IMG/VR virus record: IMGVR_UViG_3300025137_000098
Span: 1-38,812 of that record
Source of the DNA: a virus
Reading direction: 5' to 3' (one strand)
DNA length: 38,812 nt
Shown: piece by piece, positions 1 through 38,812 of the stretch
Position numbering within the stretch: the stretch's first letter is position 1
Layout of the letters: every line of letters begins with the position of its first letter
The notes under the pieces: generated by a model
Databases searched by the model: none
Told to the model about the DNA's origin: nothing
The model's input: the letters and a program-made list of their open reading frames with translations, nothing else
Made by a program: the position numbers and the translations under genes

Positions 1-1103
1 CCCCAAGGCACAGACCGGTTGCTCTCGCCGCCCGAAACACGAGCGTCAAACTGAGGGATCACAGAAAAACCATCAGAACCCACCGCTAAAGGTGGACCCG
101 CCATCTGCTGCAATTGCTCCAAACGAGCATACAACTCTTCCCGGACCTCCGGGTCCTCCTCCTCACGAAGAAGGTCGTAAATAGCCATCAGCTCCGAATC
201 AAGGTCCGTGGGCCGCGGTTCGACGGCACCGCCGTCTTTATAATTCTTCACGCGCGGCGGACCAAGGGCCTCGTACTTCTCGCGGGCCTGCGCCTGCCTG
301 TCCATATAGCTTCTACTAAAAACCCCCCGCAGGCTGGGTTTTACGTCAAGCTCCGGCTTCTCGTCTTGGTAATCCGCGGTATCAAGATACTTTTTCAGGA
401 CGGAAGAAACATTGCGCGACGCCTCCGTCTTATGCATCCGCTCCCAATCCAACAGACGGAGATTCTTATGCTGAAGCCCTACGGAAGGAGGATTGTCTAA
501 ACGCTGACTGCCCGCGTGGCCCAACTCATGGGCCGTAACGGACAACGCATTTTCCCTAGAAAACAGCGCACGATAGGCGTCCGGGACTTCCAAGGCATGT
601 AGCCGTTGACTTTCGCTGGGTGTCGTTTTTACACGTATCTGGTCGGTCTGCGTGTTATAGCCCCCCAAAACCCCAATGTTCCGGGAGAAATCCTCGTCCA
701 ATCTGCGAGCGTCGGCATCAATAAATTTGCCGTAATCGTAATTGTGTTTCTGCTCCAGAGCACGCAGGCCCAACAGGCCCACGTAATCGTCGCTCATGTT
801 TCCGTCCTTGTCTTCCACCACGTCCGTAAACTGCGGGTTCAACGCGGCACGATACTCAACGTCGCCCAAGCCATACACACCCTGTCCCACGGGAGAACGG
901 GGCTTGTCCTTTGGGACGCCGCCGCCGTCTGCAAACGACATAATGCCGCCCGCGGTCCGCGGTACCGTCGGGTCGCGGCGACCCATCACCTTGTCAAACT
1001 GATCCAAAGTCTCGCGAGGAAGGGACCCGGCCAACGACATGTGGTCGCCCGTCACACCCGCACGTTTCAAAAGTTGACTGGCTACAGCCGTACGACGGTC
1101 CAT
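1..1103 (-). CDS. Virion-like protein with HELGH metallopeptidase motif (3' end outside window)
   Basis: I translated the minus strand by hand: the frame is open from the ATG at 1103 to the window edge, giving about 367 residues without a stop. Residues 189-196 read VTAHELGH, the HExxH signature of zinc metallopeptidases in which the two His bind zinc and the Glu is catalytic. Two Gly tags occur, FADGGGVP near residue 57 and KDGGAVEP near residue 294; similar tags are in the virion genes at 22-34 kb. A Glu-rich helical stretch (EEEDPEVREELYARLEQLQQ) lies near residue 315. Position after terL suggests a virion or maturation protein. The third zinc ligand cannot be assigned and the C-terminus is missing, so peptidase activity is inferred. 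No strong ribosome site precedes the ATG. Confidence 0.75.
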   Translation of the reverse strand, partial: MDRRTAVASQLLKRAGVTGDHMSLAGSLPRETLDQFDKVMGRRDPTVPRTAGGIMSFADGGGVPKDKPRSPVGQGVYGLGDVEYRAALNPQFTDVVEDKDGNMSDDYVGLLGLRALEQKHNYDYGKFIDADARRLDEDFSRNIGVLGGYNTQTDQIRVKTTPSESQRLHALEVPDAYRALFSRENALSVTAHELGHAGSQRLDNPPSVGLQHKNLRLLDWERMHKTEASRNVSSVLKKYLDTADYQDEKPELDVKPSLRGVFSRSYMDRQAQAREKYEALGPPRVKNYKDGGAVEPRPTDLDSELMAIYDLLREEEDPEVREELYARLEQLQQMAGPPLAVGSDGFSVIPQFDARVSGGESNRSVPW

Positions 1104-1134
1104 CAAAAAGCCGCTTGGTCATCATGTAAAGACA

Positions 1135-1416
1135 TTAGCACTTCCACCTTTTCCTTGCCTGACGAATACGCGAGTTAGGGTCGTTTCTGGTCTTGGCAGA
1201 ACTTTTCTTCAACTGCCCTGCGGACCTAGCACAATAGGACGTGCGGCGCTTTGCTGCCGCGCTGCCCGGCTTAACTTTCCCCGTAACCGCTGTTTTAAGC
1301 TTAGACCCCGGATTAGCCTTGCGGTAAGCAGCCACACCCTTCTTCGTCATCCCAGCACCCTTGCTGGTCTTACGGTAGTTGGCGCTTTTGCCAGTAGTAG
1401 TGCGCCTAATAGCCAT
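1135..1416 (-). CDS. Small basic Cys-containing phage protein, DUF6321-like
   Basis: A 93-residue, strongly Lys/Arg-rich protein. The N-terminal half has GMTKKGVAAYRKANPGSKL and the C-terminal half has SYCARSAGQLKK followed by DPNSRIRQARKRWKC. This pattern (S-x-C-A-R ... D-P-N-S-R-I ... W-x-C) is what I know as the DUF6321 / related DUF5872 type, common in marine tailed phages. Its function is unknown; the basic character and paired Cys suggest nucleic-acid binding, possibly with a metal. It lies 18 bases downstream of a 59-residue gene, and that gap consists almost entirely of a parS-like palindrome. It is followed closely by the HELGH protein gene, so it is probably co-transcribed with terL as a late gene. 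Confidence 0.8.
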   Translation of the reverse strand: MAIRRTTTGKSANYRKTSKGAGMTKKGVAAYRKANPGSKLKTAVTGKVKPGSAAAKRRTSYCARSAGQLKKSSAKTRNDPNSRIRQARKRWKC

Positions 1417-1418
1417 AT

Positions 1419-1434
1419 TGTTTTACGTGAAACG
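1419..1434. promoter_or_regulatory. parS-like palindrome, copy B
   Basis: The sequence TGTTTTACGTGAAACG differs at two positions from the chromosomal parS consensus TGTTTCACGTGAAACA bound by ParB. It fills the 18-base gap between two small genes exactly. A better match (copy A) lies 1.7 kb away, just upstream of terL. An operator for a phage regulator is the alternative reading. Confidence 0.5.
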
Positions 1435-1614
1435 TCACGCTCCCTTCCTAGCCTTCTTCTTTGCGGGAACAGACGGTAGCTCCGAATAGTGATAAAGCCT
1501 TTCGCTATTAGGACCGTGTTTAGCTCCGCTATGGAGGCTTCCGTCAGGCATCTTGTGTGTCCCACCGGGATGCTTGGTCCCGTCCCTAAAGTAATGGGTC
1601 ATGTTCTTGGCCAT
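1435..1614 (-). CDS. 59-residue phage protein with HKMPDGSLHSGAKHG motif
   Basis: Hand translation gives a 59-residue protein starting MAKNMTHYFRDGTKHPGG, with HKMPDGSLHSGAKHG at about residues 21-35 and a basic tail (KKKARKGA). The GTHKMPDGSLHTG-type motif recurs in small proteins near the terminase genes of marine phages; no function is known. The ATG at 1614 is preceded by AAGAGGTGA at good spacing, which fixes the start. It follows terL by about 40 bases and is probably in the same late transcript. His-Gly-rich repeats could bind metal, but that is a guess. Confidence 0.75.
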   Translation of the reverse strand: MAKNMTHYFRDGTKHPGGTHKMPDGSLHSGAKHGPNSERLYHYSELPSVPAKKKARKGA

Positions 1615-1654
1615 CTCTAGTCACCTCTTCTCAGCATGTGTGGTGGCGCAAAAT

Positions 1655-3115
1655 CTAATAATAGGCCCGAATTTTAGTAGACGCCACCTTTTCCTCTACC
1701 TCGTCCGTGGGCAATTGAATAAAGTTGCCCTGTCGATAACGCATCAATGCCTGCGTCATGCTGTCCACCAAATCATCGTGCTCGCCATTTGGAAACGCAG
1801 CAACCTCCTCAATCATCTCATCCGCAAACAACTCGTCCGGGGCCCAAACCATGCCCGCCTCAAATAAAGGCGATACAGCATGTACACGAGATACCTTGTC
1901 GTTGCCGCGGCTCGGCGTGAAATTCACCACAGGGATGCCCGTGTTCCGTAACTCATGCGTCAAAGGCAAACCACTCGCCTTTGCCTCCACAATCACCGTG
2001 TCCGGCTCCCAGAAATGATACGCCTCAAATGCCGCCGCCTTCAATTCTGGGAAATCCCAACGCCCCTTCTTGCTGTCCAGCAATATCAAGTTCGGAGGAC
2101 CGCCCTCGTCCGGGTAAAATACACCCCACGTCGTGATAGCCGAGAAATCCGCTGTCTCACGCTTTGAAAACGCCGTGTCGTAACTTTGGATCACATACTG
2201 TAACTGAGGGACCGTACCTCCCTCCCACTTGCGCCACCACTCGCGGGCAATAATCGCATTGTCATCACCCGTTGGATTCTGCTGATACTGCGCATTCCAC
2301 TTGCTCGCAGGTATTGATGCGCGGACCGCGGACAAATCTTCAAAACTCCAGTACTCCGGCCAACACGGGGTTTCGTCGTCAAACAATGCCGGTAACTCAA
2401 CCACCTCCCACTGATCCGCCAAAGGGTCCTTCGCCATCGAACGAAGCAACTGACCCGTCATGTCCTTCTCACTCCACCGAGTTTGGACCAACACAATCGA
2501 TCCACCCGGCTGTAAACGCTGACGAGGGCCGCCCGTGTACCACTCCCAAGCATCATCAAATCCAGAATTGGACATCGCCGTCTGCTCAGAATGAGGATCG
2601 TCAATAATGATTAAATCACCGCCGCGGCCCGCCAAATTCGAACCAACACCTACCGCGTAATACATTCCACCCTTGTTCGTGTCCCACCGACCACTCGCCT
2701 TGCTGTCAACAGCTAACTCTACTCCCGGGAAAATCTCCCGGTAACGCTCATCCTCTAACAAATTCTTGGTCTTACGACCAAAGTTTACAGCCAACTCCGT
2801 CGTGTGCGTCGCCTGAATGATCTTCATCGACGGATCACGGCCCATCATCCATGCCGGAAACAGGTAACTCGCGAACTCCGACTTCGTATGACGTGGAGCC
2901 ATGTTGATTATCAGACGTTTCAACTCGCCTCGCGCAACACGGTCAAGCTTTTCCGCAATGATCTTGTGGTGCCGCCCTGCAATGAACTCGGGCCACACCT
3001 CACGGACAAAAGTTAAAAAGTTTTTTTGGCACGCCTCGTTCTTCTCCAATTGCGCAAGACGGAGTTGGAGCTTGAGTTCCTTTTCGTGGACCACGGGGTT
3101 CGGGGAAGCATCCAT
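1655..3115 (-). CDS. terL: Terminase large subunit (DNA-packaging ATPase/nuclease)
   Basis: This 486-residue protein drives DNA into the prohead and cuts the concatemer. The ATPase domain has a terminase-type Walker A, MAPRHTKSE (residues 72-80), and a Walker B ending in IDDPH (171-175). A motor or coupling segment VLVQTRW lies near 208-214. The RNase H-like nuclease domain shows its acidic residues in SYDTAFS (D313), VIVEAKASG (E377) and HDDLVDS (D447/D448). The length is normal for the family. The first ATG, MDASPNPV, is used. The gene stands alone behind an AT-rich leader carrying a parS-like palindrome, and is separated from terS by a GC-rich block of about 4.7 kb. The family call is secure; pac or cos packaging type cannot be told. 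Confidence 0.96.
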   Translation of the reverse strand: MDASPNPVVHEKELKLQLRLAQLEKNEACQKNFLTFVREVWPEFIAGRHHKIIAEKLDRVARGELKRLIINMAPRHTKSEFASYLFPAWMMGRDPSMKIIQATHTTELAVNFGRKTKNLLEDERYREIFPGVELAVDSKASGRWDTNKGGMYYAVGVGSNLAGRGGDLIIIDDPHSEQTAMSNSGFDDAWEWYTGGPRQRLQPGGSIVLVQTRWSEKDMTGQLLRSMAKDPLADQWEVVELPALFDDETPCWPEYWSFEDLSAVRASIPASKWNAQYQQNPTGDDNAIIAREWWRKWEGGTVPQLQYVIQSYDTAFSKRETADFSAITTWGVFYPDEGGPPNLILLDSKKGRWDFPELKAAAFEAYHFWEPDTVIVEAKASGLPLTHELRNTGIPVVNFTPSRGNDKVSRVHAVSPLFEAGMVWAPDELFADEMIEEVAAFPNGEHDDLVDSMTQALMRYRQGNFIQLPTDEVEEKVASTKIRAYY

Positions 3116-3133
3116 TTTGGGGACCCTAAAATT

Positions 3134-3149
3134 TGTTTCACGTGAAACG
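3134..3149. promoter_or_regulatory. parS-like palindrome, copy A, in the terL leader
   Basis: TGTTTCACGTGAAACG matches 15 of 16 positions of the ParB-binding parS consensus TGTTTCACGTGAAACA, including the perfect 14-base palindrome GTTTCACGTGAAAC. It lies 18 bases upstream of the terL start in an AT-rich leader. No parA or parB gene is visible, so the reader could be host ParB. It could instead be an operator or roadblock for terL transcription. Confidence 0.6.
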
Positions 3150-3353
3150 GTATGGGATATTTAGCATTAAAAAGACATTTTTTAAAGTCATATCAAATTT
3201 CTTGTAATTGTTCGTGCGAAACATGGCCCTTGCCCTCGGTCCCCCGGGCGTGGGCCGTCGATCTGGGCGCGCCGCCAGCTCCGATCGATCATGGCGATCT
3301 GACCCGATATCCCGGGGACCCGGGCGATCTGGGCCGCCTGACGGGCCGTGTCG

Positions 3354-3398
3354 CATGCGCCGGGCGCATGGTGCCAATGCTGCACGTGCGAACGTGCA
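3354..3398. repeat. Pair of perfect inverted repeats
   Basis: Two hairpins lie side by side: CATGCGCC/GGCGCATG with a 1-base centre (3354-3370), and TGCACGT/ACGTGCA with a 4-base centre (3381-3398). Neither is followed by a T-tract, so they are unlikely to be intrinsic terminators. A protein-binding or cruciform role is possible. Confidence 0.6.
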
Positions 3399-3533
3399 AC
3401 CCGTTGATATCAGACAATACGCGTTGTCCTGGGTTAGCACGTGCAGCATGGATATCGACGGCGGCGCACAACGGATCTCGGGCCGGGCCATGCGCTGGAC
3501 GCCCAGCTCCCCGGGAGCTCGAGGGCCGGGAGC

Positions 3534-3559
3534 TCGATGTCGGGCCTCGATGTCGGGCC
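3534..3559. repeat. Tandem 13-base repeat
   Basis: TCGATGTCGGGCC occurs twice head to tail (3534-3546 and 3547-3559) inside the non-coding spacer upstream of terL. A related GCTCGATGTCGG occurs again near 3654. Confidence 0.7.
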
Positions 3560-3620
3560 GTCAGGTCGAAATGGTGGGCACCGGCCCGGTACTGGGCCGA
3601 CGAGCTCGACGTGAGGGCGC

Positions 3621-3650
3621 AAAAAAACGGCCCGGCAATGGGCCGGGCCG
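3621..3650 (-). terminator. Intrinsic terminator ending the GC-rich block
   Basis: Read on the minus strand, a perfect 9-base stem CGGCCCGGC / GCCGGGCCG with a short loop is followed by a run of seven T. It lies 26 bases after the stop of the last gene of the block (3676). Confidence 0.85.
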
Positions 3651-3675
3651 CGTGCTCGATGTCGGTGGTGTCGGG

Positions 3676-3918
3676 TCAGTACAGGTCGAGTTCATCCCGG
3701 TCGGCGGCGGCATGCCACCGGCGCTCGGCACGCCACCGGGAATCATCGGGTTCGGGTTCGGGCTCGGCCAGCACAGCGGCGAGCCGCGTCATGCCTTTGG
3801 CATATGCCGCGTCGGCTTCGTCGCTCCGACCGGCTTGCGACATGAGCGCCATGAACTGGAATTGGAACAGCGCGCCCTCCAGCATCTCGCGGGTTGTGTC
3901 GTCCACGGTCCGGCTCAT
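3676..3918 (-). CDS. 80-residue acidic protein, last gene of the GC-rich block
   Basis: I do not recognise this protein. It starts MSRTVDDTTREMLEGALFQF and is predicted mostly helical, with a PEPEPDDS linker near residue 52 and an acidic end (ADRDELDLY). Its ATG overlaps the stop of the preceding gene in an ATGA arrangement at 3915-3918, so the two are translationally coupled and probably act together. A strong terminator follows. GC-rich codons match the rest of the block and differ from terL. No transmembrane segment or catalytic motif is seen. Confidence 0.7.
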   Translation of the reverse strand: MSRTVDDTTREMLEGALFQFQFMALMSQAGRSDEADAAYAKGMTRLAAVLAEPEPEPDDSRWRAERRWHAAADRDELDLY

Positions 3919-4253
3919 GTTCGCACCGTGGCGATGCAGTCGACCTCGACTGATAGGTCAGAGAGCGCGCTCTCGACGGTGCTCTCGACCATGCCCTCGA
4001 GCTGGTCCGCGCCGGGGCCGTCAAAGTGACTTTCGACCATGTTCTCGACCATGCGCTGGAACATGGTCACCATTGGGTGGTCCACAGTTGCTGGGCTCGC
4101 ATTTAACTTGGCCTGCATTGTTTCGCGGTCGCGCCGGGCGGTGACGAGCTCGAGGGTGAGCGCGTCACGCTCGCTCCTGAGCTGGTCGATCTGGTGCTCG
4201 ATCTGCGCGGCGGTCGATAGTCCCAGTCCTTGGATGTTCATTGCTTCGATCAT
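3915..4253 (-). CDS. 112-residue coiled-coil protein of the GC-rich block
   Basis: This protein is not recognised. The start is set at the ATG at 4253 because GGAGAAATCAG precedes it; an upstream extension to 4307 lacks a site and would enter the promoter region. Residues near 20-60 (QIDQLRSERDALTLELVTARRDRE) look like a coiled coil, followed by an acidic segment with repeated VES (MVESHFDG, MVESTVESA). It is coupled by ATGA to the next gene, suggesting a two-component unit. The promoter at 4298-4326 belongs to the four-copy family of this block. Confidence 0.7.
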   Translation of the reverse strand: MIEAMNIQGLGLSTAAQIEHQIDQLRSERDALTLELVTARRDRETMQAKLNASPATVDHPMVTMFQRMVENMVESHFDGPGADQLEGMVESTVESALSDLSVEVDCIATVRT

Positions 4254-4297
4254 GATCTGATTTCTCCATTGTGTCCCGGCGGGAATGCCGGACCTAT

Positions 4298-4326
4298 GTT
4301 GTCGCACGTTGTCGCATGTAGCGCAA
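4298..4326 (-). promoter_or_regulatory. Block promoter 4 (TTGCGC-17-GACAAC)
   Basis: On the minus strand, TTGCGC and GACAAC are separated by 17 bases containing ATGCGACAACGTGC. This aligns closely with the promoter at 4747-4775, including the repeated TGCGA steps. It lies about 45 bases upstream of the 4253 start. Confidence 0.6.
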
Positions 4327-4331
4327 CGTTA

Positions 4332-4703
4332 TTAGCTGTGCGTGTAACCGTCGGGCTCGATGCCCAACCACATGCCGCACCATTGCACCATGTAGCAGTC
4401 GACCCCTATCGCCGGGCGAACGGTCCGCCGGAATTGAAGATAGGTCGGCGCGGCTGGGCCGCTGTCCAGCGGTCGGTCGTAGATAGACTTGAACGCTTCG
4501 ATTTGTGCGCGGGTCGGTCGCATTGCGCCACGCGGTGCAATCAACGCACGGCGGGCGGTCTCGGCGGCGGCGCGGTCCATCGTTGTGCCGGTGATCTTAG
4601 TGCCTCGCGCCGCGACGTAATAAGCGGCGGGCAAATTGGGTGTCGTGTACTGCTCGATGGTCAGCTCGGCGGGGGGGAAGGTCTCGTCGGTATATCGTTG
4701 CAT
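4332..4703 (-). CDS. 123-residue protein of the GC-rich block, unknown function
   Basis: This protein is not recognised. The ATG at 4703 (MQRYTDETFPPAELTIEQYT) is chosen because AGGAGCG sits about 9 bases before it. The longer frame would run through the promoter. The middle is Arg/Ala-rich and helical (AAAETARRALIAPRG), with RPTRAQIEAFKSIYDRPLD near residue 65. The C-terminus is hydrophobic and Cys/Trp-containing (GVDCYMVQWCGMWLG). It is a single-gene unit with its own upstream promoter; the next promoter starts within a few bases of its stop. Confidence 0.7.
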   Translation of the reverse strand: MQRYTDETFPPAELTIEQYTTPNLPAAYYVAARGTKITGTTMDRAAAETARRALIAPRGAMRPTRAQIEAFKSIYDRPLDSGPAAPTYLQFRRTVRPAIGVDCYMVQWCGMWLGIEPDGYTHS

Positions 4704-4746
4704 TGTTTTCGCTCCTGTTATCGGGCCGGGAATGGTCCAGGCGCAT

Positions 4747-4775
4747 GTTATCGCACGAGATCGCATAGGGTGCAA
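4747..4775 (-). promoter_or_regulatory. Block promoter 3 (TTGCAC-17-GATAAC)
   Basis: On the minus strand, TTGCAC is followed after 17 bases (CCTATGCGATCTCGTGC) by GATAACAT. It shares the TGCGA-n-GTGCGA arrangement with promoter 4. It lies about 45 bases upstream of the start at 4703. Confidence 0.6.
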
Positions 4776-4940
4776 GGCGCAATGGGGCGTGGCGTCAGAG
4801 CTCGAGGGGCGGGCGCTGGGCCGGGGCGCATGGTCTAACGTCTAGACGGGCCGAAACGCGGCTCACGGCTCACGGTACGCGGACCTCGAGGCGGTTTGGT
4901 ACGTCCGCGGTCGACGGGCCGGGGCCAGTTTAACTGTCGC

Positions 4941-4975
4941 GAACGCAAAGCGGCCCGGGATAATCCCCGGGCCGC
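4941..4975 (-). terminator. Intrinsic terminator after the DUF932 gene
   Basis: A 10-base perfect stem GCGGCCCGGG / CCCGGGCCGC (4950-4975) has a 6-base loop and is followed on the minus strand by TTTGCGTT. It lies 24 bases after the DUF932 stop. The T-run is short, so termination may be partial. Confidence 0.6.
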
Positions 4976-4999
4976 TCGCTCGTGTGGTGTGGTGTCGGA

Positions 5000-6127
5000 T
5001 TAGACGGTGAGCAATTCCAGCGCTTTCCGGTGCGCCTTGGCCTTAAGCTTTCCGCCGGTGCCGTCGCCAAACAAGTTCGAGGCGATGCCGTGCGCCGCGC
5101 CTCTGTTCTTCGCCGGGCGTTGGTCGGCTAACCAAGTGACGGTGTTAAACGCTCCCCACAATGTGCCGCGTGCGCTTTCCATATCGTGCCCGGGGTTGAT
5201 AGTCGCGACCGGGTCGGCGGTGGCGTCGGTCGGCAACGGTGTCGCGACACCGCGTGCGATCTGATCCAGCCGCTCCGATACTCGGGCCGTGACCTCGAGG
5301 TCGTCCGCCTTTCCGACCGGCACAAACTCCTGACCGCGATGAAACGCCATCGCCCGGCGCACGCCAATAGACCAGCGGACCTTTCCGCCTTCCTCGGCGG
5401 TTTCTTTCCCGCCGATAACATCGCGGAAAAACTCGAGCGCTTCGGCGTCGGATAGGGCGCGGGTCGCCATACGCTGCGCCATATCGGCAAACCCGGCAAA
5501 CCGCTCGGCGTTCAAACCAAGTGCGGTTTCAACGGCGGCGGGCTCGAACATCACGCGGTGATCGTGTCGCACGATATCCGCGCCGGTCTCGGCCAGCGCG
5601 GCGGTTAGCGTGTTGTTACAAACAACGCGGGTATTAACGCTGGCAAAGGTGTTTGCGTCGCGTCCGGTATGACTGAGCGAAAAGAGCGGGCGCGATGTGA
5701 TCCGATCACCACCCGGCAAGGTGGCGTCGGCGTCCGCTTCAAGCTGTAACCATATTTTGGAACCGCCGAACAACGCCCCGGCGGTCACGATGTCATAGCC
5801 GTGCGCCCGGCGGATATCGTCGGCGAGCTCGAGGGCGGCGGCGTTCTGTACCGGTTGCCACTGGCCAGCAATATACGGGCCGGTGACTGCGCCGGTATCA
5901 GTCCGGGCGATGTGATAGCTGTCGGCGATGGGGGAACCGTCGGGTTTGCAATTGGGCGAGACCTCCACTGCGTAATTCAAACCGGCGGCGGTTGCCCAGT
6001 CTTCTATTGACGCCCCAACTGCGACGGTCTGCGGGTTAGTCTCGGCGGCGTGCCACGGTACGGGGTCGCCAATGCGAAAGGCCATTGCGACGGTTCCATC
6101 TGCTGCGATGTCAAGTTCATGTGCCAT
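5000..6127 (-). CDS. DUF932 (phage/plasmid-like) protein
   Basis: The 375-residue protein matches the DUF932 / TIGR03299 phage-and-plasmid family by its features: a substrate-independent N-terminus with W-x-x-L-like spacing, GQWQPVQNAAALELADDI near residue 87, LFGGSKIWLQLEAD, a VNTRVVCNNTLTAAL segment with paired N near residue 170, and a C-terminal NTVTWLADQRPAKNRGAAHGIASNLFGDG. Members are widespread on plasmids and phages with no established biochemical role; some lie near replication or anti-restriction genes. Here it is a single-gene unit with its own block promoter at 6172-6200 and a terminator after it. Length is typical. ATG start with TAGGATC upstream. Confidence 0.85.
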   Translation of the reverse strand: MAHELDIAADGTVAMAFRIGDPVPWHAAETNPQTVAVGASIEDWATAAGLNYAVEVSPNCKPDGSPIADSYHIARTDTGAVTGPYIAGQWQPVQNAAALELADDIRRAHGYDIVTAGALFGGSKIWLQLEADADATLPGGDRITSRPLFSLSHTGRDANTFASVNTRVVCNNTLTAALAETGADIVRHDHRVMFEPAAVETALGLNAERFAGFADMAQRMATRALSDAEALEFFRDVIGGKETAEEGGKVRWSIGVRRAMAFHRGQEFVPVGKADDLEVTARVSERLDQIARGVATPLPTDATADPVATINPGHDMESARGTLWGAFNTVTWLADQRPAKNRGAAHGIASNLFGDGTGGKLKAKAHRKALELLTV

Positions 6128-6171
6128 TGTTTTTGATCCTATGTGTTGCGCGGCAATATCGCCGCAGATGG

Positions 6172-6200
6172 TTTATCCCATTATATCGCACGGGGCGCAA
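6172..6200 (-). promoter_or_regulatory. Block promoter 2 (TTGCGC-17-GATAAA)
   Basis: On the minus strand, TTGCGC and GATAAA are separated by 17 bases that include GTGCGATATAAT. An alternative -10 is that internal TATAAT, but its spacing to TTGCGC would be too short. It lies 45 bases upstream of the DUF932 start. Confidence 0.6.
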
Positions 6201-6212
6201 GCGCTTATTTTA

Positions 6213-6923
6213 TCAGGCGGCAAGCCCCGTGTCCCCGGCGACGTGATGGCGCAACCTCGAACCGCGACGCAACCCGGCGGCAAACCGTGTGACGTGTTCC
6301 GCCTCGGTCTCGGCGTCGGGCGATAACTCGGCAAGCCTGCGCCAATGGATCGCGCAATTCCCGCACGCCGCATAACATCCGCCGGGGTCGTCGGGATCAC
6401 CCGCTCGGCGTTTGTCGGGGCCGTGCGCCGTAAACGCAACGGCAAACCGGCGATCTTCCCGGGCGCAAAGCGGTCCTTTCGCGTCGCCGCAATTTCCGCA
6501 ATCGGTCTTATCGTCATATTCGGCGGGGCACCGCATAAAGGTGAGCCCGTCCTGCTTGAACGCTCGACGCTCTTTCCAATGACCGTCCGGTACTACTGTT
6601 ACGACGGGGACGCCGCGCTGAAAGTATTTCACCGCGTCGGCGATTGTGTCGGCGCTGAAATTGAACACGGTGCGACCGGGGCCGTTCTTGTGTTTCCATC
6701 CGTCCGGGGAAAAATGGGAATACAGCCAAGACCACCCGCCTTTCGGCACGGCGTCGCCAAGCGCCTTCTCATAGTCGCGGTCGATCTCGACGGTGCCGGT
6801 GTCTTTTGGTTTCATGCCGCAAGTGTCGGGGCATGTTCCGAACATCTCTTTCGGCGCGGCACGGTATGTGACAGCACAACCCCGGGTCTTACTCGAGCGG
6901 CTAGTTTCAACGGTTAAAAGCAT
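6213..6923 (-). CDS. Cys-rich protein (236 residues), possibly DUF7227-like
   Basis: Its N-terminus, MLLTVETSRSSKTRGCAVTY, followed by GTCPDTCGMK, resembles Cys-rich phage and plasmid proteins (I associate it with DUF7227; not certain). Ten or so Cys occur in clusters: C-P-D-T-C near 30, then CPAEYDDKTDCGNCG near 130, PLCARED, and GGCYAACGNCAIH near 180. They could bind zinc or an iron-sulphur cluster. The stretch VFNFSADTIADAVKYFQRGVPVVTVV is likely a beta-alpha unit. The ATG at 6923 has AAGGAAAC upstream. It is the first gene of the GC-rich block, with its own promoter 33 bases upstream. No function is assigned. Confidence 0.75.
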   Translation of the reverse strand: MLLTVETSRSSKTRGCAVTYRAAPKEMFGTCPDTCGMKPKDTGTVEIDRDYEKALGDAVPKGGWSWLYSHFSPDGWKHKNGPGRTVFNFSADTIADAVKYFQRGVPVVTVVPDGHWKERRAFKQDGLTFMRCPAEYDDKTDCGNCGDAKGPLCAREDRRFAVAFTAHGPDKRRAGDPDDPGGCYAACGNCAIHWRRLAELSPDAETEAEHVTRFAAGLRRGSRLRHHVAGDTGLAA

Positions 6924-6955
6924 GATCTAGTTTCCTTGTGTGGTGTGGGACTTGT

Positions 6956-6984
6956 CTTATACCAGCACGACACAAGCGGCGCAA
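6956..6984 (-). promoter_or_regulatory. Block promoter 1 (TTGCGC-17-TATAAG)
   Basis: On the minus strand, TTGCGC, 17 bases, then TATAAG. It is the closest to sigma-70 consensus of the four block promoters and lies directly downstream of the terminator at 6988-7012, so it restarts transcription for the block. Confidence 0.65.
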
Positions 6985-6987
6985 CAT

Positions 6988-7012
6988 AAAAAAAACCCGG
7001 CACGGGGCCGGG
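6988..7012 (-). terminator. Intrinsic terminator upstream of the GC-rich block
   Basis: On the minus strand, the stem CCCGGC / GCCGGG with a 5-base loop is followed by eight T (6988-6995). It closes the terS transcript before block promoter 1. Confidence 0.8.
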
Positions 7013-7038
7013 CTAGTTTTCACACAGGGAAAGCAATT

Positions 7039-7140
7039 CTATCTGCGGCGGCGACGCACCGGGCGGGTGTTAGCGCGGCGCATTAAATCATTGTAGTCAG
7101 AGCCGTAAAGCAAGCGGCCAATCCAAGCGAATAGAAACAT
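7039..7140 (-). CDS. 33-residue peptide with hydrophobic N-terminus and Arg tail
   Basis: Hand translation gives MFLFAWIGRLLYGSDYNDLM, then a tail ending in five Arg. Its ATG overlaps the stop of the preceding gene as TGATG, the same coupling style used across the genome, and the terminator lies 27 bases downstream. These placements support a real small gene; the short hydrophobic end plus basic tail could associate with membrane or nucleic acid. Length makes the call tentative. Confidence 0.5.
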   Translation of the reverse strand: MFLFAWIGRLLYGSDYNDLMRRANTRPVRRRRR

Positions 7141-7463
7141 CACGCGGCCTCCACTAGGTCGCTTAGATACTGCTCGACGACATCAGTATCAAACGGTTGC
7201 GCCAGCTCGATTTCGATCAACGCCTCCTCCGGCGTCAACGGTATGACACCTGACCCGCTGCCGTAGCTGGAACCGTCGCCATCCTTCCGTGCAAACCGCG
7301 TCATCGGACCGCCCTCACCAGCGACAAACCAATTGCCGCGTTGGGTGCGATATAGTGCCGAGTGCTCCCAACGAAAATCACCAACGCCCGCTTCGCTGCC
7401 GGTGCCGCAGATTTTGGTCGCGGTCTCCGTGTTATAGATTTTTCCGTGAACAAGTTTTTTCAT
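7140..7463 (-). CDS. 107-residue conserved-type protein (MKKLVHGKIYNTETA)
   Basis: The start is placed at the ATG at 7463, preceded by GGGAG at 8 bases; an ATG five codons upstream overlaps that site. The N-terminus MKKLVHGKIYNTETATKI is a pattern I have seen opening many small proteins of phages and prokaryotes with beta-rich folds (strand, then YNTETA). RTQRGNWFVAGEGGPMTRFAR near residue 45 continues the beta pattern, and the C-terminus (TPEEALIEIELAQPFDTDVVEQYL) is helical. Function is unknown. It lies 28 bases after the nuclease gene and belongs to the terS transcript. Confidence 0.75.
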   Translation of the reverse strand: MKKLVHGKIYNTETATKICGTGSEAGVGDFRWEHSALYRTQRGNWFVAGEGGPMTRFARKDGDGSSYGSGSGVIPLTPEEALIEIELAQPFDTDVVEQYLSDLVEAA

Positions 7464-7491
7464 TCCTCGTACTCCCATTGTGTTGTGTTGA

Positions 7492-7974
7492 TTATGCGAC
7501 TTTATCGTCCCCTGTTTCGAACATCAAGCGGAAAATGTTTGCCCAGTTCACCGGTTCTGTTTCGTGTGCCACCGGGTTAACCTTGTCGATCCCCTCCATA
7601 CGCAGATCAATCGCATGTCTCCCGGCGTAAAGATAAACCTCGGCGGGCTTCGTTACCCCACGTTGGCGAAGGATCAGTATCCAAACCGGTGCGTGTTGGT
7701 GCTTCGTTAGAAAGGAAATCTGATGGGGGCTCAACTCAACGGCGTGGTTTGCCGTGACCTTAAGTTCCACCATGCTGAACCTTCCGGACGGCTCACAGAG
7801 CAACAGGTCCGGCACCCCGGGCATCGCCCAACTCTCAATCCTCGTCAGGGTCAACTTCTTCGAGTACCTCTTCATCGCCTCCTTCACTTGGCGATAAAAG
7901 CCGGATTCGCGCTTTATCACGGTTCGAGGCATTAGGTGGGGACTCTTCGGAAGCTTGTATTGTGATGGGGGCAT
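7492..7974 (-). CDS. PD-(D/E)XK nuclease-like protein overlapping terS
   Basis: The 160-residue frame has MPGVPDLLLCEPSGRFSMVE followed by LK near residues 51-72: the PD...(D/E)-x-K core (D56, E70, K72) of restriction-endonuclease-like and VRR-NUC-type phage nucleases. An upstream Glu (E24 in KRESGFYRQV) may be the fourth active-site residue. It could resolve branched DNA or recombination intermediates before packaging, an inference from its place beside terS. The first ATG is at 7974, a second (MPRTVIKRE) at 7932; neither has a clear ribosome site. Either way the gene overlaps the 3' end of terS by about 100-140 bases in another frame. Confidence 0.8.
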   Translation of the reverse strand: MPPSQYKLPKSPHLMPRTVIKRESGFYRQVKEAMKRYSKKLTLTRIESWAMPGVPDLLLCEPSGRFSMVELKVTANHAVELSPHQISFLTKHQHAPVWILILRQRGVTKPAEVYLYAGRHAIDLRMEGIDKVNPVAHETEPVNWANIFRLMFETGDDKVA

Positions 7975-8452
7975 AGCTGTTTTTGATATCCTCTAGTGCT
8001 TTCATCACTTCGTCTTTCGACATGCTGTCGATAGTGCCGTGGCGGACTTCGGATCGTGACACGTAAATGTCCCCCTGAGCCTGCCCACGTCGATATTCAG
8101 CCTGAACGGCTGCGGAGTAGGCTCCGTTGGTCAACGCGGCGTCACGGATCGTTTGAAGGTCTTTAAGGTGCCTCTGGTAGTTGACCCCATACTTGTTGTC
8201 CAACTCCTCCCGATATTCTCGGATGGCACGACAAACGTGAGGAGATATATGCGGGTTCGTCAGTTCATACGCTCGGGTATGCGCACTCCCTGCGGGGTAG
8301 CCCGCGTTCACCGCCGCCTCTCTCATCGTGATCTGGCCGTCTCTCGAAACGAGTTCCTTCACGAACAACTCTTGTTTCCGAGACAGGGGCCGGTCGATCA
8401 GGTTTTTTGAAGCCGCTTTAGGTATTGTCCGTTTTTTCAGGGTCTTTGCCAC
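7835..8452 (-). CDS. terS: Terminase small subunit
   Basis: This 205-residue protein recognises phage DNA for packaging and recruits the large terminase. Residues 23-90 read as the classic family pattern: LSRKQELFVKELVSRDGQ, then a helix-turn-helix (ITMREAAVNAGYPAGSAHTRA), then ISPHVCRAIREYREEL. The C-terminal part is acidic (EEVLEEVDPDED), as in subunits that bind the large terminase. The start is GTG at 8452 with AAGGAAAACAC upstream. It begins a minus-strand transcript (terS, nuclease, two small genes) and is split from terL by the GC-rich block, which is unusual since the two are normally adjacent. Confidence 0.92.
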   Translation of the reverse strand: MAKTLKKRTIPKAASKNLIDRPLSRKQELFVKELVSRDGQITMREAAVNAGYPAGSAHTRAYELTNPHISPHVCRAIREYREELDNKYGVNYQRHLKDLQTIRDAALTNGAYSAAVQAEYRRGQAQGDIYVSRSEVRHGTIDSMSKDEVMKALEDIKNSYAPITIQASEESPPNASNRDKARIRLLSPSEGGDEEVLEEVDPDED

Positions 8453-8873
8453 GTGTTTTCCTTCGACCGTTAAGAACCGTACATCCCTGATTAACCTTTG
8501 CTCGGGAACCCTGCAAGGCTTAATTCGATATCCCTCTATCGAGAGCTCAAATCAGTTTTTATTTTTTTCCAACTCAAAACCCTATAAGCCCGATTCGTGT
8601 TTTAGCGTTACGTGTTACATTTTCCATTTGGTAGGTGTAATGGATATATGTAACGGTTATGTAGTACCTAAACATATGAAATAACTCACTAAATCAGGAT
8701 TACAAAAAACCGTTACACGGATTACACCATATCTCAAATAAAAAAAAATAAAAAACTGATCTGAGCCCTATAGTAATGGATTCACGATTTAGAACCGTGA
8801 ACCGCGGAAAACCGGCGTTTTATGGTTTTCGTCATCCGCCATCCGTGTTCCGCGGCCCAACGATAGCCGAATG
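8453..8873. other. AT-rich intergenic region upstream of terS
   Basis: No gene is seen in these 420 bases. The segment 8555-8760 is AT-rich with A-tracts, and GTGTAA / TTACAC words recur, forming a long imperfect inverted repeat at 8635-8729. A weak promoter (TTGCAG, 17, TAATCA) could be drawn at 8488-8516 for terS. It probably holds the late control region. Confidence 0.55.
8635..8729. repeat. Long imperfect inverted repeat (GGTGTAAT...GTAACGGTT)
   Basis: The left arm (8635-8659) begins GGTGTAATGG and ends GTAACGGTT; the right arm (8709-8729), reverse-complemented, reads GGTGTAATCC then GTGTAACGGTT. The arms match except for a short central insertion and are about 50 bases apart. A related GTTACGTGTTACA lies at about 8608-8620. 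This looks like a set of operator sites. Confidence 0.6.
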
Positions 8874-9122
8874 TCAGACAAGCCTTTCCCTTTGGTTGAC
8901 GCGCTTGGCGTATAGGATGAGTTGCATGAGCTCCGGTCCGCTTACGTTTGTGCTGGATATGCAGAGCACGTCGTTCTCGTCCTTCCGTAGGACGGCGAAG
9001 ATGATGCTGCTTCCCTGCCCTTTGGTGGCGACCAGTTCACCGTCGTCGGATGTGGTGATGTGGATTTTGTGGTCGAGCACGTCGGACCGTTTGTCTGTGG
9101 CTGTGGCTGTGGCTGTGTCCAT
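8874..9122 (-). CDS. 82-residue hypothetical protein
   Basis: This protein is not recognised. It begins MDTATATATDKRSDVLDHKI; the TAT repeat comes from a tandem GTGGCT at DNA level. The middle alternates polar and hydrophobic residues like a small beta sheet (HKIHITTSDDGELVATKGQ, SIIFAVLRK, VLCISST), and the end is a helix (GPELMQLILYAKRVNQRE). AAAAGGA lies 9 bases before the ATG. It is downstream of the Cys peptidase-like gene with a 60-base gap and is probably co-transcribed. Confidence 0.7.
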   Translation of the reverse strand: MDTATATATDKRSDVLDHKIHITTSDDGELVATKGQGSSIIFAVLRKDENDVLCISSTNVSGPELMQLILYAKRVNQRERLV

Positions 9123-9181
9123 TGGGTTGTCCTTTTGTGTTGAAACGATCTTGAAGAGCCGTGATCGGTGGTTAGTGGTCC

Positions 9182-9916
9182 TTACTTACTTATCGTTGGG
9201 TGGTGCTCTTTGGCGAACTCCACCATGTCCTGCATTCTCTTCCACACGTCCTCCATGTCGTAGCAGTAATGCTCGTCGCACAGCGGATGTTCAAGTTCGG
9301 TGGCAAGCCCCTCAAGTTCGTCGGACATTGTCACCCAGTAGTCGATGTCGTCCTTTTCACAGGTGATGCCGAACTCCGGGTACTGCCGGATCATTTTATT
9401 GACCCGGTAGTAGTACGGGTTGGACTTCGACTTAGGCTTCGACACATCGATGTCAGGCTTGGTCACGTTGTCCGAGGTCAGTTCGTAGACCTCCGCGACC
9501 CGCGCCCGGCGCTTCACCCGCTTGTCTTTGATCGACACGATCTCTCGTATCCGACCGCAGGTATAACGACGACCGCTGACAAGCTGCCAATGCCAGCCTG
9601 CCACGATCAGGAAGACGCGGCCCGTGGTCCGATCTTCTTTCGACATCTTCAGCCATCCGGCTAGGGTTGGGCCGGTCGAACGATTTAATCGAACGCCGGG
9701 CTTCTGCCACCGGTAAGCCTTAATGTTGCAGGCCCGGAGACCGTCGAGCACTTGGTTAGTGCTTGTCCCCGTGATCTTAGGTCGACCGCTCTGCTTCCGG
9801 ACCAGCCTTGCAGCCTCTCCGGTCGTCAGGTCGGTCAGTGCCGATATTACGGACGGTCCGCAATACCGGTTTTTGTCTTTGCCATCAGTGATGGCCTTCA
9901 ATTTAAGTTTCGACAT
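9182..9916 (-). CDS. Papain/C39-like cysteine peptidase-like phage protein
   Basis: The 244-residue protein (start ATG 9916, AGGGGATC upstream) opens MSKLKLKAITDGKDKNRYCG. C19 in RYCGPSVISALTDLTTGEAA sits at the head of a helix, as the nucleophile of papain or C39 peptidases does. H109 in VFLIVAGWHWQLVSGRRYTC is placed on a following beta strand, as the catalytic His is. A Lys/Arg-rich middle (DKRVKRRARVAEVYEL) and a charged helical C-terminus follow. In phages such proteins could process virion proteins or host targets; the substrate is unknown and activity is inferred. An in-frame upstream start is less likely. It follows an AT-rich region with a DnaA box. Confidence 0.65.
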   Translation of the reverse strand: MSKLKLKAITDGKDKNRYCGPSVISALTDLTTGEAARLVRKQSGRPKITGTSTNQVLDGLRACNIKAYRWQKPGVRLNRSTGPTLAGWLKMSKEDRTTGRVFLIVAGWHWQLVSGRRYTCGRIREIVSIKDKRVKRRARVAEVYELTSDNVTKPDIDVSKPKSKSNPYYYRVNKMIRQYPEFGITCEKDDIDYWVTMSDELEGLATELEHPLCDEHYCYDMEDVWKRMQDMVEFAKEHHPTISK

Positions 9917-10009
9917 GCTGTGATCCCCTTGTGTGATGAATTGGACCACGGCTCATCGAGAGCGTTTCAATTTTCTTCACGATGTCCAACAGCATTGCCC
10001 GGCTCGCCC

Positions 10010-10110
10010 GGTTTCTTATTATATCCTATTATATCTTATACATTAGATTATTACAGTATCTAATTATCCCTTATTTTTCAATGACTTATGGGAGTTATCC
10101 ACAGGCCCTT
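10010..10110. other. Candidate replication origin: AT-rich repeats plus DnaA box
   Basis: Two direct copies of TATTATATC (10017-10025 and 10027-10035) open an almost pure A/T segment to about 10080, resembling an unwinding element. A perfect DnaA box, TTATCCACA, follows at 10095-10103, with a degenerate TTATCCCTT at 10064-10072. No gene covers 9917-10140. TATAAT-like words could also be promoters for the Cys peptidase-like gene. Confidence 0.5.
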
Positions 10111-10140
10111 AAATTAAAACAATTCTAAAACGGCCCTGCG

Positions 10141-10347
10141 TTAATAGTCCTTTGGTTTCAAAGGGTTACTGGACACCTCAAGTTTACTGGCCAACAGCTG
10201 CGCCGCCGCCCGTGCGACCGCCGGGTTGCCGCTGCTCAAGGCGCGGGACAGGCCGTCTAAGACCACGGGCGGTGAGATATTGACACGTCCGTTCTCGGCG
10301 CTTTTGGCTGAGAACAGGAAGCGTTCGAGTTGTTGGGAACGGGTCAT
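10141..10347 (-). CDS. 68-residue hypothetical protein
   Basis: This protein is not recognised. It begins MTRSQQLERFLFSAKSAENG and is largely helical, with an Ala-rich amphipathic stretch near residues 36-54 (LSSGNPAVARAAAQLLASKL). Its ATG directly follows the stop of the endolysin gene with no gap (TAA then ATG), so it is the last gene of the run that starts at 11587. It has no transmembrane helix, so it is not an obvious lysis partner. The candidate origin lies just downstream. Confidence 0.65.
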   Translation of the reverse strand: MTRSQQLERFLFSAKSAENGRVNISPPVVLDGLSRALSSGNPAVARAAAQLLASKLEVSSNPLKPKDY

Positions 10348-10929
10348 TTATTTTTGTGCATAGAACACGTGCCCCCCGATTTGCTGTCGTTTCTCAAGGC
10401 TCGTGGACCATGATGGTTGGACCCACACCGCGTGGTAATGGGTGGCGTCCTCGAGCCCTGCTACTTCGACCTCTGTGGTCGTCAGAAGGGTGGCGATGTC
10501 TTGAGCCGTGGCCCACGCTTCTTTTTCCGCGGGCCGCTCTGGTTTGCCGTCGCAGTAATACGAGAATTGGCATTGGTGCTTGACGGGGTTTCCGTTCCGA
10601 TAGCGCCCTTGCCGCACGACACCACAGAGGTCCGCTGGATATCTGGAGTGGTCCACGCGGTTTTGTATGACGACGCCGACGGCCATCATACCTCGCCAGC
10701 CTTGGTCACGGGCCTCGTAGTACATGGCCTCGGCTAGGCATTTTTGGCCTTCGGTGTCACCGGCGGAAAGTCCCCCACCGGCATGGGCCGATAGCGGCAC
10801 TACCAACCCAAGGAGCAGGACGACCAACAGCGCCAACAGCGCAAAGCAGGTCCGGATTGCCCACCGCAGTCTTTTGCGCAGGCTTTGGGTTTCTCTCATT
10901 CGGTTGTAGGCGTTGTTATCAATGATCAT
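10348..10929 (-). CDS. SleB-type cell-wall hydrolase (endolysin) with N-terminal export signal
   Basis: This 193-residue protein has a Hydrolase_2 / SleB domain: CLAEAMYYEARDQGWRGMMA with the likely catalytic Glu at E72, AVGVVIQNRVDHSRYPADLC, a CQFSYYCDG segment, and THYHAVWVQPSW near the end. The family cleaves peptidoglycan glycan strands. Residues 17-50 are basic, then strongly hydrophobic (ALLALLVVLLLGLVVPL), then SAHA-GGG: a Sec signal peptide or signal-anchor-release element, so export would not strictly need a holin. The ATG at 10929 overlaps the preceding stop as ATGA. A second Met, MRETQSL, is 10 codons in. The holin is 27 kb away. Confidence 0.88.
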   Translation of the reverse strand: MIIDNNAYNRMRETQSLRKRLRWAIRTCFALLALLVVLLLGLVVPLSAHAGGGLSAGDTEGQKCLAEAMYYEARDQGWRGMMAVGVVIQNRVDHSRYPADLCGVVRQGRYRNGNPVKHQCQFSYYCDGKPERPAEKEAWATAQDIATLLTTTEVEVAGLEDATHYHAVWVQPSWSTSLEKRQQIGGHVFYAQK

Positions 10930-11327
10930 TGGACCGGCCAGAGGTAATCGAGGTCCGTGACTTCCGTCCAGCCATACTTGCCGTAGAACTCCGGGTCCTT
11001 CTTGAGCAGGTTGGAGCGGTGGCTGGCGTGGAAGTCCTCGTCGCCCATCCACTCGGGCATCACAATGGGACCATACGACGCCTCTTTCTTCATCGTATTC
11101 TTATAGCCGCGACGGACCCACTCCTCGATGCATAGGTCTTTGTAAAACGACAGCGCCGTCTCGTAGCCCCGCCACATCTTTGTAGCGGGGTGGCTGGTCC
11201 AGCCCTTGGATTTTCCGGCCAGTGCATTGAGTATCTGAAAGGCCTCAACGCGCTGCTTGCCGAGCCGCCTGTAGTCGAGGCAGCGGACTGAGCGGCCCAT
11301 GCTCTTGTAAGGCAGGAAGGTCTGCAT
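10926..11327 (-). CDS. Pyrimidine-dimer DNA glycosylase / endonuclease V-like (MSMEG_6728-type)
   Basis: The 133-residue protein starts MQTFLPYKSMGRSVRCLDYR, then RLGKQRVEAFQILNALAG, THPATKMWRGYETAL and, late, GDEDFHASHRSNLLKKDPE. These are conserved blocks of a family related to T4 endonuclease V, which removes UV-made pyrimidine dimers. T4 DenV uses its N-terminal Thr amine as nucleophile; here Gln follows Met and Thr is third, so the same chemistry is not assured. The ATG at 11327 has CAGGAGGAAAAG upstream and overlaps the preceding stop (TGATG). It would protect virus genomes in sunlit water. The family call is good, the activity inferred. Confidence 0.82.
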   Translation of the reverse strand: MQTFLPYKSMGRSVRCLDYRRLGKQRVEAFQILNALAGKSKGWTSHPATKMWRGYETALSFYKDLCIEEWVRRGYKNTMKKEASYGPIVMPEWMGDEDFHASHRSNLLKKDPEFYGKYGWTEVTDLDYLWPVQ

Positions 11328-11587
11328 CACTTTTCCTCCTGATTTTGGATTAGCCAGTCATACTTGTCGGTGGTCGCCCCACAGGCCCGACACACCAACG
11401 CAGACCAAGCGAAATTGTGGACGGGGGTCGGGTATCTGCACTCAGCCCGCGGGCAGAAAACAGTTTTGCCCTTTTTCCCTGCGCGGGTGTGCTTCGGAAC
11501 TGGAACGAGATCGCGCCACACTTTTTTCTTAGTTAAATGTTGTACGGGGGACTTTTTCTTTTTGAAAAGCCGTTGGAAAAAGTTCAT
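11327..11587 (-). CDS. Small zinc-ribbon protein
   Basis: The 86-residue protein has a very basic N-terminus (MNFFQRLFKKKKSPVQHLTK) and one zinc-ribbon: a Cys pair at FCPRAEC and a second pair at VCRACG, separated by YPTPVHNFAWSAL. Such proteins bind nucleic acid or other proteins; no specific role is known. The ATG at 11587 follows AAGGAGG, one of the strongest ribosome sites in the window, as expected for the first gene of a run (zinc ribbon, glycosylase, endolysin, 68-residue gene). It faces a divergent plus-strand run. Confidence 0.75.
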   Translation of the reverse strand: MNFFQRLFKKKKSPVQHLTKKKVWRDLVPVPKHTRAGKKGKTVFCPRAECRYPTPVHNFAWSALVCRACGATTDKYDWLIQNQEEK

Positions 11588-11657
11588 CACTTTGCCTCCT
11601 TGTTATAGACCCGTGGACCGTGGGCCACGTATAGGGCTTTGTCAACCACTAAAACAC

Positions 11658-11686
11658 TTGACCTTCCCCGGTTTGTCTCATATGTT
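11658..11686 (+). promoter_or_regulatory. Promoter for the plus-strand small-gene run (TTGACC-17-TATGTT)
   Basis: TTGACC (11658-11663) and TATGTT (11681-11686) are 17 bases apart, 44 bases upstream of the start at 11730. A closer TATAAT (11712-11717) has no matching -35. The divergent space 11588-11729 also contains CCGTGG / CCACG inverted words near 11611-11630. Confidence 0.55.
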
Positions 11687-11729
11687 CCCAGTAGGCGACG
11701 AAGTGACCCTATATAATTGGAGAAGTCAG

Positions 11730-11876
11730 ATGGATACGTCAAAGTGGAAATCAATTTTATGTCCGGTACCGGTGTACCTGTCGATTAAGAAGATGGCGAA
11801 GGAGAATGGCCGGACGATTTCTGGTCAGTTGCAGATGATGCACAAGCGTTATCGGGAGCACTATCCGGAGGGTTAG
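11730..11876 (+). CDS. 48-residue ribbon-helix-helix-like protein
   Basis: The short frame starts at the ATG at 11730 with GGAGAAG just upstream; the longer open frame before it overlaps the promoter and is antisense to the zinc-ribbon gene. It has a strand then two helices: CPVPVYLSIKKMAKENGRTI, then SGQLQMMHKRYREHY, the layout of Arc/CopG (RHH) DNA-binding proteins. It is first in its run and could autoregulate. Too short for a certain family call. Confidence 0.6.
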   Translation: MDTSKWKSILCPVPVYLSIKKMAKENGRTISGQLQMMHKRYREHYPEG

Positions 11877-11880
11877 TTTG

Positions 11881-11943
11881 ATGGAGGCGCTGTTGTTTAT
11901 GGCCGTGTTGAACGTGGTTTTTTTGCTTGTTACGGAGCTTTAA
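11881..11943 (+). CDS. 20-residue hydrophobic micro-peptide
   Basis: MEALLFMAVLNVVFLLVTEL is one membrane-spanning length. GGAGG lies 10 bases before its ATG and the next gene starts 3 bases after its stop. Spacing favours a translated leader or small membrane peptide, but with 20 residues chance cannot be excluded. Confidence 0.4.
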   Translation: MEALLFMAVLNVVFLLVTEL

Positions 11944-11946
11944 GTA

Positions 11947-12195
11947 ATGGGGCTGTCGGAGGAGGTTATTGCGCTTCGCGCGGAGGTCGCTGCTTTGAAG
12001 GAGGCTGCGACTTTATGGTCGCGTCGTAGTGGTGGAGTGCCCTGTTTGCATTGCGGCAATGAGATGATTGTGGGCGGTGACCACGACTGCGAGGACGAGG
12101 AAGAATATATCATCGTGACGAACGCGAGTTGTCCGAAGTGCGGTGGTTTTCTTTTGTTCTACACCCCGGAAAACGGCCCGGAGTACAGGAATTGA
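11947..12195 (+). CDS. 82-residue zinc-ribbon protein with coiled-coil N-terminus
   Basis: Residues 3-22 (LSEEVIALRAEVAALKEAAT) form a short coiled coil. Then come two CxxC knuckles, PCLHCGNEMIV and CPKCGGFLLF, separated by an acidic stretch (DHDCEDEEEY): a zinc ribbon. GGAG lies 10 bases before the ATG at 11947. Function is unknown; perhaps a small transcription or protein-interaction factor. It is followed by a terminator at 12281. Confidence 0.75.
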   Translation: MGLSEEVIALRAEVAALKEAATLWSRRSGGVPCLHCGNEMIVGGDHDCEDEEEYIIVTNASCPKCGGFLLFYTPENGPEYRN

Positions 12196-12280
12196 ACGGC
12201 TTAAGGTTGCGCTTTGAAATGGGTTGATATAGGATTCCCTTGCGTGGCTGATCCCTGCGCACTCCTTGTGTTGATGTTAG

Positions 12281-12314
12281 ACGGCCTCGTTTTTAATTAA
12301 GCGGGGCCGTTTTT
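12281..12314 (+). terminator. Intrinsic terminator of the first plus-strand run
   Basis: ACGGCCTCG pairs with CGGGGCCGT (9-base stem with one G-T) around an AT-rich loop, followed by TTTTT at 12310-12314. Confidence 0.8.
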
Positions 12315-12319
12315 CTATG

Positions 12320-12349
12320 TTGACATAGTCCCACGTATGCGATTAGTCT
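12320..12349 (+). promoter_or_regulatory. Possible promoter after the terminator
   Basis: A perfect -35 TTGACA (12320-12325) is followed at the expected distance only by a poor -10 (TTAGTC or TAGTCT). Placement between a terminator and the 12376 gene supports a promoter, perhaps an activated one. Confidence 0.4.
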
Positions 12350-12375
12350 TCGACACCAACACAAAGGAGAAAGAC

Positions 12376-12570
12376 ATGACCGACCGATTGAATGCTCTCA
12401 CTGCCGTGCTAACGGAATTGATTGGTCTTCGTGACCGGACTAAGGAGTTGTACGCCACGTTAACGGAGGAGGATGTAGAACTGCTCCTTGGTTCGTTGAG
12501 CGCGGCTATTCGCGACTGCGAGCACCTGCTGGGCGTGGAGTATGCCGGTCATCTGCTGGCGGGTGCATAA
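12376..12570 (+). CDS. 64-residue helical hypothetical protein
   Basis: This protein is not recognised. The ATG at 12376 follows AAAGGAG, and the frame before it has no site. It begins MTDRLNALTAVLTELIGLRD and is predicted all-helical with heptad-like leucines (TEEDVELLLGSLSAAIRDCE), suggesting a small helical bundle or dimer. It is first gene of the second plus-strand run. The stop is one base before the next ATG. Confidence 0.7.
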   Translation: MTDRLNALTAVLTELIGLRDRTKELYATLTEEDVELLLGSLSAAIRDCEHLLGVEYAGHLLAGA

Positions 12571-12571
12571 A

Positions 12572-12754
12572 ATGACCCGCCGCCAGAGACGCCAAGTCCG
12601 TCGCGTTGGGATCGACCTCGCCTTTGCGGCTGTGGTTCTGGCCAGTGCCGCCTTGCTGGCGGTGACGGTGTGGGATATAACGGGCGACCAACTAACGATA
12701 AAGTACTCCGACGCAAATTTCTATCCTAGTGACGAAGGAGGAAACCATGAGTAA
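12572..12754 (+). CDS. 60-residue single-pass membrane protein
   Basis: The protein starts MTRRQRRQVRRVGIDLAFAA: a basic N-terminus, then a hydrophobic helix (LAFAAVVLASAALLAVTVW) at about residues 16-34, then a polar acidic tail. The positive-inside rule predicts the tail outside. The start at 12572 nearly touches the preceding stop, and the 3' end overlaps the next gene by 8 bases. It is not near the holin, so a lysis role is unproven; a membrane accessory role such as superinfection exclusion is only a possibility. Confidence 0.65.
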   Translation: MTRRQRRQVRRVGIDLAFAAVVLASAALLAVTVWDITGDQLTIKYSDANFYPSDEGGNHE

Positions 12755-13031
12755 ACACAAGCGAGTGTGCGTTAGGTGCAACAAGCCTTTACGGGTTCTG
12801 TCACCCACGGTAACATATCATCCTAAATGCTTCAACGAGATGTACGCGGAAGCCCAGATAATCGCGAAGGCCCAGATAATCGCGAAGGCTCCGAGGCCTC
12901 GTAGACCGTCTCGCAGTCTTAAGGTCGCGAATAAACCAGAGGAGACCGTCGACGAAAAGTTTGCGGCTCTGATTGGCACCCGTGTTTTCGAAGATGCGGG
13001 CCCACGGAAAACAGATGGAGTTAGCACATGA
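12747..13031 (+). CDS. 94-residue zinc-finger-like basic protein with internal repeat
   Basis: The ATG at 12747 follows GAAGGAGG. CVRCNKPLRV and later YHPKCF give CxxC ... HxxC zinc ligands in the first 35 residues. An exact 18-base duplication then encodes AQIIAK twice, followed by a basic segment (PRPRRPSRSLKVANK) and an acidic helix. Likely nucleic-acid binding; function unknown. The stop overlaps the next start as ATGA. Confidence 0.75.
   Translation: MSKHKRVCVRCNKPLRVLSPTVTYHPKCFNEMYAEAQIIAKAQIIAKAPRPRRPSRSLKVANKPEETVDEKFAALIGTRVFEDAGPRKTDGVST
12852..12887. repeat. Exact 18-base tandem duplication inside a gene
   Basis: GCCCAGATAATCGCGAAG occurs twice head to tail (12852-12869 and 12870-12887), in frame, adding six residues (AQIIAK) to the protein. 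No mismatch has accumulated, so it is recent or selected. Confidence 0.9.
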
Positions 13032-13183
13032 AAAAGAAACCCGGATTGTACGCCAACATCGCTGCCAAGAAGCGGCGCATCAAAGGTGGCAGTGGCGAAA
13101 CCATGAGGAAGAAAGGTGCGCCCGGTGCGCCCACACAAACAGCGTTTAAACGGAGCAGGCTAACGGCTAAACGGACTGCATAG
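13028..13183 (+). CDS. 51-residue basic conserved phage protein (KKPGLYANI...)
   Basis: Hand translation gives MKKKPGLYANIAAKKRRIKG, then GSGETMRKKGAPGAPTQTAF and a basic end. I know this arrangement (KKPGLYANIHAKRxRI ... GSGERMRKPGxKGAPTxxxF) from small proteins of cyanophages and other marine phages; no function is established. Roughly a third of residues are Lys/Arg, so nucleic-acid binding is plausible. It is coupled by ATGA to the previous gene and a bidirectional terminator follows 10 bases later. Confidence 0.8.
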   Translation: MKKKPGLYANIAAKKRRIKGGSGETMRKKGAPGAPTQTAFKRSRLTAKRTA

Positions 13184-13187
13184 AAGA

Positions 13188-13216
13188 AAAAGAGCCCCGC
13201 TACGGCGGGGCTTTAG
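13188..13216. terminator. Bidirectional terminator with UACG tetraloop
   Basis: AGCCCCGC (13193-13200) and GCGGGGCT (13205-13212) form a perfect stem closed as C(UACG)G, an extra-stable tetraloop in the plus-strand RNA. TTAGTTT follows on plus; CTTTTTCTTC follows on minus. It separates the convergent small-gene run and polymerase gene. Confidence 0.85.
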
Positions 13217-13245
13217 TTTGGGAGGACGATGTCGGGAGAGGAGCT

Positions 13246-15138
13246 TTATTTTGCTTCCCCCCAACTGTCACCAATTTCGATATCACACTTGGAAGGCACG
13301 CACAACGGCACCGCGTCGACCATGATCTTCGATATTTCCTTAGCCTCCTCCATCCCGGTGACCGACATGGCGATCTCGTCGTGGATTTGGATCATTGGCA
13401 CACGTCCCGTCTTGTAGATATCGACCATCGCTTTCTTCGTCACGTCTGCTGCACTGGCTTGGATTAGGCGGTTCAAGGCTTTGTAGGTGTAGGCTCGTTT
13501 CAGCCGTGTGGTCTCACCGTATTCCTGCACCGCTTCCCGGTAGGGTAGCGCCTTGTTCATCGCGAAGGTGTCTGGCTCCCACGTGTCAAACCGGCATTTA
13601 CGTCCCAGAATGGAGCGTACCGAGCCGCTACTACTTTTGCTATCCAGCCGGTTGATAACCCCTTTCTGGAGCCCCTTCACGAACGGCACGCGGTCGTGAT
13701 ACTGCCGGATCAGGGTTTTGGCTTCGTCAACTGGAATGTCTAGCTGCTCGGAGAGCTTTGTGACGCCCATCCCGTACATCATAGCGAGATTAACCACCTT
13801 AGCCTGTTTCCGGCTAATCCCGGCCATTTCGGCGACGAGGCTGTGGAAGTCTGTTTCGGGGTCGCTGTTATACGCCTCGACAAACTCTGCCGCGCCCGCC
13901 AGTTCCGCGCCACGACTTTTCCCGAATACGCTGGCGTAGTGAACCAAGATGCGTGGTTCCTGTTGCGAGTAATCTATAGCGGCCCATTTCTGGTCTTCTT
14001 CCGGGAGGAACAAGGACCGGATCAGGGGTCCTATCTCTGGATCGCGGGCCGGGATTTGCTGGAGGTTGGGGTTGTTCATCGAAATGCGGCCCGAGACGGT
14101 CCCGCCGTCGTCGGAGCGCACTTGGTTGATGTGCGAGTGGATGCGTCCGTCTTTATGGCAGTGGTTGAGCATGTTCGTGATGAACGTACCGCTGGTTTTG
14201 TTCAGGTTTCTCGCCTGCGTAATCAGGCGGGGAAGTTTTTCCGGATGCTCCTGAAGAAATGCCTTTGTGAAAGATGGCGCACCTTTTTCAGTTTGAGGGT
14301 ACGGGATGCCGACCGCATCAAACGCTTTTGCAAGGGACTGTGCTGCCCAGATTTCAACATCGGTTCCGACGAGTTTCTTGATTTCACCTAAAACCTCTTT
14401 CTCTTTCTTTAGGATGGACACACGTGTCTGCTCGGCGCGGTCGAGGTCGACGCGCACCCCACGGAAGGTCATGTCCACCAGACAGGGCAGGAGGTCGAGT
14501 TCGAGGTTGGCGATTGGCCAGAGCTCTTGCGCCGTTAGTTCCGCGGAGAAGTGCGCCCAGAGCTCCAAGGTTAGTTCGGCATCGACTTCGGCATACGGCC
14601 CGACGAATTGTGCGGGCATCTTCCACATCTCGGCTTTGGGGTCGAGGCCAAATTCGCGAGCGGCTTCGGTCAGGGCTTTTTCGGATTTGGTTTTGTTGAG
14701 GTAGTCGTAGGCGAGAGCGTTCAGGGAGTAGCTGAACCTGTTCTCATCGATCAAAGAGGCTATCAACATCGTGTCGATTATGCGCCCGTTGATATCGAAA
14801 CCCATCTGCTTAATCCACCCGGCGTCGTACTGAGCGTTGTGCATGATCTTATCTGCGGGACACTCGAACACTTTCTTCAGCCATTTGTTAGCAAGCCGCG
14901 CGTCGAGGTTACCGCCGCCCAGATGGTTGATGGGTAGGTACCCGGACCAATCTTCTGTTGCAACGGCGTATCCGACGACTTCTCCGTTACCGGTTGGCCA
15001 CCCCGGGCCTCTGGATTTAAGGTCCGGGTCGCGTGTTTCCACGTCGATGGCGATCTTTTTGGCATCGAAGATGTTTGGAAGTTCTGCGGGTGGCACCCAT
15101 TCACTTTTGGGTGCGAACATTGCCATTTGCAGGGCCAT
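13246..15138 (-). CDS. polA: Family A DNA polymerase (phage PolA) with 3'-5' exonuclease
   Basis: This 630-residue replicative polymerase has an exonuclease domain with AIDVETRD (D32, E34), MHNAQYDAGW (D105) and YAEVDAELT (D186). Polymerase motif A is AAIDYSQQEPR (D389), motif B RKQAKVVNLAMMYG (R443, K447, Y455), and motif C IQIHDEIAM (H586-D587-E588). There is no 5' nuclease domain, as in T7-like enzymes. The residue matching E. coli F762 is L451, discussed for viral PolA as a lifestyle marker. The start is the ATG at 15138, overlapping the upstream stop as TAATG with GGAGAAA before it; a 34-codon extension is antisense-like and rejected. Last gene of the replication operon. Confidence 0.96.
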   Translation of the reverse strand: MALQMAMFAPKSEWVPPAELPNIFDAKKIAIDVETRDPDLKSRGPGWPTGNGEVVGYAVATEDWSGYLPINHLGGGNLDARLANKWLKKVFECPADKIMHNAQYDAGWIKQMGFDINGRIIDTMLIASLIDENRFSYSLNALAYDYLNKTKSEKALTEAAREFGLDPKAEMWKMPAQFVGPYAEVDAELTLELWAHFSAELTAQELWPIANLELDLLPCLVDMTFRGVRVDLDRAEQTRVSILKKEKEVLGEIKKLVGTDVEIWAAQSLAKAFDAVGIPYPQTEKGAPSFTKAFLQEHPEKLPRLITQARNLNKTSGTFITNMLNHCHKDGRIHSHINQVRSDDGGTVSGRISMNNPNLQQIPARDPEIGPLIRSLFLPEEDQKWAAIDYSQQEPRILVHYASVFGKSRGAELAGAAEFVEAYNSDPETDFHSLVAEMAGISRKQAKVVNLAMMYGMGVTKLSEQLDIPVDEAKTLIRQYHDRVPFVKGLQKGVINRLDSKSSSGSVRSILGRKCRFDTWEPDTFAMNKALPYREAVQEYGETTRLKRAYTYKALNRLIQASAADVTKKAMVDIYKTGRVPMIQIHDEIAMSVTGMEEAKEISKIMVDAVPLCVPSKCDIEIGDSWGEAK

Positions 15139-15392
15139 TACATTTCTCCTCCGAGAGCGCCGTAAGCAACGAGGTCCACCCATGAGTCTTCGTGATCTGG
15201 CGACTTGACCAGCCGGGCCATTTTCACTCCGGCCATGCAAAGGGCCACTTCCTTTCGGGTGACGGGGATATTCAGGATCACGCTCCAGAGGGCGGCGATC
15301 CGGTCGAAGTTCTCTGTGGCGTCCCCGTAGTCCTTGGCCCGGTCTCCGTTGATGAGTTCCTTGGCGGTACCGAGTATCTCGTCGCGTGTCAT
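15138..15392 (-). CDS. DUF6378 protein (MazG-like helical phage protein)
   Basis: The 84-residue protein reads MTRDEILGTAKELINGDRAK, then DYGDATENFDRIAALWSVIL, VTRKEVALCMAGVKMARLV and HEDSWVDLVAYGALGGE. This is the DUF6378 pattern common next to phage replication genes. The E-x-x-D-rich helices recall all-alpha NTP pyrophosphatases (MazG/dUTPase type), so a nucleotide-pool role is possible but unproven. It is coupled on both sides: ATGA with the helicase stop and TAATG with the polymerase start. Confidence 0.85.
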   Translation of the reverse strand: MTRDEILGTAKELINGDRAKDYGDATENFDRIAALWSVILNIPVTRKEVALCMAGVKMARLVKSPDHEDSWVDLVAYGALGGEM

Positions 15393-16912
15393 ATCAAATA
15401 GCTCCGGTTTAAATCTTGGGGTTCGACCAGATAGAGGTTCTTCCTTGTTCTGGTTACACCGACGTAAAACACGCGATGCAGATCGTCGGCGTCTATTGAC
15501 GCGGCGTTTAGTGCTGCGCCGGACAGGTCCGTGAACAGGACTACGTTGTCCGCCTCTCCGCCTTTTGATCCGTGGATCGTGGACACTGATACGCGGGGCT
15601 CTCCGTTGAACTTTTCACCGCGTCTCAGCATTGCGACGACGTAGGCCCGTTCGTTTTCGGGAAGGAGGTCCATAGCTTCGTGCCAGATGGCTTTTGGGTC
15701 GGCCAGCAGTCCGTGTCGGTCGATGAGGTCGTGCATGTGCAATTGCTCGCTGTCGTCCACGCCGGGAAGTTTTTTGAAGCCGCGCTCTATTCGGGTTTTG
15801 CTGGACATGTAGGAGTATACGCATCGGGCCTCTTCTCCGCTAATAGCGGCTCCTTTTCTGAGGCGTTCCCAGCCGTTGACGGCCATGCTGATTTTGTCGG
15901 AGATGGACCGTCGTCCGCGGTCGTTGAACAGGACGCCGAGTCCTCTGAGTTCTATTGCGAGAGGTGAGAGCATGTATCCGGATTGGGCCATAATGAGCCA
16001 CGACCCACTTTCGGTGTCGGACAGGTCGAGTTCGGCGAGGTCGTTGACGTGCTCAACCTTCCCCCGTTCTTCCCGGGCGAGGTAGGTCTTGGGGTAACGT
16101 CGGTTGATGCGACTGACGATCCGTTCTGCGACCTCATGCACGGAGCTTGGGACGCGGTAGGACTGCGACAGGGTCTCGGCCCCTCCGGGTAGGTTAATGA
16201 AGTGGTCAACGTCGGCCCCTGCCCATCTGTAAATGGCCTGATCGTCGTCACCGGCGCAGTACATGCGTTTGGATTGGCTGTCGAGGATGTGTGCGATATC
16301 CCATTGCAGGGGGGACAGGTCTTGTGCTTCGTCGAGGAAGGTCAACTGAAACGCTGGGCAGCACACGTCGGCTTGCGCAACGAATTGGGCCAGCATGTCG
16401 GTGAAATCGTACATGCCGAATTTCTCTTTATACGCGGTCAGTCCTTCATCGATGTATTTAACAAGGTTCCAATCCAGATACAGGTTGCTGTCGTTGTACT
16501 CGTCGCGCAACGCAGTTTTCTTGAGCCGGGCTAGGTTAATGAGCGAGAGCACGGGGTCGTTCACTTTATTATCGAAAGTGTCACCGGCGGAAACTCCCCC
16601 ACTGGCCATTTCGAAGCGGTGCCCAAGGACTTCGCCAAGTTCTCTGTAGTTTGCGGCCTGCATTACGTCTTCTGACCGGATGCGGACTTGGGACAGGGCG
16701 AAGCTGTGGATGGTCCGGAAATGCCGGAGGTCTTCATCCGGGTTTAGGTTGAACCTTTTAGCCGCCCGCTCTTTTGCTTCGTTCGCCGCTTTTCTTGTGA
16801 AGGCAAGAAAGGCAATGTCGCGAGGGTGGGTACCGCCGTCCAACGCTTCCTCCACCATGTTAATCAGCGTTGTTGTTTTCCCCGTTCCCGGAGGTCCGAA
16901 TATTCGAAACAT
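15389..16912 (-). CDS. UvrD/Rep-like superfamily 1 DNA helicase
   Basis: This 507-residue protein has the SF1A motifs in order: Walker A GPPGTGKTT (residues 6-14), motif Ia AFLAFTRKAANEAKER, motif II FLDEAQDLSPLQ (194-198 DEAQD), motif III GDDDQAIYRWAGA (221-233), motif IV-like LSQSYRVPSSVHEVAER, motif V STIHGSKGGEADNVVLF, motif VI FYVGVTRTRKNLYLV. These load on ssDNA and unwind 3' to 5'. At 507 residues it is shorter than cellular UvrD (about 720) and lacks large 1B/2B insertions. It is the only obvious replication helicase in the operon and may drive the fork with the primase and polymerase. AAGGG precedes the ATG; the start lies inside the small HTH gene. Confidence 0.94.
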   Translation of the reverse strand: MFRIFGPPGTGKTTTLINMVEEALDGGTHPRDIAFLAFTRKAANEAKERAAKRFNLNPDEDLRHFRTIHSFALSQVRIRSEDVMQAANYRELGEVLGHRFEMASGGVSAGDTFDNKVNDPVLSLINLARLKKTALRDEYNDSNLYLDWNLVKYIDEGLTAYKEKFGMYDFTDMLAQFVAQADVCCPAFQLTFLDEAQDLSPLQWDIAHILDSQSKRMYCAGDDDQAIYRWAGADVDHFINLPGGAETLSQSYRVPSSVHEVAERIVSRINRRYPKTYLAREERGKVEHVNDLAELDLSDTESGSWLIMAQSGYMLSPLAIELRGLGVLFNDRGRRSISDKISMAVNGWERLRKGAAISGEEARCVYSYMSSKTRIERGFKKLPGVDDSEQLHMHDLIDRHGLLADPKAIWHEAMDLLPENERAYVVAMLRRGEKFNGEPRVSVSTIHGSKGGEADNVVLFTDLSGAALNAASIDADDLHRVFYVGVTRTRKNLYLVEPQDLNRSYLI

Positions 16913-17039
16913 TCTTTGCCCTTTGCTTTGCCACTATTACTCTTACTCGCTCTCTACTTAGGCCGTACTTCCGGCCTATTGCGGCAAGTGTCATCAATTC
17001 TTCTTTCCACAACCTCAGTATTTCAGCGTCTCTTTCCAT
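16860..17039 (-). CDS. 59-residue helix-turn-helix protein between primase and helicase
   Basis: Hand translation gives MERDAEILRLWKEELMTLAA, then IGRKYGLSRERVRVIVAKQR: a sigma-70 region 4-like HTH (turn around KYGLS, recognition helix RERVRVIV). Its ATG overlaps the primase stop as TAATG, and its last 53 bases overlap the helicase start in another frame. Coupling on both sides supports translation. It could bind DNA as a regulator, or act as a small origin- or primase-associated factor; none can be chosen from sequence. Confidence 0.7.
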   Translation of the reverse strand: MERDAEILRLWKEELMTLAAIGRKYGLSRERVRVIVAKQRAKNVSNIRTSGNGENNNAD

Positions 17040-18568
17040 TAAAATGGTACCTCGTCCTCTTGGAATTGCGGTGCTTCAAGATCGATGTCGGAGACATTGA
17101 AGGCGGGAACGGCCCACACTCGTACAGACCTGCCCTTAATTCGCATCACCGTGCTCTCCCCGTGGATATCTCGAAGGCGCTGCGCAATCTTGTGCGTCTT
17201 GAGTTCAAAGAACTTGTTCTTTTTCAGGTGGCCCTCGAAGTCGCGGAGCCTGAAATAGGTTGTACCGCGCTCGTCGTCGGTCCACGGGCGGCGCAGAAGG
17301 ATTTCCTCCTTGTCCTGCGCCTGCTGGAGGTGACGGCAAAACTCTTCGAGGTAATCGTAGAACTGTCCGCCAATGCTGGCGTCTTCGGCCACTTCCATAA
17401 TCGCGCTATCGTTGTCACGCATCTCGCTCATCAGGGCGCTGATGCGCTGCTCCCAAGTCTGTTTCGCAGATGTCAGGGGCATAAAGTTCAACTGCTCAAC
17501 GCACGCTTTCTGGAAGGCGATCTGGTTTGTCAATCCGTCGGTGTCCAGTTCCAACGGCTCGCCGTTTACGTCCAAGAACCAGACCGGAGGGTCGGAGTTG
17601 TATTTCCGGAGATTCGCCACTGCCGCACCTTGAGAGCCTGCACCAATTCCAAACTTTCGCGTCATGCACAACCCTTTGTCGCAGTGCGCGTTGATGGGTG
17701 CGTCGTTGCACTTGTAGATGTAGTCTTTCCGGCTCAAGGCTTTGGCGACAGCCGTCACCTCGCTTAGGGGCAAGGGCGGCTCCAGATACATCAAATTGTA
17801 CGTCAGGATTTCGGTTTCCCAGCTATCGGGAAACGCCTTCCGAAGGTAAACGCCAATGTTAAACAGGCCGTTGTTGCGGCCACCTTCCGATATCTTGTCC
17901 TTGAACAAAATCTGGAGGCAGGGTGGAGCGCCAGCCAAATTGGATTGTGGGTCATCCTTGATTTGCAGCGCTGTTACCTGCTCGGGCGTTTGCACGTATG
18001 TTTCGTAGAGTTCGAAGAACTCTTCTATCGTGGCTGCCAGTCCGTCGTCCTTGATCGCGTACCGCAGCCCGCCGTCCGCATCGAAATAGGGGAGGTTCAG
18101 GAAGTTACCGACATCCCCTCTGTCGAGATGCAGGACGACCTGTTTCGGGAACACCTCGCTCCCGCCATAGCCCAGTGCCGCGGCGACCTGTTGCAAGGTC
18201 ATCTGCATGTCCTTCGCATCGATAGGCTCGTTGGTGAACAGGAAGCAGTGCGCTCCACCGGACTTGCTGCGGCAAACCACCAACGGCAGCTTCATACGTC
18301 GAACCTTATCGACCAACACCTTGTGGTCGAGGGGATACTGGTCTACGTCCACGCAGCCCCAACGGCACTGGTTGTTCTCGTCAATCGGAACGATGCCCAG
18401 AGACTTTGTGCCAGCCAGATGCTCTTCCCAATGAGCCTTCGTCCGCGGCTTCTTGATGATCGCCGCTCGACCGGTGCTCTTGCCGGACGCGGATTGTTTT
18501 TGAACTTCAAATGTGCCGTACGCGGCCTGCAAGCCGTCAAAGACGGACTTGAATTTTTCTAAATGCAT
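17039..18568 (-). CDS. AEP-type primase (primase-polymerase-like) with SSB-like tail
   Basis: This 509-residue protein starts at the ATG at 18568 (MHLEKFKSVFDGLQAAYGTF); a longer frame would enter a terminator hairpin. The archaeo-eukaryotic primase core shows CVDVDQYP (D74, D76 metal ligands) and CRSKSGGAHCFLF (S103, H107, nucleotide binding), then NLPYFDADGG as the third-motif region. This resembles the primases of TOTE elements and many marine phages. The long C-terminal part may hold a helicase-binding or PriCT-like domain (LFNIGVYLRKAFPDSWE). The last residues, QEDEVPF, copy the acidic tip of the neighbouring ssDNA-binding protein. It makes primers for the PolA enzyme encoded downstream. 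Confidence 0.85.
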   Translation of the reverse strand: MHLEKFKSVFDGLQAAYGTFEVQKQSASGKSTGRAAIIKKPRTKAHWEEHLAGTKSLGIVPIDENNQCRWGCVDVDQYPLDHKVLVDKVRRMKLPLVVCRSKSGGAHCFLFTNEPIDAKDMQMTLQQVAAALGYGGSEVFPKQVVLHLDRGDVGNFLNLPYFDADGGLRYAIKDDGLAATIEEFFELYETYVQTPEQVTALQIKDDPQSNLAGAPPCLQILFKDKISEGGRNNGLFNIGVYLRKAFPDSWETEILTYNLMYLEPPLPLSEVTAVAKALSRKDYIYKCNDAPINAHCDKGLCMTRKFGIGAGSQGAAVANLRKYNSDPPVWFLDVNGEPLELDTDGLTNQIAFQKACVEQLNFMPLTSAKQTWEQRISALMSEMRDNDSAIMEVAEDASIGGQFYDYLEEFCRHLQQAQDKEEILLRRPWTDDERGTTYFRLRDFEGHLKKNKFFELKTHKIAQRLRDIHGESTVMRIKGRSVRVWAVPAFNVSDIDLEAPQFQEDEVPF

Positions 18569-18585
18569 TTGGTGACCCCGTGGGC

Positions 18586-18614
18586 AAGAAAAGGGCGGGG
18601 GATTGCCCCCCGCC
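18586..18614 (-). terminator. Attenuator-like terminator between ssDNA-binding protein and primase genes
   Basis: GGCGGGGG / CCCCCGCC (18594-18601 and 18607-18614) forms a strong stem; on the minus strand TTTTCTT follows. It lies within the 53-base gap after the ssDNA-binding protein stop, so it would lower primase relative to binding-protein mRNA. Confidence 0.7.
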
Positions 18615-18621
18615 ATTTGAA

Positions 18622-19413
18622 CTAGAACGGAACTTCGTCGTCCATGTCCGCGGTGGTTGTGCCACCGCTCTCGTTCTCGTGCTTCACCAAGACCTCGCCT
18701 TGAAGGACGCTTTCGGAGAAGGTCTTGGCCCGGAGATACAGGGCCGCGTCCTCGACAGGTCCTTCACGGCTCACGTCCCAACCGTGCCAAGAGCCCTTCG
18801 CGTTTTCCTCGCCCACGCTCTTCAACCGGTAAATGTGACTAAATCTCGGCGGGGAGAAAGGCCCGTTTTTGCCTTGCAACGTGATCGAAGAGATCATGCT
18901 GTTCCACTTACGAGACCGCTTCAACTGCGTAGACTTCATCGCAATCAAAGCCGTTTCAACCAAACCGTCGTCGCTCAGTAGCAGAACAAAGTGCTGGTGC
19001 GTTTCATCCAGATATTCGCCGTTACCACCGACGACGTAGTCCTTGAAATCTTCGCCAGAGCGCTCGGTCTTAGGTATGTTCAAATCACCGGGCGCATAGA
19101 TTGCCTGCGGAGCACCCGAACCGGAGCCCCGCGGAGCCCAGACAATGAACCGGCGCATGTAAGCGCAAGGAATAACCCGCACGCCTTCTTTGCCCTTGTA
19201 AATCTGGTTCGTAACGGTGTTGAAAAGGTCGCCCTTTCGAGCCTCCTCTAACTCGTCCAAGATCGGATCGAGCCCGGACAGGATTTTGAGGAACGGGAGA
19301 GCAAGGTCATCTACACCCATGTTCTCCATACCTGCGCCAGCGTCGTCTTCAAACATGCTGGCGTCGAACTGCGCGACTTCGCTGGAAGTCTTCTTAGCTA
19401 CGGCATTAGCCAT
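18622..19413 (-). CDS. Phage ssDNA-binding protein
   Basis: The 263-residue protein begins MANAVAKKTSSEVAQFDASM, with an acidic segment and then GVDDLALPFLKILSGLDPIL, a layout I know from marine-phage single-strand binding proteins annotated beside replication genes. The core (FNTVTNQIYKGKEGVRVIPC, RRFIVWAPRG) is beta-rich and OB-fold-like. The tail SGGTTTADMDDEVPF is the flexible linker and acidic tip with terminal Phe seen in bacterial SSB (DDDIPF) and, loosely, T7 gp2.5. The tip recruits polymerase, helicase and primase. AAGGAG lies inside the preceding gene's end, 2 bases upstream. A partial terminator follows, giving excess binding protein. Confidence 0.82.
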   Translation of the reverse strand: MANAVAKKTSSEVAQFDASMFEDDAGAGMENMGVDDLALPFLKILSGLDPILDELEEARKGDLFNTVTNQIYKGKEGVRVIPCAYMRRFIVWAPRGSGSGAPQAIYAPGDLNIPKTERSGEDFKDYVVGGNGEYLDETHQHFVLLLSDDGLVETALIAMKSTQLKRSRKWNSMISSITLQGKNGPFSPPRFSHIYRLKSVGEENAKGSWHGWDVSREGPVEDAALYLRAKTFSESVLQGEVLVKHENESGGTTTADMDDEVPF

Positions 19414-19415
19414 GA

Positions 19416-19994
19416 CTATTTACTCCTTGTGATTGTTGCACGGTGTCCGACCCATGCGCCGAACATTTCCATAGGGAACGAGTCCCCGTTTTCCACCCGT
19501 TCGCGAACGAAGGCCCGCAACGTCTGGGGGTGGACGCCAGTTTTCTGCTCGGCGATATAGCCTTCGCTCTCGGCAACGGCCCGAAACGCGTTGGCCTGAT
19601 CATCTTCGCCGCGACCAAACTCGCACGACACGGTATTTTTGATGATGTCATCAAACCCGTGTTCGCGAAGCCACTCGTATGCAGCGGGGCGTTGATCCAC
19701 CGGGATGGAACCCCCGTATGTCGGCTTGATCTTAATTTTGGAACCGTCGTCCAAGGTCAATTCGGAAAGGCCCATTTCGGCAAAGACCGTAGGGAGGTCT
19801 TCGTCTGTAAGTTTGAGCAATTCCTTTTTCTCTCGCTTGAGTTTGGCTTCAAGGTCCGATACGGTTATTTCCTTGTCTCGAATTTGGCGAGCAATTGAGG
19901 CGACACTGCCCAACTCGCCTTGATCCAGCTTCTCAACATTGCTGGCGATGTTGGCCTCGAAATCAGCCTCCATCTCTTTCAACAGATCGTTCAT
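19416..19994 (-). CDS. Conserved phage coiled-coil protein heading the replication operon
   Basis: The 192-residue protein starts at the ATG at 19994 (GAAGGAG seven bases upstream; an ATG two codons earlier is too close to it). It begins MNDLLKEMEADFEANIASNV. Residues about 30-70 form a coiled coil (ITVSDLEAKLKREKKELLKL). Then come TDEDLPTVFAEMGLSELTLDDG, a beta segment (SKIKIKPTYGGSIP), and WLREHGFDDIIKNTVSCEFG, VHPQTLRAFVRERVE. I recognise this as a family found next to ssDNA-binding protein genes in marine phages, without known function. It is first in the operon, directly behind a consensus promoter. Confidence 0.8.
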   Translation of the reverse strand: MNDLLKEMEADFEANIASNVEKLDQGELGSVASIARQIRDKEITVSDLEAKLKREKKELLKLTDEDLPTVFAEMGLSELTLDDGSKIKIKPTYGGSIPVDQRPAAYEWLREHGFDDIIKNTVSCEFGRGEDDQANAFRAVAESEGYIAEQKTGVHPQTLRAFVRERVENGDSFPMEMFGAWVGHRATITRSK

Positions 19995-20033
19995 TCTCAT
20001 TCTCCTTCTTCGTTAAACCAGCTTGTAGGCCGG

Positions 20034-20063
20034 TTGACGTTGCCGTTTATATGCTGATATAAT
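20034..20063 (+). promoter_or_regulatory. Promoter for the HNH/SNF2 operon (TTGACG-18-TATAAT)
   Basis: TTGACG (20034-20039) and a perfect TATAAT (20058-20063) with 18-base spacing, 33 bases before the ATG at 20096. It overlaps the leftward promoter, so the two compete. Confidence 0.75.
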
Positions 20064-20074
20064 CGGATAGTCAA
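20046..20074 (-). promoter_or_regulatory. Promoter for the replication operon (TTGACT-17-TATAAA)
   Basis: On the minus strand TTGACT (20069-20074), 17 bases, TATAAA (20046-20051): near-consensus sigma-70. It fires towards 19994 and overlaps the rightward promoter. Confidence 0.75.
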
Positions 20075-20095
20075 CAGCCGAATGGGGAAAATAAA

Positions 20096-20698
20096 ATGCG
20101 GAAGGTTTACCAGAAGAACAAATTTGTTTTCGGGGTTGGAGTAAACGACGCGGATTATGTGGTGAAGCCTATTTCACCGGGCGGCAAGCGAGAGAGGTGT
20201 CCTTTTTATACGGCGTGGAAAAACATGCTAGGGCGGGCCTACGACACGAAACACCACGCATTTTTCCCCACCTACATTGGCGTCACCGTATGCGAGGAAT
20301 GGCACTCGTTTATGGCTTTCAGGGCGTGGATGATGGGGCAAGACTGGGAGGGGAAGCATTTGGACAAGGACATACGCCAACCCGGCAACAAACATTATTG
20401 CCCGCAAACCTGTATGTTCGTGACTCAGCAAATCAACAACCTCTTACTAGACTGTGCCGCCACAAGAGGCGACTTACCCATTGGTGTTGGCCGTTGCTAC
20501 GGTCGTTATAAGGCCCGCGTAAGCGAAAACAACAAGTCAAAACACCTCGGCCTATTCGACACACCGGAAGAAGCGCACCTCGCGTGGCGAAAGGCCAAGG
20601 TCGCCATCATCCGTCGCGCCGCGATGACCGGCGACATCTACCTGTACGCAGGCCTGATGCCGCGCGCCAAGCTTATCGAACAAGGGGAAGCAGCATGA
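20096..20698 (+). CDS. HNH-like endonuclease with AP2-like DNA-binding domain
   Basis: This 200-residue protein has an N-terminal half with FYTAWKNMLGRAYDTKHHAF, VCEEWHSFMAF, HLDKDIRQPGNKHYCPQTC, and FVTQQINNLL: the arrangement of HNH-type phage endonucleases (L-D-K-D, then G-N-K-x-Y, then C-x-F-V/N). Residues 128-172 (IGVGRCYGRYKARVSENNKS, then HLGLFDTPEEAHLAWRKAK) form an AP2-type domain that binds DNA and is often fused to such nucleases, including free-standing homing endonucleases. It may be a selfish nuclease or may have been recruited to work with the coupled SNF2 helicase. ATG at 20096 with GGGGA upstream and a strong promoter. Confidence 0.82.
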   Translation: MRKVYQKNKFVFGVGVNDADYVVKPISPGGKRERCPFYTAWKNMLGRAYDTKHHAFFPTYIGVTVCEEWHSFMAFRAWMMGQDWEGKHLDKDIRQPGNKHYCPQTCMFVTQQINNLLLDCAATRGDLPIGVGRCYGRYKARVSENNKSKHLGLFDTPEEAHLAWRKAKVAIIRRAAMTGDIYLYAGLMPRAKLIEQGEAA

Positions 20699-22143
20699 CC
20701 GGCTACGTCTTCGGCACGGAGCCCTACGATCACCAACGCACCGCGTTCGAAGATTCGTGGGCCGCGGAATATTATGCTTTGTTGATGGAGATGGGCACAG
20801 GCAAGTCTAAGGTCGCGATAGATACCGTCGCCGCGCTCTACGAAGCGGGGGAGATCAATGCCGCCCTGATCGTCGCGCCGAAGGGCGTTTATGCAAACTG
20901 GGTGAAGGGCGAGTTACCTATCCACATGCCCAGTCGGATTGACCGGCTCGTTGTCCAGTGGATACCAGCAAAAACCAAAAAGTTTGAGGAAGAGGTGACT
21001 GGTCTTCTGGATATTGAGCCCAACCACCTTCGCATCTTTGTTATGAATGTGGAAGCGCTATCCTCGCCCCGTGGCGCGAGGGCCGCGTACGAGTTTCTCA
21101 AGCGCTACCCCAACAGTCTGATGGCTGTGGACGAGTCCACGACGATCAAGAACCGCTCTGCCAAGCGCACGAAGAACGTGGTGAAACTGGGGGAATACGC
21201 AAAATATCGGCGCATCCTGACGGGTTCCCCGGTTACGAAGAGTCCGCTCGATCTCTATGCGCAGTGCTCGTTCCTGTCGGACGACGCGCTTAATTTCAAG
21301 AGCTACTTCGCTTTCCAGAACAGGTACGCGGTCATTCAGCGGCGGACGATGGGGCACAAGTCCTTTCAGGAGGTGACGGGTTATCGGCGTCTGGACGAGC
21401 TATCCGAAAAGCTGGAGCGGTTCAGCAACCGGGTTTTGAAGTCCGATTGTCTGGACCTGCCTGACAAGGTGTATATCCGGCGGGATGTTCCGCTGACGCA
21501 GGAACAGAAAGTGCTGTACGCGCAGATGAAGAAGCTGGCGCTTGCGATGTTCGAGAACGGCGAACTGGCGACGACGGCCAGCGTGCTGACGCAGATCATG
21601 CGGCTCCAGCAGATATGCTGCGGGTTTTTAACGCCCGACGATGGCGAGGTGCAGGAGATACCGCATGGTCGTCTGGATGCGCTGCTCGAAATTGCGGAGG
21701 AGGCGCAGGGTAAGGCGATCATTTGGGCGACATACACGCATGACATACACGCGGTCCGTGATGCGTTGGCCGCGAAGTACGGTCCTGAGACCGTGGCCAC
21801 GTATTACGGTGCGACGCCACAGGACGAGCGGCAGGAGATTGTCAATGCTTTTCAGGCCATGGACAGTCCGCTTCGGTTTTTTGTGGGCCAGCCCCGCACC
21901 GGTGGTTACGGCATCACGCTAACTGCCGCCAGCACGGTGGTTTATTACTCGAACAGCTATGATCTGGAAATCCGGCTTCAGTCAGAGGATCGGGCGCATC
22001 GTATTGGCCAGAAGAAGTCTGTCACTTACGTCGATCTGGTCTCGCCGAAGACGATTGATGAGAAGATACTGCTTGCTCTGAAGGACAAGATCAATCTTGC
22101 CGGTCAGGTCTTAGGTGAGAAGACGGCTAACTGGATCATCTGA
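20695..22143 (+). CDS. SNF2-type superfamily 2 helicase/translocase
   Basis: The 482-residue protein (ATG at 20695, GGGGAAG upstream) has SF2 motifs: Walker A LMEMGTGKSKVA (K37), motif II VDESTTIK (DEST at 146-149 in place of DEAH), motif III LTGSPV (175-180), and in the second lobe a motif VI-type SEDRAHRIGQKKSV. That last motif, with its QKKSV ending, is characteristic of SNF2/Rad54-like enzymes, which move on duplex DNA without full strand separation. Similar genes are frequent in marine phages. Possible roles: replication restart, recombination, or clearing host proteins. Coupled by ATGA to the HNH/AP2 gene. Its 3' end overlaps the convergent structural gene by 8 bases. Confidence 0.92.
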   Translation: MTGYVFGTEPYDHQRTAFEDSWAAEYYALLMEMGTGKSKVAIDTVAALYEAGEINAALIVAPKGVYANWVKGELPIHMPSRIDRLVVQWIPAKTKKFEEEVTGLLDIEPNHLRIFVMNVEALSSPRGARAAYEFLKRYPNSLMAVDESTTIKNRSAKRTKNVVKLGEYAKYRRILTGSPVTKSPLDLYAQCSFLSDDALNFKSYFAFQNRYAVIQRRTMGHKSFQEVTGYRRLDELSEKLERFSNRVLKSDCLDLPDKVYIRRDVPLTQEQKVLYAQMKKLALAMFENGELATTASVLTQIMRLQQICCGFLTPDDGEVQEIPHGRLDALLEIAEEAQGKAIIWATYTHDIHAVRDALAAKYGPETVATYYGATPQDERQEIVNAFQAMDSPLRFFVGQPRTGGYGITLTAASTVVYYSNSYDLEIRLQSEDRAHRIGQKKSVTYVDLVSPKTIDEKILLALKDKINLAGQVLGEKTANWII

Positions 22144-23221
22144 TCTGGAGCATACTTCCGATACCGTGGTGCACTGCGCCGCCGTTCCGCATGGGCCGCG
22201 CGAACGGCTGGAAGTTGGGCTGCTGGAAGAAGGGTGTTTGAAGCGTGACGGGTTGTCGGATCGGCGGGTTGACCAAAGGCCGCGTGGTTGGAGCCAAGTT
22301 AAACCCCGAAGTGCCAACATCTGTGGTGTTTATGGGCACTATGGGAAAGGCCGTGCCCGCCGTTTGAGCGTCGCCACCGACGTTGAGGTCTTGTTCTTGT
22401 ATGGTTGTGCCCAGAGAAAGGATGCCGTACGGGTTTGTTACGTCCAAGGCGGGATCGCCGCCACCTTGGTCCTCAAAGCCACCAAGGCTCGCGGTGGTGG
22501 AAGGGCCACCGGTGGAAGGTCCACCAAGGGATACGTTGCCAACAGCGTCTGCAATGCTCCCGAAGGATACGTTGCTATTTCCGTGTGAAAAGCCTCCCGG
22601 CGTCGTATCGACGCCAATGGCATTTGCAACAGCTTCTCCTAGGGGGCCCATACCGGGAGCACTCGTGGAGATGCCTTCCGGGCCAACACTGACAGTTGTA
22701 TCGACGCCGACGCCTTTGGCAAGACCTTCGACCGCCACAGCAGCGAGCGCTGCTACGGGGCCACCAATCATCGCCGCCGCAATGGCGGGCACACTGAAAT
22801 CAAGGCTCGGCACCCCTCTTCCGAACTCGTTGTGGGTTCGGCCTATGTCTATTGGGCTGATAGCGTTGAAAAGGCTTCTCCCAAAGCTCGGGGCGATTTG
22901 CGCTTCGTAGGCGTCCTGCTCGCCCTGCGCGGCGGCCATCGCCGCCGCTTCGTTAGCTTGATTTGTTTCGTTGTTGGGGTCGTTTGGGTTATTGGGGTCA
23001 TCGGGAGTTGGCGCGGAGAAATCACCGTAGCTTACGTTCGCGTCGTTGGGACCCGGATACCCCATATCGGGGCTACCAGCGGGGCCACCACCACCGCCGC
23101 CACCACCACCAGAACCCAGAAGCATGCGCTTACGAGCCCAATAATCGTCGGCGTCCACACCAAATCCGGCATATGTGTCGTTAAAACCGTCTGAGAAGGG
23201 ACTTTTACGCTCGTATTTCAT
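22136..23221 (-). CDS. Gly-rich virion-like protein coupled to the acyltransferase gene
   Basis: This 361-residue, low-complexity protein is not a known enzyme. It opens MKYERKSPFSDGFNDTYAGF, has a nine-Gly run near residue 40, Asn-Pro repeats (DDPNNPNDPNNETNQ) and a hydrophobic segment (PAIAAAMIGGPVAALAAVAV) near residue 145. Two GVDTT repeats flank GPEGISTSAPGMGPLG. The C-terminus MRNGGAVHHGIGSMLQIR carries the NGGAV tag and GIGSM, matching GIGSLM at the end of the 1466-residue protein. Its ATG overlaps the acyltransferase stop (ATGA), so it is translated together with it; it may be a substrate or cofactor of that enzyme. Last gene of the virion run, meeting the SNF2 gene tail to tail. Confidence 0.75.
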   Translation of the reverse strand: MKYERKSPFSDGFNDTYAGFGVDADDYWARKRMLLGSGGGGGGGGGPAGSPDMGYPGPNDANVSYGDFSAPTPDDPNNPNDPNNETNQANEAAAMAAAQGEQDAYEAQIAPSFGRSLFNAISPIDIGRTHNEFGRGVPSLDFSVPAIAAAMIGGPVAALAAVAVEGLAKGVGVDTTVSVGPEGISTSAPGMGPLGEAVANAIGVDTTPGGFSHGNSNVSFGSIADAVGNVSLGGPSTGGPSTTASLGGFEDQGGGDPALDVTNPYGILSLGTTIQEQDLNVGGDAQTAGTAFPIVPINTTDVGTSGFNLAPTTRPLVNPPIRQPVTLQTPFFQQPNFQPFARPMRNGGAVHHGIGSMLQIR

Positions 23222-23649
23222 GTGGTTTTCTCCGAGCGGTCGGCGTTAGGGGCTCTTACAAAATATAACCGGTCGTTTTCAATTCGCTTCATAAACGCCC
23301 CGTCTTTTTTGTACACGCCAAGGTAACGCTCCGTTAAATCTTTTTGAACCAGACGGCCTATCTTCAACGTGTTGTTGTATGGGGCGACGATATCCATAAG
23401 GTAAAGGTCCCCTGACTCGTGGTCCGTGGACCAGTCTCCGGCCTGTATTTCCCTTGTTTTAAGAAGGTAACCCTTTGCGGCTTCGGGCGTTAGGAAAGCA
23501 TGGCTGTAAAATCCAATTGGTTCTTCGTTCTGATAGAAAACCTTTAGCCTCCCCGCTGCGATGGCGGGAAGTATTAGACGCTCAAGGTCGTGCACAAACC
23601 AATTCTTGTAGTTGGTCTGAAACATCAGCTTAAGAACGTCTTCGATCAC
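23218..23649 (-). CDS. HlyC-type toxin-activating lysine acyltransferase
   Basis: The 143-residue protein fits the RTX-C (HlyC/ApxC) family, which moves a fatty acid from acyl-ACP to Lys side chains of pro-toxins. H20 in NWFVHDLERLILPAI matches catalytic His23 of HlyC. D86 in YLMDIVAPY matches Asp92 in HlyC's FIDWIAPFG; spacing (66 versus 69) agrees. VFYQNEEPIGFYSHAFL and EIQAGDWSTDHESGD match the conserved middle (PxxYCSWA; EDWxSGD). The length is slightly short versus about 170. GTG start at 23649 overlaps the previous stop (GTGA) and the end overlaps the next ATG. No RTX toxin with GGxGxDxxx repeats is in view, so the target is probably a neighbouring virion protein (inferred). Confidence 0.85.
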   Translation of the reverse strand: MIEDVLKLMFQTNYKNWFVHDLERLILPAIAAGRLKVFYQNEEPIGFYSHAFLTPEAAKGYLLKTREIQAGDWSTDHESGDLYLMDIVAPYNNTLKIGRLVQKDLTERYLGVYKKDGAFMKRIENDRLYFVRAPNADRSEKTT

Positions 23650-26600
23650 CCCATCAGGCTCCCGATACCCTGCTGCTGCCGGATCATTCCCGACGCCGAG
23701 TCGTTAGGGAAGAGGGCCGCGTACTGCTGGCGCTGTTGCGGGTTTGGTTGTGCCGGTGCAGCCGCCACGGCAGTCGGGACCGCGGTCCGTGGCGGTGCGG
23801 GGGGTACCGGTTGTGCTGCGGCGACCTGACGCACCGGAGCCGCCGGAGGCCGGACGGAGGAGAGGTCATCGGGCTCTCCTTGAATTGCGTCGATAACCGG
23901 GGGTACCGTGCGTATTATGGCGCGAGTAGGAATCCCGGTCGATAGATACTTAAACCTGTCCAACAACATCTTGTTAAGCCGCTTGGCAATGTTCATTTTT
24001 TCAGTTGCGGACTGTGGGCTGCGAAGAGCTTGAACCGCCATTTTAGGGTCACTGATGATCGCCAGCATCGCGTCGGCTTGCAGCAGCTCCGGGATTTTAT
24101 ACATGAGGCGCTGCATAAACTGTGAACCAGCTTCGGCTTCAACCAGACCTGTCGTTCTTCCGCCGGGAATAAGGCTACCCGCCCTCTGCCCAAGCTTAGC
24201 ACCCGCAATTCGAACATACATATCGAACAACATCGGTGCGTCATTTTGAAAACTGCTGACATCGCCTCCGGCCAGAAGATTGCCCTTATAGACAATCATC
24301 TTCTCTGCGGACTGCTTTATGCTCCTGTACTCCGAAGCCTCTATTACCCCCTTGTCAAGTAGCATGTCCATAAGCGGCTTGCTTCCGTTTGGCGGGGCAT
24401 TAAAAAGGGTGTTGTAAAAACTCTCTGGCCTAAACGCATCTAACTGGTCGATAGGACTTGTGCTTGCGGGATTAGCGTCAGAAAGCCCAACCCTAAAATT
24501 GGATTCTTCCAAGGCCCACCGAATGGTGTTGTCTTTCAAACCCTTAATGGCGTCTTCCGGAACAAAGCCCTGTAGTGAGAGTAAAGCCTTTCGTACTTCC
24601 TCGTCGCGGCCTTCACCTATCGCCATCACCTTCCCCTCAATACGACGAGAGGGGACGGTAATGAACCTAAGCACTTTAGTTAGTTCGGCATCGGGATTAT
24701 CGGCACCGTAAATATTTCCGATTAGATTGCGGGGGTTTTCCGTGTTTCCTGCTTTTGAAAGGGCTTGAGAGCCTCTTAAGAACTCTCGGTAAATCTCCTC
24801 TTTCGCAACGGCGACACGAATAAAATCGTCGGCGGATTGCTCGCCACCAATTATTTGCAGGAAGCTTTTATTAAGGTCCGGGAAAGTTTTCATAAGCTCC
24901 GGATTATTTGTCTGGAAGTCGGCCACAACACGCGCTTGTGCTTGCGCCACTTGCGCGGGTGTCTGCCCCGGAGTATCTGTGGCGACCCGTGTTAATTGAG
25001 CCACAACGAGGCCAAGAGCGTTGTTTAAGGTGTTCTCGACGCTGCCCCCTTGAGAAGCGTCCAGCTTTGCAATAGCCGTCTGCACCTCCGGAAAGTCCGT
25101 GGCTTGTCTCCGTAGCTCGTTATCCAACTCTAAAAGTTGCCGTGCTCGGAGCTCTAAGGATTCGGGGCCCCCTGCCCGCAACGACCGAATAAGCTTGGAG
25201 TCATCGATTACGTCTTGCCCCGCCCGGTTTTTACGCACCACTTCACCGGCAAAAGACCGTTTTACAAAGTCGTTAAAGGCAAAAGAGACGGCACGGGCGC
25301 GATTGTAAGCCTCCGTTCCGGGGACGCGGTCCAAGTCCGATAAAATCGACGTTTGAAGTTCCGCCGCAAGGCGTCCAAAAGAAGCTTTGTCCGGGTTTTC
25401 TCTACCAAAGTTCAAAAGACTACTTCGCGCGGAAGTCAAATCCTTCAAGACAATGTCTTCGCCTTCCTGAGAAAGTATCCCACCTTTAGGCCGTGCATTG
25501 GTCACAGCCCCGTATTCGGTAAGCTCTTGTTTTTTTGCATCTAATAGTTTTGCTAAACTAGAAAAATCAGGGCTTTCCATGCTTCGGCGATAAGAAGCTC
25601 CAAGGACAAGCGGGGCCCCCCTCTCGGCAAGTAAAGCGTCAATTTCATCCAACCGATCAGCCCCGCTTAGGCGATGCGCACGGTGAAAACGGGCCATGAA
25701 GTCCTCGTTTTGAGGAGTCCACCTATTGATATCCAGACTTTCCATAAGAGTATCAAACTGCTCACGGGCGCGGGTGCTTCCTTCCGTAGAATACACCTCC
25801 GACATTTTCTGACGTGCGGGCCTTGTTGCAAGGTCCTTCAAATCTACGTGAGGCAATCCCAGTTTTGCCTTCAGGTCCGAAACAGATTTTTCTACCGCTC
25901 TGAAGTCCGAAGTTTCGAGTAACCGAGAAAGGTCAGCGGGGCTCAAACGCGCCATTTCGTCGTCAAACGTGGCAATGAAATCAGGAACTCCGTCCTGTAT
26001 GCTCCCTTGAGATAACACGTCTTTAGGGATCACAAAATAAGGCTCAACATCCTTCCAAGCGGCCTCTTCAATGTCCCGCAATAATCTGTTTTCAGCCCCA
26101 ATAACATCGGCCAGCTTTTTTTGCACAACAGCCATGTCCGCGGGGTCACCTAATTTAGCCATTGCCTCCGACATGTTTTGAAGGCTGCCACTTAACCGCA
26201 TAGTCATAAGGGTGGACATCAGGTCCCGGTTCATTTTAGTGGCGATTTCCGCAAGCCCCGGATCGTCCATACTGTAAAACGAACTGATCACATCCATTTG
26301 CGACTGCATGCCGCGCATAAACCCACTCTTCTCCAGAAGCTCTCTTTGCTCGGGGCGAAGGGTTTGCAAAACTCGTTGCGTCAACTTTCTCCCAGCCACA
26401 GATTCGGGGACGGCTTCCGAAAAAACAGCCGGACGCTGGTCGGGCGGGCGAAGTTTGAGGTTTCCTTTACCGTCAGCTTCAAAATACAGAGCACGTATTT
26501 TGTCCGCCTCTGGCCCTGTAATGTCTTCCGGGCGAAGCGAGTCAAGACGAGACCCCGTGTTTTGGTCTATTCTACGACCCCCAAAAAACATTCCTTCGAT

Positions 26601-28046
26601 AGCGGTTGCCAGTGCTTCAGGGTCTTCCCCAAATTCGCCTATGTAATACTGAAGTGTCCGAATAACTTCGGTTTCCGCTCGTTTTTTTGCATATAAAGGG
26701 TCTTTTGCTCTGTCTGAAGCAAATTGTCCCAACCGTTTAAGAAGACCCTCTCCCTTAACGCTGGACAACCCCGCCACAAGATTTCGTAGAGGCAGGTATT
26801 GAGCTAAGGCCAAACCCGTGGGCGTAAAGCCCGCGTACAGCATTTCCGCAGTAAAATTGGTTTTTGTAGGGTCGTCTTCCGCGGCACTTCTTACCAGATA
26901 GCCTGTGGCGGGGATAGCGACGGATTCCGTTGCAAGTACGGCGGCTTTCCCCCCCGGCGTCTCTTTTTGAAAAGCTTTACCCCCACTTACCAGAAACGAC
27001 TCCACCTTGGCGAGAGCGCGATTTCCACGCGAAGTAGCGTCTCTGTAAGCGGCTCTTTCTGCGGCTGTTCGTGCCGCAAAATCTACCAGAGGAGTGACTA
27101 CCTCGTCCCCCTCAACCGCCACCTGCGCTACTTTTTTCTCAGCTACAGACATTCTTTCGGCTAAGGCCGCCAAATATTTTTGTAAAACAGGGTTGGCGGC
27201 CTCTTCGGCGGTTTGCACCGTCTGCGTCAGGTGTGCCCGAAGGCCACGAATCTTTTGTACGGGGTCCAACAATCTGGCTACAGCAAAGTTTTTTGAAGGC
27301 AACGTGGCTGGAAGAAAGATGCTTGGAACCATTCTTGCGGTTTCTTTTAGCGAGACCAGTTGTGCCCGCGCCTCTGGGGTAAGGCTGGAAACGTCAACGT
27401 CTCCAAAAATTTTGTTGATGGTGTAGTCTACACCGGTGCCCACAGCGACAGCACTGCCCAACCCCACCACTGCTGCCGAAGGAATTGCATACTGGGGTTT
27501 CTTCGCAGCTATCGCCGCCCGACTTCCGATCTTGGCCCCTCCCACTAAAGCCGCCGTTTCCGCAGCACCCGGCGTGACTCCGCGTAGGAACATACCTGTT
27601 CGTGTGGGTGCTCCGGGGTCGCCCATTTCTTTCAAGCTAGTTAGGTAGCTTATGACCTGACGGTCAGTGAGTTTTTCTCCGGGTTCTATCCCCGTTACGA
27701 ACTCATTCAAAAATAGTGAGTTCCCGCTGGTTAAAGATTCGATGGGGGATTTGCTACTCGGAAAATATTCCGGGTATTGATCCGCCAGTGCGTTTGCCAC
27801 AAAGTCGGCAACATGTGCATTCGCCGGAATGTCGTTCTGTTCCGCCTCACTAAGTAGTAAGTCTAAAAAATCCGGCTTAAGTCGGACGGCCCCCATATCC
27901 GCGGCCCGTCCAACAAGCGATATCTCTCGGTCAGGGAGCGGCCCCTGAAGTTCCGGAATTACAATTTTACCGGTGCTGCTATACGCTTCCGCGGGGGTAA
28001 GGGGCTCGGTGGAAGTTACAAGTTTCTGCTCTTCATAAGGCAACAT
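23646..28046 (-). CDS. Large virion (likely internal or ejection) protein, 1466 residues
   Basis: This is the longest gene in the window and is not recognised by family. N-terminus: MLPYEEQKLVTSTEPLTPAE. Residues about 155-206 are Ala/Gly-rich and hydrophobic (ETAALVGGAKIG, SAAVVGLGSAVAVGTGVDYT), like membrane-active segments in ejection proteins. Long helical stretches follow. The C-terminal 90 residues are Pro/Ala-rich (PPAAPVRQVAAAQPVPPAPP) ending FPNDSASGMIRQQQGIGSLMG. Size, helicity and place after tail genes suggest an internal protein injected with DNA, as T7 gp16 or P22 gp20 are. It is directly coupled to the HlyC-like enzyme, the main reason to suspect it is acylated. Confidence 0.72.
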   Translation of the reverse strand: MLPYEEQKLVTSTEPLTPAEAYSSTGKIVIPELQGPLPDREISLVGRAADMGAVRLKPDFLDLLLSEAEQNDIPANAHVADFVANALADQYPEYFPSSKSPIESLTSGNSLFLNEFVTGIEPGEKLTDRQVISYLTSLKEMGDPGAPTRTGMFLRGVTPGAAETAALVGGAKIGSRAAIAAKKPQYAIPSAAVVGLGSAVAVGTGVDYTINKIFGDVDVSSLTPEARAQLVSLKETARMVPSIFLPATLPSKNFAVARLLDPVQKIRGLRAHLTQTVQTAEEAANPVLQKYLAALAERMSVAEKKVAQVAVEGDEVVTPLVDFAARTAAERAAYRDATSRGNRALAKVESFLVSGGKAFQKETPGGKAAVLATESVAIPATGYLVRSAAEDDPTKTNFTAEMLYAGFTPTGLALAQYLPLRNLVAGLSSVKGEGLLKRLGQFASDRAKDPLYAKKRAETEVIRTLQYYIGEFGEDPEALATAIEGMFFGGRRIDQNTGSRLDSLRPEDITGPEADKIRALYFEADGKGNLKLRPPDQRPAVFSEAVPESVAGRKLTQRVLQTLRPEQRELLEKSGFMRGMQSQMDVISSFYSMDDPGLAEIATKMNRDLMSTLMTMRLSGSLQNMSEAMAKLGDPADMAVVQKKLADVIGAENRLLRDIEEAAWKDVEPYFVIPKDVLSQGSIQDGVPDFIATFDDEMARLSPADLSRLLETSDFRAVEKSVSDLKAKLGLPHVDLKDLATRPARQKMSEVYSTEGSTRAREQFDTLMESLDINRWTPQNEDFMARFHRAHRLSGADRLDEIDALLAERGAPLVLGASYRRSMESPDFSSLAKLLDAKKQELTEYGAVTNARPKGGILSQEGEDIVLKDLTSARSSLLNFGRENPDKASFGRLAAELQTSILSDLDRVPGTEAYNRARAVSFAFNDFVKRSFAGEVVRKNRAGQDVIDDSKLIRSLRAGGPESLELRARQLLELDNELRRQATDFPEVQTAIAKLDASQGGSVENTLNNALGLVVAQLTRVATDTPGQTPAQVAQAQARVVADFQTNNPELMKTFPDLNKSFLQIIGGEQSADDFIRVAVAKEEIYREFLRGSQALSKAGNTENPRNLIGNIYGADNPDAELTKVLRFITVPSRRIEGKVMAIGEGRDEEVRKALLSLQGFVPEDAIKGLKDNTIRWALEESNFRVGLSDANPASTSPIDQLDAFRPESFYNTLFNAPPNGSKPLMDMLLDKGVIEASEYRSIKQSAEKMIVYKGNLLAGGDVSSFQNDAPMLFDMYVRIAGAKLGQRAGSLIPGGRTTGLVEAEAGSQFMQRLMYKIPELLQADAMLAIISDPKMAVQALRSPQSATEKMNIAKRLNKMLLDRFKYLSTGIPTRAIIRTVPPVIDAIQGEPDDLSSVRPPAAPVRQVAAAQPVPPAPPRTAVPTAVAAAPAQPNPQQRQQYAALFPNDSASGMIRQQQGIGSLMG

Positions 28047-30023
28047 TTATTGGCCCCCCCCTAAAGCGTCTCTGATTGCCCCGTCGTAAGCTTCTTGTTG
28101 TTCAGGGGTCCGAGTTACGGTTCCGCTGAAAGCTTTAAGCCTTTGAATCATTTCCCAAGCAATTGCTCGGCCTGACTGCGCCCGAGCCAACTCGGAGTCG
28201 CTGTACCCTGTTGGTTTTCGAATAACGTCGTGATTCCGCCGCCATATAAAGGTGTAGCCCTCGTAAAGAGATTTTAACTTGTTCCTTGCCGCCTGCTCGC
28301 TGTTCCCCAAAAATCCGGGTTGGGCAAAGCGGTCCCTATACGTGTCCAGTTCTTTTTGATTAAGCCTTGGGGTTGAGCTAAGGCCAACGGACCCCATTGA
28401 CGCGAGAAGTTCTAATGTGTTGTTTGCTTGGGCAACATCCCCGCCAAAAGTTTCCCCACCAGTAAATTTGGAAACAAGATTACCCAAGCCGCCGTAACCT
28501 TGAGTGAATAAGTCCAGTTTTTTAATAGCTTCCTCAATGGGCATGCCGTTTCTTGAGCTGCCAAGAAGAATGCCCATTTCTTCTAATCTTTCTTGTTCCG
28601 CCTCCATCCGCTGCCTGTAACGGGCATACTCTTCGGGGTCGTCTCCTTCAGATATAGGCACAATACTGGAAACAACAGCGCGGACATCTCCGTCAGCAAT
28701 GCTTTCGGTAATGCGTTGGGCCTCCTGCGACATCCGGAACTTTCCAAACGTGTCGTAGGCCGTCTCCGGGGCTATTTGAATCCAATTCGACAACTCTCCG
28801 CGGGGGAGTATCGCACCCGTGTTCAGGTCCACCACCTCGTCGCCTTTTTGCCCAAGGTACTTAATCGTCGGGGTAAGTCCGGCCCCGCCTAAGCCCATGT
28901 ACATTTTACCGGCCATCTCATTCGGCGGAGCCTCATACTTCCGAAGGGACCCGGCATATTTTTTATATTCTGCCGCTGTAAGCGCTATGGGATCACCCGG
29001 ATTAAACGTCTTTTCGACGGGCACACCATTTTGGACCACCGTCATTGTAAACGGCGCGTTCACCGTGTAAAACTCAGGTGTGCTCGCCGCTAAGGCCTGC
29101 TCCGCGCGTTGGACTGCGAGCATTCCAGATTTATAGTCGGCATCGGTGTCAAGGGCCCGTTCCCGCAGCTCTATATCCGCGTCTTTGTACTTTGCGTCAA
29201 ATTCGCGTTGTATCCGGTTTCGTTCCTCTTCCAGTCTTGAGCCAAGCATAAGGCGACCGCGCTGGAGTTCATCTCCGGCGTCCAATTTCCGAAGTTCGTA
29301 TCCGTTGAGTACGTTGTCACGCGTCAGCGTATCTTCGAACGCAGCTTGCCGGTTGGTAACCGCATGCTCTTGTTGAAGTTCCGCTAATGCCGTTTGGAGT
29401 TTCCCCCGAGCCTGAACTTGGGCCATCCCTTGAGTCCCTGTCAGATTGGCGAGGTCAAGGCGCAGGGCCCTATCTAATTCGCTCAACCGCGCGGCATGGT
29501 CACGAACGGTTTCGTTTTCCGTCCGCTTAAAAGATTGAGCATCAATCGCGCTGGCACCTTGGATAGCGCCTTGCAGTAAAAGGTTGTTCCGACGGTCTAG
29601 GGACTCCCGGCGGTGTTGAACTTCCCCCTGTGCAGCGCTAAGTGCCGCCGTTTTAGGGACGGACTTCAGTGCATTGAAGGCAGCAATTTTCTCAGACACC
29701 GTTTGAGGCAGCGCGGAAGCCGCGCCCGCAAAACGAGAAGCCAAAGACCCCCGCATCTGCTGCCCTGTTCGAGGATCAACATTCGACGCAAGGTTTAGAC
29801 CTGCCGCAGCAACGTCAAAAAGAATTTGAGACTGTGTGGACGATTTAGCGTTAGGGTCCGTCAAAACCTCTTCGTAAAAAGGAAGGATTTCACCATACAC
29901 CCCTTTAATGTCTTTAGGAGAATAGGTCTCTCCCGCCGCGCTTACGCCCTGCATTGCACGCCGGACATTTGCGTAAGGTTGGAGACTTCCTACGCCGCCA
30001 CTTTCGCTTTCTGATTCGGACAT
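28047..30023 (-). CDS. Virion-like protein with central coiled coil (658 residues)
   Basis: No enzyme domain is seen. It begins MSESESESGGVGSLQPYANV. Residues about 60-100 (STQSQILFDVAAAGLNLASN, then RGSLASRFAGAASALPQ) are Ala-rich helices. Residues 150-320 are long charged helices (LEEERNRIQREFDAKYKDAD) fit for a coiled coil. A short beta region (FYTVNAPFTMTVVQNGVPVEKTFN) and more helices follow. This resembles internal or tail-tube-associated proteins of marine podoviruses. It lies with no gap between the 369- and 1466-residue genes and likely works with the latter in DNA ejection. Confidence 0.72.
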   Translation of the reverse strand: MSESESESGGVGSLQPYANVRRAMQGVSAAGETYSPKDIKGVYGEILPFYEEVLTDPNAKSSTQSQILFDVAAAGLNLASNVDPRTGQQMRGSLASRFAGAASALPQTVSEKIAAFNALKSVPKTAALSAAQGEVQHRRESLDRRNNLLLQGAIQGASAIDAQSFKRTENETVRDHAARLSELDRALRLDLANLTGTQGMAQVQARGKLQTALAELQQEHAVTNRQAAFEDTLTRDNVLNGYELRKLDAGDELQRGRLMLGSRLEEERNRIQREFDAKYKDADIELRERALDTDADYKSGMLAVQRAEQALAASTPEFYTVNAPFTMTVVQNGVPVEKTFNPGDPIALTAAEYKKYAGSLRKYEAPPNEMAGKMYMGLGGAGLTPTIKYLGQKGDEVVDLNTGAILPRGELSNWIQIAPETAYDTFGKFRMSQEAQRITESIADGDVRAVVSSIVPISEGDDPEEYARYRQRMEAEQERLEEMGILLGSSRNGMPIEEAIKKLDLFTQGYGGLGNLVSKFTGGETFGGDVAQANNTLELLASMGSVGLSSTPRLNQKELDTYRDRFAQPGFLGNSEQAARNKLKSLYEGYTFIWRRNHDVIRKPTGYSDSELARAQSGRAIAWEMIQRLKAFSGTVTRTPEQQEAYDGAIRDALGGGQ

Positions 30024-31133
30024 TTAGACCATTCCTTGCATCGGCGGCTGCGGCGTGTTCGCCAGCGACATTACTCCTCCAGACATATCACCCTGTACCG
30101 GAGTTGTCATCTGTTCCGCGGCCAGCGGGCCAATCCCACCGTCTACCGGCATGCCGCCGGGAGCCGTGGGCTCCGGTGCGGAGGCCATCATCATGACGGG
30201 CTGCAACAGCGCTAAAACGGATTCCGGAGTCTGGGCCGCGTCTTCTGGACCGACCAACTGAGCAAGTTCCTCGCGACGGGCCTCCACAGGGGCCTGATCG
30301 CCACGGGTCATGTTCATCATCTCGCCGTAGTTTTCTGCCGTCTCGGGGTCACCAAAACCCTGAGCGCCCTGCTCGATCATAGCACCCATTTCGGGGGTTC
30401 CCGAAGCGGCCATAGCCTCCATGACAACGCCCTGCTCGGACGGCGGAAGGGCTGCTGCGGCGGCAGGCATTTCCTGCGCCATCGAAGCCATGTCCTGCGG
30501 CATCACCATTCCCGGGCCACCGTCTTGGCGACGGATTACGACGCCGCCGTTGCGATAGCGGGGTACCATGTTTCTGGGGTCCATTTCCATATCACCGCGA
30601 GGCGGGAAGGTGTTCTGCCCCGGGTCCGGCTGCATGTCCCGGAAATACTCCGGGCTCATCTGGACCGGCGGCGCAAGCTCTTGAGACGGCGGAGGAGGGA
30701 AACCACCAAGCATGCCCGCTCCTTCTTCTTCGCCCGTGGTCATCGGTCCAAGCATAGAAGGCGGCATGGGGACGTAGCCGCTCTGCCCGCGCGGCCCTGC
30801 CGGGGACACGGTGTTTGGCCCGGTGACGCCCTCTCGCATCATCATCTGCTGCGCCGCGTTAATTTCGGCAATTTCTTCCTGAGAAGGCGCACGCCCATAC
30901 TTGTCAAAGAAGGCTGTAATTGCAGCTTGCAGTGCGGGATTGCCGCCCTGTTGCATATAAACGGGTCCGCCGCCGCCGTACTGCATGGGGGCAACGCCAC
31001 CACCACCGCCGTACTGCATGGGCTGAACTCCACCACCATACTGCATGGGTTGAACTCCACCACCGTACTGCATGGGTTGAACTCCACCACCGTACTGGAA
31101 CATCTGTCGATTCATTACGCCGCGATTCATCAT
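30024..31133 (-). CDS. Repeat-bearing virion-like protein (QYGGGVQPM repeats)
   Basis: The N-terminus MMNRGVMNRQMFQYGGG is followed by about four copies of QYGGGVQPM or close variants, then GGGGGVAPMQYGGGG. Residues about 65-90 form a helix pair (AITAFFDKYGRAPSQEEIAE). The remainder is Met/Pro/Gly/Ala-rich and includes the RNGGVVIRRQDGG tag near residue 195. The protein ends LANTPQPPMQGMV. Low complexity suggests a flexible virion or scaffolding component rather than an enzyme. The ATG overlaps the preceding stop (ATGA). Confidence 0.72.
   Translation of the reverse strand: MMNRGVMNRQMFQYGGGVQPMQYGGGVQPMQYGGGVQPMQYGGGGGVAPMQYGGGGPVYMQQGGNPALQAAITAFFDKYGRAPSQEEIAEINAAQQMMMREGVTGPNTVSPAGPRGQSGYVPMPPSMLGPMTTGEEEGAGMLGGFPPPPSQELAPPVQMSPEYFRDMQPDPGQNTFPPRGDMEMDPRNMVPRYRNGGVVIRRQDGGPGMVMPQDMASMAQEMPAAAAALPPSEQGVVMEAMAASGTPEMGAMIEQGAQGFGDPETAENYGEMMNMTRGDQAPVEARREELAQLVGPEDAAQTPESVLALLQPVMMMASAPEPTAPGGMPVDGGIGPLAAEQMTTPVQGDMSGGVMSLANTPQPPMQGMV
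30970..31099. repeat. 27-base tandem repeat array inside a virion gene
   Basis: About four copies of a 27-base unit (containing CCACCGTACTGCATGGG on plus) encode QYGGGVQPM-like peptides. Copies near the gene start are almost identical; those further in are degenerate. The array can change copy number by slippage or recombination. Confidence 0.85.
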
Positions 31134-32125
31134 CCGAATAGTCCTGACTTTGCTACACCTGCCGCTGCCCCGAGTCCCGCAATGCCAAGGCCCAGATACT
31201 GCTGGGCCGGGGACACTGCCGGGGAAGCTGCCGCGGAAATTGTCTGTTGAGAGGAGGGAGCGCCCTTATAAATATCCGAAAGGAAGGAAACGCGTTGATA
31301 GGGCTCATATAATTGGGCCAATTCGCTCTGCCGCTGGGCCTCGAGTTCGGCCTGCTGCTGCTGTTGCTGCTGCTGTCCCATTTGGAAAACGCCCTGCTGT
31401 TCGGCCAGAAGTCGGTCCGAAAGGGTCTCCCCGAGAGCAGATTGGCGCAGGCCAAGGGTGCCCAGAGCCTCGCCGCTTTGGAGCCCAAGGGTGCCCATAG
31501 CTTGACCCGCCTGCAACCCCATCGAGCCAATCTGCTGACCGCCCTGCTGACGGCGAAGCATCTCATTCTGAGCCGCGGACTGAGCCTGAAGGAAATTCTG
31601 GGCTTGCGATTGCGCGAGGGCCGTGGCGCGATTTCGGTTGTTCTCGCTCGTCACAATGGCCGCGCGGCCACCGCCATACGCACCCGCACCCGCGGCTTGT
31701 AGGCCCTGCTGGGCGTCTTGAATGTTATAGGTCCGGTTGATCTCGTCCTGAAGCGCACCCTGATAGGGGTTCATATACGAGGAAATCATCTCCGCGGTCA
31801 GCGGACCAGAGCCCTGACTAATCATCTGCTGGCCGGTGGCCACGCCGGGCTGGATGTAATTGCTTGCGGCTTGCTGCGCACCGGTGATGGGAGAGTAAGC
31901 ATCCCCCATCGTCTGGCCACCTTGCTCAATATATGGTCGGTAGGCTCCAATGCCCTGTTCAGCGAGGGTGAAAGCTGCTTCCTGAAGGCCGGACGGAGCG
32001 GCCACCTGCTGGAAAGGGAGAGAAATAGGCTGGTCAGCAAGTGTTCTTGCCGACTCCATCAGGCCCAGCTTTAGGGCCTCTACTTCCGGGGCTTCCCGTT
32101 GGATAATTTCTTGTGTTTCAGCCAT
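31130..32125 (-). CDS. Gln/Ala/Gly-rich virion-associated protein (331 residues)
   Basis: The MNPYQGALQDEINRTYN region, followed by GAGAYGGGRAAIVTSENNRN, is a signature I know from marine-phage virion proteins annotated only as hypothetical. Residues about 195-235 repeat MGLQAG, LGLQSG and LGLRQS, then comes a poly-Gln run (MGQQQQQQQQAELEAQRQSE) in a coiled-coil context. The C-terminus is Gly/Ala hydrophobic (YLGLGIAGLGAAAGVAKSGLFG). Likely a structural or ejection component. It overlaps the following gene by 4 bases and the preceding by 1. Confidence 0.72.
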   Translation of the reverse strand: MAETQEIIQREAPEVEALKLGLMESARTLADQPISLPFQQVAAPSGLQEAAFTLAEQGIGAYRPYIEQGGQTMGDAYSPITGAQQAASNYIQPGVATGQQMISQGSGPLTAEMISSYMNPYQGALQDEINRTYNIQDAQQGLQAAGAGAYGGGRAAIVTSENNRNRATALAQSQAQNFLQAQSAAQNEMLRRQQGGQQIGSMGLQAGQAMGTLGLQSGEALGTLGLRQSALGETLSDRLLAEQQGVFQMGQQQQQQQQAELEAQRQSELAQLYEPYQRVSFLSDIYKGAPSSQQTISAAASPAVSPAQQYLGLGIAGLGAAAGVAKSGLFG

Positions 32126-33744
32126 TAGGACATTGCCCTTTCGCGCCGCTCAAGGCCACGCATCATATCATACATGTTATTGATGCCACCCGCACCATTT
32201 ACGGCGTCGGTAGTCATCACAAATTCGCCCGGCATCAACATCGCTCGGACGCTGTCTTGGCCGGGTACGCCCTCGTTGGGCATGATCCCACCGGTTCGAC
32301 GGGGGTAGACCTCGCCGCCGTCAGCCAACGGACGAACGAACGGGTTTTGACGCTGCTGCTGCTCAACAAGGGCCGCGAGCCGTGCGCGGTCTTCCGGGGT
32401 GTTAAACCGGGAGGCCACGGTGTATCCGTCGTTGGCGCTGACGTTCGGGTAGTTGACCGTCGTAGCGGTGTTACTCAAAGCATATTTCTCGGGGTCCGCG
32501 GCGAACAGGTCCGCGCCCGTCGGCTGTCCAGAGACAAGGTTAAGCTGTTCTTCCGGTGGCGTGTCGAACATGCCGCCAAGATAAGCCGCACCTCCCGCAA
32601 GGAGCCCAGCAGGGCCGTACTGGCGGAGCATGCTGGGACCGGAGTCGGCCACAAGGTCTCTGGCGATTGCGAGCCGTTCCACACTGTCTAATCCGGCGTA
32701 CGCCGGATTTCCAGACACTGTCGTCACAGCGTCCCCAAGGTCCATCTTGCTGCCGCCGAACATCGCACGCTCCGCGCTGTCCAAGCTTGGGTTGTTCAAG
32801 AAACTCCCCACATCTTGGGAAAAGCTTGTGGGCTGTGGGGTGTTGCCGGGAAGCGGAGTATACACGTCGCCCGCAGGAGGGGGCCCGAAGCCTGCGTTCA
32901 TTTCGATGTCGGCAGCGGCGGCTCTTTGGGCCTCCGTCAGGGAAAGTTTGTCCGTCACGGCATCTGTGCTCTCTCCCCCAAACATCTCGTCGTAGCGCGC
33001 CGCGCCCGTGCCGAAGAGGTCGCCCTTCTGGAAGAAGGTGCGGTCGTTAAAAGTCTTGGTAATAGCAGAACCCGTCTTGCCCAATCGGCCAACGGGGTCG
33101 CTGACCGCGCCCTTCACGTTTTGACCAAACGTGCCTTGACCAGTGAAACCTGCCGTAACAGCGCCAACGCCAGCGGAAATAGCCGCCGCCTTCAAGGCGT
33201 CGCCCATGTCGCCGCCGCTAATGAAGCTGGCGATGCCGGAACCCAAAGCCGCACCGAATACGGGGCCCAATGGCGTGGCTGCAAGAACAATAGGCAGAAC
33301 AATAGGTGCCGCCTTTTTGACGACGCTTTTTACGGCTTTGAAAGCACTGGAAAAGAACCCAAACTCCATAAGGCCCGTTTCAGGGTTGATGGAGTTCGCC
33401 GTAGAACCGACGACATACTGCTCGGGGTCTTCAATACCCATCTCTCGAAGATGGGAAAAGATGGATTCCCGAAGCTCTGGGCTCCGCTCAATCAAAGGGG
33501 CGGGAACAACCAGTTCGCCGGGAGCCATGTGCGCTACAAAACGGTCGCCGCCGCGGCCATACTGAGCCATGCGCCGGGAGACCTCTTGAAACTCTGCAAT
33601 GCCGGAGGTGCCAAAACTGTTGGCCGCTTCCTGACGAGCGAGTTCTTCAAACTCGGCGTCAGACATCACAAAACCGGCAATACCGCCGTCCGGAATTTCT
33701 TCCTCAAATTCTGCGTCTGCTCGTAAAAGGGCCGTTTTTGACAT
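32125..33744 (-). CDS. Virion-like protein with PGEFV motifs and a membrane-active stretch
   Basis: The 539-residue protein starts at the ATG at 33744, overlapping the preceding stop as TAATG; a longer frame is rejected. GDRFVAHMAPGELVVP (residue about 66) and, near the C-terminus, MLMPGEFVMTTDAVNGAGG repeat a P-G-E-(F/L)-V motif common in phage tail or internal proteins. Residues about 128-200 have an amphipathic Lys helix (SAFKAVKSVVKKAAPIVLPI), then a Gly/Ala zipper-like hydrophobic run (PLGPVFGAALGSGIASFISG), resembling pore-forming segments. LADGGEVYPRRTGG near residue 480 is the shared Gly tag. Role: probably virion or ejection, not enzymatic. Confidence 0.72.
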   Translation of the reverse strand: MSKTALLRADAEFEEEIPDGGIAGFVMSDAEFEELARQEAANSFGTSGIAEFQEVSRRMAQYGRGGDRFVAHMAPGELVVPAPLIERSPELRESIFSHLREMGIEDPEQYVVGSTANSINPETGLMEFGFFSSAFKAVKSVVKKAAPIVLPIVLAATPLGPVFGAALGSGIASFISGGDMGDALKAAAISAGVGAVTAGFTGQGTFGQNVKGAVSDPVGRLGKTGSAITKTFNDRTFFQKGDLFGTGAARYDEMFGGESTDAVTDKLSLTEAQRAAAADIEMNAGFGPPPAGDVYTPLPGNTPQPTSFSQDVGSFLNNPSLDSAERAMFGGSKMDLGDAVTTVSGNPAYAGLDSVERLAIARDLVADSGPSMLRQYGPAGLLAGGAAYLGGMFDTPPEEQLNLVSGQPTGADLFAADPEKYALSNTATTVNYPNVSANDGYTVASRFNTPEDRARLAALVEQQQRQNPFVRPLADGGEVYPRRTGGIMPNEGVPGQDSVRAMLMPGEFVMTTDAVNGAGGINNMYDMMRGLERRERAMS

Positions 33745-33977
33745 TATCCTGCTCCGCCGCCCAATGCTTCGGGCACTGTTACTTGTATGAATATACTTTT
33801 TTCTTCGCTGCCAGTCCACGCATTACCGCAAGACGGACAATTTCCGCTAGGATAGCTGAGAATTTCCTCCGGCGCATCCACTAGGTTATCACAAGAAGCG
33901 CATTTCACCGCTTCGCGAGACGTAGAAGGGCTCCAACGTGAGCCGTCACCCATTACAATTACATCAGAACCAGACAT
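33744..33977 (-). CDS. 77-residue zinc-ribbon protein
   Basis: VKCASCDNLVDAPEEILSYP followed by SGNCPSCGNAW gives two CxxC knuckles 17 residues apart, a compact zinc ribbon. The start reads MSGSDVIVMGDGSRWSPSTS and the end is beta-like (SIFIQVTVPEALGG). It is inside the virion run, between two structural genes, coupled as TAATG to the next. Possibly a small virion or assembly protein; no specific role is known. Confidence 0.75.
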   Translation of the reverse strand: MSGSDVIVMGDGSRWSPSTSREAVKCASCDNLVDAPEEILSYPSGNCPSCGNAWTGSEEKSIFIQVTVPEALGGGAG

Positions 33978-33984
33978 TTAACAC

Positions 33985-34281
33985 CTATGGTGTAGACACC
34001 GTAACGGTACCAACCGTTGCCGTGGCACTTGAACCCGCCACATGCGGGGCATAAAGAAGTGAAACCTTAACAAAACCACCTACTTGAAACAAAGCACCCT
34101 GCTCCAGACCCACATCGTTTGTCGAGAGCGCTGTATAGGTACCTGTAGTTGCCCGCATCTGGCCCGGCTGCTGCATCTGGACGACGTAGGACGTTAAAGA
34201 ACGCACCATGTCCGAGAAATAGGTGACGCTATAGGTCTCCGGGGGAACCGCAAAACGGGGTGGTACAAGCTCGCGAGACAT
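33985..34281 (-). CDS. 98-residue beta-rich virion-like protein
   Basis: It reads MSRELVPPRFAVPPETYSVT, then a helix (YFSDMVRSLTSYVVQMQQPG) and a beta C-terminus ending VGTVTVSTP. Small proteins of this form follow the gp10-like gene in many marine podovirus-like contigs (my recollection, no search). It overlaps the gp10-like stop by one base (TAATG). Likely a minor structural protein. Confidence 0.72.
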   Translation of the reverse strand: MSRELVPPRFAVPPETYSVTYFSDMVRSLTSYVVQMQQPGQMRATTGTYTALSTNDVGLEQGALFQVGGFVKVSLLYAPHVAGSSATATVGTVTVSTP

Positions 34282-36098
34282 TACTGTCCCCCGTCCGGGC
34301 GTATATCAAGCCGCGGGGAACCCAGCCTCCAAGCTACGCCCAAACCGTCGCTCTCGACGCGCAGACCAAAGGCCCTGCCCCGGGCCCGGATGTTGTTTTG
34401 GGTGGCAGACTGCGCCACCGTCGCGGCCACCGATTTGGTGTATCCCGTACCGGGGAAACGCTCCGTTTTGATGGTAAAGGTAGCCGTCGGGGTCGCGGTG
34501 GCCGCCGAATTGGAAAAACTGATGTCCGGGATCAACCGCCGCGCAAACACGAAGCTGTCGCCCTCACCAATGTCCACCGGGCTAGACTCTATGTAAGCCG
34601 TTAACGCCGAACCGTCGTCATCCGTGCCCAGTTCGTGGTTGTAAAGGTAGCCGTTGGTTGCGCCCGCCACCGGGTACTCTTTCAATCCACGATCCAGCCA
34701 GCACGAACGGCCCAAGGAACCATAATACCAGACGTTCTGCTCGTAGTTGAAGGTGACGTATTTGTCGTTGTCGTCGGAGCTTGCAGAAGGATAATACCAC
34801 GTAACTTCACCAAAAGACGTGTTTACGGAAGCAAAGGTCTTCTCGGCCTGCAAGAAATTAAAGTCGTTGAACACCGTATCTCGGACCGTGCAAGGCAGCG
34901 GCTTAACTTGACCGTCGTACAGGTAGAACTGATTACCGCCAATCCAAAACACCGCGTCCCCCACCGCAACGGCGGCATTAGGCCCCATACTGGTCGTGTT
35001 AGCGCTGATTTGCGTAAGTCCGTATGTAAACGGTGCGCCAATAAACTGCATAGAATACACCGAAGTGTCCGTGAGGATGACCATCTCACGGCGTGTCTCA
35101 ACCACCTGAACGATCTCCGTCCCGCTGCCAATAACCAAGTCTCCGGCGGTGTTTTCAGCCGTCGCAGCCCAATCCGTCGCGTTTTCCTGATCGCTAAACC
35201 GGATCAGCAGCTTGTCCTGAGTGGAGCTCCCCTGCGCGTTACAGCCAAAAGCAATGACGTGCCGGTCTCGGTCCGAAACAAGAACCTGACGTGCCACGGT
35301 TGGCGCGGAGGAACCCAGACTGGATAGCGTGACCCCCCTGCTCGTAAGCCCACCCGTGTAGTCCCAGTAGTAAATCTCTCCATCCCGGATGTTGAAAACA
35401 AGGTCTTCGCCAAAGTTGTCCTGCTTCCAGATGCGTATGGAACCACCGCCCGCTACTACCGTAGCCGCAGAGCCCCACGTGATGCGGCCATAAGTCCCTG
35501 CACCCCAACCCGTGCCGGGGACCACGGTGTCCAGACCAACGTTTATTTGATAGGCGGCCACCACCGAACCACCGCCGTTACCCGTGTCTGAACCGTTCGC
35601 AGTCGCAGCCACCGTGATAGTGTAGGTGTTGACCGAAGGCACCGTCTGTACCTCGTATTCCAGATTAAGCACCGCTGCCGTCACCGTGCCACCAAGGCTT
35701 GCCGCCCCACTGAAGGTCACGTAATCGCCCGGAAGGGCACCGTGGGTTGAGTCCGTCACCGTAACAGTAGAGGAGCCGTTCACCGCTGCAAACGTGGCCG
35801 CACCGGTCGTGGTCGCACGAAGCGGGGTGATGTCGTTATAGTCGCCCCCGACTTCGACGTAAAACTTCTTGTTCGTTCCAACACCTAAAAGTTCGGCATT
35901 GTCTAGTGATCGCCATGCAAAGAGCGACCGTGGCGTCCCAACGAGTGTGTCGTCGCTGTACTTTACCCAGCCGCCTATCTTCTCGGGGAAGCCAAAACGG
36001 AAACGTACCTTGTCCGAGTCATTCCATCCGCCCTCGTTGGAGTAAGCGGTGGTTTCAGTGTTGACCCCCGGGTCGAATTGGAGTTTTGTAAATGGCAT
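34281..36098 (-). CDS. Tail/stopper protein, P22 gp10-like (605 residues)
   Basis: The opening MPFTKLQFDPGVNTETTAYS, then GGWNDSDKVRFRFGFPEKIG, is the start typical of marine homologues of P22 gp10, the packaged-DNA stabilisation or tail-hub protein that closes the portal. Repeated beta-propeller-like segments follow, with WKQDNFGEDLVFNIRDGEIY, YYWDYTGG, VLVSDRDRHVIAFG and VFWIGGNQFYLYDG. An inserted Ig-like beta domain occupies residues about 95-190 (Thr/Val/Gly-rich, TVTVTDSTHGALPGDYVTFS). This supports a short-tailed virion. ATG start; downstream genes coupled. Confidence 0.85.
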   Translation of the reverse strand: MPFTKLQFDPGVNTETTAYSNEGGWNDSDKVRFRFGFPEKIGGWVKYSDDTLVGTPRSLFAWRSLDNAELLGVGTNKKFYVEVGGDYNDITPLRATTTGAATFAAVNGSSTVTVTDSTHGALPGDYVTFSGAASLGGTVTAAVLNLEYEVQTVPSVNTYTITVAATANGSDTGNGGGSVVAAYQINVGLDTVVPGTGWGAGTYGRITWGSAATVVAGGGSIRIWKQDNFGEDLVFNIRDGEIYYWDYTGGLTSRGVTLSSLGSSAPTVARQVLVSDRDRHVIAFGCNAQGSSTQDKLLIRFSDQENATDWAATAENTAGDLVIGSGTEIVQVVETRREMVILTDTSVYSMQFIGAPFTYGLTQISANTTSMGPNAAVAVGDAVFWIGGNQFYLYDGQVKPLPCTVRDTVFNDFNFLQAEKTFASVNTSFGEVTWYYPSASSDDNDKYVTFNYEQNVWYYGSLGRSCWLDRGLKEYPVAGATNGYLYNHELGTDDDGSALTAYIESSPVDIGEGDSFVFARRLIPDISFSNSAATATPTATFTIKTERFPGTGYTKSVAATVAQSATQNNIRARGRAFGLRVESDGLGVAWRLGSPRLDIRPDGGQ

Positions 36099-36118
36099 AA
36101 TTCAATCCAAATCGCGTG

Positions 36119-37345
36119 TTATGTGAGCATCGCCGGGTTGACGATGTGACGGGCAACTTCGCCGAACTCTTCATGCAGCACGATGGCCTTCATATCCTGC
36201 CTCGAACGATACCCTTTGCCCGCAGCCCATGCGTCGGGCGGGGCAAGGATGCGGAACGACTCCCACCGAACGCCCCGGAAGTCCTTGACATTATCACTGT
36301 GGATGTGTCCGGTCCAGATGTATCGGAACTCAGCCTCACCCCATTCCTGCGCACGATCCACCGCCATGATAAGCGGAAGGTCCGCAGGCTTGGCACCATC
36401 GCCGTGGTGGATGCCAACCAAGCACTTGCCAAACGTGAAATAGTGGAATTTCGACGGGGACGTATCCACGGTCAGGCGGTCCTCGTTCTCGTAGATGTTG
36501 GAGAGGGATTCCATTAAGAATATGCTGGACGACGGATCGTGGTTACCTGATTCTACAATCAGGTGAACTGATCCGTGGCGCTTGAGGGCAGCCTGAACCA
36601 TCCGACGCACGACGCGGATTGCGGCGCGGACCATCTGCGGGTAGCGACCATCAGCGTCAAGCAAATTACGGTTCTTCGGGGTGACGGCCTCGAAGCTGTC
36701 GTAGTGCAGCAGGTCGCCCAACAGGATGATGGTGGCGCGCTCACACGATGGGACGGACTCGACGAGATGCGCCATCGCATTGGACAGAGTGGTCTCGGCA
36801 ATCTCTAAATCCCAGTTGCCTCCGGTCTCCTCATGCCACGACAGCATCCCCAAATGGTGGTCCGACACGGGGTAGCAGGCCATCAGGTCTGAGCGGGCAG
36901 ATTTTGGTCCAGCCGTCGGCTTGATGCGCGGGAGCCTGTCCGTCATGGCCTGTACGGCCTCGCGGAGCATCTCCTCCTGACGCTCTTGGTCTCGAGTGGT
37001 TTTGACCCATTCACCTTTGATGGAGCCGTCTGGGCTGTAGTAAGTGGAGCGCCCCTTGACGTTGTACCCGTCCTCGGCCCCCGCGTTGAACGCCGCCCGC
37101 CCGACAGGTTCAGGTGGAACGTAAACGCTCCAATCGGCCTCGCGGCCCAACACCTCGACGGCGCAATTGTACCAACTGGTCGAGCCGCCAGACGACACAC
37201 CCGATCCCGCCGCCGCCGTCCGTATCGCGCCAAAGACGCCCCGGCGGGAAGCGACACCGGGTCCGGGGTGGCCCCGCTTTAGCTTCTCCTCCACCGCTGC
37301 GATACGCTTTTCAGCTTCCTGATTTGAGATGCTCGGATTAGGCAT
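36119..37345 (-). CDS. Calcineurin-like metallophosphoesterase (408 residues)
   Basis: The two-metal phosphoesterase motifs are in order: SDHHLG (D162, H164), LLGDLLHYDSFE (D211), ESGNHD (N268, H269), GIHHGDGAK (H314) and WTGHIHSD (H347, H349). The first 150 residues are a separate domain with a helical start (ISNQEAEKRIAAVEEKLKRG) and a VEVLGREADWSVYVPPEP segment that may bind DNA. Related phage genes are annotated as DNA-repair exonuclease or metallophosphatase; substrate unknown. Its position among tail and lysis genes is odd for a repair enzyme. The ribosome site is not clear. Confidence 0.88.
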   Translation of the reverse strand: MPNPSISNQEAEKRIAAVEEKLKRGHPGPGVASRRGVFGAIRTAAAGSGVSSGGSTSWYNCAVEVLGREADWSVYVPPEPVGRAAFNAGAEDGYNVKGRSTYYSPDGSIKGEWVKTTRDQERQEEMLREAVQAMTDRLPRIKPTAGPKSARSDLMACYPVSDHHLGMLSWHEETGGNWDLEIAETTLSNAMAHLVESVPSCERATIILLGDLLHYDSFEAVTPKNRNLLDADGRYPQMVRAAIRVVRRMVQAALKRHGSVHLIVESGNHDPSSSIFLMESLSNIYENEDRLTVDTSPSKFHYFTFGKCLVGIHHGDGAKPADLPLIMAVDRAQEWGEAEFRYIWTGHIHSDNVKDFRGVRWESFRILAPPDAWAAGKGYRSRQDMKAIVLHEEFGEVARHIVNPAMLT

Positions 37346-37357
37346 GCATGAAACCGA

Positions 37358-37720
37358 TCATGTTGCTGTCCTTTCAGATGCCACAGGCGGGTGTGCGCCA
37401 TTGTGGATTTTGTGCATCCGCGATGCCTCGTCTTTCAGGTAAGCAATGTCGGAAAGCATGATGGCTACCTCTCGATTTCGGCGCTCCAACACATCAGGCG
37501 CGTTCATCTTAGCGAGGATGTCGAGCCGCTGTTTGACTACCGCTTCGCCATTGTCTAGGTGATCGATGCGCTGATCGATCTTGCGAACTCTAGCTTCTAG
37601 GTCTCGCAGAGTTTCTTGGATTACCCGGATTGACATCTTACCTACAGCCGCTGCCCCGGCCACGCTGAACAAGATGCCGCCAATCGTAATCAAAAGTCTG
37701 ATGTCGATTGCGCCGTCCAC
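37358..37720 (-). CDS. Membrane-anchored coiled-coil protein of the lysis cassette (spanin-like)
   Basis: The protein opens MDGAIDIRLLITIGGILFSV, a hydrophobic helix to about residue 28, then about 45 residues of coiled coil (RVIQETLRDLEARVRKIDQR) and a polar tail. This is the layout of an inner-membrane spanin (Rz-like), which fuses inner and outer membranes in the last step of lysis, though DUF2730-type proteins look alike. The start is GTG at 37720, sharing a base with the holin stop (TAGTG). Context beside the holin favours a lysis role; no lipoprotein outer spanin was found. Confidence 0.65.
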   Translation of the reverse strand: MDGAIDIRLLITIGGILFSVAGAAAVGKMSIRVIQETLRDLEARVRKIDQRIDHLDNGEAVVKQRLDILAKMNAPDVLERRNREVAIMLSDIAYLKDEASRMHKIHNGAHPPVASERTAT

Positions 37721-37884
37721 TAGTCGCGCCGCGTCCAGCGCTTGACGGTCTCAGTCTCCCAGATGCGTAGCGCAAGCCAGATGATCGACAGTATTGCCGC
37801 CACGTCAGGGATGAGCGCAAACCACGACCCAATTCCGCCAGCAACCGCCGCTAGGTCGAGGCCAGTTTTCATTTCGTCGTTCAT
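37720..37884 (-). CDS. Small holin-like membrane protein (54 residues)
   Basis: Hand translation gives MNDEMKTGLDLAAVAGGIGS, then WFALIPDVAAILSIIWLALR and IWETETVKRWTRRD. It has one or two membrane helices (residues 8-24 and 27-43), an acidic N-terminus and a basic C-terminus. The I-P-x-V-x-A-x-L-S-x-x-W-L-x-L-R-I-x-E pattern is that of class II phage holins I know. ATGA overlap with the preceding gene and TAGTG with the next tie it to the lysis cassette. It would open the inner membrane; the SleB-type endolysin is 27 kb away. Confidence 0.8.
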   Translation of the reverse strand: MNDEMKTGLDLAAVAGGIGSWFALIPDVAAILSIIWLALRIWETETVKRWTRRD

Positions 37885-38156
37885 GCCGGATGTCCTGTTT
37901 TAAGAACGTCGCCGAGATACATCAGGCCAGTACAGATTGCGCCGTCCGAACGCACAAACCACACCGTGAATGTCGACAGCCCAGAGTACACGAAAAAGAT
38001 CTGCCCGAGTTTATTGACGCCGACAAATTGCAGCATCTCACTGTGCTGCGCCATCTGCTCCTGCATGTCGTCGTCGGTCTCGACGCACACGAACCCCTGC
38101 TGCGCAGCAACAGGCGTTGCGATGAGGCACACCGCGATGGCGAGGGCGCGCAACAT
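37881..38156 (-). CDS. 91-residue exported protein of the lysis cassette
   Basis: MLRALAIAVCLIATPVAAQQ is a clear Sec signal peptide with cleavage after VAA-QQ. The mature part (about 70 residues) has a Met/Gln-rich acidic helix (TDDDMQEQMAQHSEMLQFVG), then beta strands (LGQIFFVYS, FTVWFVRSD) and two Cys that could form a disulphide in the periplasm. No lipobox Cys follows the signal, so it is not an obvious outer spanin. Coupled to the tail-fibre assembly-like gene (TAATG) and to the holin (ATGA). Function unknown, probably periplasmic. Confidence 0.75.
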   Translation of the reverse strand: MLRALAIAVCLIATPVAAQQGFVCVETDDDMQEQMAQHSEMLQFVGVNKLGQIFFVYSGLSTFTVWFVRSDGAICTGLMYLGDVLKTGHPA

Positions 38157-38728
38157 TAGCCGATCTCAGGCCAGTCATAGAGAATACCGGACTTCGTGGT
38201 GCTGCCGTCATCCTCCAGTGTGTACGACAAGAACAACGCAGCGACAGCCTCCGTGTTAGCAGCGCCGTCAATGGCATCTTCCATCGCCGTAGCCTTGGCG
38301 CGGATCGCATCACGCCACGTTGAGATGTTGCTGGGGATGGCTGTGGTTTTTTCAGACTTACGGACAACGGACCAATCGGTCTGCGACAGCAGAGACCCCT
38401 GCTGCTGTTTAACTTCTGCCTTTAGCTCTGACCTGACACCAAGGGTGACAAGCTGCACGCCGTTTTGGTCCAGCACCGGGTCGCCGTTATCATCGACCAC
38501 GTTGATGTCAGTCATGCTTTTAGCCGTTTTAACAATTTTTACGCCGTCGCTGTCGTATCCCCAATGATACAGCCGACTGTCCGGCGGACTGTCTGGAATA
38601 ACCTCAATCAGACCCGCAGCTTCTTTTTCTGCGGCGGACCAGATGGGCCAGTTTCTGGGATGCGTAATTTCGTTATCGTCGGTCCACGCCTTGTTCTCGC
38701 GAATGGTTTTGTTTCCGTATTTCCACAT
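38156..38728 (-). CDS. Tail-fibre assembly-like protein (190 residues)
   Basis: It begins MWKYGNKTIRENKAWTDDNE, with HPRNWPIWSAAEKEAAGLIE typical of proteins next to tail-fibre genes. The C-terminal half has SLLSQTDWSVVRKSEKTTAI and WRDAIRAKATAMEDAIDG, the pattern of DUF4376 and tail-fibre assembly chaperones (LLxxTDWxVxRxxE ... IPxxIxxWRxxIR). AGGAG precedes the ATG by a few bases. It follows the tail-fibre gene end by 9 bases, as chaperones do. It probably folds or attaches the fibre whose 3' end is at the window edge. Confidence 0.8.
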   Translation of the reverse strand: MWKYGNKTIRENKAWTDDNEITHPRNWPIWSAAEKEAAGLIEVIPDSPPDSRLYHWGYDSDGVKIVKTAKSMTDINVVDDNGDPVLDQNGVQLVTLGVRSELKAEVKQQQGSLLSQTDWSVVRKSEKTTAIPSNISTWRDAIRAKATAMEDAIDGAANTEAVAALFLSYTLEDDGSTTKSGILYDWPEIG

Positions 38729-38737
38729 TGTCTTCTC

Positions 38738-38812
38738 CTATCTTGCTGTCGCTGGCGCTACACCGTCGCCGCCGAAGGGGTTTTCTGCAAAGGCCATGTA
38801 GACGTAAGTGTT
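38738..38812 (-). CDS. C-terminus of a tail-fibre or surface protein (5' part outside window)
   Basis: The last 24 residues before the stop are NTYVYMAFAENPFGGDGVAP, then ATAR. The YxYMAFAExPF...AxAR ending is one I know from the DUF7483-type C-terminal domains of marine phage tail-fibre or concanavalin-like surface proteins. The fibre tip would bind the host cell. The rest of the gene lies beyond the right edge. Confidence 0.8.
   Translation of the reverse strand, partial: NTYVYMAFAENPFGGDGVAPATAR

Follow-up and report, generated by a model that had tools for sequence, protein, structure and literature searches.

The window, a stretch of 38,812 nucleotides forming positions 1 to 38,812 of the viral record IMGVR_UViG_3300025137_000098, encodes its small and large terminase subunits (terS and terL) apart from one another, with a GC-rich block of genes between them (Table). 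A first-pass annotation had described this block as moron-like and had counted six genes inside it. Five open reading frames were recovered inside, encoding a DUF7227 protein, a DUF932 protein and the products of orfC, orfB and orfA, whilst a 33-aa ORF lies just outside. The reading frame of this ORF is conserved in seven aligned relatives, and the possibility that it is non-coding was ruled out by the in-frame alignment, which revealed a conserved peptide.

Table. Features of the terS-terL interval and its borders, in window coordinates.
Feature	Position	Strand	Evidence
terL, left neighbour	1655..3115	-	phrog_38, E 1.1e-105
parS-like site TGTTTCACGTGAAACG	3134..3149	.	15/16 to ParB consensus
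Conserved terminase-leader element CATGTTTYTSRCAAAYAWT, 2 mismatches here	3207..3225	-	55 distinct sequences in relatives
Non-coding, GC about 0.68, palindrome-rich, long hairpin 3377-3449	3226..3626	-	
Intrinsic terminator, closes block	3627..3651	-	strongest of scan, 10-pair stem followed by T7
orfA (80 aa), without a known domain, overlapping the orfB stop	3676..3918	-	codon position 3 bias vs L085, L086
orfB, about 112 aa, no known domain	3915..4253	-	codon position 3 bias
Leader of orfB: TGCGACAAC boxes in tandem at 4296-4316, hairpin at 4275-4292 and ribosome site	4254..4326	-	
orfC, 123 aa, no known domain	4332..4703	-	codon position 3 bias in relatives
Leader of orfC: RTGCGANNNC box in tandem at 4745-4766, hairpin at 4722-4738 and ribosome site	4704..4781	-	
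GC-rich hairpin 3' of DUF932, terminator-like, short T run	4949..4976	-	sequence
DUF932 / TIGR03299 protein, 375 aa	5000..6127	-	PF06067, E 3.6e-30
DUF932 leader: GTGCGATATAAT box 6180-6191, hairpin about 6150-6165	6128..6210	-	
DUF7227 (GP88 superfamily), Cys-rich, 236 aa, segment-permuted	6213..6923	-	PF23872, E 4.9e-27
Predicted DUF7227 promoter/leader, TTGCGC-17-TATAAG	6924..6985	-	sequence
Intrinsic terminator, closes terS operon, right block edge	6994..7014	-	second-best of scan
33-aa basic ORF, overlaps upstream gene's stop, last before block	7039..7140	-	translation MFLFAWIGRLLYGSDYNDLMRRANTRPVRRRRR
VRR-NUC-like gene, alongside terS	7492-7974		
terS, right neighbour	7835..8452	-	phrog_51, E 2.6e-9

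The three short reading frames are real genes, because substitutions relative to their relatives concentrate at codon position 3 (positions 1/2/3: orfA 6/4/19, orfB 5/3/15, orfC 5/1/20). Homologues of orfC are present in four relatives (L002, L083, L085 and L086) and that of orfB in the near-identical relative L002 is 82% identical; no full-length homologue of orfA was found in L002. The DUF932 protein scored above the curated cut-offs of both PF06067 (105.9 bits, cut-off 23) and TIGR03299 (137.4 bits, cut-off 110.7). It had been the only product recognised previously, but this no longer applies, as the DUF7227 protein matched PF23872 at 95.4 bits, above the curated cut-off of 27. PADLOC returned no defence or anti-defence match, PLSDB no match that would indicate a plasmid origin of DUF7227, and no paper on this family was found in the literature searched.

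Judged by its profile matches, the product is a permuted member of DUF7227. Profile positions 106-217 are matched first (E 4.8e-20) and positions 37-85 thereafter (E 1.6e-7), giving a segment order of A-C-B, in contrast to the A-B-C order of the GP88 (PF17338) and DUF7227 families, with which it shares Cys-rich motifs and whose matches lie above curated cut-offs. The same permutation was observed in phage DSL-LC04 and others. The window protein itself had no match at the GP88 cut-off, its link to GP88 running through gp33 of phage HTVC027P, which has a strong GP88 match and a weak DUF7227 match (E 0.0018). Predicted models of the DUF7227 (pLDDT 87) and DUF932 (pLDDT 75) proteins gave no Foldseek match in the PDB at E ≤0.001, a result that does not by itself demonstrate a new fold; VIA-align gave none at Z ≥8 (best 2.8 and 5.1, respectively), and a sequence search of solved structures yielded no convincing relative. 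A radical-SAM-like barrel was considered for GP88/DUF7227 from the Cys motifs, but nothing was found in its support.

Mean GC content of the block was 0.636 (range 0.602-0.686 in 500-bp windows, with all 13 windows above 0.60), and that of the 136 windows of 500 bp outside it was 0.552 (sd 0.036, maximum 0.634). The sharp compositional change proposed earlier at about 3.2 and 7.0 kb was borne out by GC steps at about 3.23 and 6.96 kb; the GC-rich stretch thus begins approximately 400 bp ahead of the block start previously placed at 3621 (3.23 vs 3.62 kb). An equally sharp change in codon use had also been claimed, but this was not observed, in that the synonymous codon choice of the five block genes fitted a model built from the remaining genes of the phage, with z of +0.7 to +2.7 vs -9.6 to +3.4 for core genes. 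The foreign composition and codon use expected of a moron is therefore represented by GC only, synonymous usage being native. The GC3 values of DUF932 (0.71) and DUF7227 (0.68) are within the core-gene range, much of their excess GC residing at codon positions 1 and 2, i.e. in amino-acid composition, and only orfA-C have high GC3 (0.76-0.80). The high GC content of the block stems mostly from the amino-acid make-up of its proteins, from GC-rich hairpins and from non-coding DNA, and recent foreign origin is not the cause.

The strong terminators said to bracket the block were recovered as the best two matches of the scan (minus strand, 3651-3627 and 7014-6994), and the stem of the latter is kept in relatives through compensatory changes. 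Rfam gave nothing at gathering score; weak isrO and SorX matches coincide with terminators and were set aside. The leaders preceding the island genes open with RTGCGANAAC boxes in tandem, spaced by about one helical turn, followed by a short, GC-rich, covarying hairpin and then a ribosome site. On the coding strand the box occurred 18 times in 22 intervals (0.19 per kb) vs 0.023 per kb outside, and five scrambled box cores gave 0-3 occurrences. In the leader hairpin alignment 96.4% of cells were paired, with covariation of 0.537 vs 0.218, a value reached by none of 500 shuffles, and sliding controls were far lower. The DUF7227 terminator-promoter stretch also recurs elsewhere in three relatives (L006, L083 and L085) at 75-77% identity. 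Consensus sigma-70 promoters were not enriched (3 found vs 4.7 expected), such that the earlier proposal of own promoters stands in altered form, as own leaders of another kind. Each island gene or gene pair begins with its own leader, and terminators on either side set these units off from the packaging operons; the terminators together with the enriched, covarying leaders, as candidate promoters, supply the start and stop signals typical of morons. The boxes may be promoter or operator sites, which would let the island be expressed on a schedule of its own, probably early, and independently of the late packaging genes.

The closest TerL proteins were those of HTVC027P, 023Pt_psg01, DSL-LC04 and HTVC023P at 52-60% identity, the next matches being at most 45%. 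By homology of TerL and the packaging genes, and by its split terS-terL arrangement, the phage is HTVC023P-type. HTVC023P, HTVC027P and 023Pt_psg01 (PMC9599517) likewise have separated terminase genes with a GP88-superfamily gene inside and no integrase found; unlike the window phage, they are AT-rich and infect or are attributed to SAR11, no DUF932 match was found in them, and HTVC027P and 023Pt_psg01 have terS in inverted orientation. The order terS, DUF7227 (44% identity), DUF932 (27%), terL is shared with DSL-LC04 (OR003939), as are the permuted DUF7227 and a raised interval GC (0.60-0.70 vs about 0.53), although that phage is from fresh water and its 61.5 kb contain no parS core, whether exact or with one mismatch. 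The only relative found in bacterial genomes was a 9.3-kb contig of a Verrucomicrobiota MAG, which is probably a stray viral contig.

The terminase genes of each of the four complete relatives lie 3-5 kb apart, with small genes between them that include a GP88/DUF7227-superfamily member; such a gene was likewise found in the interval of 17 of the 22 relatives whose genes were mapped one by one. As far as gene content indicates, this gene is a near-constant member of the island, usually with a DUF932-type partner, whilst the small genes vary among close relatives. A block present with the same composition in all relatives had been named as the sign of a core region, and this is largely what was found, the slot being family-wide and raised GC recurring in DSL-LC04 and in DUF932-bearing relatives; in low-GC relatives the interval has lower GC than terL.

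That the block is a moron cluster gained by horizontal transfer from a GC-rich source and placed between the two terminase genes would agree with the GC step, the private terminators and leaders and the high turnover, as well as with 12 of 39 relative loci (many relatives being contig fragments, and some near-duplicates) in which terS-VRR and terL are just 28-79 bp apart. These compact loci were considered as empty sites, and this was ruled out, as a leader element and small genes, including a clear GP88 in L047, lie upstream of their terS; they are rearranged, and none of the relatives presents the block as absent from the same site with its flanks adjacent. Native codon usage and the family-wide recurrence of this slot with its gene superfamily also argue against such an acquisition, which we regard as improbable, and rule out a recent insertion from a foreign donor; the earlier suggestion of foreign genes inserted among late genes was accordingly abandoned. 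Furthermore, third-position divergence from L006 is equal for DUF932 (about 48%) and terL (about 47%), so that, in this comparison, DUF932 was inherited together with terL. Neither the window nor nine relatives yielded an integrase, and the classical prophage moron setting therefore does not apply. The island resembles lambdoid morons in having own start and stop signals and variable content among conserved genes, but differs from these in its native codon usage, family-wide slot, lack of an integrase and lack of a clean empty site among the loci compared.

Between the window and L002, divergence reached 3-30% at about 3.4-6.6 kb and was about 1.5% on both sides, with third-position change of 4% in terL, 12% in DUF7227, 18% in DUF932 and 16-19% in orfB and orfC. 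Of 100 ORF families, which include some spurious ORFs, 72 were singletons. The DUF7227 of another relative (L089) is 92% identical, yet is found after, and not before, its 74% identical DUF932. The repeated leader and terminator sequences may act as short homologies through which units are swapped between co-infecting relatives, as the few junctions available suggest, and such swapping would produce both the changes of position and the confinement of divergence to the block. Ordinary GC variation of amino-acid-biased genes, with the leaders as chance repeats, would be in keeping with windows of similar GC (0.60-0.634) at 30-33 kb and with native codon usage, but is highly implausible given that every block window exceeds 0.60, that boxes and hairpin are enriched, strand-specific and covarying, and that divergence is confined to the block.

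The block is thus probably an old resident accessory island between terS and terL in HTVC023P-type lytic podoviruses, with fast turnover of content. What survives of the original description is that of separate transcription units among packaging genes, with predicted leaders as start signals, terminators and fast exchange of content. The island proteins might, soon after infection begins, target the host or its defences. For this abundant family of marine phages, the foreign moron gives way to a testable picture of a permanent inter-terminase slot with a common private leader, which could serve as a signature for finding such genes and would define a regulon; GP88/DUF7227 and DUF932, which occupy it constantly, are proteins with a wide distribution. 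The permuted DUF7227 and the parS-like site, both by-products of this analysis, may matter more than the island itself.

The GC-rich end next to terL invites a further explanation, namely that packaging starts (pac or cos) or replication originates at 3116-3650, with the GC step as the mark of a genome end and not of an island. Six-bp palindromes are in excess here (22 observed vs 12.3 expected, z 2.8), where the remaining phage avoids them (163 vs 316 expected at 20000-38812, z -12.1), and the non-coding end folds strongly (z -3.4 and -3.8). The conserved terminase-leader element lies upstream of terL, or of terS in rearranged relatives, and so heads the terminase genes whichever comes first, and a GGGNCCC palindrome adjoins terL along with parS. 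However, this explanation would account for the last 0.5 kb only and not the genes, the inner sequence of the hairpin is swapped between close relatives, and the leader element looks like an activator site ahead of an AT-rich promoter as much as it looks like a packaging site; we consider it rather unlikely.

The parS-like site is located 19 bp upstream of terL, in a region bordered by the island. At the terL-proximal position, the consensus TGTTTCACGTGAAACA is matched at 15/16 positions in the window and at 16/16 in 35 of 58 distinct relatives, and the site is by this comparison a candidate parS centromere sequence. ParB_N and ParA-type (AAA_31) domains were not found in the phage. The consensus match is common to ParABS centromere sites, and the phage has a single site, as does HTVC027P; RedRock-type prophages, in contrast, encode a parABS system of their own, with parS loci made of direct repeats (PMC7157519). 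The literature searched yielded no paper on parS in phages that lack ParB. It is conceivable, though we stop short of calling it likely, that ParB-less lytic phages of this family, and those of an unrelated family with up to five sites, carry host-type parS by terL, onto which the host ParB clamp would load and be used by the phage, potentially in the organisation or partition of its DNA, in tagging that DNA for packaging, or in the control of terL. The all-or-none occurrence of parS at terL would be the first hint, in the literature searched, of ParB-less lytic phages using host segregation.

In this virus record of 38,812 bases, the interval between terS and terL is GC-rich, as the first-pass annotation had claimed (mean GC of 0.636 in block windows vs 0.552 outside), and is encoded on the same strand as terS, the VRR-NUC-like gene and terL. 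A GC step is present, but the block, previously bounded at 3621-7012, starts near 3.23 kb. The terminators attributed to it are the top-scoring pair in the 10 kb scanned. Five ORFs lie inside rather than the six genes proposed. Of these, orfA, orfB and orfC are real genes, since differences between relatives fall mostly at third codon positions. Foreign codon use was not borne out: the five genes scored z +0.7 to +2.7 under a codon-usage model built from the remaining phage genes, in which core genes spread from z -9.6 to +3.4, and DUF932 and DUF7227 have normal GC3, their GC excess deriving largely from codon positions 1 and 2. Across the window, six-base palindromes occur at about half the expected frequency (163 vs 316 expected in 20000-38812), the exception being the non-coding 3116-3650, where they are over-represented.

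Features of the terS-terL interval and of related loci (window positions unless a relative is named)
Feature	Position	Strand	Detail
terS	7835-8452	-	
VRR-NUC-like gene	7492-7974	-	
DUF7227 gene	6213-6923	-	
DUF932 gene	5000-6127	-	
orfC	4332-4703	-	
orfB	3915-4253	-	
orfA	3676-3918	-	
Conserved element CATGTTTYTSRCAAAYAWT	3207-3225	-	55 distinct sequences, always heading terminase genes
parS-like site	3134-3149		15/16 to consensus
terL	1655-3115	-	
Degenerate parS-like site	1419-1434		14/16
parS array, L143	2657-3444		
parS array, L170	10535-11462		
parS array, L179	240-961		
DUF7227-like stretch, L143	5984-6277		
HTVC027P interval gene gp33			GP88, E 2.5e-28
HTVC023P interval gene gp26			GP88, E 1e-39
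023Pt_psg01 interval gene			GP88, E 3e-34
DSL-LC04 interval gene			DUF7227, E 3.6e-34

The top TerL matches among deposited phages were HTVC027P, 023Pt_psg01, DSL-LC04 and HTVC023P (52-60% identity), followed by matches of 45% or less; HTVC023P-type phages are an abundant podovirus group infecting Pelagibacter (PMC9599517). Neither the window nor any of nine relatives yielded an integrase domain. The 9.3-kb contig that carries the relative L249 (TerL 84%) belongs to a Verrucomicrobiota MAG, but it is probably stray viral DNA rather than an indication of the host.

All four complete relatives carry 3.1-4.8 kb of small genes between terS and terL, each including a GP88/DUF7227-superfamily gene. 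DSL-LC04 resembles the window in placing DUF932 between DUF7227 and terL, and its interval has a GC of 0.60-0.70 vs about 0.53. Interval GC exceeds that of terL in IMG/VR relatives with DUF932, and lies below it in several low-GC IMG/VR phages. Within 22 mapped intervals, taken from a set that includes many fragments and some near-duplicate loci, and with ORFs called mechanically, DUF7227 was present in 17, DUF932 in 11, and two further families of 370-500 aa in five each; one of these two families matches DUF932 weakly.

In 12 of 39 relative loci (some near-duplicates) only 28-79 bp separate the VRR gene from terL, an arrangement that could be read as the empty site of an insertion. This reading was rejected: in these compact relatives a conserved 19-bp element that elsewhere precedes terL by about 100 bp is located ahead of terS instead. 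Beyond it are small genes, among them an unambiguous GP88 in L047 (E 7.8e-40); those of L066 and L037 include weaker GP88/DUF7227-superfamily members. The terS-VRR pair therefore sits on the island's other side, and the island is not missing.

The content of the island turns over rapidly. Relative to L002 (terL 98.5% identical at the DNA level), the flanks are about 1.5% divergent and the region of about 3.4-6.6 kb is 3-30% divergent, with third-position change of 4% in terL vs 12% in DUF7227, 18% in DUF932, 16% in orfB and 19% in orfC. In L089, a DUF7227 of 92% identity follows a DUF932 of 74% identity; stretches of terminator plus promoter reappear at different positions in relatives, and 72 of 100 mechanically called ORF families from the 22 intervals are singletons. 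Divergence from L002 of 16-28%, with a 406-base length difference, was also seen at 9001-9400, between terS and the 9182 gene.

Upstream of orfB, orfC and DUF932 lie leaders composed of RTGCGANAAC-type boxes, often in tandem at 10 bp spacing, then a hairpin and a ribosome site. Across the 22 intervals, 18 boxes were found on the coding strand and three on the opposite strand, scrambled cores occurred 0-3 times, and coding-strand density was eight times lower outside. In leaders aligned from different genes and phages, 96.4% of hairpin cells were paired, and the covariation score of 0.537 exceeded that of shuffles (0.218; 0/500 as high), which ignore relatedness, in agreement with a sliding control (0.03-0.12).

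This architecture, with its leaders and turnover, is shown by the data and upholds part of the earlier proposal of a moron inserted between terS and terL, namely its own start signals and terminators and changing content, but native codon usage and the family-wide interval argue against such an insertion. An accessory island whose gene units are exchanged is, we consider, quite probable. The island would be insulated and transcribed separately, and would keep a fixed position with respect to the terminase leader, whilst gene units would be swapped via common leader and terminator sequences; its timing, this exchange mechanism and any host-directed function are what we infer. A host-takeover or anti-defence role is conceivable, though somewhat doubtful.

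The window DUF7227 protein matched the Pfam profile at 106-217 and then 37-85 (E 4.8e-20, 1.6e-7), and that of DSL-LC04 in the order 6-37, 88-219, 37-94. Judged by these alignments, the protein is permuted, the N-terminal segment remaining in place and the next relocated to the C terminus. A profile built from canonical members gave the same permuted order in other members; the A-C-B order is common to the window, DSL-LC04 and many IMG/VR relatives, and the canonical order occurs in L006, L013, L059, L083 and L086.

No gene lies in the left border (3650 to 3116), a non-coding region where palindromes are in excess and both strands fold strongly; at its terL end come the conserved element, an AT-rich stretch and, 19 bp short of terL, a parS-like palindrome. 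The element may be a promoter-activator site or a packaging site. The distribution of parS, the ParB-bound bacterial segregation site, is all-or-none: among 58 distinct relatives, 35 matched at 16/16 and three at 15/16, and the best match in the remaining 20 was no better than 10/16. With shuffled palindromes, 1 of 299 matched, in a single region; an IMG/VR search with the consensus gave at least 120 hits vs one for the reversed palindrome. The site lies 19-133 bp upstream of terL across carriers (L003, L004, L006, L009, L029, L054, L110, L115 and others). Genomes of 49-58 kb bearing parS have one copy each, and no ParB_N or AAA_31 (ParA-type) domains were found in them. A second phage group (L143, L170 and L179), with TerL 27-28% identical to that of the window, carries three to five perfect sites near terL in the same loci. 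In L143 all five fall within the non-coding DNA that precedes terL, and a DUF7227-like stretch is present in this phage as well. The degenerate parS-like site of the window lies upstream of the 1135-1416 gene, and its 14-base core is exact at the corresponding place in L001 and L002.
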